64,000 nt of DNA from Polaromonas sp. (GTDB lineage: Bacteria > Pseudomonadota > Gammaproteobacteria > Burkholderiales > Burkholderiaceae_C): assembly GCF_012927455.1 (NCBI RefSeq), contig NZ_JABBPE010000003.1, forward strand, positions 82,970 to 146,969, in the 5' to 3' direction. The translations under genes and the position numbers were made by a program. Below are positions 1 to 64,000 of this stretch, piece by piece. Numbering within the stretch: the first letter of the stretch is position 1; every line of letters starts with the position of its first letter. The notes below the pieces were generated by a model. It had not been told where the DNA came from. It was given only the letters and a program-made list of their open reading frames with translations, and ran no database searches.

Positions 1-612
1 CGCGATGGCCTGCTCTGGCACGGCAAGCTGGCCATCGACCTGGTCTACAACCGGCTGACCGATTTTTCATTGGCGAGCCCTGCCAGCGCCACGCTGCGCG
101 AGGCCTACCTGGCCAACGCCATGGTGCTGACGCCGAACCCGCAGGTGCATGCGCTGTACGCGGACAAGCGCAACCTGGCCTTGCTCAGCGATGCGAACCG
201 ACTTGATGCCCTGGGTGTGCCGCAGGCCACCCAGGACTTGCTGCTGGCCAGCATTCCACACACCGAAGTGGTCAAACCGGAGAACGCCGAGCGGCTTTGG
301 CGCGAACGCCGGCGCCTTTTCTTCAAGCCCTTTGCCGGTTTTGGCGGCCGTGCCGCCTACCGTGGCGACAAGCTGACGCAGCGCGTCTGGCAAGACATTC
401 TTGCGGGCGACTATGTCGCGCAGGCGCTGGTCATGCCCGGTGAGCGAACGATTTCTGGCGAACCGCCAGCGCAGGTGCTGAAGTTCGATCTGCGCGACTA
501 TGTCTACGACGGCCAGGTGCAATGGGTGGCGGCAAGGCTTTACCAGGGCCAGACCACCAACTTCCGCACGCCCGGCGGCGGCTTTGCGCCGGTGTATGAA
601 GGGCCGGCATGA
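1..612 (+). CDS. C-terminal part of a hypothetical, possibly ATP-grasp-like protein (5' end outside window)
   Basis: The frame is open from base 1 and stops at TGA 610-612, leaving 203 C-terminal residues of a longer protein. No family was firmly recognised. A segment at about residues 107-145 (KPFAGFGGRAAYRG, then VMPGER) resembles the nucleotide-binding lobe of ATP-grasp-like proteins, but this is only a weak resemblance. The next gene on the same strand, a cation exporter, starts 81 bases downstream, so co-transcription is possible. The long opposite-strand frame over this region is a shadow. Confidence 0.6.
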   Translation, partial: RDGLLWHGKLAIDLVYNRLTDFSLASPASATLREAYLANAMVLTPNPQVHALYADKRNLALLSDANRLDALGVPQATQDLLLASIPHTEVVKPENAERLWRERRRLFFKPFAGFGGRAAYRGDKLTQRVWQDILAGDYVAQALVMPGERTISGEPPAQVLKFDLRDYVYDGQVQWVAARLYQGQTTNFRTPGGGFAPVYEGPA

Positions 613-693
613 GGGCGCCATGCGCCGCAGGCAAGCTAACGCCGTCAAGCCACGCACAACGATGAATACAAGCCAAGCCCCCAGGAAAACACA

Positions 694-1653
694 ATGAGCG
701 CCGGACACGACCACGGGCATTCCCATGCCCCCGCCCAATTCAACACAGCCTTCGCCATAGGCATTACGCTGAACATCGCTTTTGTACTCATTGAAGGTTT
801 TTATGGCTGGAAGATCAATTCGCTGGCCCTGCTGGCCGACGCCGGCCACAACCTGAGCGACGTCGCGGGGCTGGTGCTGGCCTGGGGTGGCGCGCTGGCG
901 GGCAGGCTGCGGCCCGATGTGCGCCACACCTACGGCTGGAAGCGCGCGTCCATCCTCGCCGCCTTCGTCAATGCCTTGCTGCTGCTGGTGGCCATGGGTT
1001 CGCTGGCCTGGGAAGCGTTCGGTCGCCTGGGCCGGCCGGAGGCCACCGAGGGCTGGACCATCATCGGCGTAGCCGCTGTCGGTATCGTCATCAACACCGC
1101 CACCGCTTTGCTGTTTATGCGCGGACGCAAGGACGACCTGAACATTCGCGGCGCCTTTTTGCACATGGCGGGCGACGCACTGGTGTCGCTGGGCGTGGTG
1201 ATAGGCGGCGCGCTTTACCTGTGGCAGGGCTGGGACTGGATCGACCCGGTGATGAGCCTGGCGATTGCCGTGGTGATCGTGCTGGGCACCTGGAGCCTGT
1301 TCAGGCAGTCGCTGCACCTGCTGTTTGACGGCGTGCCCGAGGGCGTCGATCTGGCCGCAGTGCGCCAGCTGCTGCTGGGCCTACCCGGGGTGGCCGAGGT
1401 GCACGACCTGCACGTCTGGGCCATGGGCACCTCACAGACCGCACTGACGGCGCACCTCGTGTTGAACGATCAGACGTCCGATGTGGGCGCCGTGCTGCAC
1501 CAGGCCGAACACGAACTGCACGAGCACTTCAAAATCCGGCATGTCACCTTGCAGGTCGAACCTGCGGCCTATGCGCGCCTGTGCGCGCTGCGTGGCAACA
1601 CAGGCTGCGCGCAGCCGGGCGGACAGGCCACTGCTGCTGTTGAAATCGGCTGA
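694..1653 (+). CDS. Cation diffusion facilitator family transporter (Zn2+/Co2+/Cd2+ exporter)
   Basis: A 319-residue inner-membrane metal/proton antiporter of the CDF family (CzcD/ZitB type). The N-terminus is His-rich (HDHGHSH, residues 5-11), as in zinc exporters. Six hydrophobic segments follow, with the metal-site motif LADAGHNLSD (about residues 47-56) in the second and HMAGD in the fifth. The C-terminal cytoplasmic part contains the conserved VHDLHVWAM stretch of the CDF dimerisation domain. Length is normal for the family. The exact metal cannot be told from sequence. It ends six bases before the convergent mechanosensitive channel gene. Confidence 0.93.
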   Translation: MSAGHDHGHSHAPAQFNTAFAIGITLNIAFVLIEGFYGWKINSLALLADAGHNLSDVAGLVLAWGGALAGRLRPDVRHTYGWKRASILAAFVNALLLLVAMGSLAWEAFGRLGRPEATEGWTIIGVAAVGIVINTATALLFMRGRKDDLNIRGAFLHMAGDALVSLGVVIGGALYLWQGWDWIDPVMSLAIAVVIVLGTWSLFRQSLHLLFDGVPEGVDLAAVRQLLLGLPGVAEVHDLHVWAMGTSQTALTAHLVLNDQTSDVGAVLHQAEHELHEHFKIRHVTLQVEPAAYARLCALRGNTGCAQPGGQATAAVEIG

Positions 1654-1659
1654 TGTGCC

Positions 1660-2802
1660 TCAGCCTTTAGGGACCGGACCGATCGGGTCTGCCTGCGATC
1701 CCTGCGATCCCTGCAGGCCGTGCGGTGGCGCCGTGGCGATGGCCGCCTTGATTTCAGCCAGTTCGGCCCGCATCAGCGGTAGATGCTGCGGATAGTCGCG
1801 CTGCATGAAATCGATCAGCGCCTCGCGCACCTTGCAGCGCAAGTCCCAGTTCAAGCTGGAATTGGCCGAGGTCACCAGGACACGCAGTTGCATGCTGCGC
1901 TCACCGGCTTCAACCAGTTGCAGCAGGCACAGCCGCTTGTCCCACTCGGGCGCGGCCTCGCAGGCGCGCTGAGCCGCCTCGCGCAGCGGCGCCAGCGGCA
2001 TGCGGTAATCGACCCAGACGAAAACCGTGCCGATGATCTGGGCGTTGCTGCGGGTCCAGTTCTGGAACGGGTTTTCAATAAACCATTGCAGCGGAATGAT
2101 CAGGCGGCGCTCGTCCCAGATTTTCAGCACCACATAGGTGCCGGTGATTTCCTCGACGCGGCCCCACTCGCCCTGAATAATCAGCACGTCGTCAATGCGA
2201 AACGGTTGCGCCAGCGCGATCTGTAGCCCGGCGATCAGGTTGCTGAAGACCGGCCGCGCCGCGATACCGGCCACAATGCCGACCACGCCGGCTGAAGCCA
2301 GCAGGCTGGCGCCGAACTGCCGCGCCTCGGGGAATGTCATCAGCATCAGCGCCAGCCCGGTCAGCAGCACGATGAACATCGCCGTGCGGGCCAGCATGCG
2401 GGTCTGGGTGTGAATGCGGCGCGCCTGCAGATTGTCTTCAACATCCACCGGATGCAGGCGGACAACGCCTTGCGCCAGGCCGCGCGCCACACGCAGGCCC
2501 AGCCAGGTCAGGGTCGTCAGCAGCAGCAGCACGTTGGCATGGCGCACCCCGGCGATCAGCGGAAAGGTGTTGGGCGCGACCTGCCAGACGGCTTGCAGCG
2601 CAATCAGCGGCAGCAGCAGCAGGGCCGGCGCCCGGCAATGGCGCGCCACCACGTCCGTCACCGGCATGGTGCGCGTCATGCGCAGCACAATCGTCGAACT
2701 GATGCGGTGCACCAGCAAGGCCAGCAGGATGCTGATCAGGGCGGCCACCAGGATATGCAACGACGAGTCATCGGCCCAGGAGATCAGCTCAGCAATATTC
2801 AT
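1660..2802 (-). CDS. MscS-family small-conductance mechanosensitive ion channel
   Basis: A 380-residue inner-membrane protein with several N-terminal hydrophobic segments and the MscS pore and beta-domain signature. The Ala/Gly-rich pore helix (ASLLASAGVVGIVAGIAA) is followed by the stretch FSNLIAGLQIALAQPFRIDD and the conserved GRVEEI. The role is release of solutes on hypo-osmotic shock. The ATG at 2802 is preferred because AAAGG precedes it; an in-frame TTG four codons upstream is an alternative. The C-terminal tail is Gln/Gly/Pro-rich. It converges with the cation exporter gene. Confidence 0.9.
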   Translation of the reverse strand: MNIAELISWADDSSLHILVAALISILLALLVHRISSTIVLRMTRTMPVTDVVARHCRAPALLLLPLIALQAVWQVAPNTFPLIAGVRHANVLLLLTTLTWLGLRVARGLAQGVVRLHPVDVEDNLQARRIHTQTRMLARTAMFIVLLTGLALMLMTFPEARQFGASLLASAGVVGIVAGIAARPVFSNLIAGLQIALAQPFRIDDVLIIQGEWGRVEEITGTYVVLKIWDERRLIIPLQWFIENPFQNWTRSNAQIIGTVFVWVDYRMPLAPLREAAQRACEAAPEWDKRLCLLQLVEAGERSMQLRVLVTSANSSLNWDLRCKVREALIDFMQRDYPQHLPLMRAELAEIKAAIATAPPHGLQGSQGSQADPIGPVPKG

Positions 2803-2855
2803 GGGCCTTTTCAATTTCGCAATCCTTTAATCCTTCAATGGTCTTGGCCTCGCCG

Positions 2856-4082
2856 TCACGCAGCGCGGGGCCTGACCAGCGCGGCCGCCAGTTTGGCATT
2901 GACACGCGCCAGTTCCACATCGTCGGCAAAGGCCAGCGCCACGCCCATGCGGCGCTTGACAAAACTCTCGGGCTTGCCGAACAGCCGCAAATCGGTGCCC
3001 GGCACGCGCAGCGCCTCGGCCACGCCGTCAAAGACGATGCCCTGGGCATCAACGCCACCATAAATCACGGCGCTGGCGCCCGGACTTTTCAGCGCGGTAT
3101 TGACCGGCAAACCCAAAATGGCGCGCGCATGCAGCTCAAACTGGCTTTGCCACTGCGTGGCCATCGTCACCATGCCGGTGTCGTGCGGGCGCGGGCTGAC
3201 TTCACTGAACCACACCGCGTCGCCCTTGACAAACAACTCCACGCCAAAAACGCCCAGCCCCGAGGGCTTGCCGTCAAAACCAGCGCCCAGGTTGTCGGTC
3301 ACGGCCTTGGCGATGTCGCGGCTCTTTTGCAGCGCTGCCGCGGGCATGGCGTGCGGCTGCCAGCTTTCCACGTAGTCGCCAGCGACCTGGACATGACCGA
3401 TGGGCTCGCAAAAATGCGTTTCAACCTGGCCATCGGCCCCCAGAGCGCGCACTGTGAGCTGCGTGATCTCGTAGTCAAAATCAATAAAGCCTTCAACAAT
3501 CACGCGGCCACCGGCCACGCGCCCGCCCGCCATGGCGTGGTCCCAGGCGGCTTGCACATCGGACAAACCGGAAATTTTGCTCTGGCCCTTGCCCGACGAA
3601 CTCATGACCGGCTTGACGACGCAGGGGTAGCCGATCTTGGTGTCGATGGCGGCTTGCAGCTCTTGCGCGGAGTCGCAAAACACATAGGGGCTGGTCGGCA
3701 GGTCCAGCGTTTCGGCCGCCAACCGCCGGATGCCTTCGCGGTCCATGGTCAGGCGCGCGGCGCGCGCCGTCGGGATCACGCGCACGCTGCCGGCCGCTTC
3801 GAGTTGTTCCAGCATAGCCGTGGCAATCGCTTCAATTTCAGGCACCACCAGATCGGGCTTTTCTTTTTCAATCAGCGCCTTCAATTGCGCCGGGTCGCTC
3901 ATGGTGATGGTGCGCGCATGGTGCGCCACCTGCTGGCCGGGCGCGTGCTCGTAACGGTCTACGGCAATCGTTTCTACGCCCAGGCGCTGCAGCGCAATCA
4001 GCACTTCCTTGCCAAGCTCGCCGGCGCCTAGCAGCATGACTTTGGTGGCGTGGGGGGACAAAGGGGTTCCGATGGTGGGCAT
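2856..4082 (-). CDS. purT: Formate-dependent phosphoribosylglycinamide formyltransferase (GAR transformylase 2)
   Basis: A 408-residue ATP-grasp enzyme that uses formate and ATP to formylate glycinamide ribonucleotide in purine synthesis (cytoplasm). The N-terminus [15 protein letters not shown] is the typical PurT pre-ATP-grasp GxGxxG motif. Residues such as [14 protein letters not shown] and the C-terminal [13 protein letters not shown] segment are hallmark PurT/PurK ATP-grasp elements. The frame is open 53 codons further upstream, but that stretch has no PurT similarity, so the ATG at 4082 is chosen. It is transcribed divergently from the ABC exporter, with 130 bases between the start codons. 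Confidence 0.95.
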
Positions 4083-4212
4083 AAGGGCCAGAGAAGTAGT
4101 TTGAAAAGAGACGCGGCAAAACAGCTGCCGAACGCTGCAATTTACCGCAACTTGTCCGGGGTCTGAGAAATTGGCTTGCCGGCCGCCCGAAAAGTCCGGG
4201 GACAATGCGGCG

Positions 4213-5160
4213 ATGACTTCAGCTGCCTCTTCAGTCGCCACCTCACCGATTTTCTCGGTTCAGTCCCTGAGCAAACGCTACGGCACGACCACCGTCGTCA
4301 ACGATCTTTCCTTCGACATCGCACCCGGTGAATGCCTGGGCGTGATTGGCCCGAACGGCGCCGGCAAAACCACCACCATCCGCATGTGCCTGGGCTTGAC
4401 GGCGCCCGACGCCGGCCGCATCACGGCCTTCGGCTTGCAGATGCCGCACGATGCGCTGGCCATCAAGGAGCGCCTCGGCATCGTCAGCCAGTTTGACAGC
4501 CTGGATCCGGATTTTTCCTGCGCCGAAAACCTGCTGGTGTTTGGCCGCTATTTTGGCCTGAAAGACGCGGTCATCAAGGCGCGCATCCCCAAGCTGCTGG
4601 AGTTTGCCGCGCTCACGCACAAGGCCGACGCCAAGCTCAGCGAGCTTTCTGGCGGCATGAAACGGCGTCTGAGCCTGGCGCGCGCGCTGGTCAATGACCC
4701 GCAATTGCTGCTGCTCGACGAACCGACCACCGGGCTGGACCCGCAGGCGCGGCATCTGATGTGGGAGCGGCTGCAGCGGCTGGTGCAGCAGGGCAAATCG
4801 ATTTTGCTGACGACCCATTTCATGGACGAGGCCGAACGCCTGTGCAACCGACTGCTGGTGCTGGACCACGGCAAGAAAATGACCGAAGGCGCGCCGCGCC
4901 AGCTGATTGCCGACAACCTGGAGCCCGATGTGGTCGAGGTCTATGGCGCGGGCGCACTGGCGCTCGCCGATTCGCCGCTGAAAGCGCTGGCTGCGCGCAC
5001 CGAAGTCAGCGGTGAGACGGTATTTTTCTACACGCAAAATGCCAAGCGGCTGCTGGACGCACTGACGGCGTACCCGCAGCTGCGCACGCTGCACCGCCCT
5101 GCCAACCTGGAAGACCTGTTCTTGAAGCTGACAGGCCGACAGATACGAGAGGATGCATGA
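4213..5160 (+). CDS. NodI-like ABC-2 transporter ATP-binding protein
   Basis: A 315-residue ABC ATPase with Walker [10 protein letters not shown], signature LSGGMKRR, Walker [15 protein letters not shown] and the H-loop TTHFMDEAE. The C-terminal extension of about 90 residues fits the NodI/DrrA type. It would power the permease encoded next, whose start overlaps the stop by four bases (ATGA). NodI-like pairs occur widely in non-nodulating Burkholderiales, so the substrate is unknown and nodulation should not be inferred. The ATG at 4213 is preferred over an open upstream extension of 14 codons that overlaps the divergent promoter region. Confidence 0.9.
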
Positions 5161-6008
5161 TGTCTGCCCTACCCCCACCGGCCCCGCTATCCCCCTTACC
5201 TACCCCCACGCCCTGGCGCGACCTGTTCAGGGCGCCGCAACTGAGCTGGCGCTGGTTGCCCGTCTTTCGCCGCAACCTGCTGGTCTGGCGCAAGCTTGCC
5301 ATTCCCAGCCTGGTTGGCAACATCGCCGAGCCGCTGATCACGCTGGTGGCCTTTGGCTACGGGCTGGGCGCGCTGGTCGGACAGGTTCAGCTTGACGGCG
5401 CGGCCGTGCCCTACATCCTGTTTCTGGCCAGCGGCGCGATCTGCATGAGCGCCATGAATGCCGCATCCTTCGAGGCGCTGTACTCGGCCTTTTCACGCAT
5501 GCATGTGCAGCGCACCTGGGACGGCATCATGAACGCGCCGGTGCGGCTTGACGACGTGGTGCTGGCCGAAATGCTCTGGGCCGCGTTCAAGGCGCTGTTC
5601 ACCACCACGGTGATTCTGGGCGTGATGCTGGTGCTGGGCATCAGCCACAGCCCCATGCTGCTGCTGGCCTGGCCGCTGCTCGGGCTGGTCGGCATCGTGT
5701 TCTCCAGCATTGCGCTGATCTTTAACGCACTGGCCAAGGGCTACGATTTTTTCACTTACTACTTCTCACTGTTCCTGACGCCCACGATGTTTTTGAGTGG
5801 CGTGTTCTTTCCGCGCGATCAGCTGCCCGGCGTGATGCGGGTGATTTCCGACTGGTTGCCGCTAACGGCTGCGGTGGAGCTGATACGCCCGCTGTTTCTG
5901 GGCCAGTGGCCAGCGCATGCGGCGCAGCATATGGCCGTCCTGCTGGCCTATGCGGTGATTGGTTTCTGGCTGGCGCTGGCGCTGACGCGCAAGCGTTTTC
6001 GGAGTTGA
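5157..6008 (+). CDS. NodJ-like ABC-2 transporter permease
   Basis: A 283-residue integral membrane protein with six likely membrane segments. It has the NodJ/ABC-2 core, seen as the stretches [19 protein letters not shown] and [18 protein letters not shown], and a C-terminal [15 protein letters not shown] motif typical of ABC-2 permeases. It overlaps the ATPase gene by four bases, so the two form one translationally coupled exporter. The substrate is not predictable from sequence. The gene ends in an intergenic region with a two-hairpin repeat that separates it from the convergent cupredoxin gene. Confidence 0.9.
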
Positions 6009-6056
6009 TCGGCAATTGAGCCGCAACGAGCGCCCATAACCCGATTTACCGACAAA

Positions 6057-6110
6057 TAATGCCTGTAGCCCAATCAGGACGGGCGCAAGCAGCTATCTAA
6101 TTAATAGCAA
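6057..6110 (-). repeat. Two-hairpin dispersed repeat, copy 1
   Basis: Read on the minus strand it has the layout GCTATTAATTAGATAGC, then GCGCCCGT, a short spacer, and GGGCTACAGGC. The first part folds as one hairpin and GCCCG/GGGC as a second. It lies between the convergent nodJ-like and cupredoxin genes. Five related copies occur at 7034, 8641, 12229, 23969 and 25676. Confidence 0.8.
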
Positions 6111-6159
6111 AGGACCGGCTCACGCCACCTCTAGGCAGCTCAGCGCACCCGCGCAGCCT

Positions 6160-6735
6160 TCAACTCACCTTGATCGTCGCCCACATGCCGTCGATGAAGT
6201 GCGGACGCACGTTGCAAATCACCAGATAGCTTCCGGGATTGGCGAAAGACACCGACTCCACCCGGTTTGGCGAGTTGGAGGGGTCCGAGGTTGGAGCGAT
6301 GCCCGGAGGTGGACCGCCTGTCGTGCGAATGCCGAGGTAATGAACCGGCAGCGCGCTGGGCGGCGCCGGCTCATAGAGAAACAGACCGGCGGGCGGCACC
6401 ACGATTTGCCCCAGCACCACACCCGGCGCAAAAACAATGATCTGGTGAAAGCCGGCAACAACGAAATTCACCACACCAGCCTTGTTCACCTTGATCTCAC
6501 GCGGCAGGATGTGGTGATTGGCCGCGTTGCCCGGCTGCGCGGTGTTGAGCCCGGCGCCGAACGACACCGTCACGCTGGCACGGTCGTTGTCAATGTCGTG
6601 GACATGCTCCTGAACACGGTCTACAAAGCCTTGAAGCTTTTCCTTCGTGCTTCCTTGAGCCCATGAGCGGTGCGGAGCCAGCCCCAACGCAGCGACACCC
6701 CATATCAAACCGGTGGAAACCTTGCGACGATCCAT
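6160..6735 (-). CDS. Exported cupredoxin-domain (type-1 copper) protein
   Basis: A 191-residue protein with an N-terminal signal (MDRRKVSTGL, hydrophobic stretch, then SWAQG), so it should be periplasmic. It shows a plastocyanin-like layout. A possible first copper ligand is His97 (GFHQIIVF). The C-terminal loop CNVRPHFIDGM gives Cys174, His179 and Met184, the usual ligand set of a blue copper site. An insertion of roughly 60 residues rich in Pro and Gly lies between the two parts. The start is set by AAGGAG seven bases upstream. It may act in electron transfer or copper handling; the partner is unknown. Confidence 0.75.
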   Translation of the reverse strand: MDRRKVSTGLIWGVAALGLAPHRSWAQGSTKEKLQGFVDRVQEHVHDIDNDRASVTVSFGAGLNTAQPGNAANHHILPREIKVNKAGVVNFVVAGFHQIIVFAPGVVLGQIVVPPAGLFLYEPAPPSALPVHYLGIRTTGGPPPGIAPTSDPSNSPNRVESVSFANPGSYLVICNVRPHFIDGMWATIKVS

Positions 6736-7154
6736 AACGATCTCCTTGTGTTTAGTTTTGGGGTTTTGCCACAAGCCCATGAGAAACAGCTCGCCAGACC
6801 CCGGCTAACAAGCTGCGCGAACGCTACGCAAAGTGACCCAGCGCCATTTCAGAACGCCGTTTCCTGTCAAAGCTAGCGCCATCCAGCAGTATTTATGAAT
6901 GCATTCAAATCACCAAGGGACGTTTCCTTTTTGCGCCACATTTACATCTGAAAACTTCCAGCTTCGTGTCAGCCCGCGGGCGCAATCCGGCGCCAACCAC
7001 GCGTGGCAGCGGGTGGCGACAGGCATTCACAGCGCTACTATTTTCATAGCTACTCACGCCCGTATTACATTGGCTAGCGGCCTAAAAAACCATTAAAAGA
7101 AGTTAACGGCAGCGCACAGGGAGCAAAAGCACAGCAAGCGGATGCTGCAGCTGC
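6736..7154. other. Intergenic region without a recognisable gene
   Basis: About 420 bases between two minus-strand genes. It contains the ribosome-binding site and leader of the cupredoxin gene at its left end and the second two-hairpin repeat near 7034-7090. The short frames here show no family features. Promoter elements for the cupredoxin gene should be here but none stood out. Confidence 0.6.
7034..7090 (+). repeat. Two-hairpin dispersed repeat, copy 2
   Basis: GCTACTATTTTCATAGC forms the first hairpin. It is followed by CACGCCCGTA, a short spacer, TTGGCTAGCGGCCT and an A-run. Same layout as the copies at 8641 and 25676, in plus orientation. Confidence 0.75.
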
Positions 7155-7817
7155 TCAATTGGCGGCAAAGCAGTACAGCAGCCCGCTGCCACCGGTAGAT
7201 TTGAGCGCTTCCATGCCGCAGCCGCGCGTGGCGTGCGAGGCGTTCCACGATTTCATCGGGGCAGACTCGTTCAGCCCGATACGGTCGTGGTGGCCGACCA
7301 TGGCCGAGCCTTCTCCGCTCTTGGTCCAGTTGCCGCAGGTGGTGTCGGCGGCTGAAGTGTCGACGCGGCCATCGGCGCTGGAGCCGGTCAGGATGTCGTG
7401 CATATTGACCGTGTCGCCGCGGCCACTGATGACCTCGCCTTTTTCCGTCAGCGAGTTCTGCTTGCTGAGTTTGTTGTCGGGCCCGTGCAGGTCATCGACG
7501 CTGCTGGCCACTACCACGCCCTTGGCGTTTTGCCACGGGCCGCGGCCAATGCGGTCGCGCGCATTGACGGCCGCGGCCGCGCCGCTGGCCGTGCTGCTGA
7601 GGTAGGCGCGCCAGTTCTTGGCGCTGGAACCGGCTGAGGTGGCAAGCTTCTGGCAATAGGCATCGGCGCCGGCCAGGCCGCCGAGGTCGGCGCCCTGGCC
7701 CGGGTTGGCGCTGGTCAAGAAAAAGCTCATCGGGCTCTGCGAGGTCGTGGACATCGGCGCGCAAGCGGCCAGTGCGCAGACCGAAGCCAAAAGAGCGTGT
7801 TTGATTTGTGATTGCAT
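7155..7817 (-). CDS. Putative lipoprotein with a C-type-lectin-like (DUF1554/endostatin-like) domain
   Basis: A 220-residue protein with a lipoprotein signal peptide; the lipobox LAAC sits at about residues 15-18, so it should be lipid-anchored. The mature part is rich in Gly, Ser and Asn, with a Cys pair near the C-terminus (RGCGMEAL and GLLYCFAAN) and the motif NWRAYLSS. This pattern resembles bacterial lectin-like proteins with an endostatin/C-type-lectin fold, but the family call is tentative. The reading frame is open a further 62 codons upstream; the ATG at 7817 is chosen because the signal peptide begins there. Confidence 0.7.
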   Translation of the reverse strand: MQSQIKHALLASVCALAACAPMSTTSQSPMSFFLTSANPGQGADLGGLAGADAYCQKLATSAGSSAKNWRAYLSSTASGAAAAVNARDRIGRGPWQNAKGVVVASSVDDLHGPDNKLSKQNSLTEKGEVISGRGDTVNMHDILTGSSADGRVDTSAADTTCGNWTKSGEGSAMVGHHDRIGLNESAPMKSWNASHATRGCGMEALKSTGGSGLLYCFAAN

Positions 7818-8015
7818 GGCTGTCTCCTCGAGCGGGTTGGTTTTCAGGGGGTTGAAATGCCATTGCACGATACCCTGAGTGCCGATCAGATTCAACCGGG
7901 TATCCCTCGGGCGCCCGCGCTCGCCGCGCCGGCCCGGCTCAGGCCAATGCTGCGATCGATCTCGCGCTCCGTGGATTCCGTTGGCTCCGCGCCGGCGGGG
8001 CAATTTGCCGATCAG

Positions 8016-8387
8016 CTACATCCCGGTGTCGTAGAAAAACTCCTCGCGCGCTATCTTGCCGTCGCGCACTGTGTAAAGACCGACCTCGTCCAGCTTCATC
8101 CGCTTACCCGAGGGCTTGTTGGTGACGTCGTACTGGAAGCCCACGACAAAGCGGTCTCCATGCGGCCACGGGCCCGTCACCACGGCGGAATGCACCTCGT
8201 GGTTGTCCCTCCACCATTGGCCCTTAGCTTTGACCGCCGCCAGGCCTTTGGCCTCCTGCTCCATGCCCGGCATGGCCGCGGCTTCCACGCTCACCATGTC
8301 GTCGGCAAAAAGTGTCTCCAGCGCCTCGTGGTTTTTGCCTTCCCGGCAAAGCGCCACCATCTTGTTCGCAATCTCCATCGTGTTCAT
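8016..8387 (-). CDS. SnoaL/NTF2-like small protein
   Basis: A 123-residue protein of the NTF2/SnoaL fold, seen from an N-terminal helix pair (ANKMVALCREGKNHEALE then LFADDMVSVE) and a beta-rich half ending KIAREEFFYDTG. Members include small isomerases and orphan ligand-binding proteins; no catalytic residues can be assigned. The ATG at 8387 has AAAGGAAA six bases upstream. It lies next to the lipoprotein gene on the same strand with a 200-base gap, so shared transcription is uncertain. Confidence 0.8.
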   Translation of the reverse strand: MNTMEIANKMVALCREGKNHEALETLFADDMVSVEAAAMPGMEQEAKGLAAVKAKGQWWRDNHEVHSAVVTGPWPHGDRFVVGFQYDVTNKPSGKRMKLDEVGLYTVRDGKIAREEFFYDTGM

Positions 8388-8737
8388 GTGATTTCCTTTG
8401 AGTCGGTATTGTTGACACCTGCTGCGCTGCCCGGCGCACGTCAAGCGGCGCGCCGTCTTTGCGCACGCACCTGCTGCACGATGTTGAAACGCCGGCGGCC
8501 TGGCCGCAAGCTTCGGGTACAGACCTTAACGACGATTACTTCTACTCACGATCGAGGTTTTAGTTCCCGGCCTTGCCGCTTGCACTGCACCGACCGGTGC
8601 CAAGGCATGGCTGGCCAGGGCTGCGAGCAAGCCCCGAAATGCTATTAATTTGATAGCTATTAACGCCCGTTACGTATGGGCTATAGGCTTAAAACACCTG
8701 GAAAATAAGTCCAACCCAGTCCTGCGCCCTCCAGCGC
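8388..8737. other. Intergenic region carrying dispersed repeat copy 3
   Basis: About 350 bases between the NTF2-like gene and pcaG, both on the minus strand. The only structure seen is the two-hairpin repeat at 8641-8696. No convincing gene. Confidence 0.6.
8641..8696 (+). repeat. Two-hairpin dispersed repeat, copy 3
   Basis: GCTATTAATTTGATAGC followed by ACGCCCGTTACG and TATGGGCTATAGGC. This is the cleanest copy: both stems pair (GCTAT/ATAGC and GCCCG/TGGGC). It sits downstream of pcaG on the minus strand and could act as a transcript end. Confidence 0.8.
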
Positions 8738-9328
8738 TCACAGATCAAAGAAAACCGTTTCCTTATCACCCTGCATGTGAATGTCAAAGCGATACACCGG
8801 CCCAGCCCCGGTTATCTCACGCCTGGCCATCAGGGTGGCGCGCCGCCCGGCCGGTACGCTGGTCAGCACCGCATCCGCAGCGTTGGCTTCGGCTTCATCG
8901 TCAAAGTAAATCCGTGTGAAGGTGTGCACCAGCAGGCCGCGCATGGTCAGGCAGACGTTAATGAACGGAGCCTGGCCGGGCGCGGCGACGCCGGGCTTGA
9001 CGGTGTCGAAGGCAAAACAGTTGTGCGCCAGCGTGCCGGTGCCGCAGCGGCCAAAGCCGCTGAAGCCCTTGGCCTGCGCATCGGCCACGGACGTGACGGG
9101 CTGGCCGCTGGCGTCGGGCTGGCTGATTTCAAGCAGCGCGTCGCCCACCGGCTGACCGGCGCCGTCAAACACCTGCCCGGTGATGCGGATGTGTTCGCCG
9201 GCGGCCTGCGGCTGGGCCAGCAGCGGGCTGAACAGGCTCTTGAGGTCGTAACCGTACTGCGCCGGCGTGAGGCCGTAGGCAAAGTAAGGGCCGACCGTTT
9301 GCGAGGGGGTTTGCAGGAGTTTGCGCAT
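8738..9328 (-). CDS. pcaG: Protocatechuate 3,4-dioxygenase alpha subunit
   Basis: A 196-residue subunit of the intradiol ring-cleavage dioxygenase that opens protocatechuate to 3-carboxy-cis,cis-muconate in the aerobic beta-ketoadipate pathway. The N-terminus LLQTPSQTVGPYFAYGL and the stretch ISQPDASGQP match PcaG. The alpha subunit does not carry the iron, and the four iron ligands are indeed seen only in the neighbouring beta subunit. It lies 19 bases downstream of pcaH on the same strand, as a two-gene operon. Confidence 0.95.
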   Translation of the reverse strand: MRKLLQTPSQTVGPYFAYGLTPAQYGYDLKSLFSPLLAQPQAAGEHIRITGQVFDGAGQPVGDALLEISQPDASGQPVTSVADAQAKGFSGFGRCGTGTLAHNCFAFDTVKPGVAAPGQAPFINVCLTMRGLLVHTFTRIYFDDEAEANAADAVLTSVPAGRRATLMARREITGAGPVYRFDIHMQGDKETVFFDL

Positions 9329-9347
9329 GATGGCGGGCCCTTATTCA

Positions 9348-10061
9348 CTACTCAAAACGCGTGCCCTGCGGGCCGCGCAGCACGATGTCAAATACGTAGC
9401 CGAGCGCGAAGTCGGGCTCGGTCACGTCCAGGCTGAAGTGGGCGACCATCAGCTCGCGCGTCCCTGGAGGCACGCCCTGGTAGATCGGGTCATGGGCGAG
9501 CAGCGGGTCGCCGGGGAAATACATCTGCGTCACCAGCCGGCTGGCAAAGTAGTCGCCGAACAGGGAAAAGTGAATGTGCCTGGGCCGCCAGGCGTTGGGG
9601 TGATTGCCCCAGGGATAGGCGCCGGGCTGGATGCTCGTGAAACTGTAGCGGCCCTGCTCGTCGGTCAGGCAGCGGCCCGCGCCAGCGAAGTTCGGGTCCA
9701 GCGGCGCCTGGTGCTGGTCCGCCCGGTGCACGTAACGACCAGCGGCATTGGCCTGCCACACCTCGACCAACGTGTGACGCACGGGGCGGCCGTCTTCATC
9801 GCTGACGCGGCCACAGACAATGATGCGCTCGCCCAGCGGCTCGCCATTTTTGATGGCGTTTTTGGTCAGGTCATGGTCCAGCGGGCCGAGTTGCGCAGCG
9901 CCGTAAACCGGCGCATGAAGCTGCGCCAGCGCTTGCTGGATGGGCAGCAAGGCCTGGGTCGGGCCGCGCAGCAGGGTTGATTTGTAGCCCGGGGAAATCA
10001 GCGGCGAATGGCTGGCCCAGTCGCGCGGGGCCAGGGCGCTGGCTTCAGGGTCTGGGTTCAT
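9348..10061 (-). CDS. pcaH: Protocatechuate 3,4-dioxygenase beta subunit (iron-binding)
   Basis: A 237-residue catalytic subunit. The ferric iron ligands expected for the family are all visible: Tyr110 (GRYVH), Tyr149 (GAYPWGNH), His162 and His164 (RPRHIHFSLFG). The intradiol-dioxygenase core runs from about residue 75 to the end. The ATG at 10061 is chosen because GGAG lies just upstream; an in-frame TTG four codons earlier is weaker. It is first gene of pcaHG. No other beta-ketoadipate genes are adjacent; a cut-down thiolase remnant at 56.6 kb is the only possible relative. Confidence 0.95.
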   Translation of the reverse strand: MNPDPEASALAPRDWASHSPLISPGYKSTLLRGPTQALLPIQQALAQLHAPVYGAAQLGPLDHDLTKNAIKNGEPLGERIIVCGRVSDEDGRPVRHTLVEVWQANAAGRYVHRADQHQAPLDPNFAGAGRCLTDEQGRYSFTSIQPGAYPWGNHPNAWRPRHIHFSLFGDYFASRLVTQMYFPGDPLLAHDPIYQGVPPGTRELMVAHFSLDVTEPDFALGYVFDIVLRGPQGTRFE

Positions 10062-10111
10062 CAAGGTCTCCAATAGTCGTCAGCAACGGTGATCGGTGGT
10101 GTCAAAAAAGG

Positions 10112-11068
10112 CTAGGGCAGCACGGCAAAACGGGTTTCCAGCGCAGCCAGGCCGAGCTCTTGCAGCAGCTGCTGCAAGCGCGCCTGCGCCGCACGGGTTT
10201 TGTTGGACTGGCCGGACTGCCCAGACTGCGATGGGGCCGGGCGGCTGGCCAGAATCAGTTCATTTTTCATCGAATGCTCCCAGCCCACCAGTTCGGTCAC
10301 CGTGACCTGGTAGCCGCTGGCTTCAAGCTGCAGGCAGCGCAGCACGTTGGTGATCTGGCTGCCAAACTCGCGCGCGTGCAGCGGATGGCGCCAAAGTTCG
10401 GCCAACGGGGTTTTGACCAGCGCAAGAGCCTTGCTTCTTTTCAGCACGCCGGCCACTTCAGCCTGGCAGCACGGCACCAGCACCATATGGCGCGCCTGCT
10501 TGGCCAGGCCAAAAGCAATCGCGTCGTCGGTGGCGGTGTCGCAGGCATGCAGGGCCGTCACGATGTCGATGCGCTCTGGCAGTTCGGACGAGACCGTGGA
10601 CTGCTGCACCGACAGGTTTAAAAACGACATGCGGGCAAAGCCCAGGCGCGTCGCCAGCGCACGCGACTTGTCGACCAGCTCGGCGCGGCTTTCAATGCCG
10701 TAAATATGGCCAGCGGTCTTTTGGCCGGAGTGCGCCACGTTGAAAAACAGGTCGTACAGGATAAAGCCGAGGTAGGACTTGCCAGCGCCGTGGTCGGCCA
10801 GCGTGAAATCGCCGTCAGCAGCGGAAACCTGCTCGAGCAGCGGCGCGATGAACTGGTAGAGGTGCAAGACTTGCTTGAGCTTGCGCCGGGTGTCCTGGTT
10901 GAGCTTGCCCTCGCGTGTCAGGATGTGCAATTCCTTCAGCAGTTCTATCGATTGGCCGGGGCGAAGCTCTTCAATGACTTGAGGCGGCGCCGTGGTCCGG
11001 CCGCTTGTTTGGCGGGACGGCTTGCCGGGGCGTGGGGTGCTGGTGTGTGGGGGACGGGGGTTTGACAT
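10112..11068 (-). CDS. Class I SAM-dependent methyltransferase (Methyltransf_32/METTL25-like)
   Basis: A 318-residue protein. After a Pro/Thr-rich N-terminal tail it has a Rossmann-like region with the SAM-binding motif ADHGAGKSYLGF (about residues 92-103), an acidic strand end GIESRAEL, then ALHACDTATD and VPCCQ, a combination typical of METTL25/RlmK-like families. The substrate is unknown; RNA is possible. A strong AGGAGG sits immediately upstream of the ATG. A run of eleven C (G on the coding strand) lies 21-31 bases upstream of the start. Confidence 0.85.
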   Translation of the reverse strand: MSNPRPPHTSTPRPGKPSRQTSGRTTAPPQVIEELRPGQSIELLKELHILTREGKLNQDTRRKLKQVLHLYQFIAPLLEQVSAADGDFTLADHGAGKSYLGFILYDLFFNVAHSGQKTAGHIYGIESRAELVDKSRALATRLGFARMSFLNLSVQQSTVSSELPERIDIVTALHACDTATDDAIAFGLAKQARHMVLVPCCQAEVAGVLKRSKALALVKTPLAELWRHPLHAREFGSQITNVLRCLQLEASGYQVTVTELVGWEHSMKNELILASRPAPSQSGQSGQSNKTRAAQARLQQLLQELGLAALETRFAVLP

Positions 11069-11150
11069 GGCCCTCCTAGTTTAGTGTGCCCCCCCCCCCA
11101 CTTGGGCCATGGCCGCGAAGCCGCAGCACCTCACCTGTTCGCTTTTTTGC

Positions 11151-11190
11151 ATTTACATTGCACACAATTTACTTGCACGATATAATTAAT
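11151..11190 (+). promoter_or_regulatory. Sigma70-type promoter and direct repeat in front of ohrR
   Basis: TTGCAC (11158-11163), 17 bases, then TATAAT (11181-11186): a near-consensus promoter. A direct repeat of ATTTAC(A)TTGCAC at 11151-11163 and 11167-11178 overlaps the -35 and spacer and is a candidate OhrR operator. The predicted start of transcription falls on or next to the ATG at 11193, so the message may be leaderless. Confidence 0.7.
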
Positions 11191-11192
11191 CT

Positions 11193-11648
11193 ATGCATAA
11201 CAACAAAATAGACAACGCCGACCACATGCTGCAGCTGGACCACCAGCTCTGCTTTGCGCTGTATTCGGCGTCGCTGGCCATGACGCGGATCTACAAGCCA
11301 CTGCTCGCTGAACTCGGACTGACCTATCCGCAGTACCTGGCCATGCTGGCGCTGTGGCAGCAGGACGGCCTGATGGTGTCGGAACTCGGCAATCGGCTTT
11401 TTCTGGATTCGGGCACGCTGACGCCCTTGCTCAAGCGCCTTGAAGCGGCCGGGCTGATCACGCGCTTGCGCGCCGTGCAAGACGAACGCCGCGTTCACAT
11501 CACGCTGACCGCCGCCGGGCGTCAGCTCAAGGCCCAGGCCGCAAAAATTCCGGGCTGCATCATCAGCGCCACCGAATGCTCCCTTCCCGAATTGATGGCG
11601 CTGACCAGCCGGGTGCAGGACTTGCGCCAACGACTGCTTGCGTCATGA
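11193..11648 (+). CDS. ohrR: Organic hydroperoxide-sensing repressor OhrR (MarR family)
   Basis: A 151-residue MarR-family winged-helix repressor. The sensing cysteine of the OhrR subfamily is present at Cys20 in [12 protein letters not shown]. The DNA-binding wing ([28 protein letters not shown]) is intact. In relatives, oxidation of this Cys releases the repressor from the ohr promoter. The target gene ohr follows 80 bases downstream on the same strand. A canonical promoter ends so close to the first ATG that leaderless translation is possible; a later ATG at 11226 would still keep the sensing Cys. Confidence 0.95.
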
Positions 11649-11728
11649 CTTCGCGCCTGCTGCCGGCTCAATTTTTTTGATTTTTCAACCCCCGCCTTCA
11701 TCCCAAGGCATTTTTCAAAGGCAACACC

Positions 11729-12148
11729 ATGACCACGAAACTCGACAAAGTGCTTTACACCGCCCATGCCCACACCACCGGCGGGCGCGACGGCCAGTCC
11801 AAAACCGACGACGGCCGCCTCGCCGTCACCCTGAGCTCGCCCGGCACCGCGGGCACCGGCACCAACCCCGAGCAGTTGTTTGCCGCCGGTTACTCGGCCT
11901 GCTTCATTGGCGCCATCAAGGCAGTGGCGGGCACGCAAAAAATCACCGTACCCGAAGGCACCAGCGTTGACGCCAGCGTCGACCTGGGCAAGATTTCCAA
12001 TGGCTATGGCATTGCCGTTCGCCTTGAAGTCACCCTGCCCGGCATGGAGCCCGCAGCCGCCCAGGCGCTGGTGGACGCAGCCCACCAGGTCTGCCCTTAT
12101 TCCAACGCCACGCGCGGCAATATCGACGTGGCGATCACGCTCAAGTAA
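11729..12148 (+). CDS. ohr: Organic hydroperoxide resistance peroxidase Ohr
   Basis: A 139-residue OsmC/Ohr-family thiol peroxidase that reduces organic hydroperoxides in the cytoplasm. Both catalytic cysteines are seen: Cys58 in GYSACF and Cys122 in HQVCPYSNATR. Residues GTGTNPEQLFAAGY match the Ohr core. It is regulated by the adjacent OhrR in related bacteria. A GC-rich hairpin lies directly after the stop codon. Confidence 0.95.
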   Translation: MTTKLDKVLYTAHAHTTGGRDGQSKTDDGRLAVTLSSPGTAGTGTNPEQLFAAGYSACFIGAIKAVAGTQKITVPEGTSVDASVDLGKISNGYGIAVRLEVTLPGMEPAAAQALVDAAHQVCPYSNATRGNIDVAITLK

Positions 12149-12153
12149 TTGAT

Positions 12154-12189
12154 GGGCCGCCGCGCAGGGGACTTCACTCCGGGCGGCCC
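12154..12189 (+). terminator. Strong hairpin after ohr
   Basis: GGGCCGCC at 12154-12161 pairs with GGCGGCCC at 12182-12189 around a 20-base loop, starting five bases after the ohr stop codon. It lacks a U-run, so it may end transcription only with help, or stabilise the 3' end. Confidence 0.5.
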
Positions 12190-12228
12190 GGCATTACAAC
12201 TGGTGGCGCATCCGATGTGCCGCCAGTT

Positions 12229-12285
12229 GCTACTGTTTTAATAGCTGCCTGCGCCCGTACCTATTGGGCTAGAAGCATATTTCAT
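12229..12285 (+). repeat. Two-hairpin dispersed repeat, copy 4
   Basis: GCTACTGTTTTAATAGC, then TGCGCCCGTACC, ATTGGGCTAGAAGC. Lies between ohr and srkA, both on the plus strand. Confidence 0.75.
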
Positions 12286-12397
12286 CTCTTAAATAGGCTG
12301 CAAAGCCATTGCAGACCGGATCAGCCCGGTCAGCCGCTGGCGGCGTGTAGTCAGACCCTGATGCGCTACGGGGCACTTCTGGGTCGACAATTGGGGT

Positions 12398-13459
12398 ATG
12401 ACTGAACACAACAAGGCAGCTCCGGCGCGCGACGCCGTCCACGCTTATGAAAGCCTGACCCCCGACGTGGTGCTGGACGCACTGGCCAGCGTCGGTTTGC
12501 TGGGCGATGGCCGGCTGATGGCGCTGTCTAGCTACGAAAACCGGGTCTATCAGGTCCATCTGGACAGCCCGGCCGGCGATGCCGAGTTGGCCGGCGACAT
12601 CGTGGTCGTCAAGTTCTACCGGCCGGACCGCTGGAGTGATGCCCAGATAATCGAAGAACATGCGTTTGCCGCCGAGCTGATGGCGGCCGAAATTCCGGTG
12701 GTGGGCGCGCTTGTGCTGAACGGTCAGACGCTGAATCACTTCAAGGGTTTCAGTTTCAGTGTTTCGCCAAGTCGGGGCGGGCGCCGCCCGGAACTCGACA
12801 ACCCGGAAGTGCTGGAATGGATTGGCCGCTTTCTGGCGCGCATCCACACCGTGGGCAGTGCCCAGCCTTTCACGCACCGTCCTGCGCTGAACCTGCAAAC
12901 CTTCGGCCTCGCCTCACGCGACATTTTGCTGGCCGGCGGTTATTTGCCGCTGGACATGGAGTCGCGTTGGCGCAAGGCGTTTGAAGAGGTAATGGTGGTG
13001 GCGCAGACCGTTTTTGAAAGCGTTGCCGATCCGGAGGGCGGTGTGCGCAGCCTGCGTCTGCACGGCGACTGCCACCCTGGCAACATTTTGTGGACGCCCG
13101 AAGGCATGCCGGGCGCCGGCCCGCATTTTGTCGACCTGGACGACGCCCGCAGCGGGCCGGCCGTGCAGGACTTGTGGATGCTGCTGTCGGGTGACCGCGC
13201 GCAGTGCACGCGGCAATTGGGCGCGCTGGTGGACGGCTATGAAGAGTTTCGCGCCTTTGACCGGCGCGAACTGGCGCTGATCGAGCCGCTGCGCACCTTG
13301 CGCCTGGTGCATTACAGCGCCTGGCTGGCGCAGCGCTGGCACGACCCGATTTTTCCCATCAACTTTCCCTGGTTTGGCTCCAGCGACTACTGGAAGGGCC
13401 AGGTTGACATGCTGGAAGAACAGCTTGAGGCCATGCAGGACGCGCCACTGGTGGCATAG
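12398..13459 (+). CDS. srkA: Stress response serine/threonine protein kinase SrkA (YihE/RdoA family)
   Basis: A 353-residue kinase of the choline/aminoglycoside-kinase-like fold. Family marks are ALSSYENRVYQV near residue 50, the catalytic loop HGDCHPGNILW (about residue 222) and the metal-binding VDLDDA. In E. coli the homologue counters death signalling under envelope and oxidative stress. It sits just beyond the ohr module but with a separate intergenic region of 249 bases. Confidence 0.93.
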   Translation: MTEHNKAAPARDAVHAYESLTPDVVLDALASVGLLGDGRLMALSSYENRVYQVHLDSPAGDAELAGDIVVVKFYRPDRWSDAQIIEEHAFAAELMAAEIPVVGALVLNGQTLNHFKGFSFSVSPSRGGRRPELDNPEVLEWIGRFLARIHTVGSAQPFTHRPALNLQTFGLASRDILLAGGYLPLDMESRWRKAFEEVMVVAQTVFESVADPEGGVRSLRLHGDCHPGNILWTPEGMPGAGPHFVDLDDARSGPAVQDLWMLLSGDRAQCTRQLGALVDGYEEFRAFDRRELALIEPLRTLRLVHYSAWLAQRWHDPIFPINFPWFGSSDYWKGQVDMLEEQLEAMQDAPLVA

Positions 13460-13588
13460 CCGGCTTTGGAGCGGCGGCCTTGCTGCAGCTAGGGATTGCG
13501 ATGACGGCCAAAGCGACAGGAACCGTTAGCATGTTCTGACCGGCAGAGCCCCAAGCTACGGTGGCCGCCGGACCACAAGGAGACACGC

Positions 13589-14557
13589 ATGATTCGTCGC
13601 TCGCTGCTGCTGGCCAGCCTGCTCATTTTCGCGACCAGCTGGTGCACCGCACAAGGCGCCTGGCCCAGCAAACCCATCACCATGATCGTGCCCTTTCCAC
13701 CGGGTGGCCTGGCTGACCTGGTGGCCCGCCCGGTGGCCGAAGCGATGTCGCGCGATCTCGGGCAACCGGTGGTGATTGAAAACAAAGCGGGCGCCGGCGG
13801 CGGCATTGGCATGGGGCTGGCCGCCAAGGCCAAAGCCGATGGCTACACCATTTTGCTGGCGCTGTCGTCCTTGACCGTATTTCCGGAGGCCGACGTTTTG
13901 CTGGGCCGGCCTGCCATGTTTGCTTTGCCTGATCTCAGGCCAGTGGCACGCTTCACAGCCGACCCCACGGTGCTGGCGGTACGCGCCGACGCGCCCTGGA
14001 AAACCGTGCAGCAGTTCATTGACGACGCAAAAAAACGCCCCGGCGCCATCAACTACGGCTCGTCAGGTAACTACGGCACCATGCATGTGCCTATGGAAAT
14101 TCTGGCGCAAAACGCCGGGGTGAAGATGACGCACATTCCGTTCACCGGCGCCGGCCCGGCCGTGGTGGCGCTACTCGGTGGCCAGATCGATGCGGTGTCG
14201 TCGGGGCCGGCCACCGTGCTGCAGCAGGTCAAGGCTGGCAAGTTGCGCGTGCTGGCGCACTGGGGCATTGGCCCGCTGGCCGCGCTGCCCGAAGTGCCCA
14301 GCCTGAAAGACGCCGGCTTCAATGCCGAGTACGCGCAGTGGTCAGGCCTGTTTATTCCGCAGGCCACGCCAGAACCGATTGCGCAGCGCCTGCGCGCAGC
14401 CGCCAAGGCCGCGGCGCAAGACGCCCGTGTCAAAGAAGTCATTCTGGGCGCTGGCAGCCCGGTGCTGTACCAGGACAGCTCCGAATTTGAAAAGTATGTG
14501 CAGGCCGATGCCAGACGAATGGCCGATGTCGTTAAACGCATCGGGAAGGTGGAGTAG
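13589..14557 (+). CDS. Bug-family (tripartite tricarboxylate transporter) periplasmic binding protein
   Basis: A 322-residue exported protein with a signal peptide ending around residue 22 (SWCTAQGAWP). The TctC/Bug signatures PSKPITMIVPFPPGG, ADLVARPVAEAMS and VVIENKAGAGGGIG are present. Such proteins bind small carboxylates and many are orphans without a cognate TctAB membrane pair, as here. A Shine-Dalgarno AAGGAG precedes the ATG. A second Bug gene follows after 40 bases on the same strand. Confidence 0.93.
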   Translation: MIRRSLLLASLLIFATSWCTAQGAWPSKPITMIVPFPPGGLADLVARPVAEAMSRDLGQPVVIENKAGAGGGIGMGLAAKAKADGYTILLALSSLTVFPEADVLLGRPAMFALPDLRPVARFTADPTVLAVRADAPWKTVQQFIDDAKKRPGAINYGSSGNYGTMHVPMEILAQNAGVKMTHIPFTGAGPAVVALLGGQIDAVSSGPATVLQQVKAGKLRVLAHWGIGPLAALPEVPSLKDAGFNAEYAQWSGLFIPQATPEPIAQRLRAAAKAAAQDARVKEVILGAGSPVLYQDSSEFEKYVQADARRMADVVKRIGKVE

Positions 14558-14597
14558 GCCCTCCGAGCCCGTCACCCCCTTGCCATCGAAGAACTTT

Positions 14598-15575
14598 ATG
14601 CAACGTGGTTTCCTTCGTTCACTGGTGTTGCTCATCGGCCTGATGTCATCGCTAGCGGCCGCGCCCGCGCTGGCTCAGAGCTACCCCGGCAAGCCGGTGC
14701 GGGTGATCGTGCCCTTTGCAGCGGGCGGCCCGGCCGATGTGTACGCGCGTTTCATGGCGCAGCGCCTGCAGGAGGCGCTGGGGCAGTCCTTCGTGGTGGA
14801 CAACCGGCCGGGCGCGGGCTCGGTGATTGGCACCGACGCGGTGGCAAAGGCGGCGCCCGACGGCTACACCTTGCTGCTCATGTCCAATGCACACACCGTC
14901 AACGAATCGCTGATTCCGAACAAGCCGTTTCAATTGATGCGCGACTTTGTAGCGATTGCGCCACTCAACTACTCCGATTTGGTGCTGGTTGCCAACCCGG
15001 CCTTGCCGGCGTCTACCCTGAAAGACCTGATAAGCCAGGCCAAGGCCAGCCCGGGCAAGCTCAACTACGCCTCATCCGGTCCGGGAACGCCCTACCATAT
15101 GGCGGGCGAGCTATTTAAAAGCATGGCGGGCGTTTACCTGGTGCACATCCCCTACCGCGGAAGTAGCGGCGCGCGCACCGACGTGATAGGCGGCCAGGTC
15201 GACGTGATGTTTGACGCGGTCACGACCATGGCCGAACAGGTGAAGGCTGGCAAGGTCAAGGCGCTGGGCACCACCGGCAAGACCCGCTCCGAGGTGCTGC
15301 CGGATGTGCCCACGCTGAACGAAGCGGGCGTGCCGGGCTATGAAGCCACCATCTGGCTGGGTTTGATGGCCCCGCGCGCAACGCCCAAGGCGGTGGTCGA
15401 CAAGCTCAACGATGCAGTCTCCAAAATTGTTGGCCAGCCCGAGATCAAACAACTCTGGGGCAAGCAGGGCGCCGTGCCTCTGGTCATGACGCCCGAGCTG
15501 TTTGACAAGTACGTGCGTGACGACATTGCCAAATGGGCACGCGTGATCAAGACCGCCAATATCAAGGTCGACTGA
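14598..15575 (+). CDS. Second Bug-family (TctC-like) periplasmic binding protein
   Basis: A 325-residue protein starting MQRGFLRSLVLL, with a clear signal peptide ending LAQSYPGK. Signatures: VIVPFAAGGPADVYARFMAQ, VVDNRPGAGSVIGTD. It sits 40 bases after the preceding Bug gene; the pair is too divergent to look like a recent tandem duplication. No transporter membrane subunits are nearby. The frame is open further upstream inside the previous gene, but the ATG at 14598 begins the signal peptide. Confidence 0.93.
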   Translation: MQRGFLRSLVLLIGLMSSLAAAPALAQSYPGKPVRVIVPFAAGGPADVYARFMAQRLQEALGQSFVVDNRPGAGSVIGTDAVAKAAPDGYTLLLMSNAHTVNESLIPNKPFQLMRDFVAIAPLNYSDLVLVANPALPASTLKDLISQAKASPGKLNYASSGPGTPYHMAGELFKSMAGVYLVHIPYRGSSGARTDVIGGQVDVMFDAVTTMAEQVKAGKVKALGTTGKTRSEVLPDVPTLNEAGVPGYEATIWLGLMAPRATPKAVVDKLNDAVSKIVGQPEIKQLWGKQGAVPLVMTPELFDKYVRDDIAKWARVIKTANIKVD

Positions 15576-15654
15576 AATCCTGCCTACGCCTTTGATCCCT
15601 GGCTTTTTGCCGTATCAGCACTCACGTCACGAACCACTTCACTTATCAGACACC

Positions 15655-16356
15655 ATGAAACTCCTTCATTTGCTCAGCGGTGGCGCAGCCCAAGGGTTGG
15701 TCACCCAGCTCGAAGACCGCTTCGAGGCGAAATCGGGCTGCGGGATTGACGCCAGTTTTGGCGCTGTCGGCATGATGAAAGACAGCCTGCTTGCGGGCGC
15801 GCCCTGCGACGTGCTCATCCTCACTGAAGCTTTGATCGGCCAGCTCACTGTCAGCGGCGAACTCGTTGCGGGCAGCGCTCAGGCGCTGGGCGTGGTGAAG
15901 ACCGGCGTCGCAGTCAGGGCCGGCGAGCCAGCGCCTGATGTGGGCAGCCCGGCCGCGCTCAAAGCCGCGTTGCAATCGGCGCGCGGCATTTACTTTCCCG
16001 ATCCGCTCAAGGCCACAGCCGGCATTCATTTCATGCGCGTGCTCAAGCAATTGGGCCTGGACACCGAGCTGGCCGGCCGGCTGCGTCCGTTTCCGAACGG
16101 TGCTACAGCCATGAGAGCGCTGGCGGAGGCGGCAGAAAAGGAGCCCGGGCTGCTGGGCTGCACCCAGATTACGGAGATATTGAACACGCCGGGCGTGCAA
16201 CTGATCGCACCGCTGCCCAAGGAGTTTGAGCTCGCCACCGTCTACACCGCAGCGCTGTGCACGCGCGCCACCCAGCCGCAGGCGGCGCGAGAGTTGATTG
16301 CGTTGCTGGCCAGCGCGGACGCCGCCGCGTTGCGTCGCGTCTGCGGGTTTGACTAA
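15655..16356 (+). CDS. ModA-like substrate-binding domain protein without signal peptide
   Basis: A 233-residue protein of the molybdate-binding/extracellular solute-binding fold: MKLLHLLSGGAAQGL, the internal stretch FGAVGMMKDSLLAGAPCDVLILT, then GIYFPDPLKATAGIHF. Normal ModA begins with a signal peptide; here the first beta strand starts at residue 2, so the protein is predicted cytoplasmic. It could be a sensor or an anion-binding enzyme accessory. It is third in a same-strand run after two Bug genes and may share their transcript. Confidence 0.8.
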   Translation: MKLLHLLSGGAAQGLVTQLEDRFEAKSGCGIDASFGAVGMMKDSLLAGAPCDVLILTEALIGQLTVSGELVAGSAQALGVVKTGVAVRAGEPAPDVGSPAALKAALQSARGIYFPDPLKATAGIHFMRVLKQLGLDTELAGRLRPFPNGATAMRALAEAAEKEPGLLGCTQITEILNTPGVQLIAPLPKEFELATVYTAALCTRATQPQAARELIALLASADAAALRRVCGFD

Positions 16357-16404
16357 CCCGCTTTAAAAAAGCGCCGCCAGCACGGCGACGCCGTCATGGC
16401 CCCG
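16357..16404. terminator. Possible bidirectional terminator between the ModA-like gene and htpG
   Basis: The 48-base gap between two convergent genes holds CGCTTTAAAAAAGCG, a short stem with an A/T-rich loop and flanking T/A run. The stem is only five pairs, so the call is weak. Confidence 0.35.
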
Positions 16405-18315
16405 TCAGGCTTTTTCCAGCAGCTGATTGACGCGCCGCACATAGGCGGCAGGATCATCGGGCATGCCGCCTTCGGCCAGCAGCGCCTGGTCAAACAGAAT
16501 GTGCGCCAGATCGTCAAAGTGATCGCTGCCTTCGAGTTTTTTGACCAGCGGGTGCTGCGCATTGATTTCCAGAATCGGCTTGACTTCAGGCGCTGGTTGG
16601 CCGGCCTGCTTGAGCATGCGGGCCAGCTGCGTGGACATGTCGCCGTCCTGCACCACCAGGCAGGCCGGTGAGTCGACCAGGCGCGTGGTGGCGCGCACGT
16701 CTTTGGCCTTGTCTTTCAACACCTCTTTAAGCTTGTCGAGCATGGGCTTGAACTGGGTTTGCGCTTCTTCCGCGGCCTTTTTCTCGTCTTCGTCCTGCAA
16801 TTTGCCCAAGTCCACCGCGCCTTTGGAAACCGACTGCAGCGGCGTGCCGTCGAACTCGTGCAGGTAGTTCAGCGCCCATTCGTCGACGCGGTCGGACATC
16901 AAGAGCACTTCAATGCCCTTTTTGCGGAATATTTCTAACTGCGGGCTGTTTTTGGCGGCAGCCAGCGTGTCGGCCGTGATGTAGTAAATCGCGTCCTGGC
17001 CTTCCTTCATGCGCGCCTTGTAGTCGGCAAAGCTCACGCTGGTGGTGTCAGTCGTGGAACTGGCAAAACGCAATAGCTTGGCCAGGCGTTCGCGATTGGC
17101 GAAATCTTCACCCAGGCCTTCTTTCAGCACAGCGCCAAATTCGGCATAAAAGGCCTTGAACTTGTCCGCCTCATTGGCGGCCAAGTCCTCAATCATGGCC
17201 AGCACGCGCTTGGTGCAGCCTTCACGAATCGCCTTGACCGCACGACTTTCCTGCAAGAGCTCGCGCGACACGTTGAGCGGCAGGTCCGACGAATCCACCA
17301 CGCCTTTGACAAAGCGCAGATACGTCGGCAGCAGCGCCTGCGCGTCGTCCATGATGAAGACGCGCTTGACGTACAGCTTTACGCCGGCGGCCTTGTCGCG
17401 GTTGAACATGTCCATGGGCGCCTTGGCGGGGATAAACAGCAGCTGGGTGTACTCGGTCGATCCTTCCACGCGGTTGTGCGTAGTGGCCAGCGGCGCTTGG
17501 CTGTCATAACTGATTTGCTTGTAAAACTCGTCGTAGTGTTCCTGTGTGATGTCTTTTTTGGGCCGCGTCCAAAGCGCCGCCGCCTGGTTGACGGTTTCCC
17601 ACTCGCCGGTGGCGACCATCTCGCCCGGCTGGCGACCACCAGAGGGGTCATTCGGAATTTCTTCGCCGTCCTTCCATTCTTCCTTGGGCATCAGGATCGG
17701 CAGCGAGATATGGTCAGAGTATTTGTTGATGATGCCCTTGAGCTTCCAGGCGTTCAGGTAGTCGTTGGCGTCGTCTTTCAGGTGCAGGATGACGCTGGTG
17801 CCACGCTCGGCACGCTGGCTCTCGCTGACTTCGAACTCTCCCGTGCCCTCGCTCACCCAGCGCACGCCCTGTGCAGCAGGCAGGCCGGCGCGGCGGCTTT
17901 CCACGGTGATCTTGTCAGCGACGATAAAGCCCGAATAAAAGCCGACGCCGAACTGGCCGATCAGCTGCGCGTCGTTTTGCTGGTCACCCGACAGCTTGGC
18001 CATGAAGTCGCGCGTGCCGCTCTTGGCAATCGTGCCGAGATGCTCAATCGCCTCTTGCTGCGACAGGCCGATGCCGTTGTCGGTGATGGTCAAAGTTCGG
18101 GCCGTCTTATCAAAACTCACGCGCACCTTGAGCTCGGCATCGCCATCCTGCAGCGACGCATCGTTGAGCGCTTCAAAACGCAGCTTGTCGCAAGCGTCCG
18201 AGGCGTTGGAGATCAACTCGCGCAAAAAGATGTCTGGATTGGAGTAAAGCGAATGCGTGACCAGCTTGAGCAGCTGGGCGACTTCGGCCTGAAAGGAAAG
18301 GGTTTGTTTTTGCAT
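16405..18315 (-). CDS. htpG: Hsp90-family molecular chaperone HtpG
   Basis: A 636-residue cytoplasmic chaperone. The N-terminal GHKL ATPase domain is clear: [17 protein letters not shown] (binding Asn/Asp), [11 protein letters not shown] and [15 protein letters not shown]. The middle and C-terminal dimerisation domains follow, with [18 protein letters not shown] and a C-terminal end without MEEVD, as in bacteria. Length is standard. Confidence 0.98.
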
Positions 18316-18580
18316 GATTTAATGAAAATGTGTTTTTTTGTTACATGTTCGAATGAAAAGTCCGAGAGCGAAGCTACTTCCGGCAATGCTTTCAACTGGT
18401 TACGTCAGTCTGTTTTCTCTTTAAATCCAATAACTTCAACGGTTATTTGTGAAAAATTACCTATTTTTTAAATGTTTTAACAAGTAAATATATCGACTAT
18501 TTGTAGTGTTTAGTTACATTAAGGTTGCTTTCAGCAGCAATCCGTTTTCTCTCTATTTTATTTCCAACCGGAGATTCCCC
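18316..18580. other. AT-rich divergent control region between htpG and the pilus operon
   Basis: About 265 bases, visibly richer in A and T than the flanks, between the divergent htpG and pilin genes. It must hold both promoters; T-runs and TTTAAATG/TAAATATA stretches near 18,470-18,495 are possible -10 elements, but no pair was convincing enough to name. Confidence 0.5.
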
Positions 18581-19030
18581 ATGAAAAAGCTTCTTTCCAT
18601 CGTCGCCTTGAGCATGCTGGCCTTGTCCGGCCTCTTGACCGCACCCGCACATGCCGCCGCCGTCCCCGCCAACTTCAACGTGTTGATCAACCTGACTTCA
18701 GCTTGCCTGCTCACGACCCCAGCCGACCTGACCTTCAACTACACCTCCTTCCAGGCCGGTGCCGCATCAGGTTCCACCACTTTCAACGTCAAGTGCACGA
18801 ACACGCTCCCGTTCGCACTGTCGCTCGACCTGGCTTCAGTAACAGACGCTGCCACCAATCTGGCATACACCCTGGCACTAAGCGGCGCGACCGCAGCAGG
18901 CACCGGCGTGAATCAACTCATCACCGTCACCGGCACCATGGCGCTCGGTCAGGTAGGCACCTGCGCGACGGCGACCTGTACCAACGGTGCCAGCGCCAAC
19001 AAGCAACGCATCCTGACTGTCACCTACTAA
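18581..19030 (+). CDS. Csu-type major pilin (spore coat protein U domain)
   Basis: A 149-residue secreted subunit. The signal peptide ends AHA at residue 24. The mature part is an SCPU/CsuA-B domain: repeated TFNVKC and Cys pairs (SACLL, VKCTN, TCATATC), with the terminal strand RILTVTY that ends at the stop codon, as in donor-strand exchanged pilins. It is first gene of a five-gene plus-strand chaperone-usher operon (18581-23726). GGAG precedes the ATG. Confidence 0.9.
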   Translation: MKKLLSIVALSMLALSGLLTAPAHAAAVPANFNVLINLTSACLLTTPADLTFNYTSFQAGAASGSTTFNVKCTNTLPFALSLDLASVTDAATNLAYTLALSGATAAGTGVNQLITVTGTMALGQVGTCATATCTNGASANKQRILTVTY

Positions 19031-19043
19031 GCAGGCAAGCACC

Positions 19044-19508
19044 GTGCGCGCCCCCGCATTACTGCTGGCGTTCAGCTGCGCCTTGGGAAGCTGGGCCGCT
19101 CCGGCATCAGCCGGAACGGGATCGGTCTTTCTTGATGTCAACATCATCCTGAATAAGCCGGGCGCTGTTGCGGCACCTGCGTCAAGCGCCGCAGCGGGCA
19201 TCCGCTTATCGGGGGGCTGGTCGCAGGTGTGTATCAGTGAAGCGCTTAGCGAGCAAGCCAACGCGCTGGTGCGTGTAGTGTGCGGGGAAGAGCAGTTTGT
19301 CGCCATCACGCCGCTGCCGGGCAAGGCCTTTTTTGCGACGCATGGTGCGGCATTGCGCTACTACCTCGACCCGGGCTTTGCCGGGAAGATGGTCAGCGCG
19401 CTGGGCGGCAACAGCGCAACCCATATCGGCGCGGGTACCGTCACCGTGTTACCTATCTACAACGCCAGCGGCGCCGACGGGCCGCTGGAGATGCTGGTAA
19501 GTTTTTAA
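19044..19508 (+). CDS. Csu-type pilus accessory/minor subunit (starts with GTG)
   Basis: A 154-residue exported protein encoded 13 bases after the major pilin. The signal peptide ends PASAG at about residue 24. It has Cys in SQVCISE and VRVVCGE and ends LEMLVSF, a terminal strand like pilin subunits. It occupies the place of CsuA/CsuB in Csu operons, but similarity is weak. The only sensible start is GTG at 19044. Confidence 0.7.
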   Translation: MRAPALLLAFSCALGSWAAPASAGTGSVFLDVNIILNKPGAVAAPASSAAAGIRLSGGWSQVCISEALSEQANALVRVVCGEEQFVAITPLPGKAFFATHGAALRYYLDPGFAGKMVSALGGNSATHIGAGTVTVLPIYNASGADGPLEMLVSF

Positions 19509-19537
19509 GTGCCCCAGCGGCTGCTAAGCTCGGCGCC

Positions 19538-20314
19538 ATGAATCTCTTCCTCAACATGTTCAAGTTCGCCTCAACGCCCTTTCTGCCGACTCCGGTCGCT
19601 ATCATTTTGTTAGCAACCGGCCTACTCACCGGGGCGCCGGCATGGGCCGGCGTTTTCTCGGTGACGCCCGTGCGCATTTACATGACGCCACGGGACCGGG
19701 CCATCGCCGTGACCATCACCAACGAAGGCGACACCGATGTGGTGTTGCAGGCTGACCTGAACGCCTGGAGCCAGCAAGCCGATGGCACCGACCAGCAAAG
19801 CCCGACGGAAGATCTGATTCTCTCGCCGCCCATCATCAAGCTGGCGCCCAAGGCCCGTCAGGTCGTGCGGCTGGCATTGCTCAAGCCAGCCGATGCCAGC
19901 CGGCAGCTGATTTACCGCCTGATCATGCGGGAAGTCCCCGAAGCGGTGACCTCCAGAGACAAAACCATACAGGTACCGATTGCACTGGCCATGTCCATGC
20001 CGGTATTCATCACTCCCCCGGCGGCCAAACGCGAGATGAGCTGCCAGGCGTCCCCCGCCACTGCACAAGCCCTGACTGACACCCTGAATGTCAGCTGCAG
20101 CAACAGCGGCACGGCGTATGCGCAGGTGCGTGAAATTCTGGTCATGCGCGGCGCGCAGATGCTAGCCAGATTCGAGGGCGGCAGCTATATCCTGCCCGGA
20201 GCGCGCCGGGTGATGAGCGCCAAGGCCGAGCAAGCCATCGCGCCGGGTGCCGCACAGCTGAACGTGAGCTTCGACGATGGAAAGTCGCAGACCTTTGACG
20301 TAATGATTCCCTAA
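19538..20314 (+). CDS. Csu-type periplasmic pilus chaperone (CsuC-like)
   Basis: A 258-residue PapD-like chaperone. Signal peptide ends PAWAG at about residue 38. The N-terminal Ig-like domain begins FSVTPVRIYMTPRDRAIAV, and the chaperone motif LIYRLIMREVP is present near residue 130. It would bring pilin subunits to the usher encoded next. The upstream open frame overlaps the preceding gene; the ATG at 19538 starts the signal sequence. Confidence 0.9.
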   Translation: MNLFLNMFKFASTPFLPTPVAIILLATGLLTGAPAWAGVFSVTPVRIYMTPRDRAIAVTITNEGDTDVVLQADLNAWSQQADGTDQQSPTEDLILSPPIIKLAPKARQVVRLALLKPADASRQLIYRLIMREVPEAVTSRDKTIQVPIALAMSMPVFITPPAAKREMSCQASPATAQALTDTLNVSCSNSGTAYAQVREILVMRGAQMLARFEGGSYILPGARRVMSAKAEQAIAPGAAQLNVSFDDGKSQTFDVMIP

Positions 20315-20364
20315 AACCCGTGCCTGTTGCCAGGTGCTTGCTCCGTCGGTCTACTCCTCCAGCC

Positions 20365-22875
20365 ATGCGAGATCGCACCACCTTCCCGCTCCTTCTCCTT
20401 CTGCCAAAGCCCTGCGCCCTGATACGGATGAGCTGGGGCTGGGCGATGATGGCCGCCGCTGGGCCGCTGATAGCTGCCGAGCCTGCGGCGGCACCTTCCC
20501 CAACCTCCCCACCGCCTGCAGCATCCGCATTGAAACTCTCGCGCGCTTTGGGTTCCAGCACACCCGCTGCAGTTCCTCCGCCGATTCAAAGCATCCCGAC
20601 CCCAACGCGCCTGCTGCCGCTGGAAATCACGGTCAACGGGGTGCAGGCCGGCAACTGGGTTCTGCTGGAGCGCGACGGAGCGTTGTATGCTCCGGCCGAC
20701 GCATTTGACGAATGGCGCGTCAACCGCCGGCCCGCTGCCGAACCGCTGGTGCACCAGGGCCAGCCGTGGTACCCCTTGTCCGCAGTGCCGGGCTTTGATG
20801 CGCAGTTCAACTTCGCCAACCAGTCGCTTGACCTCAACTTCCAGCCACAGGCCTTTGCCGCCACGCGCCTGGCCCAGCCGGTGTCCGAGCGTCCCACGCT
20901 GACCTCCCCCAGCCTGGGCGCGTTCGCCAACTACGACATCAGCTACACCCGCAGCGCGCTGCGGGGCGTGGGGTCCATCCAGGAACTGGGCGCCCTGGTG
21001 GAGCTAGGTGTCTCCAACGGCTGGGGCGTGCTGACCAGTAGCCACGTGGCACACAATCTCACCAGCCACGATCCGCTGACGCCGCGCAATGTGCGACGCC
21101 TAGAAACCGCTTTCACGCGCGACCGGCCCGACGACAACCTGACGCTGCGCCTTGGCGACAGCAGCACACGCAGCGGCGCCTGGGGGCGCTCCGTTTATTT
21201 TGGCGGTGTGCAGCTCAGCCGCAACTTCAGCTTGAGCCCGGGCTTTATTGCCCAGCCGCTGCCGGTGGTCACCGGCCTTTCCAGCGCACCCAGTACGGTG
21301 GAGCTGTATATCAATGATGCTTTGCGGCAAACCTCGCAGGTGCCGACCGGCCCGTTTGCCATCGACAACTTGCCGCTGCTCACCGGCAGCGGCCAGGCCC
21401 GGCTGGTGGTGCGCGACGTGCTCGGCCGGGAGACCGTGCTGGTGCAGGATTTTTTCAGCCACAGCGAATTGCTGGAGCAGGGCCTGAGTGACTGGAGCGC
21501 CGAGGCGGGCGCGGTTCGCAAAAACCTCGGCCTCAGCAACGCGGACTACGGCCAACGCTTTACGTCCGGCCTGTGGCGCTACGGCTTCGACAAAACCCTG
21601 ACACTGGAGGCGCGCGGTGAGCTCGGGCGCGACACCCGTGGCGCAGGCCTGGGCCTGGTTCGGGCCTTGCCCTTTAATATGTTGGGCCAGATTGCCGCTG
21701 CCTTCAGCCGCGACGACAGCGCCGGACGCGGAAGCCAGTGGCTGATGGGCCTGGAACACTCCAGCCTGCGTCATGGTTTCACGCTGCGCAGCCAGGGTGC
21801 GTCGCCCGGCTACCGGCAGATCGGGCAGGATGCCAATTCGCCCGCCTTCCAGCGTCAGCTCTCAGGCAGCTACACCTATTCGTCCGAGCATTTCGGCGCC
21901 GTCGGCCTGGGCTACGCCCGCGTCAACAACTATGGCCAGAGCGCGTTTAGCACTTACAGCGCCAACTATTCGATCCGGCTGGGTGAGCGCAGCTCGCTGT
22001 CCTTAACCGTGGTCCGGGTCAGCGGCCTCGCCGGCGGCAACGGCGGCGGCACTTCAGTCGGCGTGAACCTGCTGGTTCCGCTCGAGCGCCAGCTGGCGAT
22101 TTCCAGCAGCCTGTCGCGCCGCGGCGGCCAGACCGACGGCTACGTCAGCGCCAACCAGGGTCTGAGCGGCGACACCGGCCTGGGTTGGCGCGTGCTGGCG
22201 GGCGAGCGCAGCGGGCAAAACTATGCCGAAGGCGGCCTCTACTACGGCGGCACGCAAGGCATGGTGACGGCCGACCTCAACGCCTCAGCTTCCCAGCAAA
22301 CCGTGCGCCTGGGTGCACAGGGCGGGCTGGTGGCCATCGATAGCCAGCTGTTTGCGTCGCGCCAGATACAAGGCAGCTTTGCGCTGGTCGAAGTGCCGGG
22401 CTATGCCGATGTGGGCGTGGGTTTCCAGGGCAGCGTGCTGGCGCGTACCAACCAGGATGGCAAGGCGCTGGTACCCCACCTCTTGCCCTACCAGGCCAAC
22501 AGCATACGACTAGACCCGAGCGAGCTGCCGATCAGCGCCGAGCTCGACAGCATCGAGCAGGTGGTGGTGCCGGGCAATCGCAGCGGCGTGATCGTCAGGT
22601 TCCCGGTGCGCAGCGGCCGTGGTGCGCTGATCAAAATCGTGTTGGACGACGGCGAGCCGGCACCTGCCGGGGCCGAGATCGAACTGATGGGCGACAAGCA
22701 GGAATTCTTTGTGGCGCGCCGCGGTGAGGCATTTGTCACGGGATTGCAAGCCAAGAACTCACTGCGTCTGAAATGGAACGGCGCAGCCTGTCAATTCGAA
22801 GTCACACTGCCGCCAGGCAATCTGGACAACATTGCCCGGGTCGGGCCTGTGGCATGCCAAGGAGTCACGCGATGA
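20365..22875 (+). CDS. Csu-type outer-membrane fimbrial usher (CsuD-like)
   Basis: An 836-residue usher that would form the secretion pore for the pilus. N-terminal chaperone-binding domain (LEITVNGVQAGNWVLLERDG), a long beta-barrel with a plug region (PVVTGLSSAPSTVELYIND) and C-terminal domains ending CQFEVTLPPGNLDNIARVGPVAC. The ATG at 20365 is preferred; a GTG at 20320 lies six bases after the chaperone stop and is possible. The stop overlaps the adhesin start (ATGA). Confidence 0.9.
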   Translation: MRDRTTFPLLLLLPKPCALIRMSWGWAMMAAAGPLIAAEPAAAPSPTSPPPAASALKLSRALGSSTPAAVPPPIQSIPTPTRLLPLEITVNGVQAGNWVLLERDGALYAPADAFDEWRVNRRPAAEPLVHQGQPWYPLSAVPGFDAQFNFANQSLDLNFQPQAFAATRLAQPVSERPTLTSPSLGAFANYDISYTRSALRGVGSIQELGALVELGVSNGWGVLTSSHVAHNLTSHDPLTPRNVRRLETAFTRDRPDDNLTLRLGDSSTRSGAWGRSVYFGGVQLSRNFSLSPGFIAQPLPVVTGLSSAPSTVELYINDALRQTSQVPTGPFAIDNLPLLTGSGQARLVVRDVLGRETVLVQDFFSHSELLEQGLSDWSAEAGAVRKNLGLSNADYGQRFTSGLWRYGFDKTLTLEARGELGRDTRGAGLGLVRALPFNMLGQIAAAFSRDDSAGRGSQWLMGLEHSSLRHGFTLRSQGASPGYRQIGQDANSPAFQRQLSGSYTYSSEHFGAVGLGYARVNNYGQSAFSTYSANYSIRLGERSSLSLTVVRVSGLAGGNGGGTSVGVNLLVPLERQLAISSSLSRRGGQTDGYVSANQGLSGDTGLGWRVLAGERSGQNYAEGGLYYGGTQGMVTADLNASASQQTVRLGAQGGLVAIDSQLFASRQIQGSFALVEVPGYADVGVGFQGSVLARTNQDGKALVPHLLPYQANSIRLDPSELPISAELDSIEQVVVPGNRSGVIVRFPVRSGRGALIKIVLDDGEPAPAGAEIELMGDKQEFFVARRGEAFVTGLQAKNSLRLKWNGAACQFEVTLPPGNLDNIARVGPVACQGVTR

Positions 22876-23726
22876 AAGGGTCCCACTTCATGATGCGCCT
22901 GAGGCGCTTCAGGCCTGCGCTGTTGGCCTGCGCCTTCTGGCTTCTGGCGCAACCGGCTCAGGCCGTTATTTCCTGCACCGTGTCGTCACCCGGGTTCACG
23001 TCTTTTTATGACACGACTGCGGGCACAGCCAATGACAGCGTATCCAGCGCAACCATCACTTGTACCCGTGCCAGCGGGGATGCCAGCACCCAGACCTATT
23101 CCCTGGCGACCAACCAGGGACTGAGGTCCAGGTCAAACAGTTACCGTGCCAGTCAAAATGGCCAAACCCTTAACTACGATGTGTATAAGAATGCCGGCCG
23201 CACCACGACCTGGGACCAGAGCAATCCATTTACCGGCACCATCAATTTTGGAGCCGGAACCTCCGTCACACTTTCACTGCCCTATTACACCCGCATTCCG
23301 GCACTGCAAAATGTGCCAGCGGGCGTGTACACCGATACCGTCACCATGACTCTCACCTACGGCGCAGCTACGGCAGTGGCCAGCTATCCGGTGCAGAACT
23401 ACGTCAATACCACGTGCCTTATCAGTACACCGCCCGGCAGCGTGACTTTCAACTATGCCTCCTTCCAGACCGCTGCCGCAACGGCCAGCACCACATTCAC
23501 GGCACGCTGCACCAGCGGCCTGCCCTATACCCTAAGCCTGGATGCGGGAGGAGGCACTCAGCTGGGCATCAACTATAGTCTGCTGCTGCCGGTGACCACG
23601 GGCACCGGCAACGGGGTGAACCAGACCTACTCCATCAACGGCACGGCAGTTGCCAACCAGGCAGGTAGCTGTGCCAGCCCTACCTGTTCAGCAACAGACT
23701 CACGGACACTGACCCTGTCCTTTTGA
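22872..23726 (+). CDS. Csu-type tip adhesin with two SCPU domains (CsuE-like)
   Basis: A 284-residue protein with a signal peptide ending AQA near residue 31. It holds two spore-coat-U domains: residues about 33-175 and 176-284. The second ends CSATDSRTLTLSF like the major pilin; the first lacks the free donor strand, as expected of a tip subunit. It is last in the operon and overlaps the usher gene by four bases. In Acinetobacter such pili mediate biofilm attachment; the same role is inferred here. Confidence 0.88.
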   Translation: MKGSHFMMRLRRFRPALLACAFWLLAQPAQAVISCTVSSPGFTSFYDTTAGTANDSVSSATITCTRASGDASTQTYSLATNQGLRSRSNSYRASQNGQTLNYDVYKNAGRTTTWDQSNPFTGTINFGAGTSVTLSLPYYTRIPALQNVPAGVYTDTVTMTLTYGAATAVASYPVQNYVNTTCLISTPPGSVTFNYASFQTAAATASTTFTARCTSGLPYTLSLDAGGGTQLGINYSLLLPVTTGTGNGVNQTYSINGTAVANQAGSCASPTCSATDSRTLTLSF

Positions 23727-24175
23727 CGGAAACCGGAAGAATATCTACCCGGCCATTCCGCAATCCACTGGTTTCCTGGCGCAAACGCAAGGCGGCGAGC
23801 GGGTCGTGATGCCGGACCAGTGCACTGTCCGGCAGATCGCCATCATGGCCCGTCTCTACGCATCCTGGCCTGCTCCCCTGATCCCCCAGTCGCGCCCGCA
23901 GTGCGGCGGCGATGGCAGGCTCACTGCTCGTGCGGACATTCATAAGGCTGTGTCAGTCGGCCGTTTTTGCTACTATTTCAGTAGCATGTTACGCCCGCCC
24001 CATATGGGCTACAACCTATTTTTATGCCTATCCAGGGACGACAGGCAACACCGATCGCCGGTCACGGATGCCCAGCCGGGTCCCTGGGGAAATAGTTGTT
24101 CCGCTGGGTGTTCCGCTTATCGCCATCAGGCCAAAAGCGGCCGACCTCTTGATCTCGTTGGCTGCTTCGCCCGCC
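23727..24175. other. Intergenic region between the pilus operon and pilU with repeat copy 5
   Basis: About 450 bases between convergent genes. It contains the two-hairpin repeat at 23969-24025. The short frames show no family features; no gene is called. Confidence 0.6.
23969..24025 (+). repeat. Two-hairpin dispersed repeat, copy 5
   Basis: GCTACTATTTCAGTAGC forms a perfect GCTAC/GTAGC stem, then TTACGCCCGCCCC and ATATGGGCTACAACC. Confidence 0.75.
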
Positions 24176-25312
24176 TTACCTGAACAGGCCGCTGGTGGCG
24201 CTGTCTGGCGTTTCGGCTTCAATCGATAGCTCGCCGCTTTCATCCGGGCTGACACCGGACGTGAGCCTGATGCGCAACGACAGGTCGGTTCGCGAATCCG
24301 CATTGCGCAGCGCTTCGTCCAGCGAAATGCGGCCATCTTCGTACATGCTCTGCAGCGCCTGATCGAAGGTGCACATGCCGATTTCGGCGCTGCGGCTCAT
24401 GGCCTCCTTGATGGCGGAAATGTCTCCCTTGATGATCAGGTCCGAGACGTAAGGCGAGCGCACCAGGACTTCAACTGCCGGCGCCAGCTTCTGGCGCAGC
24501 CCCGGAATAAGCCGCTGCGCGACCACACCCGCGAGGTTGAGGCTGAGGTCGACCAGCAGTTGCCTGTGCGCTTCTTCGGGGAAAAAGTTGAGGATGCGCT
24601 CCATCGCCTGGTTGGCGTTGTTGGCGTGCAGGGTAGACAGGCACAGGTGGCCGGTTTCCGAGTACGCAATGGCCTGCGCCATGGTGGCCCGGTCGCGAAT
24701 CTCGCCGATCATGATGACGTCGGGGGCCTCGCGCAAGGCATTTTTCAACGCCGCCTCGTAAGACAGGGTGTCAATCCCGACCTCGCGCTGGTCGATGATG
24801 GAGCGCTTGTGCTCGTGCATGAACTCGATCGGGTCTTCTATCGTGAGGATGTGCCCGGTCGCCTGCTCGTTGCGAAAATTGATCATCGCCGCAAGCGTGG
24901 TTGATTTTCCCGAGCCGGTGGCGCCGACCACCAGCACTAGGCCGCGCTTGAGCATCATCAGGCGCTCCAGCACCGGGGGCAAACCAAGCTCGGCAATCGC
25001 CGGAATTTTGGACTTGATGTAGCGAATCACCATGCCGGTCTCGCCACGCTGCATGAACACATTCACGCGAAACCGGCCAATTCGCTCGGCGGAAATCGCC
25101 AGATTCATCTCCAGGCAGGCTTCAAACTCGGCAATCTGCTTTTGCTGCATCACCGAATACGCCAGTTGTTTGACTTCTCCGGCGGCCAGCGCGGGCATTT
25201 TTAGCGGGTAGGTGATGCCCTCGATCTTGGCGTTGACGGGCGCGCCAACGCTGAAGAAAAGGTCCGACGCACCCTTTTCAACCATCAGACTAAGAAACTT
25301 GAAGACTTCCAT
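24176..25312 (-). CDS. pilU: Type IV pilus retraction ATPase PilU
   Basis: A 378-residue hexameric ATPase of the PilT/PilU/GspE class. Walker A GATGSGKST is at residues 130-138, the Asp box and Walker B (EDPIEFMHEH, DVIMIGEIRD) follow, then the His box (STLHANNANQA). The N-terminus MEVFKFLSLMVEKGASDLF matches PilU better than PilT. In most relatives pilT lies directly upstream; here neither neighbour is a pilus gene of that system, so pilU stands alone in this window. Confidence 0.92.
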   Translation of the reverse strand: MEVFKFLSLMVEKGASDLFFSVGAPVNAKIEGITYPLKMPALAAGEVKQLAYSVMQQKQIAEFEACLEMNLAISAERIGRFRVNVFMQRGETGMVIRYIKSKIPAIAELGLPPVLERLMMLKRGLVLVVGATGSGKSTTLAAMINFRNEQATGHILTIEDPIEFMHEHKRSIIDQREVGIDTLSYEAALKNALREAPDVIMIGEIRDRATMAQAIAYSETGHLCLSTLHANNANQAMERILNFFPEEAHRQLLVDLSLNLAGVVAQRLIPGLRQKLAPAVEVLVRSPYVSDLIIKGDISAIKEAMSRSAEIGMCTFDQALQSMYEDGRISLDEALRNADSRTDLSLRIRLTSGVSPDESGELSIEAETPDSATSGLFR

Positions 25313-25925
25313 TTATCACCTCAAACAGGATTTCAGGATTTGGCAAAGATGATCGTCCGGCCGCCGGGCGAACCCGCTACCCGGGGTAGCGGATGCAGTT
25401 TCGGTACGCAGGTGGGCGCGATCAGTGGGCTTGGTTCACTGGGCAACCGCAGCAGCGCAGGGCAAGGTAGCGTCGCGCAAGGCCGGTCGGAGGCAGCTTC
25501 TGACAGACACCAACGGACGCTCGGAAAAAGCAAGCGCAACGCCTGCGCAATTACCTTGGGTTGACGCGTTTATGTAAATAGTCACCATCCGCGTCCTGTC
25601 TGCCTGTGTTAGATCAGTCGATCAAAGCGGATAGTGTAGTGCGGCGTTCTGCAGCATCCCGGCCGGTGCGTCAGTGCTATACATTTAATAGCTACTTGCG
25701 CCCGCCTATAAAGGGCTAGAGGCCTTTTTTATTGCCAAATCGCGTGGCAGTGCAGTGTTGGCAGCAGCTGCCTTGCCGCAAATCGTGGATTCGCGCCAAT
25801 TTCCGATGCGCTTCTGCTGGTCGGGGCGGGGAACATTGCCCGCCCGCTGGCATCGAAAAGACATGGGTTTTTAACCGTCCGGAAATAGAAAACAGGAAAC
25901 AGTCCGGATTTAACAGGAGTTTGTC
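25313..25925. other. Intergenic region between pilU and a lipoprotein gene
   Basis: About 610 bases between divergent genes. The two-hairpin repeat lies at 25676-25732. A fragmentary 74-codon frame at 25340 shows no family features. No gene or RNA is recognised. Confidence 0.6.
25676..25732 (+). repeat. Two-hairpin dispersed repeat, copy 6
   Basis: GCTATACATTTAATAGC, then TTGCGCCCGCC, AAAGGGCTAGAGGCC and a run of T. With the T-run this copy would look like an intrinsic terminator. Confidence 0.75.
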
Positions 25926-26408
25926 ATGCGGGCCGTCAGAACCTTTTCAAGTTTGCTCGTTGTTGTACTGGGCCTTGCCGCCTGTGGCTTGACGGCGGTA
26001 CAACCCGGCATGTCGCAGCAAGAGGTGCTGGCGCATTACGGCAAGCCATCTCGGCAGCTGCCCTACGGCGCGGGAACGCGCTTGCAGTATTCGGCCCAGC
26101 CCGCCGGCCAGACCGCCGTGATGGTCGATCTGGACGCGGCCGGCACGGTGCTGGCGGCACGGCAGGTCCTGAACCTGGCGGAGTTTTCAAAAATCGCTCT
26201 GGGCAAGTGGACCCGCGAGGACATGGAGCGAGAGTTTGGCCGGCCGGCCACGGTCGACCGCGTGGCCGCCTGGTCTGGCGATGTCATGACTTACCGCTGG
26301 CTAGACCGTGACGAAAGCATGTTCTTCTGGGCCTATCTGGACGGCGGCAATGTGGTTCAGCGCACCGGGCAGGGCATGGAATTCCCGATGCGATTCAATG
26401 ACAACTGA
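25926..26408 (+). CDS. SmpA/BamE-like outer-membrane lipoprotein
   Basis: A 160-residue lipoprotein: signal with lipobox LAAC at about residues 17-20, then VQPGMSQQEVLAHYGKPS, the PGMT...V...GxP motif of the SmpA/OmlA/BamE-like fold. The motif recurs as KWTREDMEREFGRPA, so the protein seems to hold two such repeats. It may assist outer-membrane assembly, though it is not certain to be BamE itself. An AGGAG stands before the ATG. It converges with the efflux pump gene. Confidence 0.85.
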   Translation: MRAVRTFSSLLVVVLGLAACGLTAVQPGMSQQEVLAHYGKPSRQLPYGAGTRLQYSAQPAGQTAVMVDLDAAGTVLAARQVLNLAEFSKIALGKWTREDMEREFGRPATVDRVAAWSGDVMTYRWLDRDESMFFWAYLDGGNVVQRTGQGMEFPMRFNDN

Positions 26409-26440
26409 ATCAGGCCACAGCCCCGCAGCGGGTTGTTCTT

Positions 26441-27670
26441 TTATTCGTGCGCTACCGCGCCGATTTCCGGCCAGCGGTGGTGCAGATAAAGCCAGGCCAG
26501 CAGGCCAATGCTCATCATGCCCAGTGAGGTTGCTGCCAGCGCCGGTGTGGAATGCATCACCAGCGGGGCAATCACCCCGGCGACCAGGCCGTTGGCCGAA
26601 GAACCAACAAAGGCCTGCAGCGAAGAAGCCATGCCGCGCCGCAGCGGGTAGAGATCCAGCACCAGCAGCGTCACGACCGGGACCATCAGCGCCCAGCCAA
26701 AGGCGAACAAGGCAATCGGAAACAGCGCCCAGGACACATGGGCCGTAAAAAACAGATTGGCAAGGAGATTGAGCACCGACGTCACCAGCATGATGACAAA
26801 GCCGTGGCGTATCTGCCGTTTCGGGGCGATTTTTCCGGCCAGCCGGCCGCTCAGCCAGGCGCCCGACATGATGCCGGAGATGGTGAGAATAAAAAACCAG
26901 AAAAACTCGGTGGGCTGCAGTGCCAGGCGCTCGCCGAGGAAGGCCGGCGCCGACAGCACGTACAGAAACATGCCGTTGAAAGGCACGCCGCTGGCCAGTG
27001 CCAGCAACAGGAAGCGCGGGCTGGATCCAAGCTGCCAGTAGCCGCGCATCAGGTGCCGCACTTCAAAGGGCTGGCGATCTTCCGGCCTCAGGGTTTCCGG
27101 CAGGAAGCGGTAGTTGGTCCCCCACAGCAGCGCGCCCACCGCGGTCAGAAACCAGAAAATGCTGTGCCAGCCCAGGTGCACAAACAGCCAGCCGCCGACG
27201 ATGGGGGCCAGCGCAGGCGCCACGCCGAAGTAGATGGTGACCTGGCTCATGACCTGCTGGGCCTGCGCCGGCGGGTACATGTCGCGTATCACGGCGCGCG
27301 ACACGACGATGCCCGCGCCGGTAGACAGGCCCTGCAGGGCCCTGAAAAAAACCAGTTGCTCAATGCTTTGCGACAAGGCGCAGCCGCTTGAGGCCAGCGT
27401 GAACATGGCAATGCCCCACAGCACCACGGGCCGGCGGCCAAAGCTGTCTGCCAGCGCGCCGTGAAACAGGTTCATGAAGGCAAAGCCGAACAGGTAGGCC
27501 GACAGCGTTTGCTGCATTTCCACCGGCGACGCGCCCAGCGACCGGGCGATACCGGCGAAGGCCGGAATGTAGGTGTCAATCGAAAACGGCCCGAGCATGC
27601 CCAGCACGGCCAGCAGCACTGACAGGGTCCAGCGCGGCGCGCGCCAGAGTTGGTCGGCGTTGGGATTCAT
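26441..27670 (-). CDS. Bcr/CflA-family multidrug efflux transporter (MFS)
   Basis: A 409-residue, 12-segment drug/proton antiporter. N-terminal MLGPFSIDTYIPAF and the loop motif DSFGRRPVVLWGIAMF identify the Bcr/CflA group (bicyclomycin or chloramphenicol exporters). Its start overlaps the rsmI stop by four bases, so the two genes are coupled on one transcript. Substrate cannot be told. Confidence 0.92.
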   Translation of the reverse strand: MNPNADQLWRAPRWTLSVLLAVLGMLGPFSIDTYIPAFAGIARSLGASPVEMQQTLSAYLFGFAFMNLFHGALADSFGRRPVVLWGIAMFTLASSGCALSQSIEQLVFFRALQGLSTGAGIVVSRAVIRDMYPPAQAQQVMSQVTIYFGVAPALAPIVGGWLFVHLGWHSIFWFLTAVGALLWGTNYRFLPETLRPEDRQPFEVRHLMRGYWQLGSSPRFLLLALASGVPFNGMFLYVLSAPAFLGERLALQPTEFFWFFILTISGIMSGAWLSGRLAGKIAPKRQIRHGFVIMLVTSVLNLLANLFFTAHVSWALFPIALFAFGWALMVPVVTLLVLDLYPLRRGMASSLQAFVGSSANGLVAGVIAPLVMHSTPALAATSLGMMSIGLLAWLYLHHRWPEIGAVAHE

Positions 27671-28590
27671 GCGTCTTTCAGCCTCAAGGCCGTTTCGTAC
27701 AGCTCATTGCGCGGCGCGCCGCTGATGTCGGCCGCCAGCTTGACGGCAGTTTTTAGAGGCAATTCGGCCAGCAGCAGTTGCAGCACGCGGGTGCTGTCAT
27801 CCAGCCCGGCCTGCGGCGCCGTGGCGTGCAGCACCAGCGCAAACTCGCCGCGCGTGCGCTGGGTTCCGGCGGCCAGCCAGGCTGCAAAATCCTGCGCGGG
27901 CATGGTGGCAATTTCCTCAAACTGTTTGGTCAGTTCGCGCCCCACCGTCAGTGGCCGGCCCTGCAACACGGCCATGGCGCGCGCCAGCGCTTCGATACGG
28001 TGCGGGGCTTCCAGAATCACGGTGGCTCGCGCATCGGCCTGCAGCGCGGCAACCGCCTGGTCGCGTTCGCCCGCCTTGCTCGGCAGAAAGCCGGCAAACA
28101 CAAAACCCGTGGCGTTGTCGGCGCCGCCCTCCGGCCGGGTCACGCCCGCCGCGCTCAGCACCGCCGTGACGCTGCTGGCACCGGGCAGCGGCACCACCTT
28201 CAGCCCCGCAGCCCGCACCGCTGCCACCAGACGCGCACCGGGGTCGCTTACGGCCGGCGTGCCGGCATCGCTGACATAAGCGACGCGCTCGCCGCGCTGC
28301 AGGCGCTCGACCACCAAAGTGGCGGCTTCGGCTTCGTTGTGCTGGTGCACCGCCAGCAGCGGCTTGGCGGCGCCAGTTTCTATGCCATAGTGGCGCAGCA
28401 GCGGCTGCGAGTGGCGCTTGTCTTCGCAGGCGATGGCATTCACCAGTTGCAGCACATGCAGGGCGCGCAGGCTGATGTCGGCCATGTTGCCAATCGGCGT
28501 CGCCACGACATACAGCGTCGCTTCTGGATAATGCTGCATGCCTGCTGCGGCGTGTGCCGCGTCCAGTGCCAAGGTGAAAGAAGCGTTCAA
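27667..28590 (-). CDS. rsmI: 16S rRNA (cytidine-1402-2'-O)-methyltransferase RsmI
   Basis: A SAM-dependent tetrapyrrole-methylase-fold enzyme that 2'-O-methylates C1402 of 16S rRNA. Motifs: LYVVATPIGNMADISLRAL, ACEDKRHSQ, YVSDAGTPAVSDPGARLV and the PLPGASSVTAVL loop. Start is uncertain: a TTG at 28590 gives 307 residues and keeps the segment preceding QHYPEATLYVV; an ATG at 28539 gives 290. The TTG would share base 28590 with the start of divergent yraN. Confidence 0.93.
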   Translation of the reverse strand: MNASFTLALDAAHAAAGMQHYPEATLYVVATPIGNMADISLRALHVLQLVNAIACEDKRHSQPLLRHYGIETGAAKPLLAVHQHNEAEAATLVVERLQRGERVAYVSDAGTPAVSDPGARLVAAVRAAGLKVVPLPGASSVTAVLSAAGVTRPEGGADNATGFVFAGFLPSKAGERDQAVAALQADARATVILEAPHRIEALARAMAVLQGRPLTVGRELTKQFEEIATMPAQDFAAWLAAGTQRTRGEFALVLHATAPQAGLDDSTRVLQLLLAELPLKTAVKLAADISGAPRNELYETALRLKDA

Positions 28591-29063
28591 TGTGGTTTTC
28601 CAGAAAACAGGCGGCCCCGATACCGCCGTTAGCGCCGAATGACGCAGTGGGCACAACGCTGGCGACGCCGGCCTTGCCGGGGCAGATTACCACCAAGTCG
28701 CGCGGCGATGCGGCCGAGTCTGCCGCGCGCGCCTACCTGGTGCAAGTCGGGCTGAAATTCATCGAGGCCAATTATCGGACGCCCGGGCGCGGCGGCGGCG
28801 AGATTGATCTGGTGATGCGCGCAAGCGACGGCACGCTGGTGTTTGTCGAAGTGCGCCAGCGCTCGGGCGCCTCGCATGGCGGCGCGGCGGCCAGCATCAG
28901 CGCGGTCAAGCAGCGCCGCATTGTGTTTGCGGCAAGGCACTACCTGATGCGGTTTGCCAGCGCACCGCCGTGTCGCTTCGACGTGGTGTTGGTAGATGGC
29001 GTGCTTAGTGCCCAGCGTGCCGCGAATATCGAGTGGTTGCCCGCCGCGTTTGACGCTTCGTGA
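28590..29063 (+). CDS. yraN: UPF0102 family protein YraN (predicted endonuclease-like)
   Basis: A 157-residue YraN-family protein of unknown function with a restriction-endonuclease-like core: GDAAESAARAYLVQVG, GGGEIDLVMRASDGTLVFVEVRQR and RRIVFAARHYL. The E..D...EVK-type residues are mostly kept (EVRQR here). It is usually next to rsmI, as here, but divergently. It marks the right end of the recognisable core genome before the insertion-element region. Confidence 0.9.
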   Translation: MWFSRKQAAPIPPLAPNDAVGTTLATPALPGQITTKSRGDAAESAARAYLVQVGLKFIEANYRTPGRGGGEIDLVMRASDGTLVFVEVRQRSGASHGGAAASISAVKQRRIVFAARHYLMRFASAPPCRFDVVLVDGVLSAQRAANIEWLPAAFDAS

Positions 29064-29240
29064 GTCGCAGCAAGGTCGCCACGCGATCGCCATAATTTGT
29101 AAGCAGACCTTGCGTTGTCTCGCTTGCCTGCGCTTCTCTAGAGTTGGCCTGCACCAGTGTGCCCAATAATTAAGTTTGATTTGGCGCCCATATGAATCAA
29201 GGGCTTACTGCCGCTGGCTCAGAGATTTGTGACCAAAATC

Positions 29241-29261
29241 GTTTGATTTGCTTAATCAAAC
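29241..29261. promoter_or_regulatory. Perfect 8-bp inverted repeat downstream of yraN
   Basis: GTTTGATT (29241-29248) and AATCAAAC (29254-29261) form a perfect palindrome around five bases. No T-run follows, so an operator or IS-related site is as likely as a terminator. It lies 80 bases left of the IS3-type element. Confidence 0.4.
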
Positions 29262-29340
29262 AGAATTATGAAAGGGCGTTTTGTACGAACTCGTATGCCG
29301 CGATGCCATAAGGCGCGCCGGAAGCCGCCGGAGACATGAC

Positions 29341-29366
29341 GACCTTGCCCGCGAAAAACGTATCCC
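29341..29366 (+). repeat. Left terminal inverted repeat of the IS3-type element
   Basis: Begins GACCTTGCCC and ends CGTATCCC; its mismatches with the right end are confined to two dinucleotides in the middle. Confidence 0.8.
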
Positions 29367-29402
29367 TTACTGAGTGGAACAATTCAGATAAGGAGAAAGT
29401 AA

Positions 29403-29696
29403 ATGACGAAGACATCAAGGGCACGGTACACGCTCGAATTCAAGCAAGAGGCGGTCAGACTGGTTCAGGGCGGGCAAAGCATTGCGGCGGCGGCCAGAAC
29501 ATGAGGGGTGGTCGAGCAGACGCTGTTCAACTGGGTCAAGGCTCAGCGCCAGGGTCGGCTCTTGGGTGTTGACAGCAAGCCTGTGAGTGCCGAGCAGATG
29601 GAGATCAGCAGGCTGCGGGCCGAGCTGGCACGGGTGAAGATGGAGCGCGATATTCTGGGAAAAGCGACGGCGTACCTCGCAAAGGGATTGACTTGA
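29403..29696 (+). pseudogene. IS3-family transposase OrfA, interrupted by an in-frame stop
   Basis: Reads MTKTSRARYTLEFKQEAVRL, a helix-turn-helix start typical of IS3 OrfA, up to TGA at 29502-29504 (codon 34), then resumes in the same frame with VVEQTLFNWVKA and a leucine-zipper-like C-terminus (EISRLRAELARVKMERDILG). Without the stop it would be 97 residues. The end overlaps orfB by four bases. Confidence 0.88.
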
Positions 29697-30588
29697 AGTA
29701 CGCCTTCATACAGCGCCACCGCAGCGTGTGGCCCATCTCGGTGCAGTGCCGGGTGCTTGAGGTGAGCGTGGCCGGATACCACGAGCACTTCGTGCGCAGG
29801 GCCAGCAGCGCCCAGCGCTGCCACGTAAGCGATGACGCGCTGCTGGTGCATATCAAAGCCATCCACGCCGAGAGTCGGGGTGCCTACGGCTGGCCGCGCA
29901 TCTGGAAGGAACTGCTCGCACGCGGCATCCGTGTGGGTAAGGAACGCGTGCAAAAGCTCATGCAGCTGCACGGCATCAAGGCAAGAGGCAAACGCCGCTT
30001 CAAAGTCACCACTGACAGCAAGCACGATCTGCCGATCTCGCCGAACCTGCTTAACCGCGAGTTCACAGTCGCTGAGCCACACCGGGTTTGGGTGGGCGAT
30101 ATTACCTACATTGCAACCGACGAGGGCTGGCTGTTTCTGGCTGTGGTGATCGATCTGTTCAGCCGTCAGGTGGTGGGCTGGTCGCTACCCGAAGACATGA
30201 CTTCTAGCATCGTCATTGACGCATTACGAATGGCCTGGTTCAAGCGGCATCCCGGCAAGCACACTGGGCTGATGTTCACAGCGACCGGGGCAGCCAGTGC
30301 GCCAGTGGGGCGTTCAGGGACGTGCTCAAAGAGTACGGCATCAACAGTTCCATGAGTCGGCATGGCAACTGTTGGGACAATGCCTGCAGCGAGACCCTGT
30401 TCGGCTCATTGAAAGTAGAGCGCTTGCACGGGCAACGCTTTGAGACAAGGCGACAGGCCAAAGATGAAACGATGGCGTGGCTGCTTTGGTATAACCGTAC
30501 AAGACTGTATTCAACGCTGGCTTACGTCAGTCCAGTGCAGTTCGAGCAAACCTGGCTTGCAACTCAAACCAGGCAAGCCCATTCATGA
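29693..30588 (+). pseudogene. IS3-family transposase OrfB (DDE integrase), frameshifted
   Basis: Encodes the HTH_21 and rve integrase domains: RGAYGWPRIWKELLARG, then VWVGDITYIATDEGWLFLA with the first catalytic Asp. The second Asp should lie in a HSDRGSQY motif after GLMF; a single C is missing near 30277, and the true frame continues in another phase to YGINSSMSRHGNCWDNAC (the region with the catalytic Glu) and ends at 30588. A programmed shift at this spot is unlikely, so the gene is probably inactive. Confidence 0.88.
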
Positions 30589-30598
30589 TCTCGGTTAT

Positions 30599-30624
30599 GG
30601 GATACGGATTTCAGGGGCAAGGTC
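30599..30624 (-). repeat. Right terminal inverted repeat of the IS3-type element
   Basis: Reverse complement begins GACCTTGCCC and ends CGTATCCC, matching the left end at 22 of 26 positions. Confidence 0.8.
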
Positions 30625-30783
30625 ACGAAGCACCCTCAGCGCAGGAGCGGCTCCACGCGCAAGTGAGAGCCGGTACGGATGGTTCACCTCAATCCTGCTC
30701 AACGTATGAATGGCAAAAAGGAGGAACACCAGCGATTAAAAAATGCCGCTTAAATTCAGCCTCGCAGGCGACAACTAGCTTGA

Positions 30784-30996
30784 CATTTACCGGCAGTGGA
30801 GTCCGGCGCACTCAGTACCGTACACGTCCTCAATGTACTGGCCCGGCTCAAAGCCAGTCCTGTAGTGGATGTGGTCCAGACGAGCTTGCAGCTTGCAGAT
30901 GCTCCTGTGGCCAACACAGCGCGCTAGGACAGCCTGCGCGGTGCGTTGCAAGCCTGCGTAGAATCTTCTGTAGCGGTGGCGGTGCAGCATGCGTGA
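30784..30996 (+). pseudogene. IstA transposase C-terminal remnant
   Basis: In the frame of 30784 the translation includes VHVLNVLARLKASPVVD and LQLADAPVANTAR, the usual C-terminal end of IstA, broken by TAG at 30925-30927 where a Tyr is normally found, then DSLRGAL. It ends with TGA overlapping the istB start, the usual istA/istB arrangement. Confidence 0.7.
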
Positions 30997-31790
30997 AGTC
31001 ACCACAGAACGCAAGGAGCCACGCCTGTACGGCATGGTCGATGCGTGGAAGGACTTGACGACTCAAGGCGAGGCAAACACGGCAACAGCCCAATGGTTAA
31101 TTGAACACCTGCTGCAAGCCGAGCTGACTGACCGTGCGGTGCGCTCGGTCAGACACCAAATGAACGCCGCCAAACCTGGTGCACCGTGATCTGGCGGGAT
31201 TTGACTTCTGCTCTTCCAGAGTCGATCAGGTCTTGGTCAAGCAGTTGGCCACACTGGCGTTTACGGATACGGCGCAAAACGCGGTGCTCATTGGTGGGCC
31301 GGGTACGGGTAAGACGCATTTGGCAACTGCCATTGCAGTGGCAGGCATCGTCGCGCAAGGCAAGCGGGTACGGTTTTACTCGACAGTCGATTTGGTGAAT
31401 ATGCTGGAGAAAGAAAAGCGTGACGGCAAGGCTGGGCGTATGGCGTTATCACTGATGCGCATGGACTTGGTGGTACTTGATGAGCTTGGTTATCTGCCGT
31501 TTAGCCAGGCCGGGGGAGCGTTGCTGTTTCACTTGCTCTCCAAGCTGTATGAGCACACCAGTGTGGTTATTGCCACCAATCTGAGCTTCGCCGAGTGGCC
31601 CAGTGTGTTTGGGGATGCCAAGATGACCACCGCATTGTTGGACCGGCTTACCCATCACTGCCACATTGTGGAGACGGGCAACGAATCGTAGCGCTTTCAG
31701 CACAGCACCATGGCGGGGAAGTCTCGGATCAAGGCCAGGGAGCAAACCCGCAAGGTTGCCAAGGAGGTGGAACTGGGCGACGCCGCATGA
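30989..31790 (+). pseudogene. IS21-family helper ATPase IstB, frameshifted and with a premature stop
   Basis: AAA+ helper of IS21 transposition. The first frame (30989-31189) gives LYGMVDAWKDLTTQG and AQWLIEHLLQAE. Two bases appear missing near 31174, and the next frame carries on as [10 protein letters not shown], Walker [26 protein letters not shown] and [25 protein letters not shown] at 31689-31691 then stops it where Tyr or His is usual; HSTMAGKSRIKAREQ continues to 31790. Confidence 0.88.
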
Positions 31791-32098
31791 GGTTGATCAC
31801 CATCGCAAAACCCATCGAAGGGATGCGATCAAAAAGCCCCCATTGAGTACCGAGACAGCCTCGGACTTACGGCATAAACCAGTCTAAGATTTATGCCGCA
31901 CCCCCGTCAGCCGCAAAAATCCGCGTGTCTCGGAAAAGCACCGCTATAGTGCGCGCCACTTGGTTGAAAACTTTTTCCAGCTCACGAAGGTCTTTCGCCG
32001 TTTGGCCACCAGCTTTGACAAGCTTGACATCCAGTTTCTGGGCTTTGTATACATCGCCGGCATCATGCAGTGGCTTCACTGAACTTTAAGAACAACGT
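31791..32098. other. Region between IS21 remnant and the XRE-cupin gene, with one palindrome
   Basis: About 300 bases. CGGCATAAA (31870-31878) and TTTATGCCG (31890-31898) form a perfect nine-base inverted repeat. A minus-strand frame of 62 codons at 31891-32079 begins MKPLHDAGDVYKAQKL; it has no recognised family and is not called as a gene. Confidence 0.5.
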
Positions 32099-32692
32099 CT
32101 AGAAAGTCGCGGGCGTATTCACCCAAAAAATTCTTGCAGTGACCTTGCCGACATTGCGATACCCATGAGGCGTCTGGCTGGAAAAATAAAACGCATCCCC
32201 AGCTTGGACCAGATGACGCTCACTACCTATTATCAATTCAAGGTTGCCCTCCAGAACGAAGCCAACTTCTTCCCCTACATGCTCTATCAAGCCATCGCTC
32301 GCCTCGCCTGGCGGAACGATGTGAATATTGGCCTGCAGCAAGCCACCCCGTTTGGGAAGCGTGATGCGCTCTAAGGAAATTCCCCCGGCCTTGATCACGG
32401 GGCGCTCGCCATTGGGCAGGACGGGGCCCTCCCTTGGCGCTTCCTCCGTCGTCAACGTGGCAATGTTTGTGTCCAGCGCGACCGCAATTCGGTGCAGCAT
32501 GGCCAGTGAAGGAGATGCCTGTCCGCTTTCTATTTTTGAGATCAGGCTTTCTGAACATAGCGACTTCTGAGCCACCTGCGTCATGGTCAGACCGGCAACC
32601 AGGCGGGCATGCCTCAAACGGACGCCCAGCATTAAGGGTGGTTTGACGACAGCGTCTTCCGAGTTTGGCGCAGCAACGAGATTTGATTTCAT
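32099..32692 (-). CDS. XRE-family regulator with C-terminal cupin domain
   Basis: A 197-residue regulator. The N-terminal helix-turn-helix (LRHARLVAGLTMTQVAQKS, SESLISKIESGQASPSL) is followed by a cupin barrel of about 70 residues (HIVPPGEASDGLIEHVGEE, VQAGDAFYFSSQTPHGYRN). Such proteins control small-metabolite catabolic genes, with the cupin as sensor. It is last in the minus-strand operon with the carbamoylase, amidase and transporter. The ATG at 32692 has GGAG in place; an ATG at 32728 overlapping the previous gene is also possible. Confidence 0.9.
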   Translation of the reverse strand: MKSNLVAAPNSEDAVVKPPLMLGVRLRHARLVAGLTMTQVAQKSLCSESLISKIESGQASPSLAMLHRIAVALDTNIATLTTEEAPREGPVLPNGERPVIKAGGISLERITLPKRGGLLQANIHIVPPGEASDGLIEHVGEEVGFVLEGNLELIIGSERHLVQAGDAFYFSSQTPHGYRNVGKVTARIFWVNTPATF

Positions 32693-32720
32693 GCGCAACT
32701 CCATCTGTTTGTCCGAAGGG

Positions 32721-34031
32721 TCAGGCATTGGCCAGCGATGTCACGGCATAAGCCAGCGCCTGAACACCCAGAAACAACTCCTCAGGTGCTGTTTCCTCCG
32801 CAGCATTGTGACTGACTCCCCCCTTGCTCGGAACAAAAATCATCGCTGTCGGGCAATGCTCTGCGAGGTACATGGCGTCATGAAAAGCGCCGGACGTCAT
32901 CCGCAACGGCGCAGCCAGCGACGCGCTGCTGCAAGCGCGCGTGCAGGCCCGTTCAATCAGCTCCAGCATCGCGGCAGGGAAATGTGTCGGGGGACGGGAA
33001 AACATGGATTCGAATTCGATCTGACCTGCCCAAGAATACGCTCGTGTGATCCTGTTCAACGCCGCCTCGAACTGAACCAGAACCTGCTCATCGACACAGC
33101 GCACATCGACGGTGAACTCCACGGCACCGGGAATCGTATTAATCGAGTTCGGGCTCACCTGCCACCGGCCCAGCGTCAGCCGCAATTTTTCCCCAGCCTC
33201 CACCGCCTGATAGGCATACAGCTGCTGCGCCAACCCGACGGCAGCAGCCATGGCATCAACGCGCTCGCCCATGGGCATAGTGCCCGCATGGCCGGCAGTG
33301 CCAGTCACCTGAATACGATACCAGCGTACGCTCTGGATGCCCGTGACGACGCCCAGAGACACAAGCGCACGCTCAAGCACAGGGCCCTGTTCGATATGCA
33401 GCTCCACGCAAGCGGACATCGGTTCAGCCATGGGCCGACGGGGAACATCCGGTACAGCCTGCAGGGCCAGATCCAAAGCGTCCCCAAAACGCACACCCTT
33501 GGCATCGACAGAATTTCTATAAGCAGGTAGACAACTCGGGTCGACAAAGGCGCTGGAACCCATGGCACCCGGACCAAAGCGGCATCCTTCTTCGTTGGTC
33601 CACGCAACGACCTCGACAGGTCGCAGGGTCTCGATACCCGCATCATTTAACGCAGCAATCACTTCGAGGCCAGCAAGCACGCCGTAAGCCCCGTCCAGCT
33701 TGCCACCTACCGGCTGGGTATCGGCATGGCTTCCGGTTAGCACAGGGGGCAAATCGGATGTTCCCGGACGACGGAAAAAAAGATTGGCGCAGTCATCGAT
33801 CGTGACCGAGCACCCACGCGAACGGGCCAGATCGATCAAATAGCGGCGAGCCTGAAGATCATTGTCGGTCAAGGTTTCGCGAGAAACACCTCCGTCTGAC
33901 CGTCCGCCAAAGGCCGCAAGCTCGGCAATAACCGACTGCAGGCGATCATGCTGCACATGGTCCTGCGCGCGTTCGCTGGCCGCCGTCTGATCTCGCTGTT
34001 CCAGGTTGCTCACATTCAACTCCTTATTCAT
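32721..34031 (-). CDS. M20-family hydantoinase/carbamoylase-type amidohydrolase
   Basis: A 436-residue metal-dependent hydrolase of the N-carbamoyl-L-amino acid hydrolase / allantoate amidohydrolase / beta-ureidopropionase group. Metal-site segments TGSHADTQPVGGKLDGAYG, WTNEEGCRFGPGAMGS and the closing SHNAAEETAPEEL are visible, with the dimerisation domain in between (TGTAGHAGTMPMGERVDAM). It would free ammonia and carbon dioxide from an N-carbamoyl compound. The ATG at 34031 has GAGGTG upstream; a GTG at 34037 overlaps the amidase stop. Confidence 0.9.
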   Translation of the reverse strand: MNKELNVSNLEQRDQTAASERAQDHVQHDRLQSVIAELAAFGGRSDGGVSRETLTDNDLQARRYLIDLARSRGCSVTIDDCANLFFRRPGTSDLPPVLTGSHADTQPVGGKLDGAYGVLAGLEVIAALNDAGIETLRPVEVVAWTNEEGCRFGPGAMGSSAFVDPSCLPAYRNSVDAKGVRFGDALDLALQAVPDVPRRPMAEPMSACVELHIEQGPVLERALVSLGVVTGIQSVRWYRIQVTGTAGHAGTMPMGERVDAMAAAVGLAQQLYAYQAVEAGEKLRLTLGRWQVSPNSINTIPGAVEFTVDVRCVDEQVLVQFEAALNRITRAYSWAGQIEFESMFSRPPTHFPAAMLELIERACTRACSSASLAAPLRMTSGAFHDAMYLAEHCPTAMIFVPSKGGVSHNAAEETAPEELFLGVQALAYAVTSLANA

Positions 34032-34033
34032 GT

Positions 34034-35320
34034 TCACCTCAGACTGAGCTCTAGCGTATGCGCTGCTCTCAATGTCAGCGAATCAGCCCATCGCGGGCCA
34101 ATGACCGTGACGCCTACTGGCATGCCGTGCACTCCTGTCCCTGCCGGCACATGCACACAGGGGTTTCCGAGTAGCGTCCAGAATCGGTTGAAGATAGGGT
34201 TACCCGTGGCGCCTAGCCCCGCAGGCGCCTCACCTTCAGCGCTGGGGGCAAGAAGCACATCGATCGACTCGAAGACGGCGTCCAGCGCCTGCCGCGCAGC
34301 AATCACGAGTAACTGCGCAGCGGCAAAGTCGGCTCCGTTCAGCGACTCACCCAATGCCAATAGCTGCGAAAAAGCTAAGCTGAACTTTCCAGCTTCCCGC
34401 TGGCGCTCCGGCGCAAATGCTGCCGCGGCTTCATAAGCCATGATCTGAATTTGCGCCTGCGTCAACGCATCGCACGAAGCCGGTAAGACAAGGTCATGAA
34501 CATGTGCTCCAGCTTTTTCTAACTGGCGTGCCGAATGTTCAAGCACGCAGCGCGCATCGTCCGAGGCGAGATCCCAATGGGCGGTACGGCAAATACCCAC
34601 GCGAAGGGCAGATTGCCGCTGCGGATCCAGGTTGACTCGGGTCAATGCACCAACAAAAAAAGCGGCATCATCCACCGAGCGTGCGAACGCGCCGATTGTG
34701 TCGAGACTGGGCGCGAGCGGCTTGACACCGGCCAGCGGCAATGTCCCGTGGGTGGGCTTGTAGCCGATCACACCACAGTAGGACGCCGGCCTCACGATGG
34801 AGCCAGCCGTCTGGGTCCCGAGTGCCAGTGGCACCATGTTCGCAGCCACCGCCGCGGCGGATCCGCTGGACGACCCGCCCGGCGTGCGGGGCGCGTCTGC
34901 TGGAGCGCGGGGATTGCATGTCACGCCAGGGTTAAAGGTTGCAAATTCGGTGGTGACGGTCTTGCCCAGCACCACCATCCCGGCATCGCGGCAGGCGGCA
35001 ACGCATGCGGCATCGAACCTCGGAAGGTGCTGCGCATAAATAGGCGAACCATAGGAAGTCGGCATGTCGACGGTGTCCATCAGGTCTTTCACACCGACCG
35101 GGACGCCTCGCAGCAGCGCGTTGCTGCTGTGGCTGTGGCGATCCAGCGCACGCGCGCTTTGCAGCGCCATGTCTGCATCAAAGAACTGCCATGCCTTGAC
35201 CGATGGTTCGCAAGCCTGAATCTGTTCAATGTAGGCCCGCGTCACGGCTTCAGCCGTCAATTCCCTGCGCGAAACCCTGGCGGCCAGTTCTCGTGCAGAC
35301 AGTGTGAGAATGTTATGCAT
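34034..35320 (-). CDS. Amidase-signature family amidohydrolase
   Basis: A 428-residue cytoplasmic amidase. The Ser-cisSer-Lys triad is seen: Lys78 in PVGVKDLMD, the GGSSSGSAAA run (residues 148-157) with the cis-Ser, and Ser174 in GTQTAGSIVRPASYCG as nucleophile. Family members hydrolyse amides, ureas or aryl-amides; the exact substrate is unknown. It lies between the ABC transporter genes and the carbamoylase on one operon, which suggests a two-step breakdown of an imported amide or ureido compound. Confidence 0.92.
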   Translation of the reverse strand: MHNILTLSARELAARVSRRELTAEAVTRAYIEQIQACEPSVKAWQFFDADMALQSARALDRHSHSSNALLRGVPVGVKDLMDTVDMPTSYGSPIYAQHLPRFDAACVAACRDAGMVVLGKTVTTEFATFNPGVTCNPRAPADAPRTPGGSSSGSAAAVAANMVPLALGTQTAGSIVRPASYCGVIGYKPTHGTLPLAGVKPLAPSLDTIGAFARSVDDAAFFVGALTRVNLDPQRQSALRVGICRTAHWDLASDDARCVLEHSARQLEKAGAHVHDLVLPASCDALTQAQIQIMAYEAAAAFAPERQREAGKFSLAFSQLLALGESLNGADFAAAQLLVIAARQALDAVFESIDVLLAPSAEGEAPAGLGATGNPIFNRFWTLLGNPCVHVPAGTGVHGMPVGVTVIGPRWADSLTLRAAHTLELSLR

Positions 35321-35329
35321 GCCACCGAC

Positions 35330-36037
35330 TCAGCCGAAATAGGCCGAACGCACGTTGTCATTCTCGGACAGAGCTTGTGCCGTGCCAGAGGCCACGACTT
35401 TGCCTTGCGAAAGAACATATCCGTAATGCGCAATCGCCAGCGTTTGACGGGCGTTCTGCTCCACCAGCAGAACCGTCATCCCGAGGTCATTGATCTGCTG
35501 GATCACCTTGAAGTTTTCTTTCACATACAAAGGCGACAAACCAAGCGAGGGTTCATCGATCAGCAGCAGCTCGGGTTCGGCCATCAGACCCCGACCAATC
35601 GACACCATGGCCTGCTCGCCCCCCGACATGGTGCCAGCAAGCTGCACCGACCGCTCCTTCAGACGGGGAAATATCTCGTAGACCCGCGCCAGCCGCTCCC
35701 GAATTCGGGCAGGAGAGGTCTCCAGAAAAGCGCCGAGCGCCAGATTTTCCCCGACTGTCATGCGCGGAAAGACTTTGCGGCCTTCGGGAATGCAGGCAAT
35801 GCCGCTGGCGATGATTTTGTACGTTTTTTCCCCGGCAAGGTTGCGCCCATCCCACCAGATTTCGCCCTGGCGCGGGGGCGTCAGACCGACAATCGAACGG
35901 ATCAGCGTGCTCTTTCCTGCCCCGTTTGACCCCAGGATGCAGGTTATTTTGCCCGGCTCCACTTCGATCGAAACATCATGCAAGACATTGACCTTGTCAT
36001 AGCCGGTAGTGAGATTCTTGACGCTGAGTTTGCTCAT
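35330..36037 (-). CDS. Branched-chain amino acid-type ABC transporter ATPase (LivF-like)
   Basis: A 235-residue ATPase: Walker [13 protein letters not shown]-type signature [14 protein letters not shown], Walker [14 protein letters not shown], all intact. It ends at the usual LivF C-terminus ([10 protein letters not shown]). Its start overlaps the LivG-like stop by four bases. With the genes at 36034-40165 it forms a complete Liv-type importer feeding the amidase and carbamoylase. Confidence 0.93.
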
Positions 36038-36819
36038 GCTGCTTCTCCGAGATAAGCGGTCTGTACATACGGATCGGCCGTAATCTCGACATAGCTTCCT
36101 TCGGCGATTTTCTTGCCGTAGTTCAGGACGACGCAGCGGTCAGTGATTCTTTCGATCACGTTCATTTCGTGCTCGATTAGGACGACAGACAGCTTGTCAA
36201 GCTTTCTCCGGACTTGCAAAATATCCTGCATCAACTCGTCTGTTTCATCATGTGTCATCCCTGCGGACGGCTCGTCCAGGAGCAACAAGCGCGGCTGACT
36301 CAGCAGCGCGCGACAAACCTCGATGCGTCGGCGGTCGATCATCGTGAAGCTCTCGACCGGCTCGAACAGCCGCCCGACCAGCGGAGGACTGAAGATCTGC
36401 AGCAAGGCCTTCACTTTTTCGACGTAAGCGTCGTACTCGGTTCGAAACGCCTTTCGCTGCAGCAAATTGAAGATCAGTCCATGCTGCATGTGCTGGTAAT
36501 CGCCAATGACAATATTGTCGAACACCGTGAGAGACAGCGAAAGACGGGAGCGCTGGAAAGTACGGGCGACGCCACTGCGGTAAATCACCTGCGGCGTCTT
36601 GCCGAGAATGTTTTTACCATCAAGGGAAATGCTGCCGCCGCTGGCTTTGTACAGCCCGGTCAGCACATTAAAAAAAGTGGTCTTGCCAGAGCCGTTCGGA
36701 CCCAGCAGGCCAAGTATTTCGCCCTCATTCACAGTCATGGACAGTTCATCGAGCGCCGTCAGGCCACCAAAGCGCATAGTCAACTTGTCAACCGAGATCA
36801 GGGATTGGCGGGCCATCAT
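36034..36819 (-). CDS. Branched-chain amino acid-type ABC transporter ATPase (LivG-like)
   Basis: A 261-residue ATPase with Walker [10 protein letters not shown] and Walker [16 protein letters not shown]; the signature region reads [13 protein letters not shown], a variant of the usual LSGGxxR. Start ATG overlaps the permease stop (ATGA) and a second ATG follows at once. It pairs with the LivF-like ATPase. Confidence 0.92.
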
Positions 36820-37982
36820 GAACCCTTCCTGGCGAAAAAAATCCGTGTCTTGCGCGGCAACAGCCCTTGCGGCCGGAACAGCAGAATCACAATCACCAGC
36901 GCTGCGTACAACAGAAAACGATACTCCTGAATGAATTGAAGTTTTTCAGGAAGAATCAGCACAATCATCGCGGCTGGGATCAAGCCGGCGATATTGCCCA
37001 AGCCACCCAAAATGACAATTGAGAGCATCAGCAGCGAGTCACCAAAAGTGAAGTTATTGGGCGCGACGAATGCAATGATCATCCCGTAAAGACCACCGGC
37101 GATACCCGCAAAAAAATTGCCCATGGTGAAGGCAATGACCTTCCAGCGAACGATGTTCAGGCCGAAGGTTGATGCCGCCGTCTCATCGGTTCGCACCACG
37201 TCCATGCTCAGGCCGACCCAAGAACGCTCCAGTGCATTGACCAAGGCATAGACACCTGCAAACATGGCAAGACTGAGCAATGCGTAGGGAACATAAAACG
37301 AGATCTCCAGGCCAAACAAACTGAAGCCATCGTTCAAAGAAAAGCCGAACAGGTTCAATCCGGGCACCTGAAGGCCTTGCGGTCCACCCAGCACATCGTT
37401 GACCTCAATGAAGGTCTTGAACAGGATACCGAATGCGATGGTGACCAGCGCCGCATAGTGGCCACGCGTTCGCAACACTGGCAAGATCAGCAGCGAACCA
37501 ATGACAGCGGCACTCACTCCAGAAATCAAGATGACAAGAACGTGAGGAACGGCAGTGTGGGTAGCGAGAACAGCCGTAGCGTAACTGCCAATACCGAAAA
37601 AGGCGGCCCCGGCAAAGTTGGCCACGCCCGAATATCCGAATTGCACCGTCAAACCGAGACAGGCAGTGGAGTACAGCAACACGCCACACAACATCAGCAA
37701 CACAAAGTGCGAATTGTAGAAAGCCGCAATCAAGGCCAGACCGCAGCCAACGGCCAACCATCGGGAAAGGCCCGGGCGCCGTGCAGCCGACTGTTCGACC
37801 TGTAAGGTAACACCGAATCGTCGGCTCAAAATCACGACCAGGATTGCGGCAACCGACAAAATGGCAATGCTGATTTGACTCTCTGCATGAAGGAAAAACC
37901 ACACATAGACGGTAAGGACAAGCGCGGCGATGCTGAGCATCAAGGCAGATTTCGCGGGGGTTATGGTTTCTTTTGGATTCAT
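36816..37982 (-). CDS. Branched-chain amino acid-type ABC transporter permease (LivM-like)
   Basis: A 388-residue permease of about ten membrane segments. It has the motif LTVQFGYSGVANFAGAAFFG in the first half and the LivM EAA-like stretch LERSWVGLSMDVVRTDETAA. The C-terminal FRPQGLLPRKTRIF is typical of LivM. Overlaps the LivG-like gene by four bases. Confidence 0.92.
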   Translation of the reverse strand: MNPKETITPAKSALMLSIAALVLTVYVWFFLHAESQISIAILSVAAILVVILSRRFGVTLQVEQSAARRPGLSRWLAVGCGLALIAAFYNSHFVLLMLCGVLLYSTACLGLTVQFGYSGVANFAGAAFFGIGSYATAVLATHTAVPHVLVILISGVSAAVIGSLLILPVLRTRGHYAALVTIAFGILFKTFIEVNDVLGGPQGLQVPGLNLFGFSLNDGFSLFGLEISFYVPYALLSLAMFAGVYALVNALERSWVGLSMDVVRTDETAASTFGLNIVRWKVIAFTMGNFFAGIAGGLYGMIIAFVAPNNFTFGDSLLMLSIVILGGLGNIAGLIPAAMIVLILPEKLQFIQEYRFLLYAALVIVILLFRPQGLLPRKTRIFFARKGS

Positions 37983-37986
37983 GGTA

Positions 37987-38916
37987 CTAAACTCGTTCGC
38001 TCGACTTTTCGGCGATTAAACCAGTCGGTTTCCAGGCCATAAAAATGATGACGACGGCGAAGGCAAAAACGTCTTTGTAAGAGCTGGGAATGCCGGGAAT
38101 CAGTGCTGGCAACATGGCGCTGCCAATCACCTGCAAAGCAGCGAAAAGAAATCCGCCAATAATGGCGCCATAGATATTGCCCAGGCCCCCCAGAATGGCC
38201 GCAGCAAACCCAATCACCCCCAGCAGCAAACCGACATTGAAGTTGACTTCGTAGTAGTACAGGCCATTCATTACACCAGCGAGCGCAGCAAGGCCAGAAC
38301 CCAGTGCAAAGGTAATCAGCACAACCGCCTCAAAGTTGATGCCCATCAACCGCGCGGTCTCCCCGTCTTGCGCCACAGCACGAATCGCCAAGCCGAGCTT
38401 GGTTCGCGTGATGAGAAGGTGTACCCCGGCAATGGCGAGCAAGCCGCTGGCCAGCAAAATGAGGTTATCAATTCGCAGCGAAAGCCCACCGAGCTCCACC
38501 GTGGAGGTGGGCAGCAAAGCGGGAAACGGTTTCGGGTTGGAGCCGTCAGGATAAAACAGACGGACCGCCTCGCGCATCACCGTGCCGAGCATCAACGTCG
38601 CCAACAGCGTGTTGAGCGGTGGCGCATGACGCAGCGGCAGGATCAGGAACTTGGCAATTCCCGCCCCTAGCAAACCAGTGACGGCGACTGCAAATACAAC
38701 CACCGCGAGCAACTGCAGCGCCGGTGAAGCCAGCCCGATTTTCATCAATAGAATGGATGCAGTGAGCCCGGCGAAGGCACCCACCATCAAGGTGTCTCCG
38801 TGCGAGAACTTGATCACGTCCAAAACCCCGAAAAACAGGGTAAAGCCAACAGCGACCATGGCGTAAATCACGCCCAGCATTAGGCCATTGAAGATATATT
38901 GACTAACTTCACTCAT
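37987..38916 (-). CDS. Branched-chain amino acid-type ABC transporter permease (LivH-like)
   Basis: A 309-residue permease, start MSEVSQYIFNGLMLGVIYAM; typical LivH motifs FFGVLDVIKFSHGDTLMVGAF and the coupling segment LGLAIRAVAQDGETARLMGI. Ends four bases before the LivM-like start. Confidence 0.93.
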   Translation of the reverse strand: MSEVSQYIFNGLMLGVIYAMVAVGFTLFFGVLDVIKFSHGDTLMVGAFAGLTASILLMKIGLASPALQLLAVVVFAVAVTGLLGAGIAKFLILPLRHAPPLNTLLATLMLGTVMREAVRLFYPDGSNPKPFPALLPTSTVELGGLSLRIDNLILLASGLLAIAGVHLLITRTKLGLAIRAVAQDGETARLMGINFEAVVLITFALGSGLAALAGVMNGLYYYEVNFNVGLLLGVIGFAAAILGGLGNIYGAIIGGFLFAALQVIGSAMLPALIPGIPSSYKDVFAFAVVIIFMAWKPTGLIAEKSSERV

Positions 38917-38986
38917 CAGGTTTCCTGGAACGGTTGAGGATTACCCTCCCGCGTCGCCGATGGCTTGCAGGAGGGCATCTTGGGGA

Positions 38987-40165
38987 TTACAAACCGGCCA
39001 GCTTGCGCTTGCCCTTGCCGTAGCTGCTGTCTTCCCAAACCACCCATGCGCCGTTTTCCACCACGTACTTTGTGATAAGCGGCACAATGTTCTGGCGATG
39101 GTCGTCAAAGGTCACCTTGCCAACAATCGTATCGACATCATTGGTATTGTTCAGAACGTCACGCACTTTTTTGCGATCCGGACCAACCTTCTCTACTGCA
39201 TCCATGATCAGATTGGCGGCGGCAAATGCAAAGGGACCATAAGCCTCTGCCGATTCGCCATATTTTTGCTGCGCGTACTTGCTGGTGAAGAAAAGCCCGC
39301 CTGGCAGCTTCTCCCATGGCGCCCCTTCGATAAACGAAAGCGAACCTTCAGCCAGCTCCTTGCCTGCACCCTGAATATAGGCATCGGACTTTATCCCGGA
39401 GGTCCCCTGGAATTGAGCCTTGATGCCCAGCTTCTCCATCTGCGTCCGAATCCGTACCCCAAGCGGCGTCAGTCCGCCGAAGTAAATGACGTCTGGATTC
39501 AACTCGCGAATCTTGGTCAGTTCGGTGGTGAAATCCTGTTGGTCAGCCGTCACCCCGAAGGTGCCCAGGACTTTACCGCCACCTTTTTTCAGGAATTCGC
39601 CAAAGTATTTGTTGTGTCCTTTGCCGTAGTCCGTTGTGTCATGAATAATGGCCCATTTTTTGTAGCCCAGTCCGGCCATGAACTTGTAAGCGACCTCGTT
39701 TTGATTGATCATCGTGCCGTTGACACGATGAACTTCCTTGAAGTTGTTGCCGTAAGTTACCTCGGGCAGAACCGCACCCCACACCACAGCCGGCATTCCA
39801 AAACGGTTGTACACGCCCGCCGTGGCCATAGCGACTGCCGAGCAATAGTGTGTGACGCCAGCCACAATATTTTTGTCCGCGGCCACCTTAGTCGCCACCT
39901 GCACACCCACATTGGGCTTGCACTCGTCGTCTTGCGGCACTAATTCATAGGTGTATTTGGATTTGGGATCCTGATTACGCAGGCGCACTGCCAGGTCAGC
40001 GGAATTGCGCCCCCCCAGGCCGACATTGGAGACCCCGCCGGTCAACGGACCGATGAAGGCGATTCGCACCACTTCTTTCGCCAAGACCGGGCTGACTACG
40101 AGAGCCAGACTCATACATGTCGTCAACAACGCCGTTACTGCCAATACCGTGTTTCGCTTGCGCAT
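38987..40165 (-). CDS. Liv-type periplasmic substrate-binding protein for the amide/ureido cluster
   Basis: A 392-residue type-1 periplasmic binding protein. The signal peptide ends SPVLAKEV near residue 29, followed by VRIAFIGPLTGGVSNVGLGG. The mature domain has the usual conserved DDECKPNVGVQVATKV and AIIHDTTDYGKGHNK. It is first in the operon. The ATG at 40165 has AAGGAAG five bases upstream; an in-frame GTG at 40171 is less likely. Confidence 0.92.
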   Translation of the reverse strand: MRKRNTVLAVTALLTTCMSLALVVSPVLAKEVVRIAFIGPLTGGVSNVGLGGRNSADLAVRLRNQDPKSKYTYELVPQDDECKPNVGVQVATKVAADKNIVAGVTHYCSAVAMATAGVYNRFGMPAVVWGAVLPEVTYGNNFKEVHRVNGTMINQNEVAYKFMAGLGYKKWAIIHDTTDYGKGHNKYFGEFLKKGGGKVLGTFGVTADQQDFTTELTKIRELNPDVIYFGGLTPLGVRIRTQMEKLGIKAQFQGTSGIKSDAYIQGAGKELAEGSLSFIEGAPWEKLPGGLFFTSKYAQQKYGESAEAYGPFAFAAANLIMDAVEKVGPDRKKVRDVLNNTNDVDTIVGKVTFDDHRQNIVPLITKYVVENGAWVVWEDSSYGKGKRKLAGL

Positions 40166-40240
40166 AGTCACTTCCTTTCGGGTGGATTGAAGAATGCAAA
40201 TTAAGTATCATGATTCTGATTGACTGTTATTTGAATACAG

Positions 40241-40255
40241 TTCAAGTCGCTTGAA
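40241..40255. promoter_or_regulatory. Palindrome upstream of the amide/ureido operon
   Basis: TTCAAGTCGCTTGAA: perfect six-base arms around TCG. It lies 76 bases upstream of the first gene of the minus-strand operon and overlaps a longer imperfect repeat (ACTGT...ACAGT at 40223-40242), so it is a candidate operator, perhaps for the XRE-cupin regulator. Confidence 0.4.
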
Positions 40256-40618
40256 TATTGACATGCATGATTTATGCCAGACATCTTCCTTACTTGCTAG
40301 GCGGACAAACCCGAGCGAGCCAAACTTACCGAGCAAGAAGCAGCGCGCCACTTTGAGCATTTGACAGGGTCCAGGTCAAGGAGCCACTCCAAGCGAATCG
40401 CTGGTTAGATGCACCACTGCGTTGCTTAAGGGGCGTCCCACGTTGGTGCTTAAATCAGACTGTCGCACCATTCCAAGACAAGGAGCCGCACTGAATAATG
40501 CTGACCAGTTCGCTTCCATCAATAGCGGGAACTACCGGGCGGACACAGAAGAACACGCTGGGCAGGAAGGGCTCTGGTTTGATCGCCCCGCCACATCAAT
40601 CGCAATATGGAACCCAAA

Positions 40619-40942
40619 ATGGCTGACAACTTATCAAGTATCCCGGTCAACGATGCCGTAGCGTTGACCCAAACCCTTCTGCGGATAAACACCATCATCC
40701 GCCCGGCAATGAAGACCAGTGCATCCAGTATCTGGCTGAGCTGCTGTCGGCCGCGGGCTACGGTTGCCGGCTGGTTGACTTCGCACCGCACCGCAGCACC
40801 CGGTCGCACGCATAGGCGGCAGATCCGACAAACCGCCGATTTGCTTCACCGGCCATGTCGACGTGGTCCCGCTCGGTTCAGCTAAACGGGAACATGACCC
40901 GTTCGGCGTAGAGATTGTGGGTGACAAGCTTGTTGTCGCTGA
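40619..40942 (+). pseudogene. Remnant of an M20-family (ArgE/DapE-type) peptidase N-terminus
   Basis: Across three frames the translation gives DAVALTQTLLRIN, then NEDQCIQYLAELLSAAGYGC, then ICFTGHVDVVPLG. The latter includes the metal-binding His-x-Asp of ArgE/DapE. At least two frameshifts (near 40695 and 40790) and loss of the rest leave only about 100 codons. Confidence 0.7.
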
Positions 40943-40964
40943 CGTCAATTTGACCAGCGCTGCC
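40943..40964 (-). repeat. 22-base repeat, copy A
   Basis: On the minus strand reads GGCAGCGCTGGTCAAATTGACG with one spacer change relative to copy B at 41048; the two face each other. Probably the ends of a lost insertion sequence. Confidence 0.5.
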
Positions 40965-41047
40965 GAAAATCAGTGACCACCTGGTGGATCAGGAAAGCCC
41001 AGAGTTTTTGCGGGATGCAGAGCATATGTCCCTGGTCAGTCAGAATC

Positions 41048-41069
41048 GGCAGCCTTGGTCAAATTGACG
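41048..41069 (+). repeat. 22-base repeat, copy B
   Basis: Contains TGGTCAAATTGACG preceded by GGCAGC; inverted relative to copy A, 20 of 22 bases identical. Confidence 0.5.
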
Positions 41070-41296
41070 CCGGCAGCAACAACCTGCGGTATAAAAACCT
41101 TTGAATCACAGCCTTTCTGGCCACGCATCAGCAGGTGGCATTATGACAACGGGGCAGCAATGCGGTCAGCAGCTCTATTCGAACGTACTTCGTGCTTGAC
41201 GCCCTGGAGTCGACCGTAAGAGGTGCGGCGCCCTTGTAAGGGACATGCAAAAATCATACGCCCGCAGCCTCGGCCAGGAGTTAAGTGGTGGGATGG

Positions 41297-41460
41297 GTCG
41301 AGGATCCAAAGCCGTTGGAGTCGAAGGTGAGCGACCCAGGCTGCCTTTCCGCAAGCTCGATCAGTTCTGCCACGTTGCGAACGGTATGCGTCTTGGGATT
41401 GATCAGCAACACGTTGGCGTTTGCGCCCAACATGCAGACGTATTCGAATGCCGGATCATC
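41297..41460 (-). pseudogene. Fragment of a Bug-family (TctC-like) binding protein gene
   Basis: On the minus strand one frame reads [18 protein letters not shown] and ELIELAERQPGSLTFDSNG, typical of the middle of Bug proteins (NPKxP.. V.ELI..A...PG.LTF.S.G). Only about 50 codons remain, with no start or stop of its own. Confidence 0.65.
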
Positions 41461-41495
41461 ACACCAAACTTTTTCACCTCGATAGGAAACCCGCC

Positions 41496-41750
41496 ATGGG
41501 AATTCTCGTGCCCGCCAAACGTGTTGTGAATTACAAAAGTGAAAGTCGTGTGAAATCCGATGGCAGTGGCGTGGACCTTGCCAACGTCAGGATGAGCATG
41601 AGGCCCTTTGACGAGATTGCGGTCGAAGAAGCTACCCGCCTGAAGGAAACCCGCAAATGCAATGCGGTACCGGGTATTGGCCAATGGCTGCTCTCTGGAA
41701 GCTCAATTTCAAAATTTTGCCGACTCGTAAGCGGCAATCCGCCACGATAG
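41496..41750 (+). pseudogene. Truncated electron transfer flavoprotein beta subunit (etfB) N-terminus
   Basis: An 84-codon frame. The first 55 residues match EtfB ([19 protein letters not shown], then [20 protein letters not shown]). After about residue 56 the similarity ends and the tail is unrelated. Intact EtfB is about 250 residues. AGGAAA lies before the ATG, so a short peptide could be made, but no ETF function remains. Confidence 0.75.
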
Positions 41751-41905
41751 ACCAGTTTTTACGGCTGGACATGAAACGCTCGGCCTTGTGCCTGTTGCCG
41801 CCGATACGGATCTGACCGGCGCCAGATATTGGCGATCACCCCATAAGCGAGAAAACTCAATGACCTAGCGGGTTGCCGGCCTGTTGCCCCTGATCACTCG
41901 AAATC

Positions 41906-41927
41906 GGCAGGGGTGGTCAAACTGGCG
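41906..41927 (+). repeat. Third, diverged copy of the 22-base repeat
   Basis: GGCAGGGGTGGTCAAACTGGCG, related to copies at 40943 and 41048. Marks the right side of the decayed region. Confidence 0.35.
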
Positions 41928-41971
41928 CCGGGAGCATCAGCCGGGAGCAAAACGTGCTGATTGCCGTGCAT

Positions 41972-41985
41972 CTGATTCAGATCAA
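41972..41985 (+). promoter_or_regulatory. FNR-like box upstream of the pad operon
   Basis: CTGATTCAGATCAA agrees with the FNR consensus TTGAT-N4-ATCAA at nine of ten positions. It lies 338 bases before padE and just left of the duplicated palindrome. In anaerobic aromatic clusters such as bzd, an FNR-like activator (AcpR) is known; a similar control is inferred. Confidence 0.55.
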
Positions 41986-42009
41986 TGAAAAGCCAAGTTC
42001 CGTCTAAAA

Positions 42010-42024
42010 CATGCGATATATTGC
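42010..42024 (+). promoter_or_regulatory. Candidate operator, copy 1 of a duplicated near-palindrome
   Basis: CATGCGATATATTGC, part of TGC-R-ATATAT-Y-GC dyad symmetry. Repeated exactly at 42048-42062. Includes a TATATT that could serve as -10 element. Confidence 0.55.
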
Positions 42025-42047
42025 CTTAACTGCTTTATATTTCACTG

Positions 42048-42062
42048 CATGCGATATATTGC
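42048..42062 (+). promoter_or_regulatory. Candidate operator, copy 2 of the duplicated near-palindrome
   Basis: Exact second copy of CATGCGATATATTGC, 38 bases downstream of the first, here bounded by TGCA on both sides (42047-42050 and 42060-42063). TGCA repeats are the known recognition element of BzdR/BoxR repressors, one of which is encoded at 58586. Confidence 0.55.
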
Positions 42063-42322
42063 AAATTCAACTGCTTTCGGCTTCGGCTCTTTGGCGTAAG
42101 CGGTATGCGCTGAAGAGGTTGAGATCAAGCTGTCTTAAGTGCATGGCTCGTTTTCAACTTTACTATTTGATTGATCAACCAACGAATTTCAGCAACCCAT
42201 TGGACGGTCTGAAAAGCGCTTGAATTCCGGACAACGAAATTTTCCCATGGGATCACCATGATCCGCAAATGAATCTGTTAGGCATTCGACACCGCACAGT
42301 GAAAGCGGAAGGAGACAACAAC

Positions 42323-42880
42323 ATGCTTGAGATCATCATTCAAGGCCGGGGCGGCCAAGGTGCGCAGACCGCCGGCAACCTGCTGGCGGCCGCTTTTCAT
42401 GCCCAGGGGCTGCACGTTCAATGTTTTGCCAGTTATGGCGGAGCACGCCGTGGCACGCCGGTGAACTCCCATCTCCGAGTCGATCAGAGGCCGGTTCGCT
42501 TGCGCTGCGACATTGAGCTGGCCAGCGCCATTCTGTGCTTTGATGCCAGCCTCCTCGAAGGGAAACTACTGGCCACTGCGGGTCCCGACACCCTGATTGT
42601 GGTGAACTCCGCCAGAAGCGCAGCTGAATTTGCCGAGTTCCTGCCCACCACACGCGTGATCCCGATCGACGCGCTGACGATATCGCGCCAGCATGGCCTC
42701 GGGCGTATCGTTAACTCGGCCTTGCTCGGCGCTTTGGCTCGCGTGATCAAGGCGCCCACACTGGCGATATTGACGCAAGCGTTGGTTGACAACGTACCCA
42801 GGCAGCCTGACGAGAACGTTGCTGCGTGTAATGAAGGCTACCGTTGCGCTGATCGCCAATTGTTCGAAAGTGCGACATGA
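42323..42880 (+). CDS. padE: Phenylglyoxylate dehydrogenase (2-oxoacid:acceptor oxidoreductase) gamma subunit
   Basis: A 185-residue gamma-type subunit of the pyruvate:ferredoxin oxidoreductase superfamily: MLEIIIQGRGGQGAQTAGNL and FASYGGARRGTPVNSHLRV. With padH-F, padG and padI it would decarboxylate phenylglyoxylate to benzoyl-CoA and CO2, last step of anaerobic phenylacetate alpha-oxidation. Assignment to phenylglyoxylate rather than another 2-oxoacid rests on the neighbouring padBCD and padJ genes. GGAAGGAG precedes the ATG. First gene of the plus-strand operon. Confidence 0.85.
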   Translation: MLEIIIQGRGGQGAQTAGNLLAAAFHAQGLHVQCFASYGGARRGTPVNSHLRVDQRPVRLRCDIELASAILCFDASLLEGKLLATAGPDTLIVVNSARSAAEFAEFLPTTRVIPIDALTISRQHGLGRIVNSALLGALARVIKAPTLAILTQALVDNVPRQPDENVAACNEGYRCADRQLFESAT

Positions 42881-44559
42881 ACGCGCCGGTCCCTGCCCTT
42901 ATCCCCACCGTCTGGACCACTGGGAGCACCGAGGCCATCAAGACCGGTACGTGGCGCTCATCGCTGGCCAGGCACATCAAGGCGCCTGCTCCTTGCCACG
43001 GCGCCTGCCCCGTCAATGGCGACATCGCCGAGTGGATTGAATTGGCGCGCCAGCGCGATTTTCACGCTGCCTGGCACGTTTTGGCACGTCACAATCCGTT
43101 TCCTTCGATTGCCGGACGCATCTGCCACCACCCCTGCGAAACGGCATGCAACCGCACCGGTTACGACGAGGCTATTTCCATCTGCAAGCTGGAACGTTTT
43201 GTCGGTGATCAAGCGCTGTCGCAGGGATGGACTTTTGAGCCGGCAGCAACGACTCAGAGCGGTCACGTCGCCATTGTTGGCGGTGGCCCGTCAGGATTGT
43301 CAGCAGCGTTTCAATTGCGCAGCATGGGCTTTGCTGTCACCTTGTACGAGGCGCAGGCGGAACTGGGTGGGGTCATGCGCTACGGCATCCCGGCCTACCG
43401 GCTGACTCGCAATGTGCTCGATGGTGAAATCGCACGCATTGTCGCCATGGGCGTTGCTATTCATTGCAGCCACCGAATCGACAGCGCTGACGCTTTGGTG
43501 CGGCTGGGAAAACAGCACGATGCGCTTTATCTGGCGTTAGGTGCCGCGCGCAATAAGCGCCTGCCCACGCTGGATTACAGCCAGTCCTGGGTCTGCGATG
43601 GCGCCACCTTTCTCGCTGGTGCCAATGCTGGCAAACCCGTGCCATTGGGCAAGCGGCTGCTGGTCATCGGCGGTGGCAGCGCTGCGCTTGATGCTGCGCG
43701 CAGCGCGCGCCGATTGGGACATCAGGTCACCCTGCTGGCGCTGGAGCAGCGCGCCCAATTGCCGGCGCAGGCCGAAGAAGTGGTCGAAGCGTTGGAAGAA
43801 GGCATTGAGGTGATTGACGGCGCCCGCCTGGATGGCGTTGTCGATGCTGGCGTCCAGGGCCTCGCCATCAACTGCACCAAAGTAGTTTTGATTGCTGGCG
43901 CTGAACGTGGCCAGTTCACGGTAACGCCCATTGAAGGCAGTTCCTTCACACTTGGTGCTGACGCCATCGTCACCTGCATTGGTCAGGATCCCGATCTGAC
44001 AGTGCTGGGCGATGGTTTTTCTACTTTGGGCGGATTACTTCAAACCGACGCGCAACTTGCCACCAGCATGCCTGGTGTTTTCGCTGGTGGCGACATGGCC
44101 AGCATTGCACGTTTTGTGACTGAAGCAATTGGCATGGGCCAACGCGCGGCGCACGCCATTGCACGCGAGTTGCGCCAACGCCAGGGCGGGATCACCCCTC
44201 CTCCCGCGCACGCCCGCCACGACGACGAACCGCTGGTGGACCTGCCGGCCATCAGCACGCACTACCACCCGCAACGCGCGCGCGTCCAGACTCCGCGGAC
44301 CGACGCCAATGAACGCCTTCACCGCGACGCCGAAGTGCAGCTTGGCCTGGAACTTGAGCAGGCGCTCGCGGAGAGTGAGCGCTGCTTCTCGTGCGGCACT
44401 TGCATCAACTGCGACAACTGCGTGGTGTACTGCCCCGACATGGCGGTCAATCGTGTAGGCAACGACTACGTCGTGTTGACCGACTACTGCAAAGGCTGCG
44501 GTCTGTGCGTCAAGGAATGCCCAACAGGCTCAATGAAGATGCAGGAGGAAATTCGATGA
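42877..44559 (+). CDS. padH: Phenylglyoxylate dehydrogenase FAD/NAD subunit fused to a 2[4Fe-4S] ferredoxin domain (PadH-PadF type)
   Basis: A 560-residue flavoprotein. Residues 40-91 hold a GltD-type Fe-S domain (Cys40, 44, 83, 87, 91); the FAD motif VAIVGGGPSG is at about 131-140, the NAD(P) motif LLVIGGGSAALDAA around 263. The last 60 residues are a ferredoxin domain with two Cys clusters (CFSCGTCINCDNC and CKGCGLCVKECP). It would pass electrons from the TPP subunit to NAD. In Aromatoleum/Thauera the delta ferredoxin subunit (PadF) is, as recalled, a separate gene; none is present here, and the fused domain would replace it. Overlaps padE and padG by four bases. Confidence 0.82.
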   Translation: MNAPVPALIPTVWTTGSTEAIKTGTWRSSLARHIKAPAPCHGACPVNGDIAEWIELARQRDFHAAWHVLARHNPFPSIAGRICHHPCETACNRTGYDEAISICKLERFVGDQALSQGWTFEPAATTQSGHVAIVGGGPSGLSAAFQLRSMGFAVTLYEAQAELGGVMRYGIPAYRLTRNVLDGEIARIVAMGVAIHCSHRIDSADALVRLGKQHDALYLALGAARNKRLPTLDYSQSWVCDGATFLAGANAGKPVPLGKRLLVIGGGSAALDAARSARRLGHQVTLLALEQRAQLPAQAEEVVEALEEGIEVIDGARLDGVVDAGVQGLAINCTKVVLIAGAERGQFTVTPIEGSSFTLGADAIVTCIGQDPDLTVLGDGFSTLGGLLQTDAQLATSMPGVFAGGDMASIARFVTEAIGMGQRAAHAIARELRQRQGGITPPPAHARHDDEPLVDLPAISTHYHPQRARVQTPRTDANERLHRDAEVQLGLELEQALAESERCFSCGTCINCDNCVVYCPDMAVNRVGNDYVVLTDYCKGCGLCVKECPTGSMKMQEEIR

Positions 44560-45713
44560 ATGCAGCCAACAAGAGCATATTGCTGACCGGCAACCAGGCC
44601 GTCGCCTGGGGCGCACGTCTGTCCCGACCACGTGTAATTCCGTTGTATCCGATCACACCGCAAACCCCGGTGCTTGAGCAACTCATCGAATTTCATGTCG
44701 AGGGCAGCTTGGACGCGGAGATCATCACGCCGGAGTCGGAACACTCCGTGATGTCTGCCTGCATTCCAGCATCACTGGTGGGCGTGAGGGTGTTTACCGC
44801 CACCGCCTCGCAGGGTTTGCTTCTGATGCACGAGTTGCTGCACTACGCGAGCGGCGCGCGTGCCCCGATCGTGATGGCCAACGTCAACCGTACCGTCGCG
44901 TCGCCTTGGGCCTTTTGGCCCGACCAGACCGACAGCCTGTCCCAACGCGACACCGGCTGGATCCAGTACTACGTGGAAAGCGCCCAGGAAGCGCTCGATA
45001 CTGTGATTCAGGCCTATCGCGTGGCCGAGCAAGTGTTGACGCCGGTCATGGTCAATTTGGATGCGTTTTACGTCTCGCATGCCTTGGAGCCAGTGTTGGT
45101 ACCAGGGCAGGCGCTGGTCGATGCCTATTTGCCGGCGTTTGACCCACCGCATCGGCTCGACACCGAGAAGGTCGAGTCGTGGGGCTATGTGGTATCGCAA
45201 GAAATGTTTTTTCGCCACCGCCAGGACCTTGGCGCGGCAATTGCACGGGTGCCGGCACTGGCTGCGCAGGCCGATCACGAATGGGCTGAGCGTACCGGGC
45301 GCAGCCACGGGGTGATTGAGCGTTACCGCTGCGATGGTGCACGCACCGTCATTGTCACCATGGGCAGCATGTGCGGCACCGCACGCGAGGCCGTAGACGC
45401 CATGCGCGAAGCCGGCCAGGCGGTCGGACTCGTCAAAGTCCGCCTGTTTCGGCCCTTGCCCAAGGCACGACTGCTTGAAGCGCTTGCCGATGTCGACGAG
45501 ATCGTTGTGCTGGATCGCAACTACTCCCCTGGCCATGGCGGTGTGTTGCACCAGGAACTGCGTGCGGCTTTGTATGGAAGTGCGATCTCACCACGCATTC
45601 ATGGCCTGCTCGCCGGTGTAGGCGGCGTCAACGTATCACCGGCCAAGATTGCCGAATTTGTCAACCAGGCCACCCAGCGTGCGGTGCAGGCCGATTCCCA
45701 GTGGGTATGTTGA
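44556..45713 (+). CDS. padG: Phenylglyoxylate dehydrogenase alpha subunit
   Basis: A 385-residue alpha subunit of the 2-oxoacid oxidoreductase: N-terminal [20 protein letters not shown] then [27 protein letters not shown] and [20 protein letters not shown], all typical of the pyrimidine-binding domain. A C-terminal domain II follows ([19 protein letters not shown]). The start overlaps the upstream stop (ATGA) with AGGAGG before it. Confidence 0.87.
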
Positions 45714-45727
45714 AGAGGGTGAACACC

Positions 45728-46642
45728 ATGATTCAAATCGAACAAGCCAATCAAGAACCTATGCTGTGCTCCGGGCACGCCGCCTGTCCCGGCTGCATCA
45801 ACGCCCTTTCGGTGCGCCACGTCCTGACCGCCATGGGACGCAAGACCATGGCGGTCATTCCGCCCTCCTGCATGGCCATTATTGCTGGAGCGCAACCGCA
45901 CAGCTCGCTGCGCATACCGGTGTACCAGCCAACGCTCGAATCTGGCGCCGCCGCCGCCACGGGGCTGCGACGCGCGCTCGACGCCCTGAACAAGCGCGAT
46001 ACACAAGTTATCGTGCTGGCCGGCGACGGCGGGACCCTCGACATTGGCTTTCAGTGCCTGTCCTCGGCGGCAGAGCGCAATGAAGATTTCATCTACTTCT
46101 GTCTGGATAACGAAGGCTACATGAACACGGGAGCCCAAAAATCGTCTTCCACACCGCATTTTGCTCGCACCGGATCGACACCGGCGGGAAAGACTTCGCG
46201 CAAGAAAAATCTGACCGAAATCATGGCGGCGCACCGCGTGCCCTATGTAGCCACCGCGAGCGCGGGCCATCTGCCAGACCTGCTGCGCAAGGTTGAAAAG
46301 GCCAAGACGATACAGGGCACCCGCATCATCACGCTCTTGATTCCCTGCATGGAGGGCTGGGGCGTGGCCGACGACGCCGGCTTGCTGGCCGCGCGTTACG
46401 CGGTGGAATCTGGCGCCTTTCCTCTGTATGAGGTGGAAGATGGACATTGCTACACCCTCAACCACTCCAGCAAAACCAGGCCGGTAGCTGACTACCTCGC
46501 GCTGCAGCGGCGCTATCGGCACATGACAAGCGCAGACATTGAAACCCTGCAAGCCGAAATTGACGATGGCTGGACCACGTTGCAGCAACACGCCGCCGCA
46601 AGTCAGGCCAGAGCCCATACGGCCTCGTCCCACTCCACGTGA
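45728..46642 (+). CDS. padI: Phenylglyoxylate dehydrogenase beta subunit (thiamine diphosphate-binding)
   Basis: A 304-residue beta subunit. The TPP/Mg motif is [11 protein letters not shown] followed after about 18 residues by [15 protein letters not shown]. An N-terminal Cys set ([12 protein letters not shown]) may bind a [4Fe-4S] cluster. The ATG at 45728 has GAGGGTG upstream. Fifteen bases follow the padG stop. Confidence 0.87.
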
Positions 46643-46837
46643 TCAAGTTCAACCCCTCCTAGAAAAACTTTCGATGAAGACATCTCTTGTAACGGCAATT
46701 CACTCCTCCACCAGTTTGACGGCTGAGCGGGATTGCCATTCGCGCTTGATCGTCGACGTCGCCAAGACCGCGCAGCGACTTCCAGCCAAAGAGCAAAAGG
46801 TGGCTGCCGCCCAATGCCCCGCCCCACAAGGATTGCC

Positions 46838-49588
46838 ATGAATCTTGCACCCAAGGATGTGCGCAAAGTCCCGACCTACTGTTACCAGTGCGTGGCAGGG
46901 CCCGACTTGCTCACCGTCAAAGTAGAACAGGGCGTGGCTACTGAGGTCGAGCCCAACTTCTGCGCGGCCGGCATTCATCCGGGCAATGGAAAGGTTTGCG
47001 TCAAGGCGTTCGGCCTGGTGCAAAAAACCTACAACCCGAACCGGGTGCTCGCTCCCATGAAGCGCACCAACCCGAAAAAGGGGCGGCACGAAGATCCGGG
47101 CTTCGTGGCCATAACGTGGGACGAAGCGTTTGAACTGATCACCGAGCGCCTGGAGCGCGTGCGTGCCGAGGGCATGACCGACGAGTCGGGCTATCCGCGC
47201 GTGGCGATGAGCTTGGGCGGCGGCGGCACGCCGCAGTCCTACATGGGAACGATGCCGGCCTTTCTGTCGGCCTGGGGTTCGGTCGATTTCGGTTTCGGCT
47301 CGGGTCAGGGTGTCAAGTGCTATCACTCCGAACATCTGTATGGCGAATTCTGGCACCGAGGCTTCACCGTTTCGCCCGACACGCCGATGACCAATTACCT
47401 GATTTCTTGCGGCGCCAATGTAGAAGCTTCCGGCGGCGTGGTGGGGGTAGCCCGACACGCCAAGGCGCGGGTGCGCGGCATGAAGCGAGTGCAGGTGGAG
47501 CCGCATCTGTCCATTACCGGCGCATGCTCAGCCGAATGGGTGCCAATCAAGCCCAAGACCGACCCGGCCTTTCTGTTTGCACTGATGCATGTGCTGCTGC
47601 ATGAAGTGCCACGCGAACGGCTTGATGTGGCCTTCCTGGCGCGCAGCACCGCTTCGCCCTATCTGGTGGGCGATGGCGGCTACTACCTGCGCGAGCCGGC
47701 CAGCCACAAGCCGCTGGTCTTCGATTCGATCCGCCAGACTGCCGTGCCTTTTGATACGCCCGATGTCCACGAAGCGCTTGAGGGCGAGTTCGTGGTCGAG
47801 GCAGTTGAGCACGGACCCGACGGTGATGTGTTGGGTCGCGGGCTACTGCGCGGCCAAACCGCTTTCAGCAAGTTGGTGTCGCACATGCTCACGTTCTCGC
47901 CCGAGTGGGCGGAAAAACTTTGTGATGTGCCCGCCGCCACCATGCGCCGCATTGGCAACGAATTCCTGGACCATGCCTGCGTCGGGCAGACGGTCGAGAT
48001 CGACGGAAAGACCATGCCCTTGCGTCCAGTGGCCGTCAGTCTTGGCAAGACCGTCACCAATGGCTGGGGCGCCTATGAGTGCGTGTGGGCGCGCACCATG
48101 CTGGCCGCGCTGGTCGGTGCATTGGAAGTCCCGGGCGGCACCCTGGGCACCACGGTGCGCTTGCACCGCCCGATGTCACAGCGCCATGAAAGCGTCAAAC
48201 CGGGGCCGGACGGCTTCATGTACAGCCACCTGAACCCGACCGACAAAGCGCACTGGTCGCCCAAGCCCAATATCCGCAATGCCTACCGCACCATGGTGCC
48301 GCTGGCCACCGACGGACCCTGGAGCCAGGCACTGGGGCCAACGCACTTTTCCTGGATGTTTCTTGATGAAACGCCTAAGGGACTGCCGCGGGTCACCCTG
48401 CCCGACGTCTGGTTTGTCTATCGCACCAACCCGGCCATCTCGTTCTGGGACACCGACGGCATCATGGCCAAGATGACGCGTTTTCCCTTTGTCGTGGCCT
48501 TTGCTTACACGCGCGACGAGACCAACCACTTTGCCGATGTGCTGTTGCCCGACGCCACCGACCTGGAAAGTCTGCAACTAATTCGAATAGGCGGCACCAA
48601 ATTCATCGAGCAGTTCTGGACGCAACAAGGCTTTGCACTGCGCCAGCCGGTCATTGCTGCCCGCGGCGAAGCGCGCGACTTCACCGAGATCGCCACGGAA
48701 CTGGCGCTGCGCACCGGTTTGCTGGAAAAATACAACGCAGCCATCAACAAGGGCGCTGCCGGCATGCCACTCAAGACTGCCTATGGCGATTTCTCACTGG
48801 CCATCGACGTTGCGCACAACCGCGAACAAATCTGGGACGCCATCGGACGCTCAGCCAGCGCTGAACTCAGCGAAGGGGCCGAGGTACACGATTTGGCATG
48901 GTGGAAAGAGCACGGCCTGGCCACCAAACCGTTCCCCCAGTCCGACTGGTACCTCTATCCAACGCTGGCTCGGCAGAACCTGCGTTTCGAACTGCCGTAT
49001 CAGGAACGCCTGCAGCGCGTCGGTGCCGAACTCGGCCGGCGTCTGCACGAGCACGATATGCACTGGTGGGACCAGCAGCTGCACGAGTACCAGGCGCTGC
49101 CAGTGGCCAAGGATTTCAGCGAGTTGTGGACGGCAGAACTGGCCAAGACACTGGTGACCAAGGGCGGCAGTATCGCCGACTTCCCGTTCTGGATGTTGAC
49201 GGCGCGAAGCATGCAGTACGCCTGGGGCGGCAACGTCGGCATGCAGATGATCAAGGAAATCGCGGACAACATTGCCGGGCACCGCGGCGTAATCATCAAC
49301 ACCGGCCGGGCGCAACAACTCAGCATCGAGGACGGTGACGACGTGACGATCTCGACGCCGATCCGCAGCGTGCACGGCAAGGCGGTATTGCGCCAAGGCA
49401 TCCGTCCCGACACGTTGCTGCTGATTGGTCAGTTCGACCACTGGGCGACACCGTTCGCCAAGGATTCTGGCGTGCCCAGCATGAATGCCCTCACCCCGAT
49501 GTCGCTGGCGTTGACTGATTCTACCGGTTCGGGCGCCGACATCGTGCGCGTGAGCCTGAACCGCAAAAAGGCCGGAGTATGTTCATGA
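46838..49588 (+). CDS. padB: Phenylacetyl-CoA:acceptor oxidoreductase, molybdopterin catalytic subunit
   Basis: A 916-residue molybdopterin oxidoreductase of the DMSO-reductase superfamily that oxidises phenylacetyl-CoA to phenylglyoxylate with a quinone as acceptor. An N-terminal [4Fe-4S] region has Cys15, 18, 42 and 54. Molybdopterin domain segments such as HPGNGKVCVKAFG, SPDTPMTNYLISCGAN and the C-terminal dinucleotide-binding barrel (MLTARSMQYAWGGNVGMQ) follow. No twin-arginine signal is present, so the enzyme would face the cytoplasm. The known enzyme has a 93-kDa catalytic subunit; size fits roughly. AAGGA precedes the ATG; a 195-base gap separates it from padI. Confidence 0.88.
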   Translation: MNLAPKDVRKVPTYCYQCVAGPDLLTVKVEQGVATEVEPNFCAAGIHPGNGKVCVKAFGLVQKTYNPNRVLAPMKRTNPKKGRHEDPGFVAITWDEAFELITERLERVRAEGMTDESGYPRVAMSLGGGGTPQSYMGTMPAFLSAWGSVDFGFGSGQGVKCYHSEHLYGEFWHRGFTVSPDTPMTNYLISCGANVEASGGVVGVARHAKARVRGMKRVQVEPHLSITGACSAEWVPIKPKTDPAFLFALMHVLLHEVPRERLDVAFLARSTASPYLVGDGGYYLREPASHKPLVFDSIRQTAVPFDTPDVHEALEGEFVVEAVEHGPDGDVLGRGLLRGQTAFSKLVSHMLTFSPEWAEKLCDVPAATMRRIGNEFLDHACVGQTVEIDGKTMPLRPVAVSLGKTVTNGWGAYECVWARTMLAALVGALEVPGGTLGTTVRLHRPMSQRHESVKPGPDGFMYSHLNPTDKAHWSPKPNIRNAYRTMVPLATDGPWSQALGPTHFSWMFLDETPKGLPRVTLPDVWFVYRTNPAISFWDTDGIMAKMTRFPFVVAFAYTRDETNHFADVLLPDATDLESLQLIRIGGTKFIEQFWTQQGFALRQPVIAARGEARDFTEIATELALRTGLLEKYNAAINKGAAGMPLKTAYGDFSLAIDVAHNREQIWDAIGRSASAELSEGAEVHDLAWWKEHGLATKPFPQSDWYLYPTLARQNLRFELPYQERLQRVGAELGRRLHEHDMHWWDQQLHEYQALPVAKDFSELWTAELAKTLVTKGGSIADFPFWMLTARSMQYAWGGNVGMQMIKEIADNIAGHRGVIINTGRAQQLSIEDGDDVTISTPIRSVHGKAVLRQGIRPDTLLLIGQFDHWATPFAKDSGVPSMNALTPMSLALTDSTGSGADIVRVSLNRKKAGVCS

Positions 49589-50235
49589 CACGCTGGGCCA
49601 TGACGGCTGACTTGCGGCGCTGCGTCGGCTGCCAGACCTGCACCGCCGCGTGCAAACATACCAACGCCACGCCGCCAGACGTTCAGTGGCGCCGCGTCAT
49701 TGACATGGAATTCGGCGAATACCCCGACGTCAAGCGCGTCTTCGTGCCGGTCGGCTGCCAGCACTGCGAGGACCCGCCCTGCATGGCCGTGTGTCCCAGC
49801 ACGGCCACCAAGAAACGATCCGACGGCATTGTCACCATTGACTATGACCTGTGCATTGGCTGCTCCTACTGTGCCGTGGCCTGCCCCTATCAGGCGCGCT
49901 ACAAGACCCAGAAGTCGAGCTTTGCCTATGGCGCGCCGACCGAGAACGAGGCCAAGCGCCACGACGAGTCGCGCCTGGCAGTGGCGACCAAATGCACATT
50001 TTGCGTTGATCGCATTGACGCCGGACTGGCACAAGGACTGACGCCGGGCGTAGACCCGGCGGCGACGCCGGCCTGTGTCAACGCCTGCATTGCCGATGCC
50101 CTGGCGTTTGGCGACCTGGACAACCCGCAAAGCAACGTCTCCCAATTGCTGGCGAAAAACCAGAGTTTTCGCATGCATGAAGAGCTTGGCACTGGACCCG
50201 GTTTTCACTATCTCTGGGACAAGGCGGACACATGA
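49585..50235 (+). CDS. padC: Phenylacetyl-CoA:acceptor oxidoreductase, iron-sulfur subunit
   Basis: A 216-residue ferredoxin-like subunit of the DmsB/PhsB kind. Four Cys groups are visible: C13-x2-C-x2-C-x3-C23, C58-C61-C66-C70, C90-C93-C96-C100 and a last group in KCTFC and CVNACIAD, so four [4Fe-4S] clusters. It would carry electrons from PadB to the membrane subunit. The ATG at 49585 overlaps the padB stop (ATGA); an ATG two codons earlier lies too close to the GGAG to be favoured. Confidence 0.9.
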   Translation: MTRWAMTADLRRCVGCQTCTAACKHTNATPPDVQWRRVIDMEFGEYPDVKRVFVPVGCQHCEDPPCMAVCPSTATKKRSDGIVTIDYDLCIGCSYCAVACPYQARYKTQKSSFAYGAPTENEAKRHDESRLAVATKCTFCVDRIDAGLAQGLTPGVDPAATPACVNACIADALAFGDLDNPQSNVSQLLAKNQSFRMHEELGTGPGFHYLWDKADT

Positions 50236-50299
50236 CTTCCAGTTCCGCCACGACGCGCTGGTGCAAGTCAGCTTTCACTGAAACCGATGGGAGACGTCT

Positions 50300-51172
50300 A
50301 TGAGTACCAATGCAACCGGTGCGGCCGGTTTTGGACCCAACCCATGGCAACAGGCCAGTTGGGACTGGCGTGCCGCCGGCAACTTCATCGGCGGCGGCGC
50401 AGGATCCGGCCTGCTGGTTACCAGCGCACTGTTTGCCGCAGCCAACACCAGCACAACCCCGGCCTTCAACGGGCCGCTGTTGCTAGCGCTCACCCTGACT
50501 GGACTGGGCCTGCTGTGCGTCTGGCTCGAGATCGGCCGCCCACTGCGCGCGCTGCATGTGTTCTTCAATCCGCGCACTTCGTGGATGTCACGCGAAGCCT
50601 TTATTGCACTGCTGCTGTTTCCGGCCGGGTTACTGGCGCTGCTGAACGTGGTTGGCTCACTGTGGGCAAGCGCCGCGCTCGCCTTGCTCTTTCTTTACTG
50701 CCAGAGTCGCATGCTGCCGGCGACGCGGGGCATTCCAGCCTGGCGTTCGAAGCAACTCTCGCCGCTCATGTTCGTCACCGGACTGTGCGAAGGGTGTGGC
50801 ATATTTTTTTTACTAGAGCCGAGGCACGGCGCTGCAATAGGCTTTTTCATGCTGCTGCTGGTAGTGCGCTTGGTGCTCTGGAGGCGGTACCGCAGCGCCG
50901 TCGAGCACAGCTTGGCGCCGCGCGCTCGCGCTGCGCTGAACCGGGCCGGACGCATGCTGCAGTTCATCGGCACCGTTGCCCCGTTGTTGCTGCTTGGCGT
51001 CAGTGCATGGCGAGTGAGCGGTGACGCCTCGACTGCGCTAGTGGCTCTTGCCGGCGCCGGCGCCGCCTTCGCCGGCGCCTACTTCAAGTACACGCTGGTG
51101 ACCCGTGCCAGCTTCAATCAGGGGTTTGCACTGACGAAGTTGCCGGTGCGCGGCGTGAGAACCAAGCAGTAA
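50300..51172 (+). CDS. padD: Phenylacetyl-CoA:acceptor oxidoreductase, membrane anchor (DmsC/NrfD-like)
   Basis: A 290-residue protein with about eight hydrophobic segments (for example LLLALTLTGLGLLCVWLEIG and AFIALLLFPAGLLALLNVVG). The stretch FFNPRTSWMSREAF is a DmsC/NrfD-type conserved loop. It would anchor PadBC and pass electrons to quinone. It completes padBCD and lies 65 bases after padC. A small frame starting at 50287 overlaps it and is a shadow. Confidence 0.85.
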   Translation: MSTNATGAAGFGPNPWQQASWDWRAAGNFIGGGAGSGLLVTSALFAAANTSTTPAFNGPLLLALTLTGLGLLCVWLEIGRPLRALHVFFNPRTSWMSREAFIALLLFPAGLLALLNVVGSLWASAALALLFLYCQSRMLPATRGIPAWRSKQLSPLMFVTGLCEGCGIFFLLEPRHGAAIGFFMLLLVVRLVLWRRYRSAVEHSLAPRARAALNRAGRMLQFIGTVAPLLLLGVSAWRVSGDASTALVALAGAGAAFAGAYFKYTLVTRASFNQGFALTKLPVRGVRTKQ

Positions 51173-51363
51173 ACCAGATGCGCCACCGTGAACCATGAAG
51201 CAAATCCGAAGCCTCAAGGACAGCAACAGCTATTTTGACCGCTAGGCCGAGACCGGGCCACGCGAGACGGTTTCTGTCCTTTCTGGCTGGAAAACAACTG
51301 GAGTCAGCAAATGAAAAGGTTTCTTGTCGACATCGGACTCTTGATCTCCACGTTCAGGGGCAG

Positions 51364-52242
51364 ATGATGCTCGCGCAATTCCTGCAATTCCTTTTCTCGG
51401 GCGTTACCGTCGGGGCGACCTACGGACTGGCCGCATTGGGCTTTACGCTGATTTACAACGCCAGCAACGTGATTAACTTCGCGCAGGGCGAATTCATCAT
51501 GCTCGGTGGCATGCTAGCGGTCTTTTTCACCCAGGCCGGATTGCCACTGCCGGTGGCGCTGGTGCTGTCCATCCTGGTGCCGGCCATCGTCGGCGTGCTG
51601 CTGGAAAAGCTGGCAATCGAACCGGTCAAAGGGGCCGAGACGGTCACCCTGATCATCATCACCATAGGCGCTTCCCTGGTCCTTCGCGGCCTGATCCAGG
51701 TCTGGCTCGGCAAAGGTACCCACAGCCTGCCAGCATTCTCCGGCGAAGTCCCGATGGCCGTACTGGGCGCGACCCTGATGCCGCAAAGCCTGTGGGTGCT
51801 GGGCGTCACTGTGGTGGTCGTGGTCGCACTCTGGTATTTTTTCAACCGAACCATGCACGGCAAGGCCATGCTGGCCACGTCATTTAATCGGGTGGCAGCC
51901 GAATTGGTGGGGATCAACACCAGTTGGGTGCTGTTCATGAGCTTTGCCATGTCGGCTGCACTGGGTGCGTTGGGTGGCATTCTGGTAACGCCGATTACGC
52001 TGACCTCGTACGACGTAGGCATCATGCTCGGCCTCAAAGGTTTTGTCGCTGCGGTCGTTGGTGGCCTGGGCAATGGTCTGGGTGCCGTACTTGGCGGCTT
52101 GTTGGTGGGTATTCTGGAGGCGATGGGTGCGGGCTACATCTCGTCGGCGTACAAGGACGCGATTCCCTTCGTGCTCATCCTGTTCATGCTGTTCTTCATG
52201 CCACGCGGCCTGTTTGGCGGTAAATCATCGGACCGGGTGTGA
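51364..52242 (+). CDS. Liv-type ABC transporter permease (LivH-like) of the phenylacetate cluster
   Basis: A 292-residue permease, MMLAQFLQFLFSGVTVGATY then LGFTLIYNASNVINFAQGEF (LivH signature) and VVGGLGNGLGAVLGGLLVG. It begins a second Liv-type importer, four genes in a row plus a binding protein at 57005. From context the substrate is probably phenylacetate or a related aryl acid; some members of this group import aromatic acids. The start codon is doubled (ATGATG). Confidence 0.92.
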   Translation: MMLAQFLQFLFSGVTVGATYGLAALGFTLIYNASNVINFAQGEFIMLGGMLAVFFTQAGLPLPVALVLSILVPAIVGVLLEKLAIEPVKGAETVTLIIITIGASLVLRGLIQVWLGKGTHSLPAFSGEVPMAVLGATLMPQSLWVLGVTVVVVVALWYFFNRTMHGKAMLATSFNRVAAELVGINTSWVLFMSFAMSAALGALGGILVTPITLTSYDVGIMLGLKGFVAAVVGGLGNGLGAVLGGLLVGILEAMGAGYISSAYKDAIPFVLILFMLFFMPRGLFGGKSSDRV

Positions 52243-52243
52243 C

Positions 52244-53176
52244 ATGAAAAACAGCGCCTACCTCGGCTTGTACCTCATCGTCGCGATTTTACTGGTGCTG
52301 CCCTTTGCAATACCCAACAGCTTCTACATGGATCTGGCAATTCGCATGGCGATCAACGCCATCATCGTGCTGGGCCTGAACCTGCTGATCGGCTTTGCCG
52401 GCCAGATCAGCATGGGCCATGCTGGTTTCCTCGGTATTGGTGCCTATGCATCTGCCGTGCTGCCCACCCACTTCGGCTGGCACCCCCTGCTCGCCATGGG
52501 TGGCGGCGCGCTGACAACCGCTTTACTGGCGGCGGTGCTGGCGCGGCCGATCTTCAAGCTCAAGGGCCACTACCTGGCGATGGCCACACTGGGCCTGGGC
52601 ATCATCATCAACATCGTGCTTCGCAACGAGGCAGACCTGACCGGCGGCCCCGACGGCATGCCGGTGTCGGCGCTCGGACTGCTGGGATTTGAGTTGTCCA
52701 GCGACAAACATTGGTACTGGGTGGTGGCCTTGCTGCTTTCGGTCAGCGTCTGGGCCTCGCTCAACCTGATCGACTCGCCTTTTGGCCGCGCCTTGCGCGC
52801 CTTGCATGGCTCAGAGGTGGCGTCCCAGGTCGCCGGTGTCGATGTTGTGCGCTACAAGGTGTCGATCTTTGTCATCTCGGCGGTCTTTGCCAGCCTGATG
52901 GGCAGCGTCACTGCCCATTACGTCGGTTTTGTCACTCCCAACTTCGCCGACTTTTTTCATTCAATTGAACTGGTCACCATGGTGGTAATTGGCGGCATGG
53001 CCTCGGTTTATGGCTCCCTGGTTGGCGCCGTGCTGCTCACGGCTCTGCCCCAAGCACTCGCCTCGTTCGAGGGCTGGGAGACGGTGGCCTTCGGCACCAT
53101 CCTGATGAGCTGCATGATCTTCATGCCCAAGGGCCTGGTGCCGACACTGGTGGACAAATTCAGCAAACGAGCCTAA
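52244..53176 (+). CDS. Liv-type ABC transporter permease (LivM-like) of the phenylacetate cluster
   Basis: A 310-residue permease: MKNSAYLGLYLIVAILLVLP, GLNLLIGFAGQISMGHAGFL and the LivM-type SPFGRALRALHGSEVASQVAG. C-terminal IFMPKGLVPTLVDKF. Starts one base after the LivH stop. The frame reads back into livH but has no signature there. Confidence 0.92.
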   Translation: MKNSAYLGLYLIVAILLVLPFAIPNSFYMDLAIRMAINAIIVLGLNLLIGFAGQISMGHAGFLGIGAYASAVLPTHFGWHPLLAMGGGALTTALLAAVLARPIFKLKGHYLAMATLGLGIIINIVLRNEADLTGGPDGMPVSALGLLGFELSSDKHWYWVVALLLSVSVWASLNLIDSPFGRALRALHGSEVASQVAGVDVVRYKVSIFVISAVFASLMGSVTAHYVGFVTPNFADFFHSIELVTMVVIGGMASVYGSLVGAVLLTALPQALASFEGWETVAFGTILMSCMIFMPKGLVPTLVDKFSKRA

Positions 53177-53178
53177 GC

Positions 53179-53940
53179 ATGGCACTTCTTGAAGTCAAAC
53201 AACTCTGCGTTCACTTCGGTGGCGTCAAAGCAGTGCAAAACGTCAGCTTCAGCATTGAGGCGGGAACAATCTATGCCGTGATCGGACCCAATGGCGCGGG
53301 CAAGACGACACTGTTCAACCTGATCACCGGGATTTACGCCCCTACCAGTGGCGAAATCAAGCTGGACGGCAACTCGATAGCAGGAAAGACGCCTAACGAA
53401 CTCGCCAAATGCGGCGTCTCCCGAACTTTCCAAAACCTGCAGGTATGCATGAACATGAGTGCCATCGAGAACGTGATGGTCGGAGCCCACCTGCGCCTGG
53501 ACCGCAACCCCCTCAAAGCAGCGCTGCGTTTACCTTCTATTACGCGCCGGGACGCGGAGTTGCGCACCGAATCAGCTGAGCTGATGCGATTTGTCGGACT
53601 GGATGCTTACATCCAAGCGCGCGCCGACAGCATGCCATATGGCACCCTTAAGCGGCTGGAGGTCGCCCGCGCACTGGCCTTGAAGCCACGCATCGTTTTT
53701 CTGGATGAGCCCGCAGCCGGGCTGAATCCGAAAGAAACCATCGAGGTCGATGACCTGATACGCAAGGTGGCTGATTCCGGTGTCACGGTCGTGCTCGTAG
53801 AGCACGACATGAAGATGGTAATGAACCTCTCCAACCGCATTCTCGTACTCAACTACGGGGAAAAGCTGGCTGAAGGGACGGGGGAAGAAATTCGCAAAAA
53901 TCCCGACGTGATCGCCGCATACCTTGGCGTCAACGCATAA
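53179..53940 (+). CDS. Liv-type ABC transporter ATPase (LivG-like) of the phenylacetate cluster
   Basis: A 253-residue ATPase: Walker [10 protein letters not shown], Walker B RIVFLDEPAAGLNP and switch VLVEHDMKMVM; the signature segment is MPYGTLKRLEVARALA. Starts two bases after the LivM stop. Partner of the fused LivF below. Confidence 0.93.
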   Translation: MALLEVKQLCVHFGGVKAVQNVSFSIEAGTIYAVIGPNGAGKTTLFNLITGIYAPTSGEIKLDGNSIAGKTPNELAKCGVSRTFQNLQVCMNMSAIENVMVGAHLRLDRNPLKAALRLPSITRRDAELRTESAELMRFVGLDAYIQARADSMPYGTLKRLEVARALALKPRIVFLDEPAAGLNPKETIEVDDLIRKVADSGVTVVLVEHDMKMVMNLSNRILVLNYGEKLAEGTGEEIRKNPDVIAAYLGVNA

Positions 53941-53956
53941 ACCAAGAACCTCTCGC

Positions 53957-55273
53957 ATGCAAGCACTACGCATCATCTGCGAACAACACGCCAATTTGTC
54001 GCGCCTGGCTACAACCATCGACTTTGTCGCCGAGGAAATAGAAGGCGGTAGCAAAGTCAATCCGGTCTTCTTCCAATCGCTCTTTGAATACATCGAACAG
54101 TTTGTCAACCATTGTCTCCCTCTGAAGGAAGGCGATTGTTCACTTCGCGCTTTACGTCTACGCAGTCCGGATGCCGACGCCATCCTCGACCCCTTGCAGG
54201 AGGAACATCGCAACGGACAGGAAATTCTCAGAGCCTTGCGTGGCCAAACTATGGACGTCGCCAATGGCCAATTGGCGTCCCCCGCGTTTGCGGCCGCGTT
54301 GCGTATCTATACGACCGGACTGAAAAGCCGCATCCGAATCGAGAGGCAGTTTGCGATGCCACTTGCCCGCGAGGTCCTGACCGCAGAAGACTGGGCGCAA
54401 ATAGATCGCGCCTTCCTGGCTAACGAGGACCCGCTCCTTGGCGACAAGGTTAAGGCGCAGTTTCCTGAAATACTTCACCGCATCGCCCACCTGGCGACAG
54501 CGTCGGTCGGTGCGGGCGGGCAGACGACCAGCCGTTCGCAGGCCAGTTCGCCACCTGTTGGGTCTGATGTGCTTCTGCGTGTGTCGGAGATGGAAAGTTG
54601 CTACGGCCGCATCAAGGCCTTGAAAGGCATCAACCTGGAAGTACGCCGTGGGGAAACGGTGGCGCTGGTAGGCGCCAATGGCGCCGGGAAGACCACCTTT
54701 TTACGTGCCGTCTCCGGTGTACAGCCGATGAGCGCCGGCAGCATCGACTTCGACGGCGAAGACATCAGCAAGGTGCGTTCGGACATGCGCATGCGCCGCG
54801 GCATCTGCCAAAGCCCCGAGGGGCGCCAAGTGTTCAGGCCGCTGTCGATCGAGGACAACCTGCGACTGGGGGCCTACACGCAGCCCAAGCACCAAATCCA
54901 AGGTGATCTGGAGAGGGTCTTCTCAATGTTCCCTATCCTCAAGGAAAAACGGCTGCTGCCGGCAGGAACCCTGTCTGGGGGTCAGCAGCAGATGCTGGCG
55001 ATTGGCAGGGCGTTGATGGGACGACCGAAGCTGCTGCTGCTCGACGAACCGTCCATGGGACTGGCTCCACTGATGGTGAGAGATGTGTTTAACGTCATTA
55101 AGACGCTCAAGGACCAGGGTATGACCATTCTGTTGGTTGAGCAAAACGCCTTCGCCGCGCTCGCAATTTCCGATCGTGGCTACGTACTGGAAACCGGCCA
55201 CATCACCTTGACCGGCACCGGCCGGGAATTGACTAGCAATGAACAGGTGCGTGCGGCGTATCTGGGCATGTGA
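53957..55273 (+). CDS. Fusion: N-terminal hemerythrin-like domain plus LivF-type ABC ATPase
   Basis: A 438-residue protein, almost twice a normal LivF. Residues 1-about 140 resemble the hemerythrin HHE family (EQHANLSRL, SLFEYIEQFVNHC, then LRALRLRSPDADAILDPLQ, EEHRNGQEILRALRG, AREVLTAEDWAQIDRAF). Of the usual di-iron ligands His11, Glu58 and His84 remain, but the expected HH pair is Leu54-Pro55 and the last His is Arg, so metal binding looks doubtful. After a linker, residues about 200-438 form a complete Liv[47 protein letters not shown]. It is the second ATPase of the phenylacetate-cluster transporter. Start ATG at 53957. Confidence 0.9.
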   Translation: MQALRIICEQHANLSRLATTIDFVAEEIEGGSKVNPVFFQSLFEYIEQFVNHCLPLKEGDCSLRALRLRSPDADAILDPLQEEHRNGQEILRALRGQTMDVANGQLASPAFAAALRIYTTGLKSRIRIERQFAMPLAREVLTAEDWAQIDRAFLANEDPLLGDKVKAQFPEILHRIAHLATASVGAGGQTTSRSQASSPPVGSDVLLRVSEMESCYGRIKALKGINLEVRRGETVALVGANGAGKTTFLRAVSGVQPMSAGSIDFDGEDISKVRSDMRMRRGICQSPEGRQVFRPLSIEDNLRLGAYTQPKHQIQGDLERVFSMFPILKEKRLLPAGTLSGGQQQMLAIGRALMGRPKLLLLDEPSMGLAPLMVRDVFNVIKTLKDQGMTILLVEQNAFAALAISDRGYVLETGHITLTGTGRELTSNEQVRAAYLGM

Positions 55274-55293
55274 ATCGCAAACAGGAGACAACC

Positions 55294-56610
55294 ATGCAAG
55301 TAGCCCTTGAACATATCGAGACCGCCAGTCGTGACGAAATATCTGCCCTGCAACTCGATCGCATCAAATGGACGCTGCAGCACGCTTACGACAACGTGCC
55401 GCACTACAAACAAAAATTTGATGATCAAGGCGTTCACCCAGCCGACCTGAAAACCCTGGCTGACATGGCCAAATTTCCGTTCACCACCAAGATCGATCTG
55501 CGCGACAACTACCCATTTGGTCTTTTTGCCGTGCCCCGCACCCAGGTGGCGCGCCTGCACGCATCTTCCGGCACAACAGGAAAACCAATTGTCGTCGGCT
55601 ACACAGCCAAAGATATTGATAACTGGGCCAATCTGATGGCGCGGTCGATCCGCGCTGCCGGTGGCCGCGCCGGCGACACCTGTCACATCGCCTATGGCTA
55701 CGGCTTATTTACTGGCGGTCTGGGTGCGCACTACGGTGCCGAGCGCGCCGGCTGCATGGTGGTGCCGATGTCAGGCGGGCAGACGGAAAAGCAGGTGCAG
55801 TTGATTCGTGACTTCCGGCCAGAGATCATCATGGTGACCCCGTCCTACTCGCTGGTCATTGCGGAGGAGTTCGAGCGCCAGGGCATCAAACCGGACGACA
55901 TATCCCTGAAAATCGGCATCTTCGGTGCCGAACCGTGGGGTCATAACATGCGCTGCGAGATTGAGCGCAAGCTGGGCATCGACGCCATCGACATCTACGG
56001 ACTGACCGAAGTGATGGGCCCCGGCGTCGCCTGCGAGTGTATCGAATCCAAAGATGGCCCGGTGATTTGGGAAGATCATTTTTACCCCGAAATCATCAAT
56101 CCGGATACTGGCGAAGTAGTCGCGGATGGCGAGTATGGTGAACTGGTCTTCACCTCACTGTCCAAGGAAGCCACGCCAGTGATCCGCTACCGCACGCGCG
56201 ACCTGACCCGGTTGCTGGAGCCGACCGCGCGCAGCTTTCGCCGCCTGGATCGCATTACCGGGCGCTCCGACGATATGCTGATCGTGCGAGGCGTCAACGT
56301 GTTCCCAAGTCAGATCGAAGAGCAGATCCTGCGCGACAAGCGCTTAGGAGGCACCTACCAGATCCTGCTCAACCGCGATGGTCACCTCGACAACGTCGAA
56401 GTGCGGTGCGAAATTCAGCGTGAGTTCTCGGGCCATTTTTCGCCTGCCGACACCGAGGCGATCAGCAAGGAATTGCAGCACCATATCAAGACTTTGGTCG
56501 GGATCTCGACGCGGATCACCATCATGGAATATGACTCCATTCCGCGCACGCTGACCGGCAAAGCGCGCCGCGTGATCGACACGCGCCCCAAACAATCCTC
56601 GGCGTACTGA
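55294..56610 (+). CDS. padJ: Phenylacetate-CoA ligase (anaerobic pathway)
   Basis: A 438-residue AMP-forming ligase that makes phenylacetyl-CoA. AMP-binding motif LHASSGTTGKPIVVGYT at about residue 88, adenylation-domain segment IFGAEPWGHNMRCEIE, ATP motif IYGLTEVMGPGVACEC and C-terminal GRSDDMLIVRGVNVFPSQIEE, then PRTLTGKARRVID with the catalytic Lys. It matches the PaaK/PadJ family. GGAG precedes the ATG; a GTG at 55270 overlapping the livF stop is possible. It lies between the transporter and the thiolase remnant. Confidence 0.9.
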   Translation: MQVALEHIETASRDEISALQLDRIKWTLQHAYDNVPHYKQKFDDQGVHPADLKTLADMAKFPFTTKIDLRDNYPFGLFAVPRTQVARLHASSGTTGKPIVVGYTAKDIDNWANLMARSIRAAGGRAGDTCHIAYGYGLFTGGLGAHYGAERAGCMVVPMSGGQTEKQVQLIRDFRPEIIMVTPSYSLVIAEEFERQGIKPDDISLKIGIFGAEPWGHNMRCEIERKLGIDAIDIYGLTEVMGPGVACECIESKDGPVIWEDHFYPEIINPDTGEVVADGEYGELVFTSLSKEATPVIRYRTRDLTRLLEPTARSFRRLDRITGRSDDMLIVRGVNVFPSQIEEQILRDKRLGGTYQILLNRDGHLDNVEVRCEIQREFSGHFSPADTEAISKELQHHIKTLVGISTRITIMEYDSIPRTLTGKARRVIDTRPKQSSAY

Positions 56611-56611
56611 T

Positions 56612-56982
56612 ATGGCTGAAGCCTTGATCTGCGATGCCATTCGCACCCCCATCGGCCGCCATGGTGACACACGGGCCATGGCAAATGCGGGGGTGGCGCC
56701 GCGCATTCATGGGCAGTGGCCCGGCGCCGGCGGTGCGCAGAGTGTGGAACGCTTCACATTTTCGCGCGTGGCGGACGATGAGGCACGGGTCCATCCCAAT
56801 GGCGGCAATCGCGATAGGGCATTCTCTAGGAATGAGTGGCGCTCGTCTGGTGACGACCGCAAGTTACGAACTGGCACGGCACGGCATGGCATGGCATGGC
56901 ATGGCATGGCGGGCGCTATGCGCTTTGCACCATGAGTATCGGCGTTAGGCAAGGTATTGCGCTCAATTTCGAACGCATTTAA
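56612..56982 (+). pseudogene. Acetyl-CoA acetyltransferase/beta-ketoadipyl-CoA thiolase remnant with internal deletion
   Basis: The first 17 codons (MAEALICDAIRTPIGRHG) match the start of thiolases of the PcaF/PaaJ type. The middle of about 300 codons is missing. In two other frames the C-terminal part resumes: IAIGHSLGMSGARLVTTASY and after a frame change GRYALCTMSIGVRQGIAL to a TAA at 56980-56982. A GGCAC/GGCAT five-base tandem repeat (56873-56907) sits at the frame change. It is not functional. Confidence 0.85.
56873..56910 (+). repeat. Pentanucleotide tandem repeat (GGCAC x2, GGCAT x5)
   Basis: Seven consecutive five-base units inside the thiolase remnant; each unit gained or lost changes the reading frame. 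Likely grown by polymerase slippage in a gene no longer under selection. Confidence 0.9.
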
Positions 56983-57004
56983 TTTTCAACCAGGAGACAA
57001 GACC

Positions 57005-58183
57005 ATGAAATTCAAATTGAAATCTATCGCTCTTTGTGCAGCTGTTGTTCTTGGAAGCTTTAGTGTTTATGGTGCCGACCCCATCAAGATTGGCTCCATA
57101 CTTTCTATCACCGGCCCGGCCGCCTTCCTCGGTGATCCAGAGTTGAAAACACTGCAACTGTATGTTGAAGAGTTAAACAAAAAAGGCGGCGTGATCGGAC
57201 GTCAAGTGCAGTTGGTCCATTACGATGACGGCAGTGACGCGAATAAAGCCAACGGGTTTGCGAAGCGCCTGATCGATGATGACAAAGTCGATATCTTGAT
57301 AGGCGGTACTACTACGGGCTCGACCATGTCGATGGTGCCACTAGCAGAAAAAGCAAACATCCCATTTATCTCCTTGGCCGGCGCCGTAGTCATCGTCGAA
57401 CCGGTGAAGAAATGGGTTTTCAAGACACCGCATACCGACCGCATGGCTGCCGAAAAAGTGTTTGAGAACATGAAGAAGCGCGGCATCAGCAAGGTCGCAC
57501 TGCTGTCGGAAACCAGCGGTTTTGGTCAATCCGGCAAGAAGGAAACCGAAGGGGTTGCGGCCAAATATGGCATCACATTGGTCGCCAGCGAAACCTACGG
57601 TCCTAAAGACACCGATACCAGCCCGCAACTGACGAAAATCAGAAACGCGGCAGGTGTGCAGGCAGTGTTCGTGTTCGGTTTGGGTCAAGGTCCAGCCATT
57701 GTCGCCAAGAATTACAAGCAACTCGGTATCACCTTGCCTATGTATCAGTCACATGGCGTGGCCTCTGATGAATTTCTGAAGCTGGCAGGTCCGGCAGCCG
57801 AAGGAATTCGTCTTCCCTCGCCTGCTCAGTTGATCCCCACAAAGTTGGCCGCCAACGATCCTCAAAAGCCAGTGGTGACGGCCTATACGCTCGCTTATAA
57901 AACGCGCTACCAGCAGGATGTATCGAGCTTTGGCGGCTATGCCTACGATGGTTTGATGATTGCGGTCGATGCGATCAAGCGCGCTGGTGGTACTGACAAA
58001 GCCAAGGTGCGAGACGCCATCGAAGCCACTCGCGGTTACGTAGGCTCAAGCGGCAATGTAAATATGTCGACGACTGACCACATGGGCCTCGACCTGTCGT
58101 CCTTTCGCATGCTAGAAATCAAAGGTGGCGATTGGAAGATTTCCGACCCTGACGCCACTGGCAGTACCGTAAGCGTCAAATAA
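57005..58183 (+). CDS. Liv-type periplasmic substrate-binding protein of the phenylacetate cluster
   Basis: A 392-residue type-1 periplasmic binding protein: signal peptide ending VYGADPIKIG near residue 22, then ILSITGPAAFLGDPELKTL and the ligand loop LVHYDDGSDANKANGFAKRL. AGGAG precedes the ATG. It follows padJ and the thiolase remnant, so it would be co-transcribed with the permease genes at 51364-55273 and supply them with substrate. Confidence 0.92.
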   Translation: MKFKLKSIALCAAVVLGSFSVYGADPIKIGSILSITGPAAFLGDPELKTLQLYVEELNKKGGVIGRQVQLVHYDDGSDANKANGFAKRLIDDDKVDILIGGTTTGSTMSMVPLAEKANIPFISLAGAVVIVEPVKKWVFKTPHTDRMAAEKVFENMKKRGISKVALLSETSGFGQSGKKETEGVAAKYGITLVASETYGPKDTDTSPQLTKIRNAAGVQAVFVFGLGQGPAIVAKNYKQLGITLPMYQSHGVASDEFLKLAGPAAEGIRLPSPAQLIPTKLAANDPQKPVVTAYTLAYKTRYQQDVSSFGGYAYDGLMIAVDAIKRAGGTDKAKVRDAIEATRGYVGSSGNVNMSTTDHMGLDLSSFRMLEIKGGDWKISDPDATGSTVSVK

Positions 58184-58585
58184 TTTCCGAGCTGGGCCGT
58201 GCTTGAACCCGATCGGCCCACTTGACAGTCTGCGGTAAAGCCCAGGCCAAACAAGACTTCGGCAACTTGGGATCGCGCACGGTGTCCCAGCGCCAGCGTA
58301 TCAACGCCCGCGAATTAAACTGACGCAGTCCAACATGCTGCGTAATATCCAATTTGTCCAAGTTGTGATCCAGGAAGGTGGGTAGCTGGTACTGCGGTTC
58401 CAGGGCAAGCAGGTCAACCGCAAACAAGACCTGGCGCAGGCTGGCCATTGGCCGAACCGCTAGTGGGAGAACATCGTGCTGCTCCATCGCAATTCATGCT
58501 GCATCGCTTCTTGGCCTTGCCGGCTTTTTTTCGAAATGAAGGTCTTCGATTGTCAAACGGTCGGAATGCTCAGCAAATTGCTAAT
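58184..58585. other. Region between the binding protein and the BzdR-like regulator
   Basis: About 400 bases between convergent genes. A minus-strand frame at 58176-58487 (MEQHDVLPLAVRPMASLRQV at its start) has no recognised family; it may be a relic or a shadow and is not called. No terminator with a T-run was seen. Confidence 0.5.
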
Positions 58586-59467
58586 TTACCCAATCTGCTT
58601 CAGGAGCTCTGCCATGCTCTGCTGAATATCAAGTCCGGAAGTATTGACTGTCACGTCGGCCTTACGGTACATAGGCTCTCGCCCCGCCAATATCCGCTCG
58701 AGATCTTGCATAGCCTCGCGGTTGTCACCCATGGGCCGCTGGTCTCCCTGTGCTACGACGCGGGTCATATGCTCGGCGGCGCTCGCCTTGAGCCAGACCG
58801 TGTAACAGGAACTGAGCAATTCATCGAATGTTGCGGGTTCGGTGGCAATACTACCCCCTGTAGACAGCACAAAACGATCATGGCTCTGGATGATCGCTTC
58901 CAACGAGCGCCGTTCATACCGGCGATAAGCGGCTTGTCCATAGAGCGAAAACACTTGAGACAATGTCGTCCCCGCAGTCTGTTCGATAACTTCGCCGAGT
59001 TCGATGAAAGCGACCCTCAGATGCGCCGCAAGTAATTTGCCTAAACTTGTCTTGCCCGCCCCACGCAGCCCGACCATGGCGATACGATGACGGCGATCCT
59101 TTTTTTCAAAAGTACTCCGAAGCAGTTTTTGGGCCTCTCCCAACTGACTCGGTGACAAACGCGAGAGAAACTGACCGAGCAGTGTGAGTTCCGCCGGCTG
59201 CTCCGGCCCTACCCGAATGATCTCTTCCAGCGGCATGGCCATTGCCTGCGCGACTTGGCGCAGACGAAGAATGGAAATATTGCCCTCTCCGCTTTCCAGT
59301 TGCGCAAGATAACGCACCGACACCCCCGAATCGCGTGCCAAAATTCCCCGAGTCATTCCCCGTCGCACCCTTAGATCACGAATGTGCTCGCCAAGACCAT
59401 GCAGATACTGGCTATCGTCGTCTCGTAATATCGACGCTGGCGATTTTTCTAAATTATTTTTGCTCAT
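58586..59467 (-). CDS. BzdR/BoxR-family transcriptional regulator (HTH plus shikimate-kinase-like domain)
   Basis: A 293-residue regulator with the two-domain build of BzdR/BoxR: an XRE helix-turn-helix at about residues 25-85 (RDLRVRRGMTRGILARDSG, VRYLAQLESGEGNISIL) and a shikimate-kinase-like domain from about 125 with an intact Walker A GLRGAGKT (133-140). Known members repress anaerobic (bzd) or aerobic (box) benzoyl-CoA genes and are released by benzoyl-CoA. The product of this pad cluster is benzoyl-CoA, so the regulator fits the pathway. The ATG at 59467 matches the family N-terminus; a GTG four codons upstream is possible. Confidence 0.9.
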   Translation of the reverse strand: MSKNNLEKSPASILRDDDSQYLHGLGEHIRDLRVRRGMTRGILARDSGVSVRYLAQLESGEGNISILRLRQVAQAMAMPLEEIIRVGPEQPAELTLLGQFLSRLSPSQLGEAQKLLRSTFEKKDRRHRIAMVGLRGAGKTSLGKLLAAHLRVAFIELGEVIEQTAGTTLSQVFSLYGQAAYRRYERRSLEAIIQSHDRFVLSTGGSIATEPATFDELLSSCYTVWLKASAAEHMTRVVAQGDQRPMGDNREAMQDLERILAGREPMYRKADVTVNTSGLDIQQSMAELLKQIG

Positions 59468-59480
59468 AAGTTCGATCACA

Positions 59481-59507
59481 CATAATGTGCATTATGTTGC
59501 CATTATG
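59481..59507 (-). promoter_or_regulatory. Candidate operator upstream of the BzdR-like gene
   Basis: CATAATGTGCATTATG (59481-59496) has perfect six-base arms and a central TGCA; a third half-site CATTATG lies at 59501-59507. It overlaps the expected promoter of the regulator gene, so autoregulation is likely. Confidence 0.5.
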
Positions 59508-59743
59508 ATTGACCGGAGTACATCCCACGGCCCTGTGGCGAACTCAACAAGCGGCGAGCAAAACAAGCGACTACGCTCAATAGGTCATAGCGCACCCGCA
59601 GTTTGCACAAGCTGTTGACCCCCCCTGCGCTCAACTCTACGACCTGATGTCTGGCGCGCTGAATGGGTGTTGGCTGGCGTCCGGTCACCTCCTGTCCGCG
59701 CCCTTGGTATGAGAGCGCGGCAGCGCCAGCGAAGATGCGACCG

Positions 59744-60529
59744 CTACAAAAGCGGACGCAACTCGCGCGCCGCTTCAAACAACAAAGGCAATAGATCGCG
59801 CTGCATGACCAGCGCCGAGATGCGGCTGTCCGATGCCACCACGTTGAGCGCTGCCACCGTCACGCCCTTGCTGTTGCGCAGCGGAACCGCCAGCGCATGA
59901 ACACCCAATTCATGCTCTTCGCTGGCGATACAAAAATCGTTCTGGCGAATTTTTTCTATGAGAGCACGAAACGAGCGGACGTCGACCGTGGTTTGGGGAG
60001 TCAGGCGTTGCAAATACCGCCCTTTCATCCATTCATTGAACGCAATTTTGGTTTTGGCGGCCAACAAGACCCGCCCTGTCGACGTGGCGTGGGCGGGCAG
60101 TCTTGCCCCCATGTGAAGGCCATAGGCAATCACGCGCCCGCCTCCGGTTGCCAATGAGTTCCGGTCGTTTCCACTGCGCGCCACGATCACCACCTCGTCG
60201 CCGTCGAGAACCACCGCTGAACACGATTCCTGCGCCTGAATAGCGAGCCGGCTCAGCGTGGGCTGTAGCGCGCGAGGCAAGCGGGCGGACGCGAGATAAT
60301 TGCCCGAGAAGCGAAGTACTTTGCTGGACAACCAGAAGTAACTGCCATCGGTTTCAAGATAGCCGAGGTAGGCCAACGTCAACAGGTGACGGCGTGCGGC
60401 AGCACGCGTCAGACCCGCCCGCTCAGCCGTCAGCGTGGCATTGAGCCGCTGTCGCTCAGTATCAAAACTCTCCAGCACGGCCATTCCCTTGGCCATGCCT
60501 TCAATCAAATCCGCCTTGGCAATAGTCAT
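59744..60529 (-). CDS. IclR-family transcriptional regulator (PcaR/PobR-like)
   Basis: A 261-residue IclR regulator: N-terminal wHTH (EGMAKGMAVLESFD, LTRAAARRHLLTLAYLGYLETDG) and C-terminal effector domain (SARLPRALQPTLSRLAIQAQ, RLPAHATSTGRVLLA, FCIASEEHELGVHALAVPL). The TRAAARR recognition helix places it near PcaR/PcaU/PobR, regulators of aromatic acid catabolism. It is divergent from korA, 276 bases away, with a palindromic operator candidate between them. Confidence 0.92.
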   Translation of the reverse strand: MTIAKADLIEGMAKGMAVLESFDTERQRLNATLTAERAGLTRAAARRHLLTLAYLGYLETDGSYFWLSSKVLRFSGNYLASARLPRALQPTLSRLAIQAQESCSAVVLDGDEVVIVARSGNDRNSLATGGGRVIAYGLHMGARLPAHATSTGRVLLAAKTKIAFNEWMKGRYLQRLTPQTTVDVRSFRALIEKIRQNDFCIASEEHELGVHALAVPLRNSKGVTVAALNVVASDSRISALVMQRDLLPLLFEAARELRPLL

Positions 60530-60558
60530 GGGCTGCCTTCAGTTTCATTTCAAATAAC

Positions 60559-60596
60559 TGTGCGTTCATCGCGCAACCGGCGCAATCATCGCACAA
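60559..60596. promoter_or_regulatory. Candidate IclR operator
   Basis: TGTGCGTTCATCGCGC on the left and, on the opposite strand, TTGTGCGATGATTGCGCC on the right; they face each other around ACCGG, 29 bases upstream of the IclR start. Each arm is itself near-palindromic, as in other IclR binding sites. Confidence 0.55.
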
Positions 60597-60805
60597 CTCA
60601 TGAACTCGGCACTTGCGCATGAAAAACCAGTGACTAAGCTCAAACCATTGAAGGTAGGAGCTCCAATGCAAGTTCAAGTTGCCATCATCGGCCTGCATCA
60701 AAGTGCCCGGACTGCAGACACATGCTGTCCGCTGGGTCAGCCGATGCGATGAGTCATTTCCAAACGGCTTCGCGATCAATCTCTCACTGACGAAGGAAAG
60801 ATCAA

Positions 60806-62542
60806 ATGACAGAACACAGCGTGTCACTGGTAATGGCCGGCAGCGGCGGGGCGGGTGTTGTAACGGCCGGTTCGCTGCTGCTAGAAGCGGCCGGCAAAGC
60901 CGGCTGGTATGCCTTGATGAGCCGCTCGTCCGGACCGCAGATTCGTGGTGGCGAGGCAGCCACAATGCTGCGTTTTGCGACGGAGCCCATTTTGTCGCAC
61001 GACGACAGCTTTCACCTGTTGATGGCCATCGACTGGGACAACATTGGCCGCTTTTCGGCTGAGATTCCATTGATCGGTGCCAGCCTCATCGTCGGTGACC
61101 CCGTGCACGGCCCAGCCCCGGTAGCGTTGCTGAGCGGGCGGCCGCGCGAGGCGGCATTGGCGATGACGGCAATAGCCGGCCAAATCGAACATGGCCGCCC
61201 GAACATGGTCGCCCTGGGCGCGATCGCCGCCATGATCGGGCTGCCGACGCAGGCCATGCAGGCGGTGGTCGAGCAGCATCTTGGGCGCAAGGGGCAGGAG
61301 GCAATCAACGCCAGCATGGCCGCCTTTCACGCCGGCTTTGCCGCAGCGGCTGAGCTGCCAGAGATTCCGAAGCTGCCGGCCGTCACTGCCGGCCCGCAGA
61401 AGCGCTGGAGCATCACAGGCAATGAGGCGGCTGGCCTTGGCGTCATCCGTGGTGGTGTGCGCTTTGTCGCGGCCTACCCGATCACACCTGCCACCGAAGT
61501 CCTCGAATGGCTGGCCCCATCGCTGGCCAAGGTTGGCGGCGTGCTGGTGCAAGCCGAAGACGAACTGGCTTCCATCAATCAGATCATCGGCGCTTCCTAC
61601 GGTGGCGTGCCGGCCATGACTGCCACCTCGGGCCCGGGCCTGTCCCTGATGATCGAATCGCTCGGATTGGCAGTGGCCGCCGAGGTGCCGATTGTGGTGG
61701 TCGATGTGATGCGCGTCGGACCCTCGACCGGGATTGCAACCAAGTCGGAGCAAAGCGACCTCAACATCGCGGTTTACGGTTTGCACGGCGACGCTCCGCA
61801 TATTGTGGTGGCGGCGAACTCGGTCGCTGATTGCCTGTTCACCAGCCAGTGGGCCGTGCATCTGGCCGAGGCTATGCAGACCCCCACCATCGTCCTGACC
61901 GATCAGGCCATGGGCCAGTCGAGGGCGATTCTTCCGCGTCCTGCGAAGCTGGCCTTTATCGGTCAGCGCGATACCGCTAAGGCCGCTGTTGTCGGCGAAC
62001 ATTACAAGCGCTATGCCGTGACTGCCTCCGGCGTTTCGCCGATGGCCATTCCCGGCGCCGCAGGCCTGGCCCACACCGCGGACGGACTCGAACACAACGA
62101 GTTTGGCACGCCGTCGTCGCAAGCGTCGGACCACCTGTCGCAAATGGACAAACGCAGCCGCAAGCTGACCCAATTCAATTACGGCGACCACTGGGCCGAC
62201 ATCCTCGATGCCGACGCAGGTCCGGGCGACATGGCAATCATCACCTGGGGCTCCTCGACCGGCCCGGCGCGCGAAGCCTTGAACCGATTCTCGGCGGCGG
62301 GCGGCAAGGTCCGCTTGATTTCGGTACGACTGATCGCCCCGGTCCAACCCGGAAAATTGGCCGTGGCGCTGGCAGGAATCACGCGGGCCCTGGTCGTGGA
62401 GCAATCGCACAGCGGTCAGTTTTATCGCATGCTGCGGGCGTTCTACGATCTGCCGCTTGAGACGCGCTCCTTGCACCAGGCTGGCCCGCTGGGATTCGGC
62501 CCGGCCCGGATTCTCGAACAACTCAATCGCTTGAGAGCGTGA
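60806..62542 (+). CDS. korA: 2-oxoglutarate (2-oxoacid):ferredoxin oxidoreductase, fused gamma/alpha subunit
   Basis: A 578-residue subunit. Residues 1-about 185 are a gamma domain (VMAGSGGAGVVTAGSLLLEA, SRSSGPQIRGGEAATMLRF); from about 200 the alpha domain (FVAAYPITPATEVLEWLAP, ITATSGPGLSL-like MTATSGPGLSLMIESLGLA). It makes reduced ferredoxin. In Thauera a Kor enzyme regenerates ferredoxin for benzoyl-CoA reductase. GGAAAG stands before the ATG; the stop overlaps the korB ATG. Confidence 0.9.
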   Translation: MTEHSVSLVMAGSGGAGVVTAGSLLLEAAGKAGWYALMSRSSGPQIRGGEAATMLRFATEPILSHDDSFHLLMAIDWDNIGRFSAEIPLIGASLIVGDPVHGPAPVALLSGRPREAALAMTAIAGQIEHGRPNMVALGAIAAMIGLPTQAMQAVVEQHLGRKGQEAINASMAAFHAGFAAAAELPEIPKLPAVTAGPQKRWSITGNEAAGLGVIRGGVRFVAAYPITPATEVLEWLAPSLAKVGGVLVQAEDELASINQIIGASYGGVPAMTATSGPGLSLMIESLGLAVAAEVPIVVVDVMRVGPSTGIATKSEQSDLNIAVYGLHGDAPHIVVAANSVADCLFTSQWAVHLAEAMQTPTIVLTDQAMGQSRAILPRPAKLAFIGQRDTAKAAVVGEHYKRYAVTASGVSPMAIPGAAGLAHTADGLEHNEFGTPSSQASDHLSQMDKRSRKLTQFNYGDHWADILDADAGPGDMAIITWGSSTGPAREALNRFSAAGGKVRLISVRLIAPVQPGKLAVALAGITRALVVEQSHSGQFYRMLRAFYDLPLETRSLHQAGPLGFGPARILEQLNRLRA

Positions 62543-63378
62543 TGGAATCTGTAGTGCGCAAATACAAGGCCAAGGACTACAAGTCCGAACTCAAACCGAT
62601 CTGGTGTCCCGGCTGCGGCGACTACACGGTCCTCAATGCGATAACTCGTGCCCTGGCCGAACTCGCACTGCCCCCGGAGGGGGTCGCGATCGTCTCCGGG
62701 ATTGGTTGCTCCTCACGTATCCCGGCCTATACCAGCGTCTATGGTTTCCACGGCGTACATGGCCGTGCCTTGCCGGTGGCAACCGGTCTCAAGCTGGCGC
62801 GCCCCGATCTCACAGTGCTGGTGACGGGCGGTGACGGCGACGGCTTCTCGATTGGTGGAAACCATTTCATACATGCCTGCCGCCGCAATGTAGATCTGAC
62901 CTATATCGTGATGGACAACCAGGTCTACGGCATGACCAAAGGCCAGGCCTCGCCGACTACGGCACCTGACTGGGAGGGCAGCAAGCTGACTCCTGCGGGG
63001 ACCGGAATCAATCCGTTCCAGCCGCTGGTGGTGGGTCTGGCATCGGGAGCCAATTTCATCGCCCGCGTTTCCAGCAGCGATCCCGTCAACATGGCCCAAA
63101 TCATTGTCGAAGCGATTCGCCACCCCGGATTTTCACTGGTGCAGGTGCTCAGCCCCTGCGTTACCTTCCGCCCGGAGCAGGCCGAATGGCGTGACATCGT
63201 ACGCGCCGCGGTGGTCGACTACACGGACGATGCCGCCCGCGCCGCCCGCCGCTTAATGACCGATGACGGCTTCAATGTGGGCAAGGTTCTCTTCAAGGGC
63301 TCCCGCCCGCCCTATCGACCAGAATTCGAGCGCGCCAATGGGTCCATTGCGGAGCTGGAATCGAAGTTCGTGCTATGA
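62542..63378 (+). CDS. korB: 2-oxoglutarate (2-oxoacid):ferredoxin oxidoreductase beta subunit
   Basis: A 278-residue TPP subunit: WCPGCGDYTVLNAITRAL (Fe-S Cys pair), GIGCSSRIPAYTSVYGFHG and the TPP motif GDGDGFSIGGNHFIHACRRN followed by VMDNQVYGMTKGQASPT. The ATG at 62542 overlaps the korA stop by one base; a GTG at 62539 is an alternative. Overlaps the next gene by four bases. Confidence 0.93.
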   Translation: MESVVRKYKAKDYKSELKPIWCPGCGDYTVLNAITRALAELALPPEGVAIVSGIGCSSRIPAYTSVYGFHGVHGRALPVATGLKLARPDLTVLVTGGDGDGFSIGGNHFIHACRRNVDLTYIVMDNQVYGMTKGQASPTTAPDWEGSKLTPAGTGINPFQPLVVGLASGANFIARVSSSDPVNMAQIIVEAIRHPGFSLVQVLSPCVTFRPEQAEWRDIVRAAVVDYTDDAARAARRLMTDDGFNVGKVLFKGSRPPYRPEFERANGSIAELESKFVL

Positions 63379-63910
63379 CTAAAAACCTGACGGACGGCAC
63401 CACCGTTCAAACCGTTCATGAACTTCTCGCGCATGCGCTGGCGATGGAGACCGAAGCCGCAGAGCGCTATGGCGAGCTGGCGGACCAGATGCAAACCCAC
63501 CGCAGGACAGCCGTCGCGGCGATCTTTCGCCGCCTCGAAATTGCGGAGCGAAACCATTTGGTCGATTTCACCGCAATGTGCGAGGATGTCCCGCTGCCGC
63601 ACTACGCCCCCTGGGACTTCAAGTGGCGAAGCAATGAAAGCCCGGAAGCAATCGACATCGGCCGGGTGCACTATCACCTGTCGGTGCGCGAGGCCCTCCA
63701 GCTCGCACTTGAGCACGAGCACGAGGCGACAGAGTTTTATGCCGGCGTTGCCGATACGGCGCAAGCCCCTGATGTCATCGCGTTGGCGCGCCAGTTCGCT
63801 CTGATGAAGAACGCGAACACATTGGCTGGCTGGAAGCCTGTTTGGCCGAATCCGGGTCCGGCGATTCGATGGCAGGCGAGGACCCCGATCCGCCACTGTG
63901 TCAGGAATAG
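63375..63910 (+). pseudogene. Rubrerythrin/ferritin-like gene with a probable one-base frameshift
   Basis: The uninterrupted frame gives 191 residues (stop at 63950) with a first ferritin-like helix pair carrying E..E..H (AMETEAAERYGELADQM, RRLEIAERNHLVDF) and a third helix ALEHEHEATEFYAG. The fourth helix is replaced by ALMKNANTLAGW. One base of shift near 63799 restores the expected metal-site helix DEEREHIGWLEACLAESG, and that frame stops at TAG 63908-63910. So a base is probably missing, through mutation or a sequencing error. It overlaps korB by ATGA and precedes a ferredoxin; a role in peroxide or oxygen defence of the anaerobic enzymes is inferred. Confidence 0.75.
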
Positions 63911-63978
63911 CCATGCGCGGCAGGCCAACCGTCCGCGGCAATATTTTTGAACCCATTACCAGTCGAGGGGAAACACAA

Positions 63979-64000
63979 ATGGCGCTACTCATCAACGACC
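63979..64000 (+). CDS. Ferredoxin, 2[4Fe-4S] YfhL/Allochromatium type (N-terminus only)
   Basis: Only MALLIND is visible before the window ends. This start is characteristic of 2[4Fe-4S] ferredoxins of the type that feeds benzoyl-CoA reductase (MALxINDxCINCD...). GAGGGG lies before the ATG. Position after korAB supports the call; seven residues alone cannot prove it. Confidence 0.6.

Follow-up and report, generated by a model that had tools for sequence, protein, structure and literature searches.

What does a hemerythrin (HHE) domain do on the ATPase subunit of an ABC importer, and what could it do there beside genes of a presumed anaerobic phenylacetate pathway? The question is raised by one gene of Polaromonas sp., lying in a 64,000-nucleotide stretch of DNA, the whole of which is called the window here (Table 1). 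A reading of this DNA from its letters alone (the sequence-only reading) had suggested that the domain could be an oxygen or redox sensor, or else a relic used for docking.

Table 1. Positions of genes, domains and ligand residues in the window
Feature	Position	Strand	Remarks
Phenylglyoxylate-dehydrogenase-like subunits	42877..46642	+	PadG, PadI models matched well below cut-offs
padBCD-type module	46832..51172	+	molybdopterin oxidoreductase, 4Fe-4S protein, third protein without family match
LivH-type permease	51367..52242	+	93-94% identical to congener copies L157-L160, three of four in paa clusters
LivM-type permease	52244..53176	+	named by homology to neighbouring set
LivG-type ATPase	53179..53940	+	
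HHE-LivF fusion gene	53957..55273	+	single open frame, 438 aa
Hemerythrin (HHE) domain, residues 5-135	53969..54361	+	Pfam match and predicted four-helix bundle
HHE ligand positions	H11 53987, L54 54116, E58 54128, H84 54206, R125 54329, E129 54341		
Connector helix (163-179) and low-confidence linker (180-204)	54443..54568	+	AlphaFold2 model
LivF-type ABC ATPase domain	54569..55270	+	Walker A GANGAGKT (239) and LSGGQ (339), both intact
PaaK-family phenylacetate-CoA ligase	55300..56610	+	TIGR02155, 705.9 bits vs cut-off 646.3
Decayed paaJ (3-oxoadipyl-CoA thiolase) remnant	56612..56982	+	start and 3' end kept, ~780 bp of middle gone
LivK-type binding protein	57005..58183	+	89% identical to paa-linked copy of congener L225

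The fusion gene and its relatives

Searches against Pfam confirmed that an HHE-type N-terminal domain stands in one frame with a complete LivF-type ATPase, as the sequence-only reading had claimed. The profile check that it proposed, against PF01814 (Hemerythrin), matched residues 5-135 (26.7 bits, E-value = 8.3e-6, gathering score 25.3), and PF00005 (ABC_tran) matched residues 222-366 with 104 bits. When the whole genome was searched with PF01814, the fusion was the weakest of seven matches (29.8 bits). Chance similarity between helical sequences was rejected because of the Pfam match and because both families were matched by all 52 aligned fusions, the window copy included. Structure prediction, also proposed in that reading, gave a four-helix bundle: AlphaFold2 placed helices at residues 2-29, 36-69, 73-102 and 108-140 (ten-residue pLDDT means 62-88), and in the full model (mean pLDDT 77) the predicted bundle is followed by a short extra helix, a linker of low confidence (about residues 180-201) and the ABC domain, whose relative placement was left out of account (pTM 0.57). 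When the window HHE domain was compared with the PDB by phmmer, no relevant match came up; a profile built from its relatives gave weak matches to YtfE and FBXL5. The 50 Foldseek matches listed for the full model include ABC proteins and are silent on the HHE part. Judged by its sequence, the ATPase is LivF-like and not LivF proper (267 bits with the NCBIfam LivF equivalog, cut-off 441); it is assigned to the LivF type by the ABC_tran match, the Walker A and signature motifs and the partner LivH, LivM and LivG genes, of which LivH and LivG matched their NCBIfam models under the equivalog cut-offs.

The fusion would be only apparent if translation began internally near residue 205, giving an ordinary LivF and leaving the upstream frame unread. 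From about residue 141 to 223, the only in-frame starts are GTG 54569, GTG 54581, ATG 54590 and TTG 54620. The two GTG codons would suit such a start, and a ribosome-binding site is not obvious ahead of ATG 53957, but neither is a clear one present ahead of the internal GTGs. Furthermore, codon usage in the N-terminal part is best in this frame (0.154; the runner-up, one reverse frame, reached 0.063), Met is found at residue 1 in 80 of 80 relatives (the best 80 of 91), and the HHE part is under purifying selection in the window. An internal start giving plain LivF was judged unlikely from the conserved Met1 and the upstream codon usage, and we regard it as hardly credible; this route to refuting the sequence-only reading was not borne out.

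Scanning 84,980 species genomes gave 91 confirmed relatives. In the best 80 of these 91, a shared Met opens a single frame through the HHE and ABC parts without exception, although three run off the contig end, and the record titles are betaproteobacterial (genera or groups), apart from one MAG titled Neisseriales and several whose title says no more than Proteobacteria. The 80 scanned loci have the order LivH, LivM, LivG and then the fused gene, as far as the fetched locus extends. A single odd genome or an assembly error was rejected for the fusion because the same architecture recurs in all of these 80; it is conserved and no isolated oddity. In the window copy, the ligand changes described below sit amid several further coding changes, with the frame open. 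Of 399 genomes of the order, 53 gave a match to the N-terminal part at 1e-8. The strongest matches (41-56% identity, one 33%) are the same fusion; the remainder of those fetched are HHE genes standing alone, except for two that are a reversed fusion. The genus of the window (87 genomes) has eight fused copies in seven genomes, and a sample of the class (369 genomes) has the fusion in three genomes outside the order (E-value up to 1e-45). HHE relatives occur in 21 of 72,556 plasmid records, all below 60% identity, and the 15 matches listed name no ABC gene.

In a tree of 57 LivF domains, 41 N-terminal fusions fall on one side of a branch valued at 100/98, by a bootstrap that is not yet fully settled. 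The window copy is nested among intact Rhodoferax and Polaromonas copies, and its ATPase part is up to 89% identical to those of intact near relatives. The two reversed fusions (L174:9738-11132 and L175:92-1417, both on the minus strand) carry the HHE domain, over the Pfam cut-off, C-terminally on a distant LivF and keep an intact HHPKE-type motif; in L175, a gene for a protocatechuate 4,5-dioxygenase subunit lies ~6 kb away, behind the Liv genes. Additionally, in 4 of the 50 stand-alone-HHE loci fetched, the HHE gene is directly 3' of LivG-LivF, and one of the four is beside a gentisate-dioxygenase-like gene (TIGR02272, below cut-off).

Ligand loss in two copies

We take the six ligands of an HHE domain to be H, HxxxE, H and HxxxE, at the positions of known HHE domains. 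Of 94 distinct proteins (107 sequences minus 13 duplicates, leaving aside L228-L230 and the reversed fusions), 92 retain all six. The exceptions are the window copy (H54L, H125R) and L112, from a MAG of the same genus (R11, H54, K58, H84, H125, D129); positions 54 and 125 are each His in 93 of the 94. The sequence-only reading thus named the residues correctly: H11, E58 and H84 are retained, the HH pair reads Leu54-Pro55 and the last His has become Arg125. E129 is retained too.

The change is not confined to ligands. Where the other proteins are at least 97% conserved (31 of 160 positions in the HHE part, 11 in the connector, 127 in the ATPase), the window copy differs at 9, 5 and 4 positions, respectively, and D59 and E130, which adjoin ligands, are among the nine; L112 differs at 6, 1 and 2. 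The other 92 proteins have 0.26 HHE changes on average and none has more than one, except the distant L173 with six. The excess in the HHE part over the ATPase is significant for both copies (P-value = 6e-5 for the window and 8e-4 for L112, Fisher test). Model confidence also falls at residues 51-60, with a block mean of 62 in the window copy vs 89 in the intact L076. Of 13 pairs, 12 give the window HHE part a dN/dS of 0.13-0.29 and one is undefined; dS nears saturation, and pairs of intact copies have similar values. General relaxation of the whole HHE part is unsupported by these ratios; conserved sites have changed instead. From these comparisons, the window domain has kept its scaffold and not its metal site, and the site is very probably dead. 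The diiron ligand set required of a hemerythrin-domain sensor is incomplete in the window and complete in its intact kin. The idea that this copy is a functioning oxygen or redox sensor for the protection of oxygen-sensitive enzymes is not supported, given the loss of two of six ligands and the unequal change (9/31 vs 4/127); the proposals of a degenerate domain and of a relic are supported.

We looked for padB in 24 other genomes, 23 with the N-terminal fusion and one (G317) with the reversed fusion only. It was found in three: G407 (88% identical over the part present), G647 (73%) and G317 (74%). G407, the only one of the 24 with a padB more than 85% identical to that of the window, is the genome of L112; its pad contig additionally encodes PaaK, LivK and PaaJ, the last in a full-length frame. 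Window-type padB is thus present in both genomes with decayed ligands (window and G407) vs none of the 22 with intact N-terminal fusions, one of which has any padB (P-value = 0.004 for window-type and 0.011 for any padB, Fisher test, kinship ignored). The two copies probably decayed in separate events, because the residues lost differ and because the copies fall in different subclades of the LivF tree. Near the decayed L112 fusion, a possible hemerythrin-like protein was noticed by eye (L112:3380-3880), with no NCBIfam match.

Genomic setting and origin of the importer

The padBCD-type module of the window is presumed to serve anaerobic phenylacetyl-CoA oxidation. Its pad names are our assignment by resemblance; PadB and PadC matched generic Mo and Fe-S domains only and PadD none. 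The ligase that follows the fusion is 88-91% identical to the aerobic-cluster PaaK of Polaromonas and Rhodoferax, vs 50-56% to the padJ of same-family pad loci and 61-64% to that of loci of the G111 family. In four paa loci (L162, L169, L170 and L117), the order is PaaX, LivHMG, HHE-LivF, PaaN, PaaG, ..., PaaK, PaaJ, LivK, and the window retains the same order with HHE-LivF, PaaK, the paaJ remnant and LivK; queries with PaaN, PaaG and PaaX found no match in the window at 1e-4. Because the importer, PaaK and LivK resemble aerobic paa clusters and a decayed paaJ lies between them, the importer was very probably derived from such a cluster and recruited to the pad pathway of the window. The window genome has a separate aerobic paa cluster, near which is a different, plain Liv importer. 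Inside the paaJ remnant, a short ATGGC-type repeat run is inserted at about 56880-56905.

The sequence-only reading had suggested looking for the same fusion in other pad clusters, where it was not encountered: tblastn at 1e-8 found HHE in none of the 20 other pad loci fetched. Ten of these have LivKHMGF with a plain LivF (57-62% identical) just ahead of padB, three have a more distant Liv importer and seven have none in the piece fetched. The family HMM gave one weak HHE-like match (E-value = 4e-4, L207), in a frame not joined to LivF. In pad locus L213, the plain LivF is preceded by a long open frame, which proved not to encode HHE.

Two further features were seen downstream in the window. 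On the minus strand, 58586-59479 encodes a regulator with HTH and shikimate-kinase-like parts, presumably of the BzdR/BoxR type, and a gene that looks IclR-like by eye adjoins it. At 63375-63950, a rubrerythrin-like ferritin protein directly follows 2-oxoacid oxidoreductase genes, and the same trio is found by padB in L215 and L216.

We analyzed the flanks of the fusions at large for 92 loci; of the 94 distinct proteins, two lack a long flank. PaaN, PaaJ, PaaK and PaaA are named from NCBIfam models over cut-off, PaaX fell just under it (263.6 vs 264.55), and PaaG, PaaH and PaaI are provisional names. A candidate oxygen-dependent enzyme is present in 53 loci: 34 have an AurF-/RNR-like ferritin-fold protein, accompanied in four of them by a flavin monooxygenase, 18 have only the latter and one has PaaA/C. 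Oxygen dependence in this count is mainly that of the ferritin-like protein, a presumed oxygenase that stays below the AurF and RNR cut-offs, or of the flavin monooxygenase. The remaining loci comprise 24 with other paa genes only, 14 with nothing recognised and one, the window, with PadB. In all, paa or other candidate oxygen-dependent genes occur in 77 of 92 flanks, and padB in that of the window only. The intact version is thus mostly found with oxygen-dependent pathways instead of the oxygen-sensitive enzymes beside which a sensor had been imagined. Among 24 fusion genomes, PaaA/PaaC lie less than 15 kb from the fusion in nine and on another contig in five, including the window genome. The unassigned ferritin-like protein of the 34 loci (for example, L223:1504-2526 and L222:2513-3541) adjoins a ferredoxin-type reductase and also occurs in paa clusters of genomes without PaaA/C over cut-off, such as G509 and G352; it is a candidate for an alternative phenylacetyl-CoA oxygenase.

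Possible roles of the HHE domain

The most economical account of these settings ties the HHE module to aromatic importers of oxygen-dependent pathways. Our preferred explanation, which we consider probable, is that the window has a diiron-dead HHE domain on an importer that moved from an aerobic to an anaerobic pathway and lost its control. In the intact relatives, the domain would bind two irons and relay the oxygen or redox state to the ATPase, and uptake would thus track the oxygen needed by the pathway. With recruitment to an oxygen-independent pathway, oxygen control would become useless or harmful and the ligands would disappear; the importer, now constitutive, would be left with a helical bundle free of metal. 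Several observations count against this explanation. The decayed cases are only two, in one genus, and the L112 fusion shares its genome with the pad cluster and does not lie inside it. In G647, padB coexists with an intact, paa-linked fusion, and 13 of the 14 loci without a recognised aromatic gene have intact ligands. PaaA/PaaC were absent or below cut-off in 10 of the 24 fusion genomes. In L158, which has the closest paa-linked ligase and fusion, the transporter is divergent from paaK, unlike in the window. Moreover, purifying selection on the window HHE part suggests that the domain was not simply free to decay.

Gating of import by oxygen or redox state in the intact kin, argued from the genomic context and from the known hemerythrin sensors in the passages covered of a review (PMC9388753), is a serious suggestion that falls just short of probable. 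We propose more tentatively that HHE-LivF forms a class of oxygen- or redox-gated aromatic-acid ABC importers, fused at least twice, whose ATPase would run only with the oxygen of the pathway present; the window copy would then be a natural ungated mutant, released on anaerobic reuse. Alternatively, the intact domain could be an oxygen store, carrier or scavenger at the membrane, supplying or protecting an oxygenase pathway with no gate on the ATPase. The mostly oxygen-dependent context and the separate HHE genes next to LivF (the four loci above) agree with a store, as do passages of PMC6449761, which note stand-alone HHE genes (COG3945) in benzoate clusters and propose oxygen storage or scavenging. 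However, fusion to the ATPase in two arrangements, N- and C-terminal, fits regulation or tethering better than a bulk store, and we find this alternative rather unlikely.

Two other readings concern what the bundle itself does. The window domain might still be a sensor with an altered site (a mononuclear metal, a thiol or a ligand), by which it gates uptake on behalf of the anaerobic enzymes. It retains four of the six ligands, with C53 and H52 close by, the dN/dS values above are low (0.13-0.29 in 12 of 13 pairs) and AlphaFold2 still predicts a four-helix bundle, but the nine near-invariant changes, D59 and E130 beside the ligands among them, and the loss of model confidence at 51-60 make it improbable. 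That the bundle was only ever a structural or docking module, in which the metal ligands never mattered, would agree with its persistence in the window despite an incomplete ligand set; it is more improbable still, given six ligands kept in 92 of 94 proteins while just 31 of 160 HHE positions are 97% conserved.

Extra domains that control transport are known on the ATPase subunits of ABC importers, as in MetN and OpuA, where they are C-terminal, sense amino acids or ionic strength and are not hemerythrins. The HHE domain of FBXL5 senses iron and oxygen. It is an HHE-fold regulatory domain with remote profile likeness to the fusions (PDB 3v5x, E-value = 0.001), but belongs to a eukaryotic ubiquitin-ligase subunit. 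According to the passages covered of PMC9388753, DcrH, Bhr-DGC and Bhr-HD-GYP likewise fuse a diiron hemerythrin domain to a signalling or catalytic output, but with chemotaxis or c-di-GMP enzymes as the output and with conserved iron ligands. The same source describes a C-terminal hemerythrin-like domain on P1B-5 transport ATPases, whose role in oxygen, redox or iron sensing is unsettled; these are single-chain P-type metal pumps with a variant ligand set, unrelated to ABC ATPases. The term 'ABC' has no occurrence in the text covered of this review. The benzoate-cluster HHE genes, which in betaproteobacteria accompany a benzoate ABC transporter, share the association of HHE with an aromatic importer, but they are separate genes, and the passages describe neither a fusion nor a decayed copy (PMC6449761). 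Main-text section 6 and the passages covered of PMC4919030 contain no ABC fusion, and its S2 Fig (architectures) may list one; in the parts covered of the D. aromatica RCB paper, pad genes are marked absent in a table and hemerythrin is unmentioned. An HHE domain on an ABC importer ATPase was not reported in the literature searched, with subscription journals mostly outside it, and the known sensor roles of hemerythrin domains are with chemotaxis and c-di-GMP enzymes.

If the intact forms do gate by oxygen, bacteria living at oxic-anoxic boundaries would match aromatic uptake, at the transport step itself, to the oxygen that their oxygenases require. The decayed window copy would make a ready natural test pair with its close intact kin, whose ATPase parts are so similar. 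Additionally, one genome (G401) has two HHE-LivF importers (L157 and L158), one in a paa cluster and the other beside a flavin monooxygenase, an MBL-fold protein and a VOC protein.
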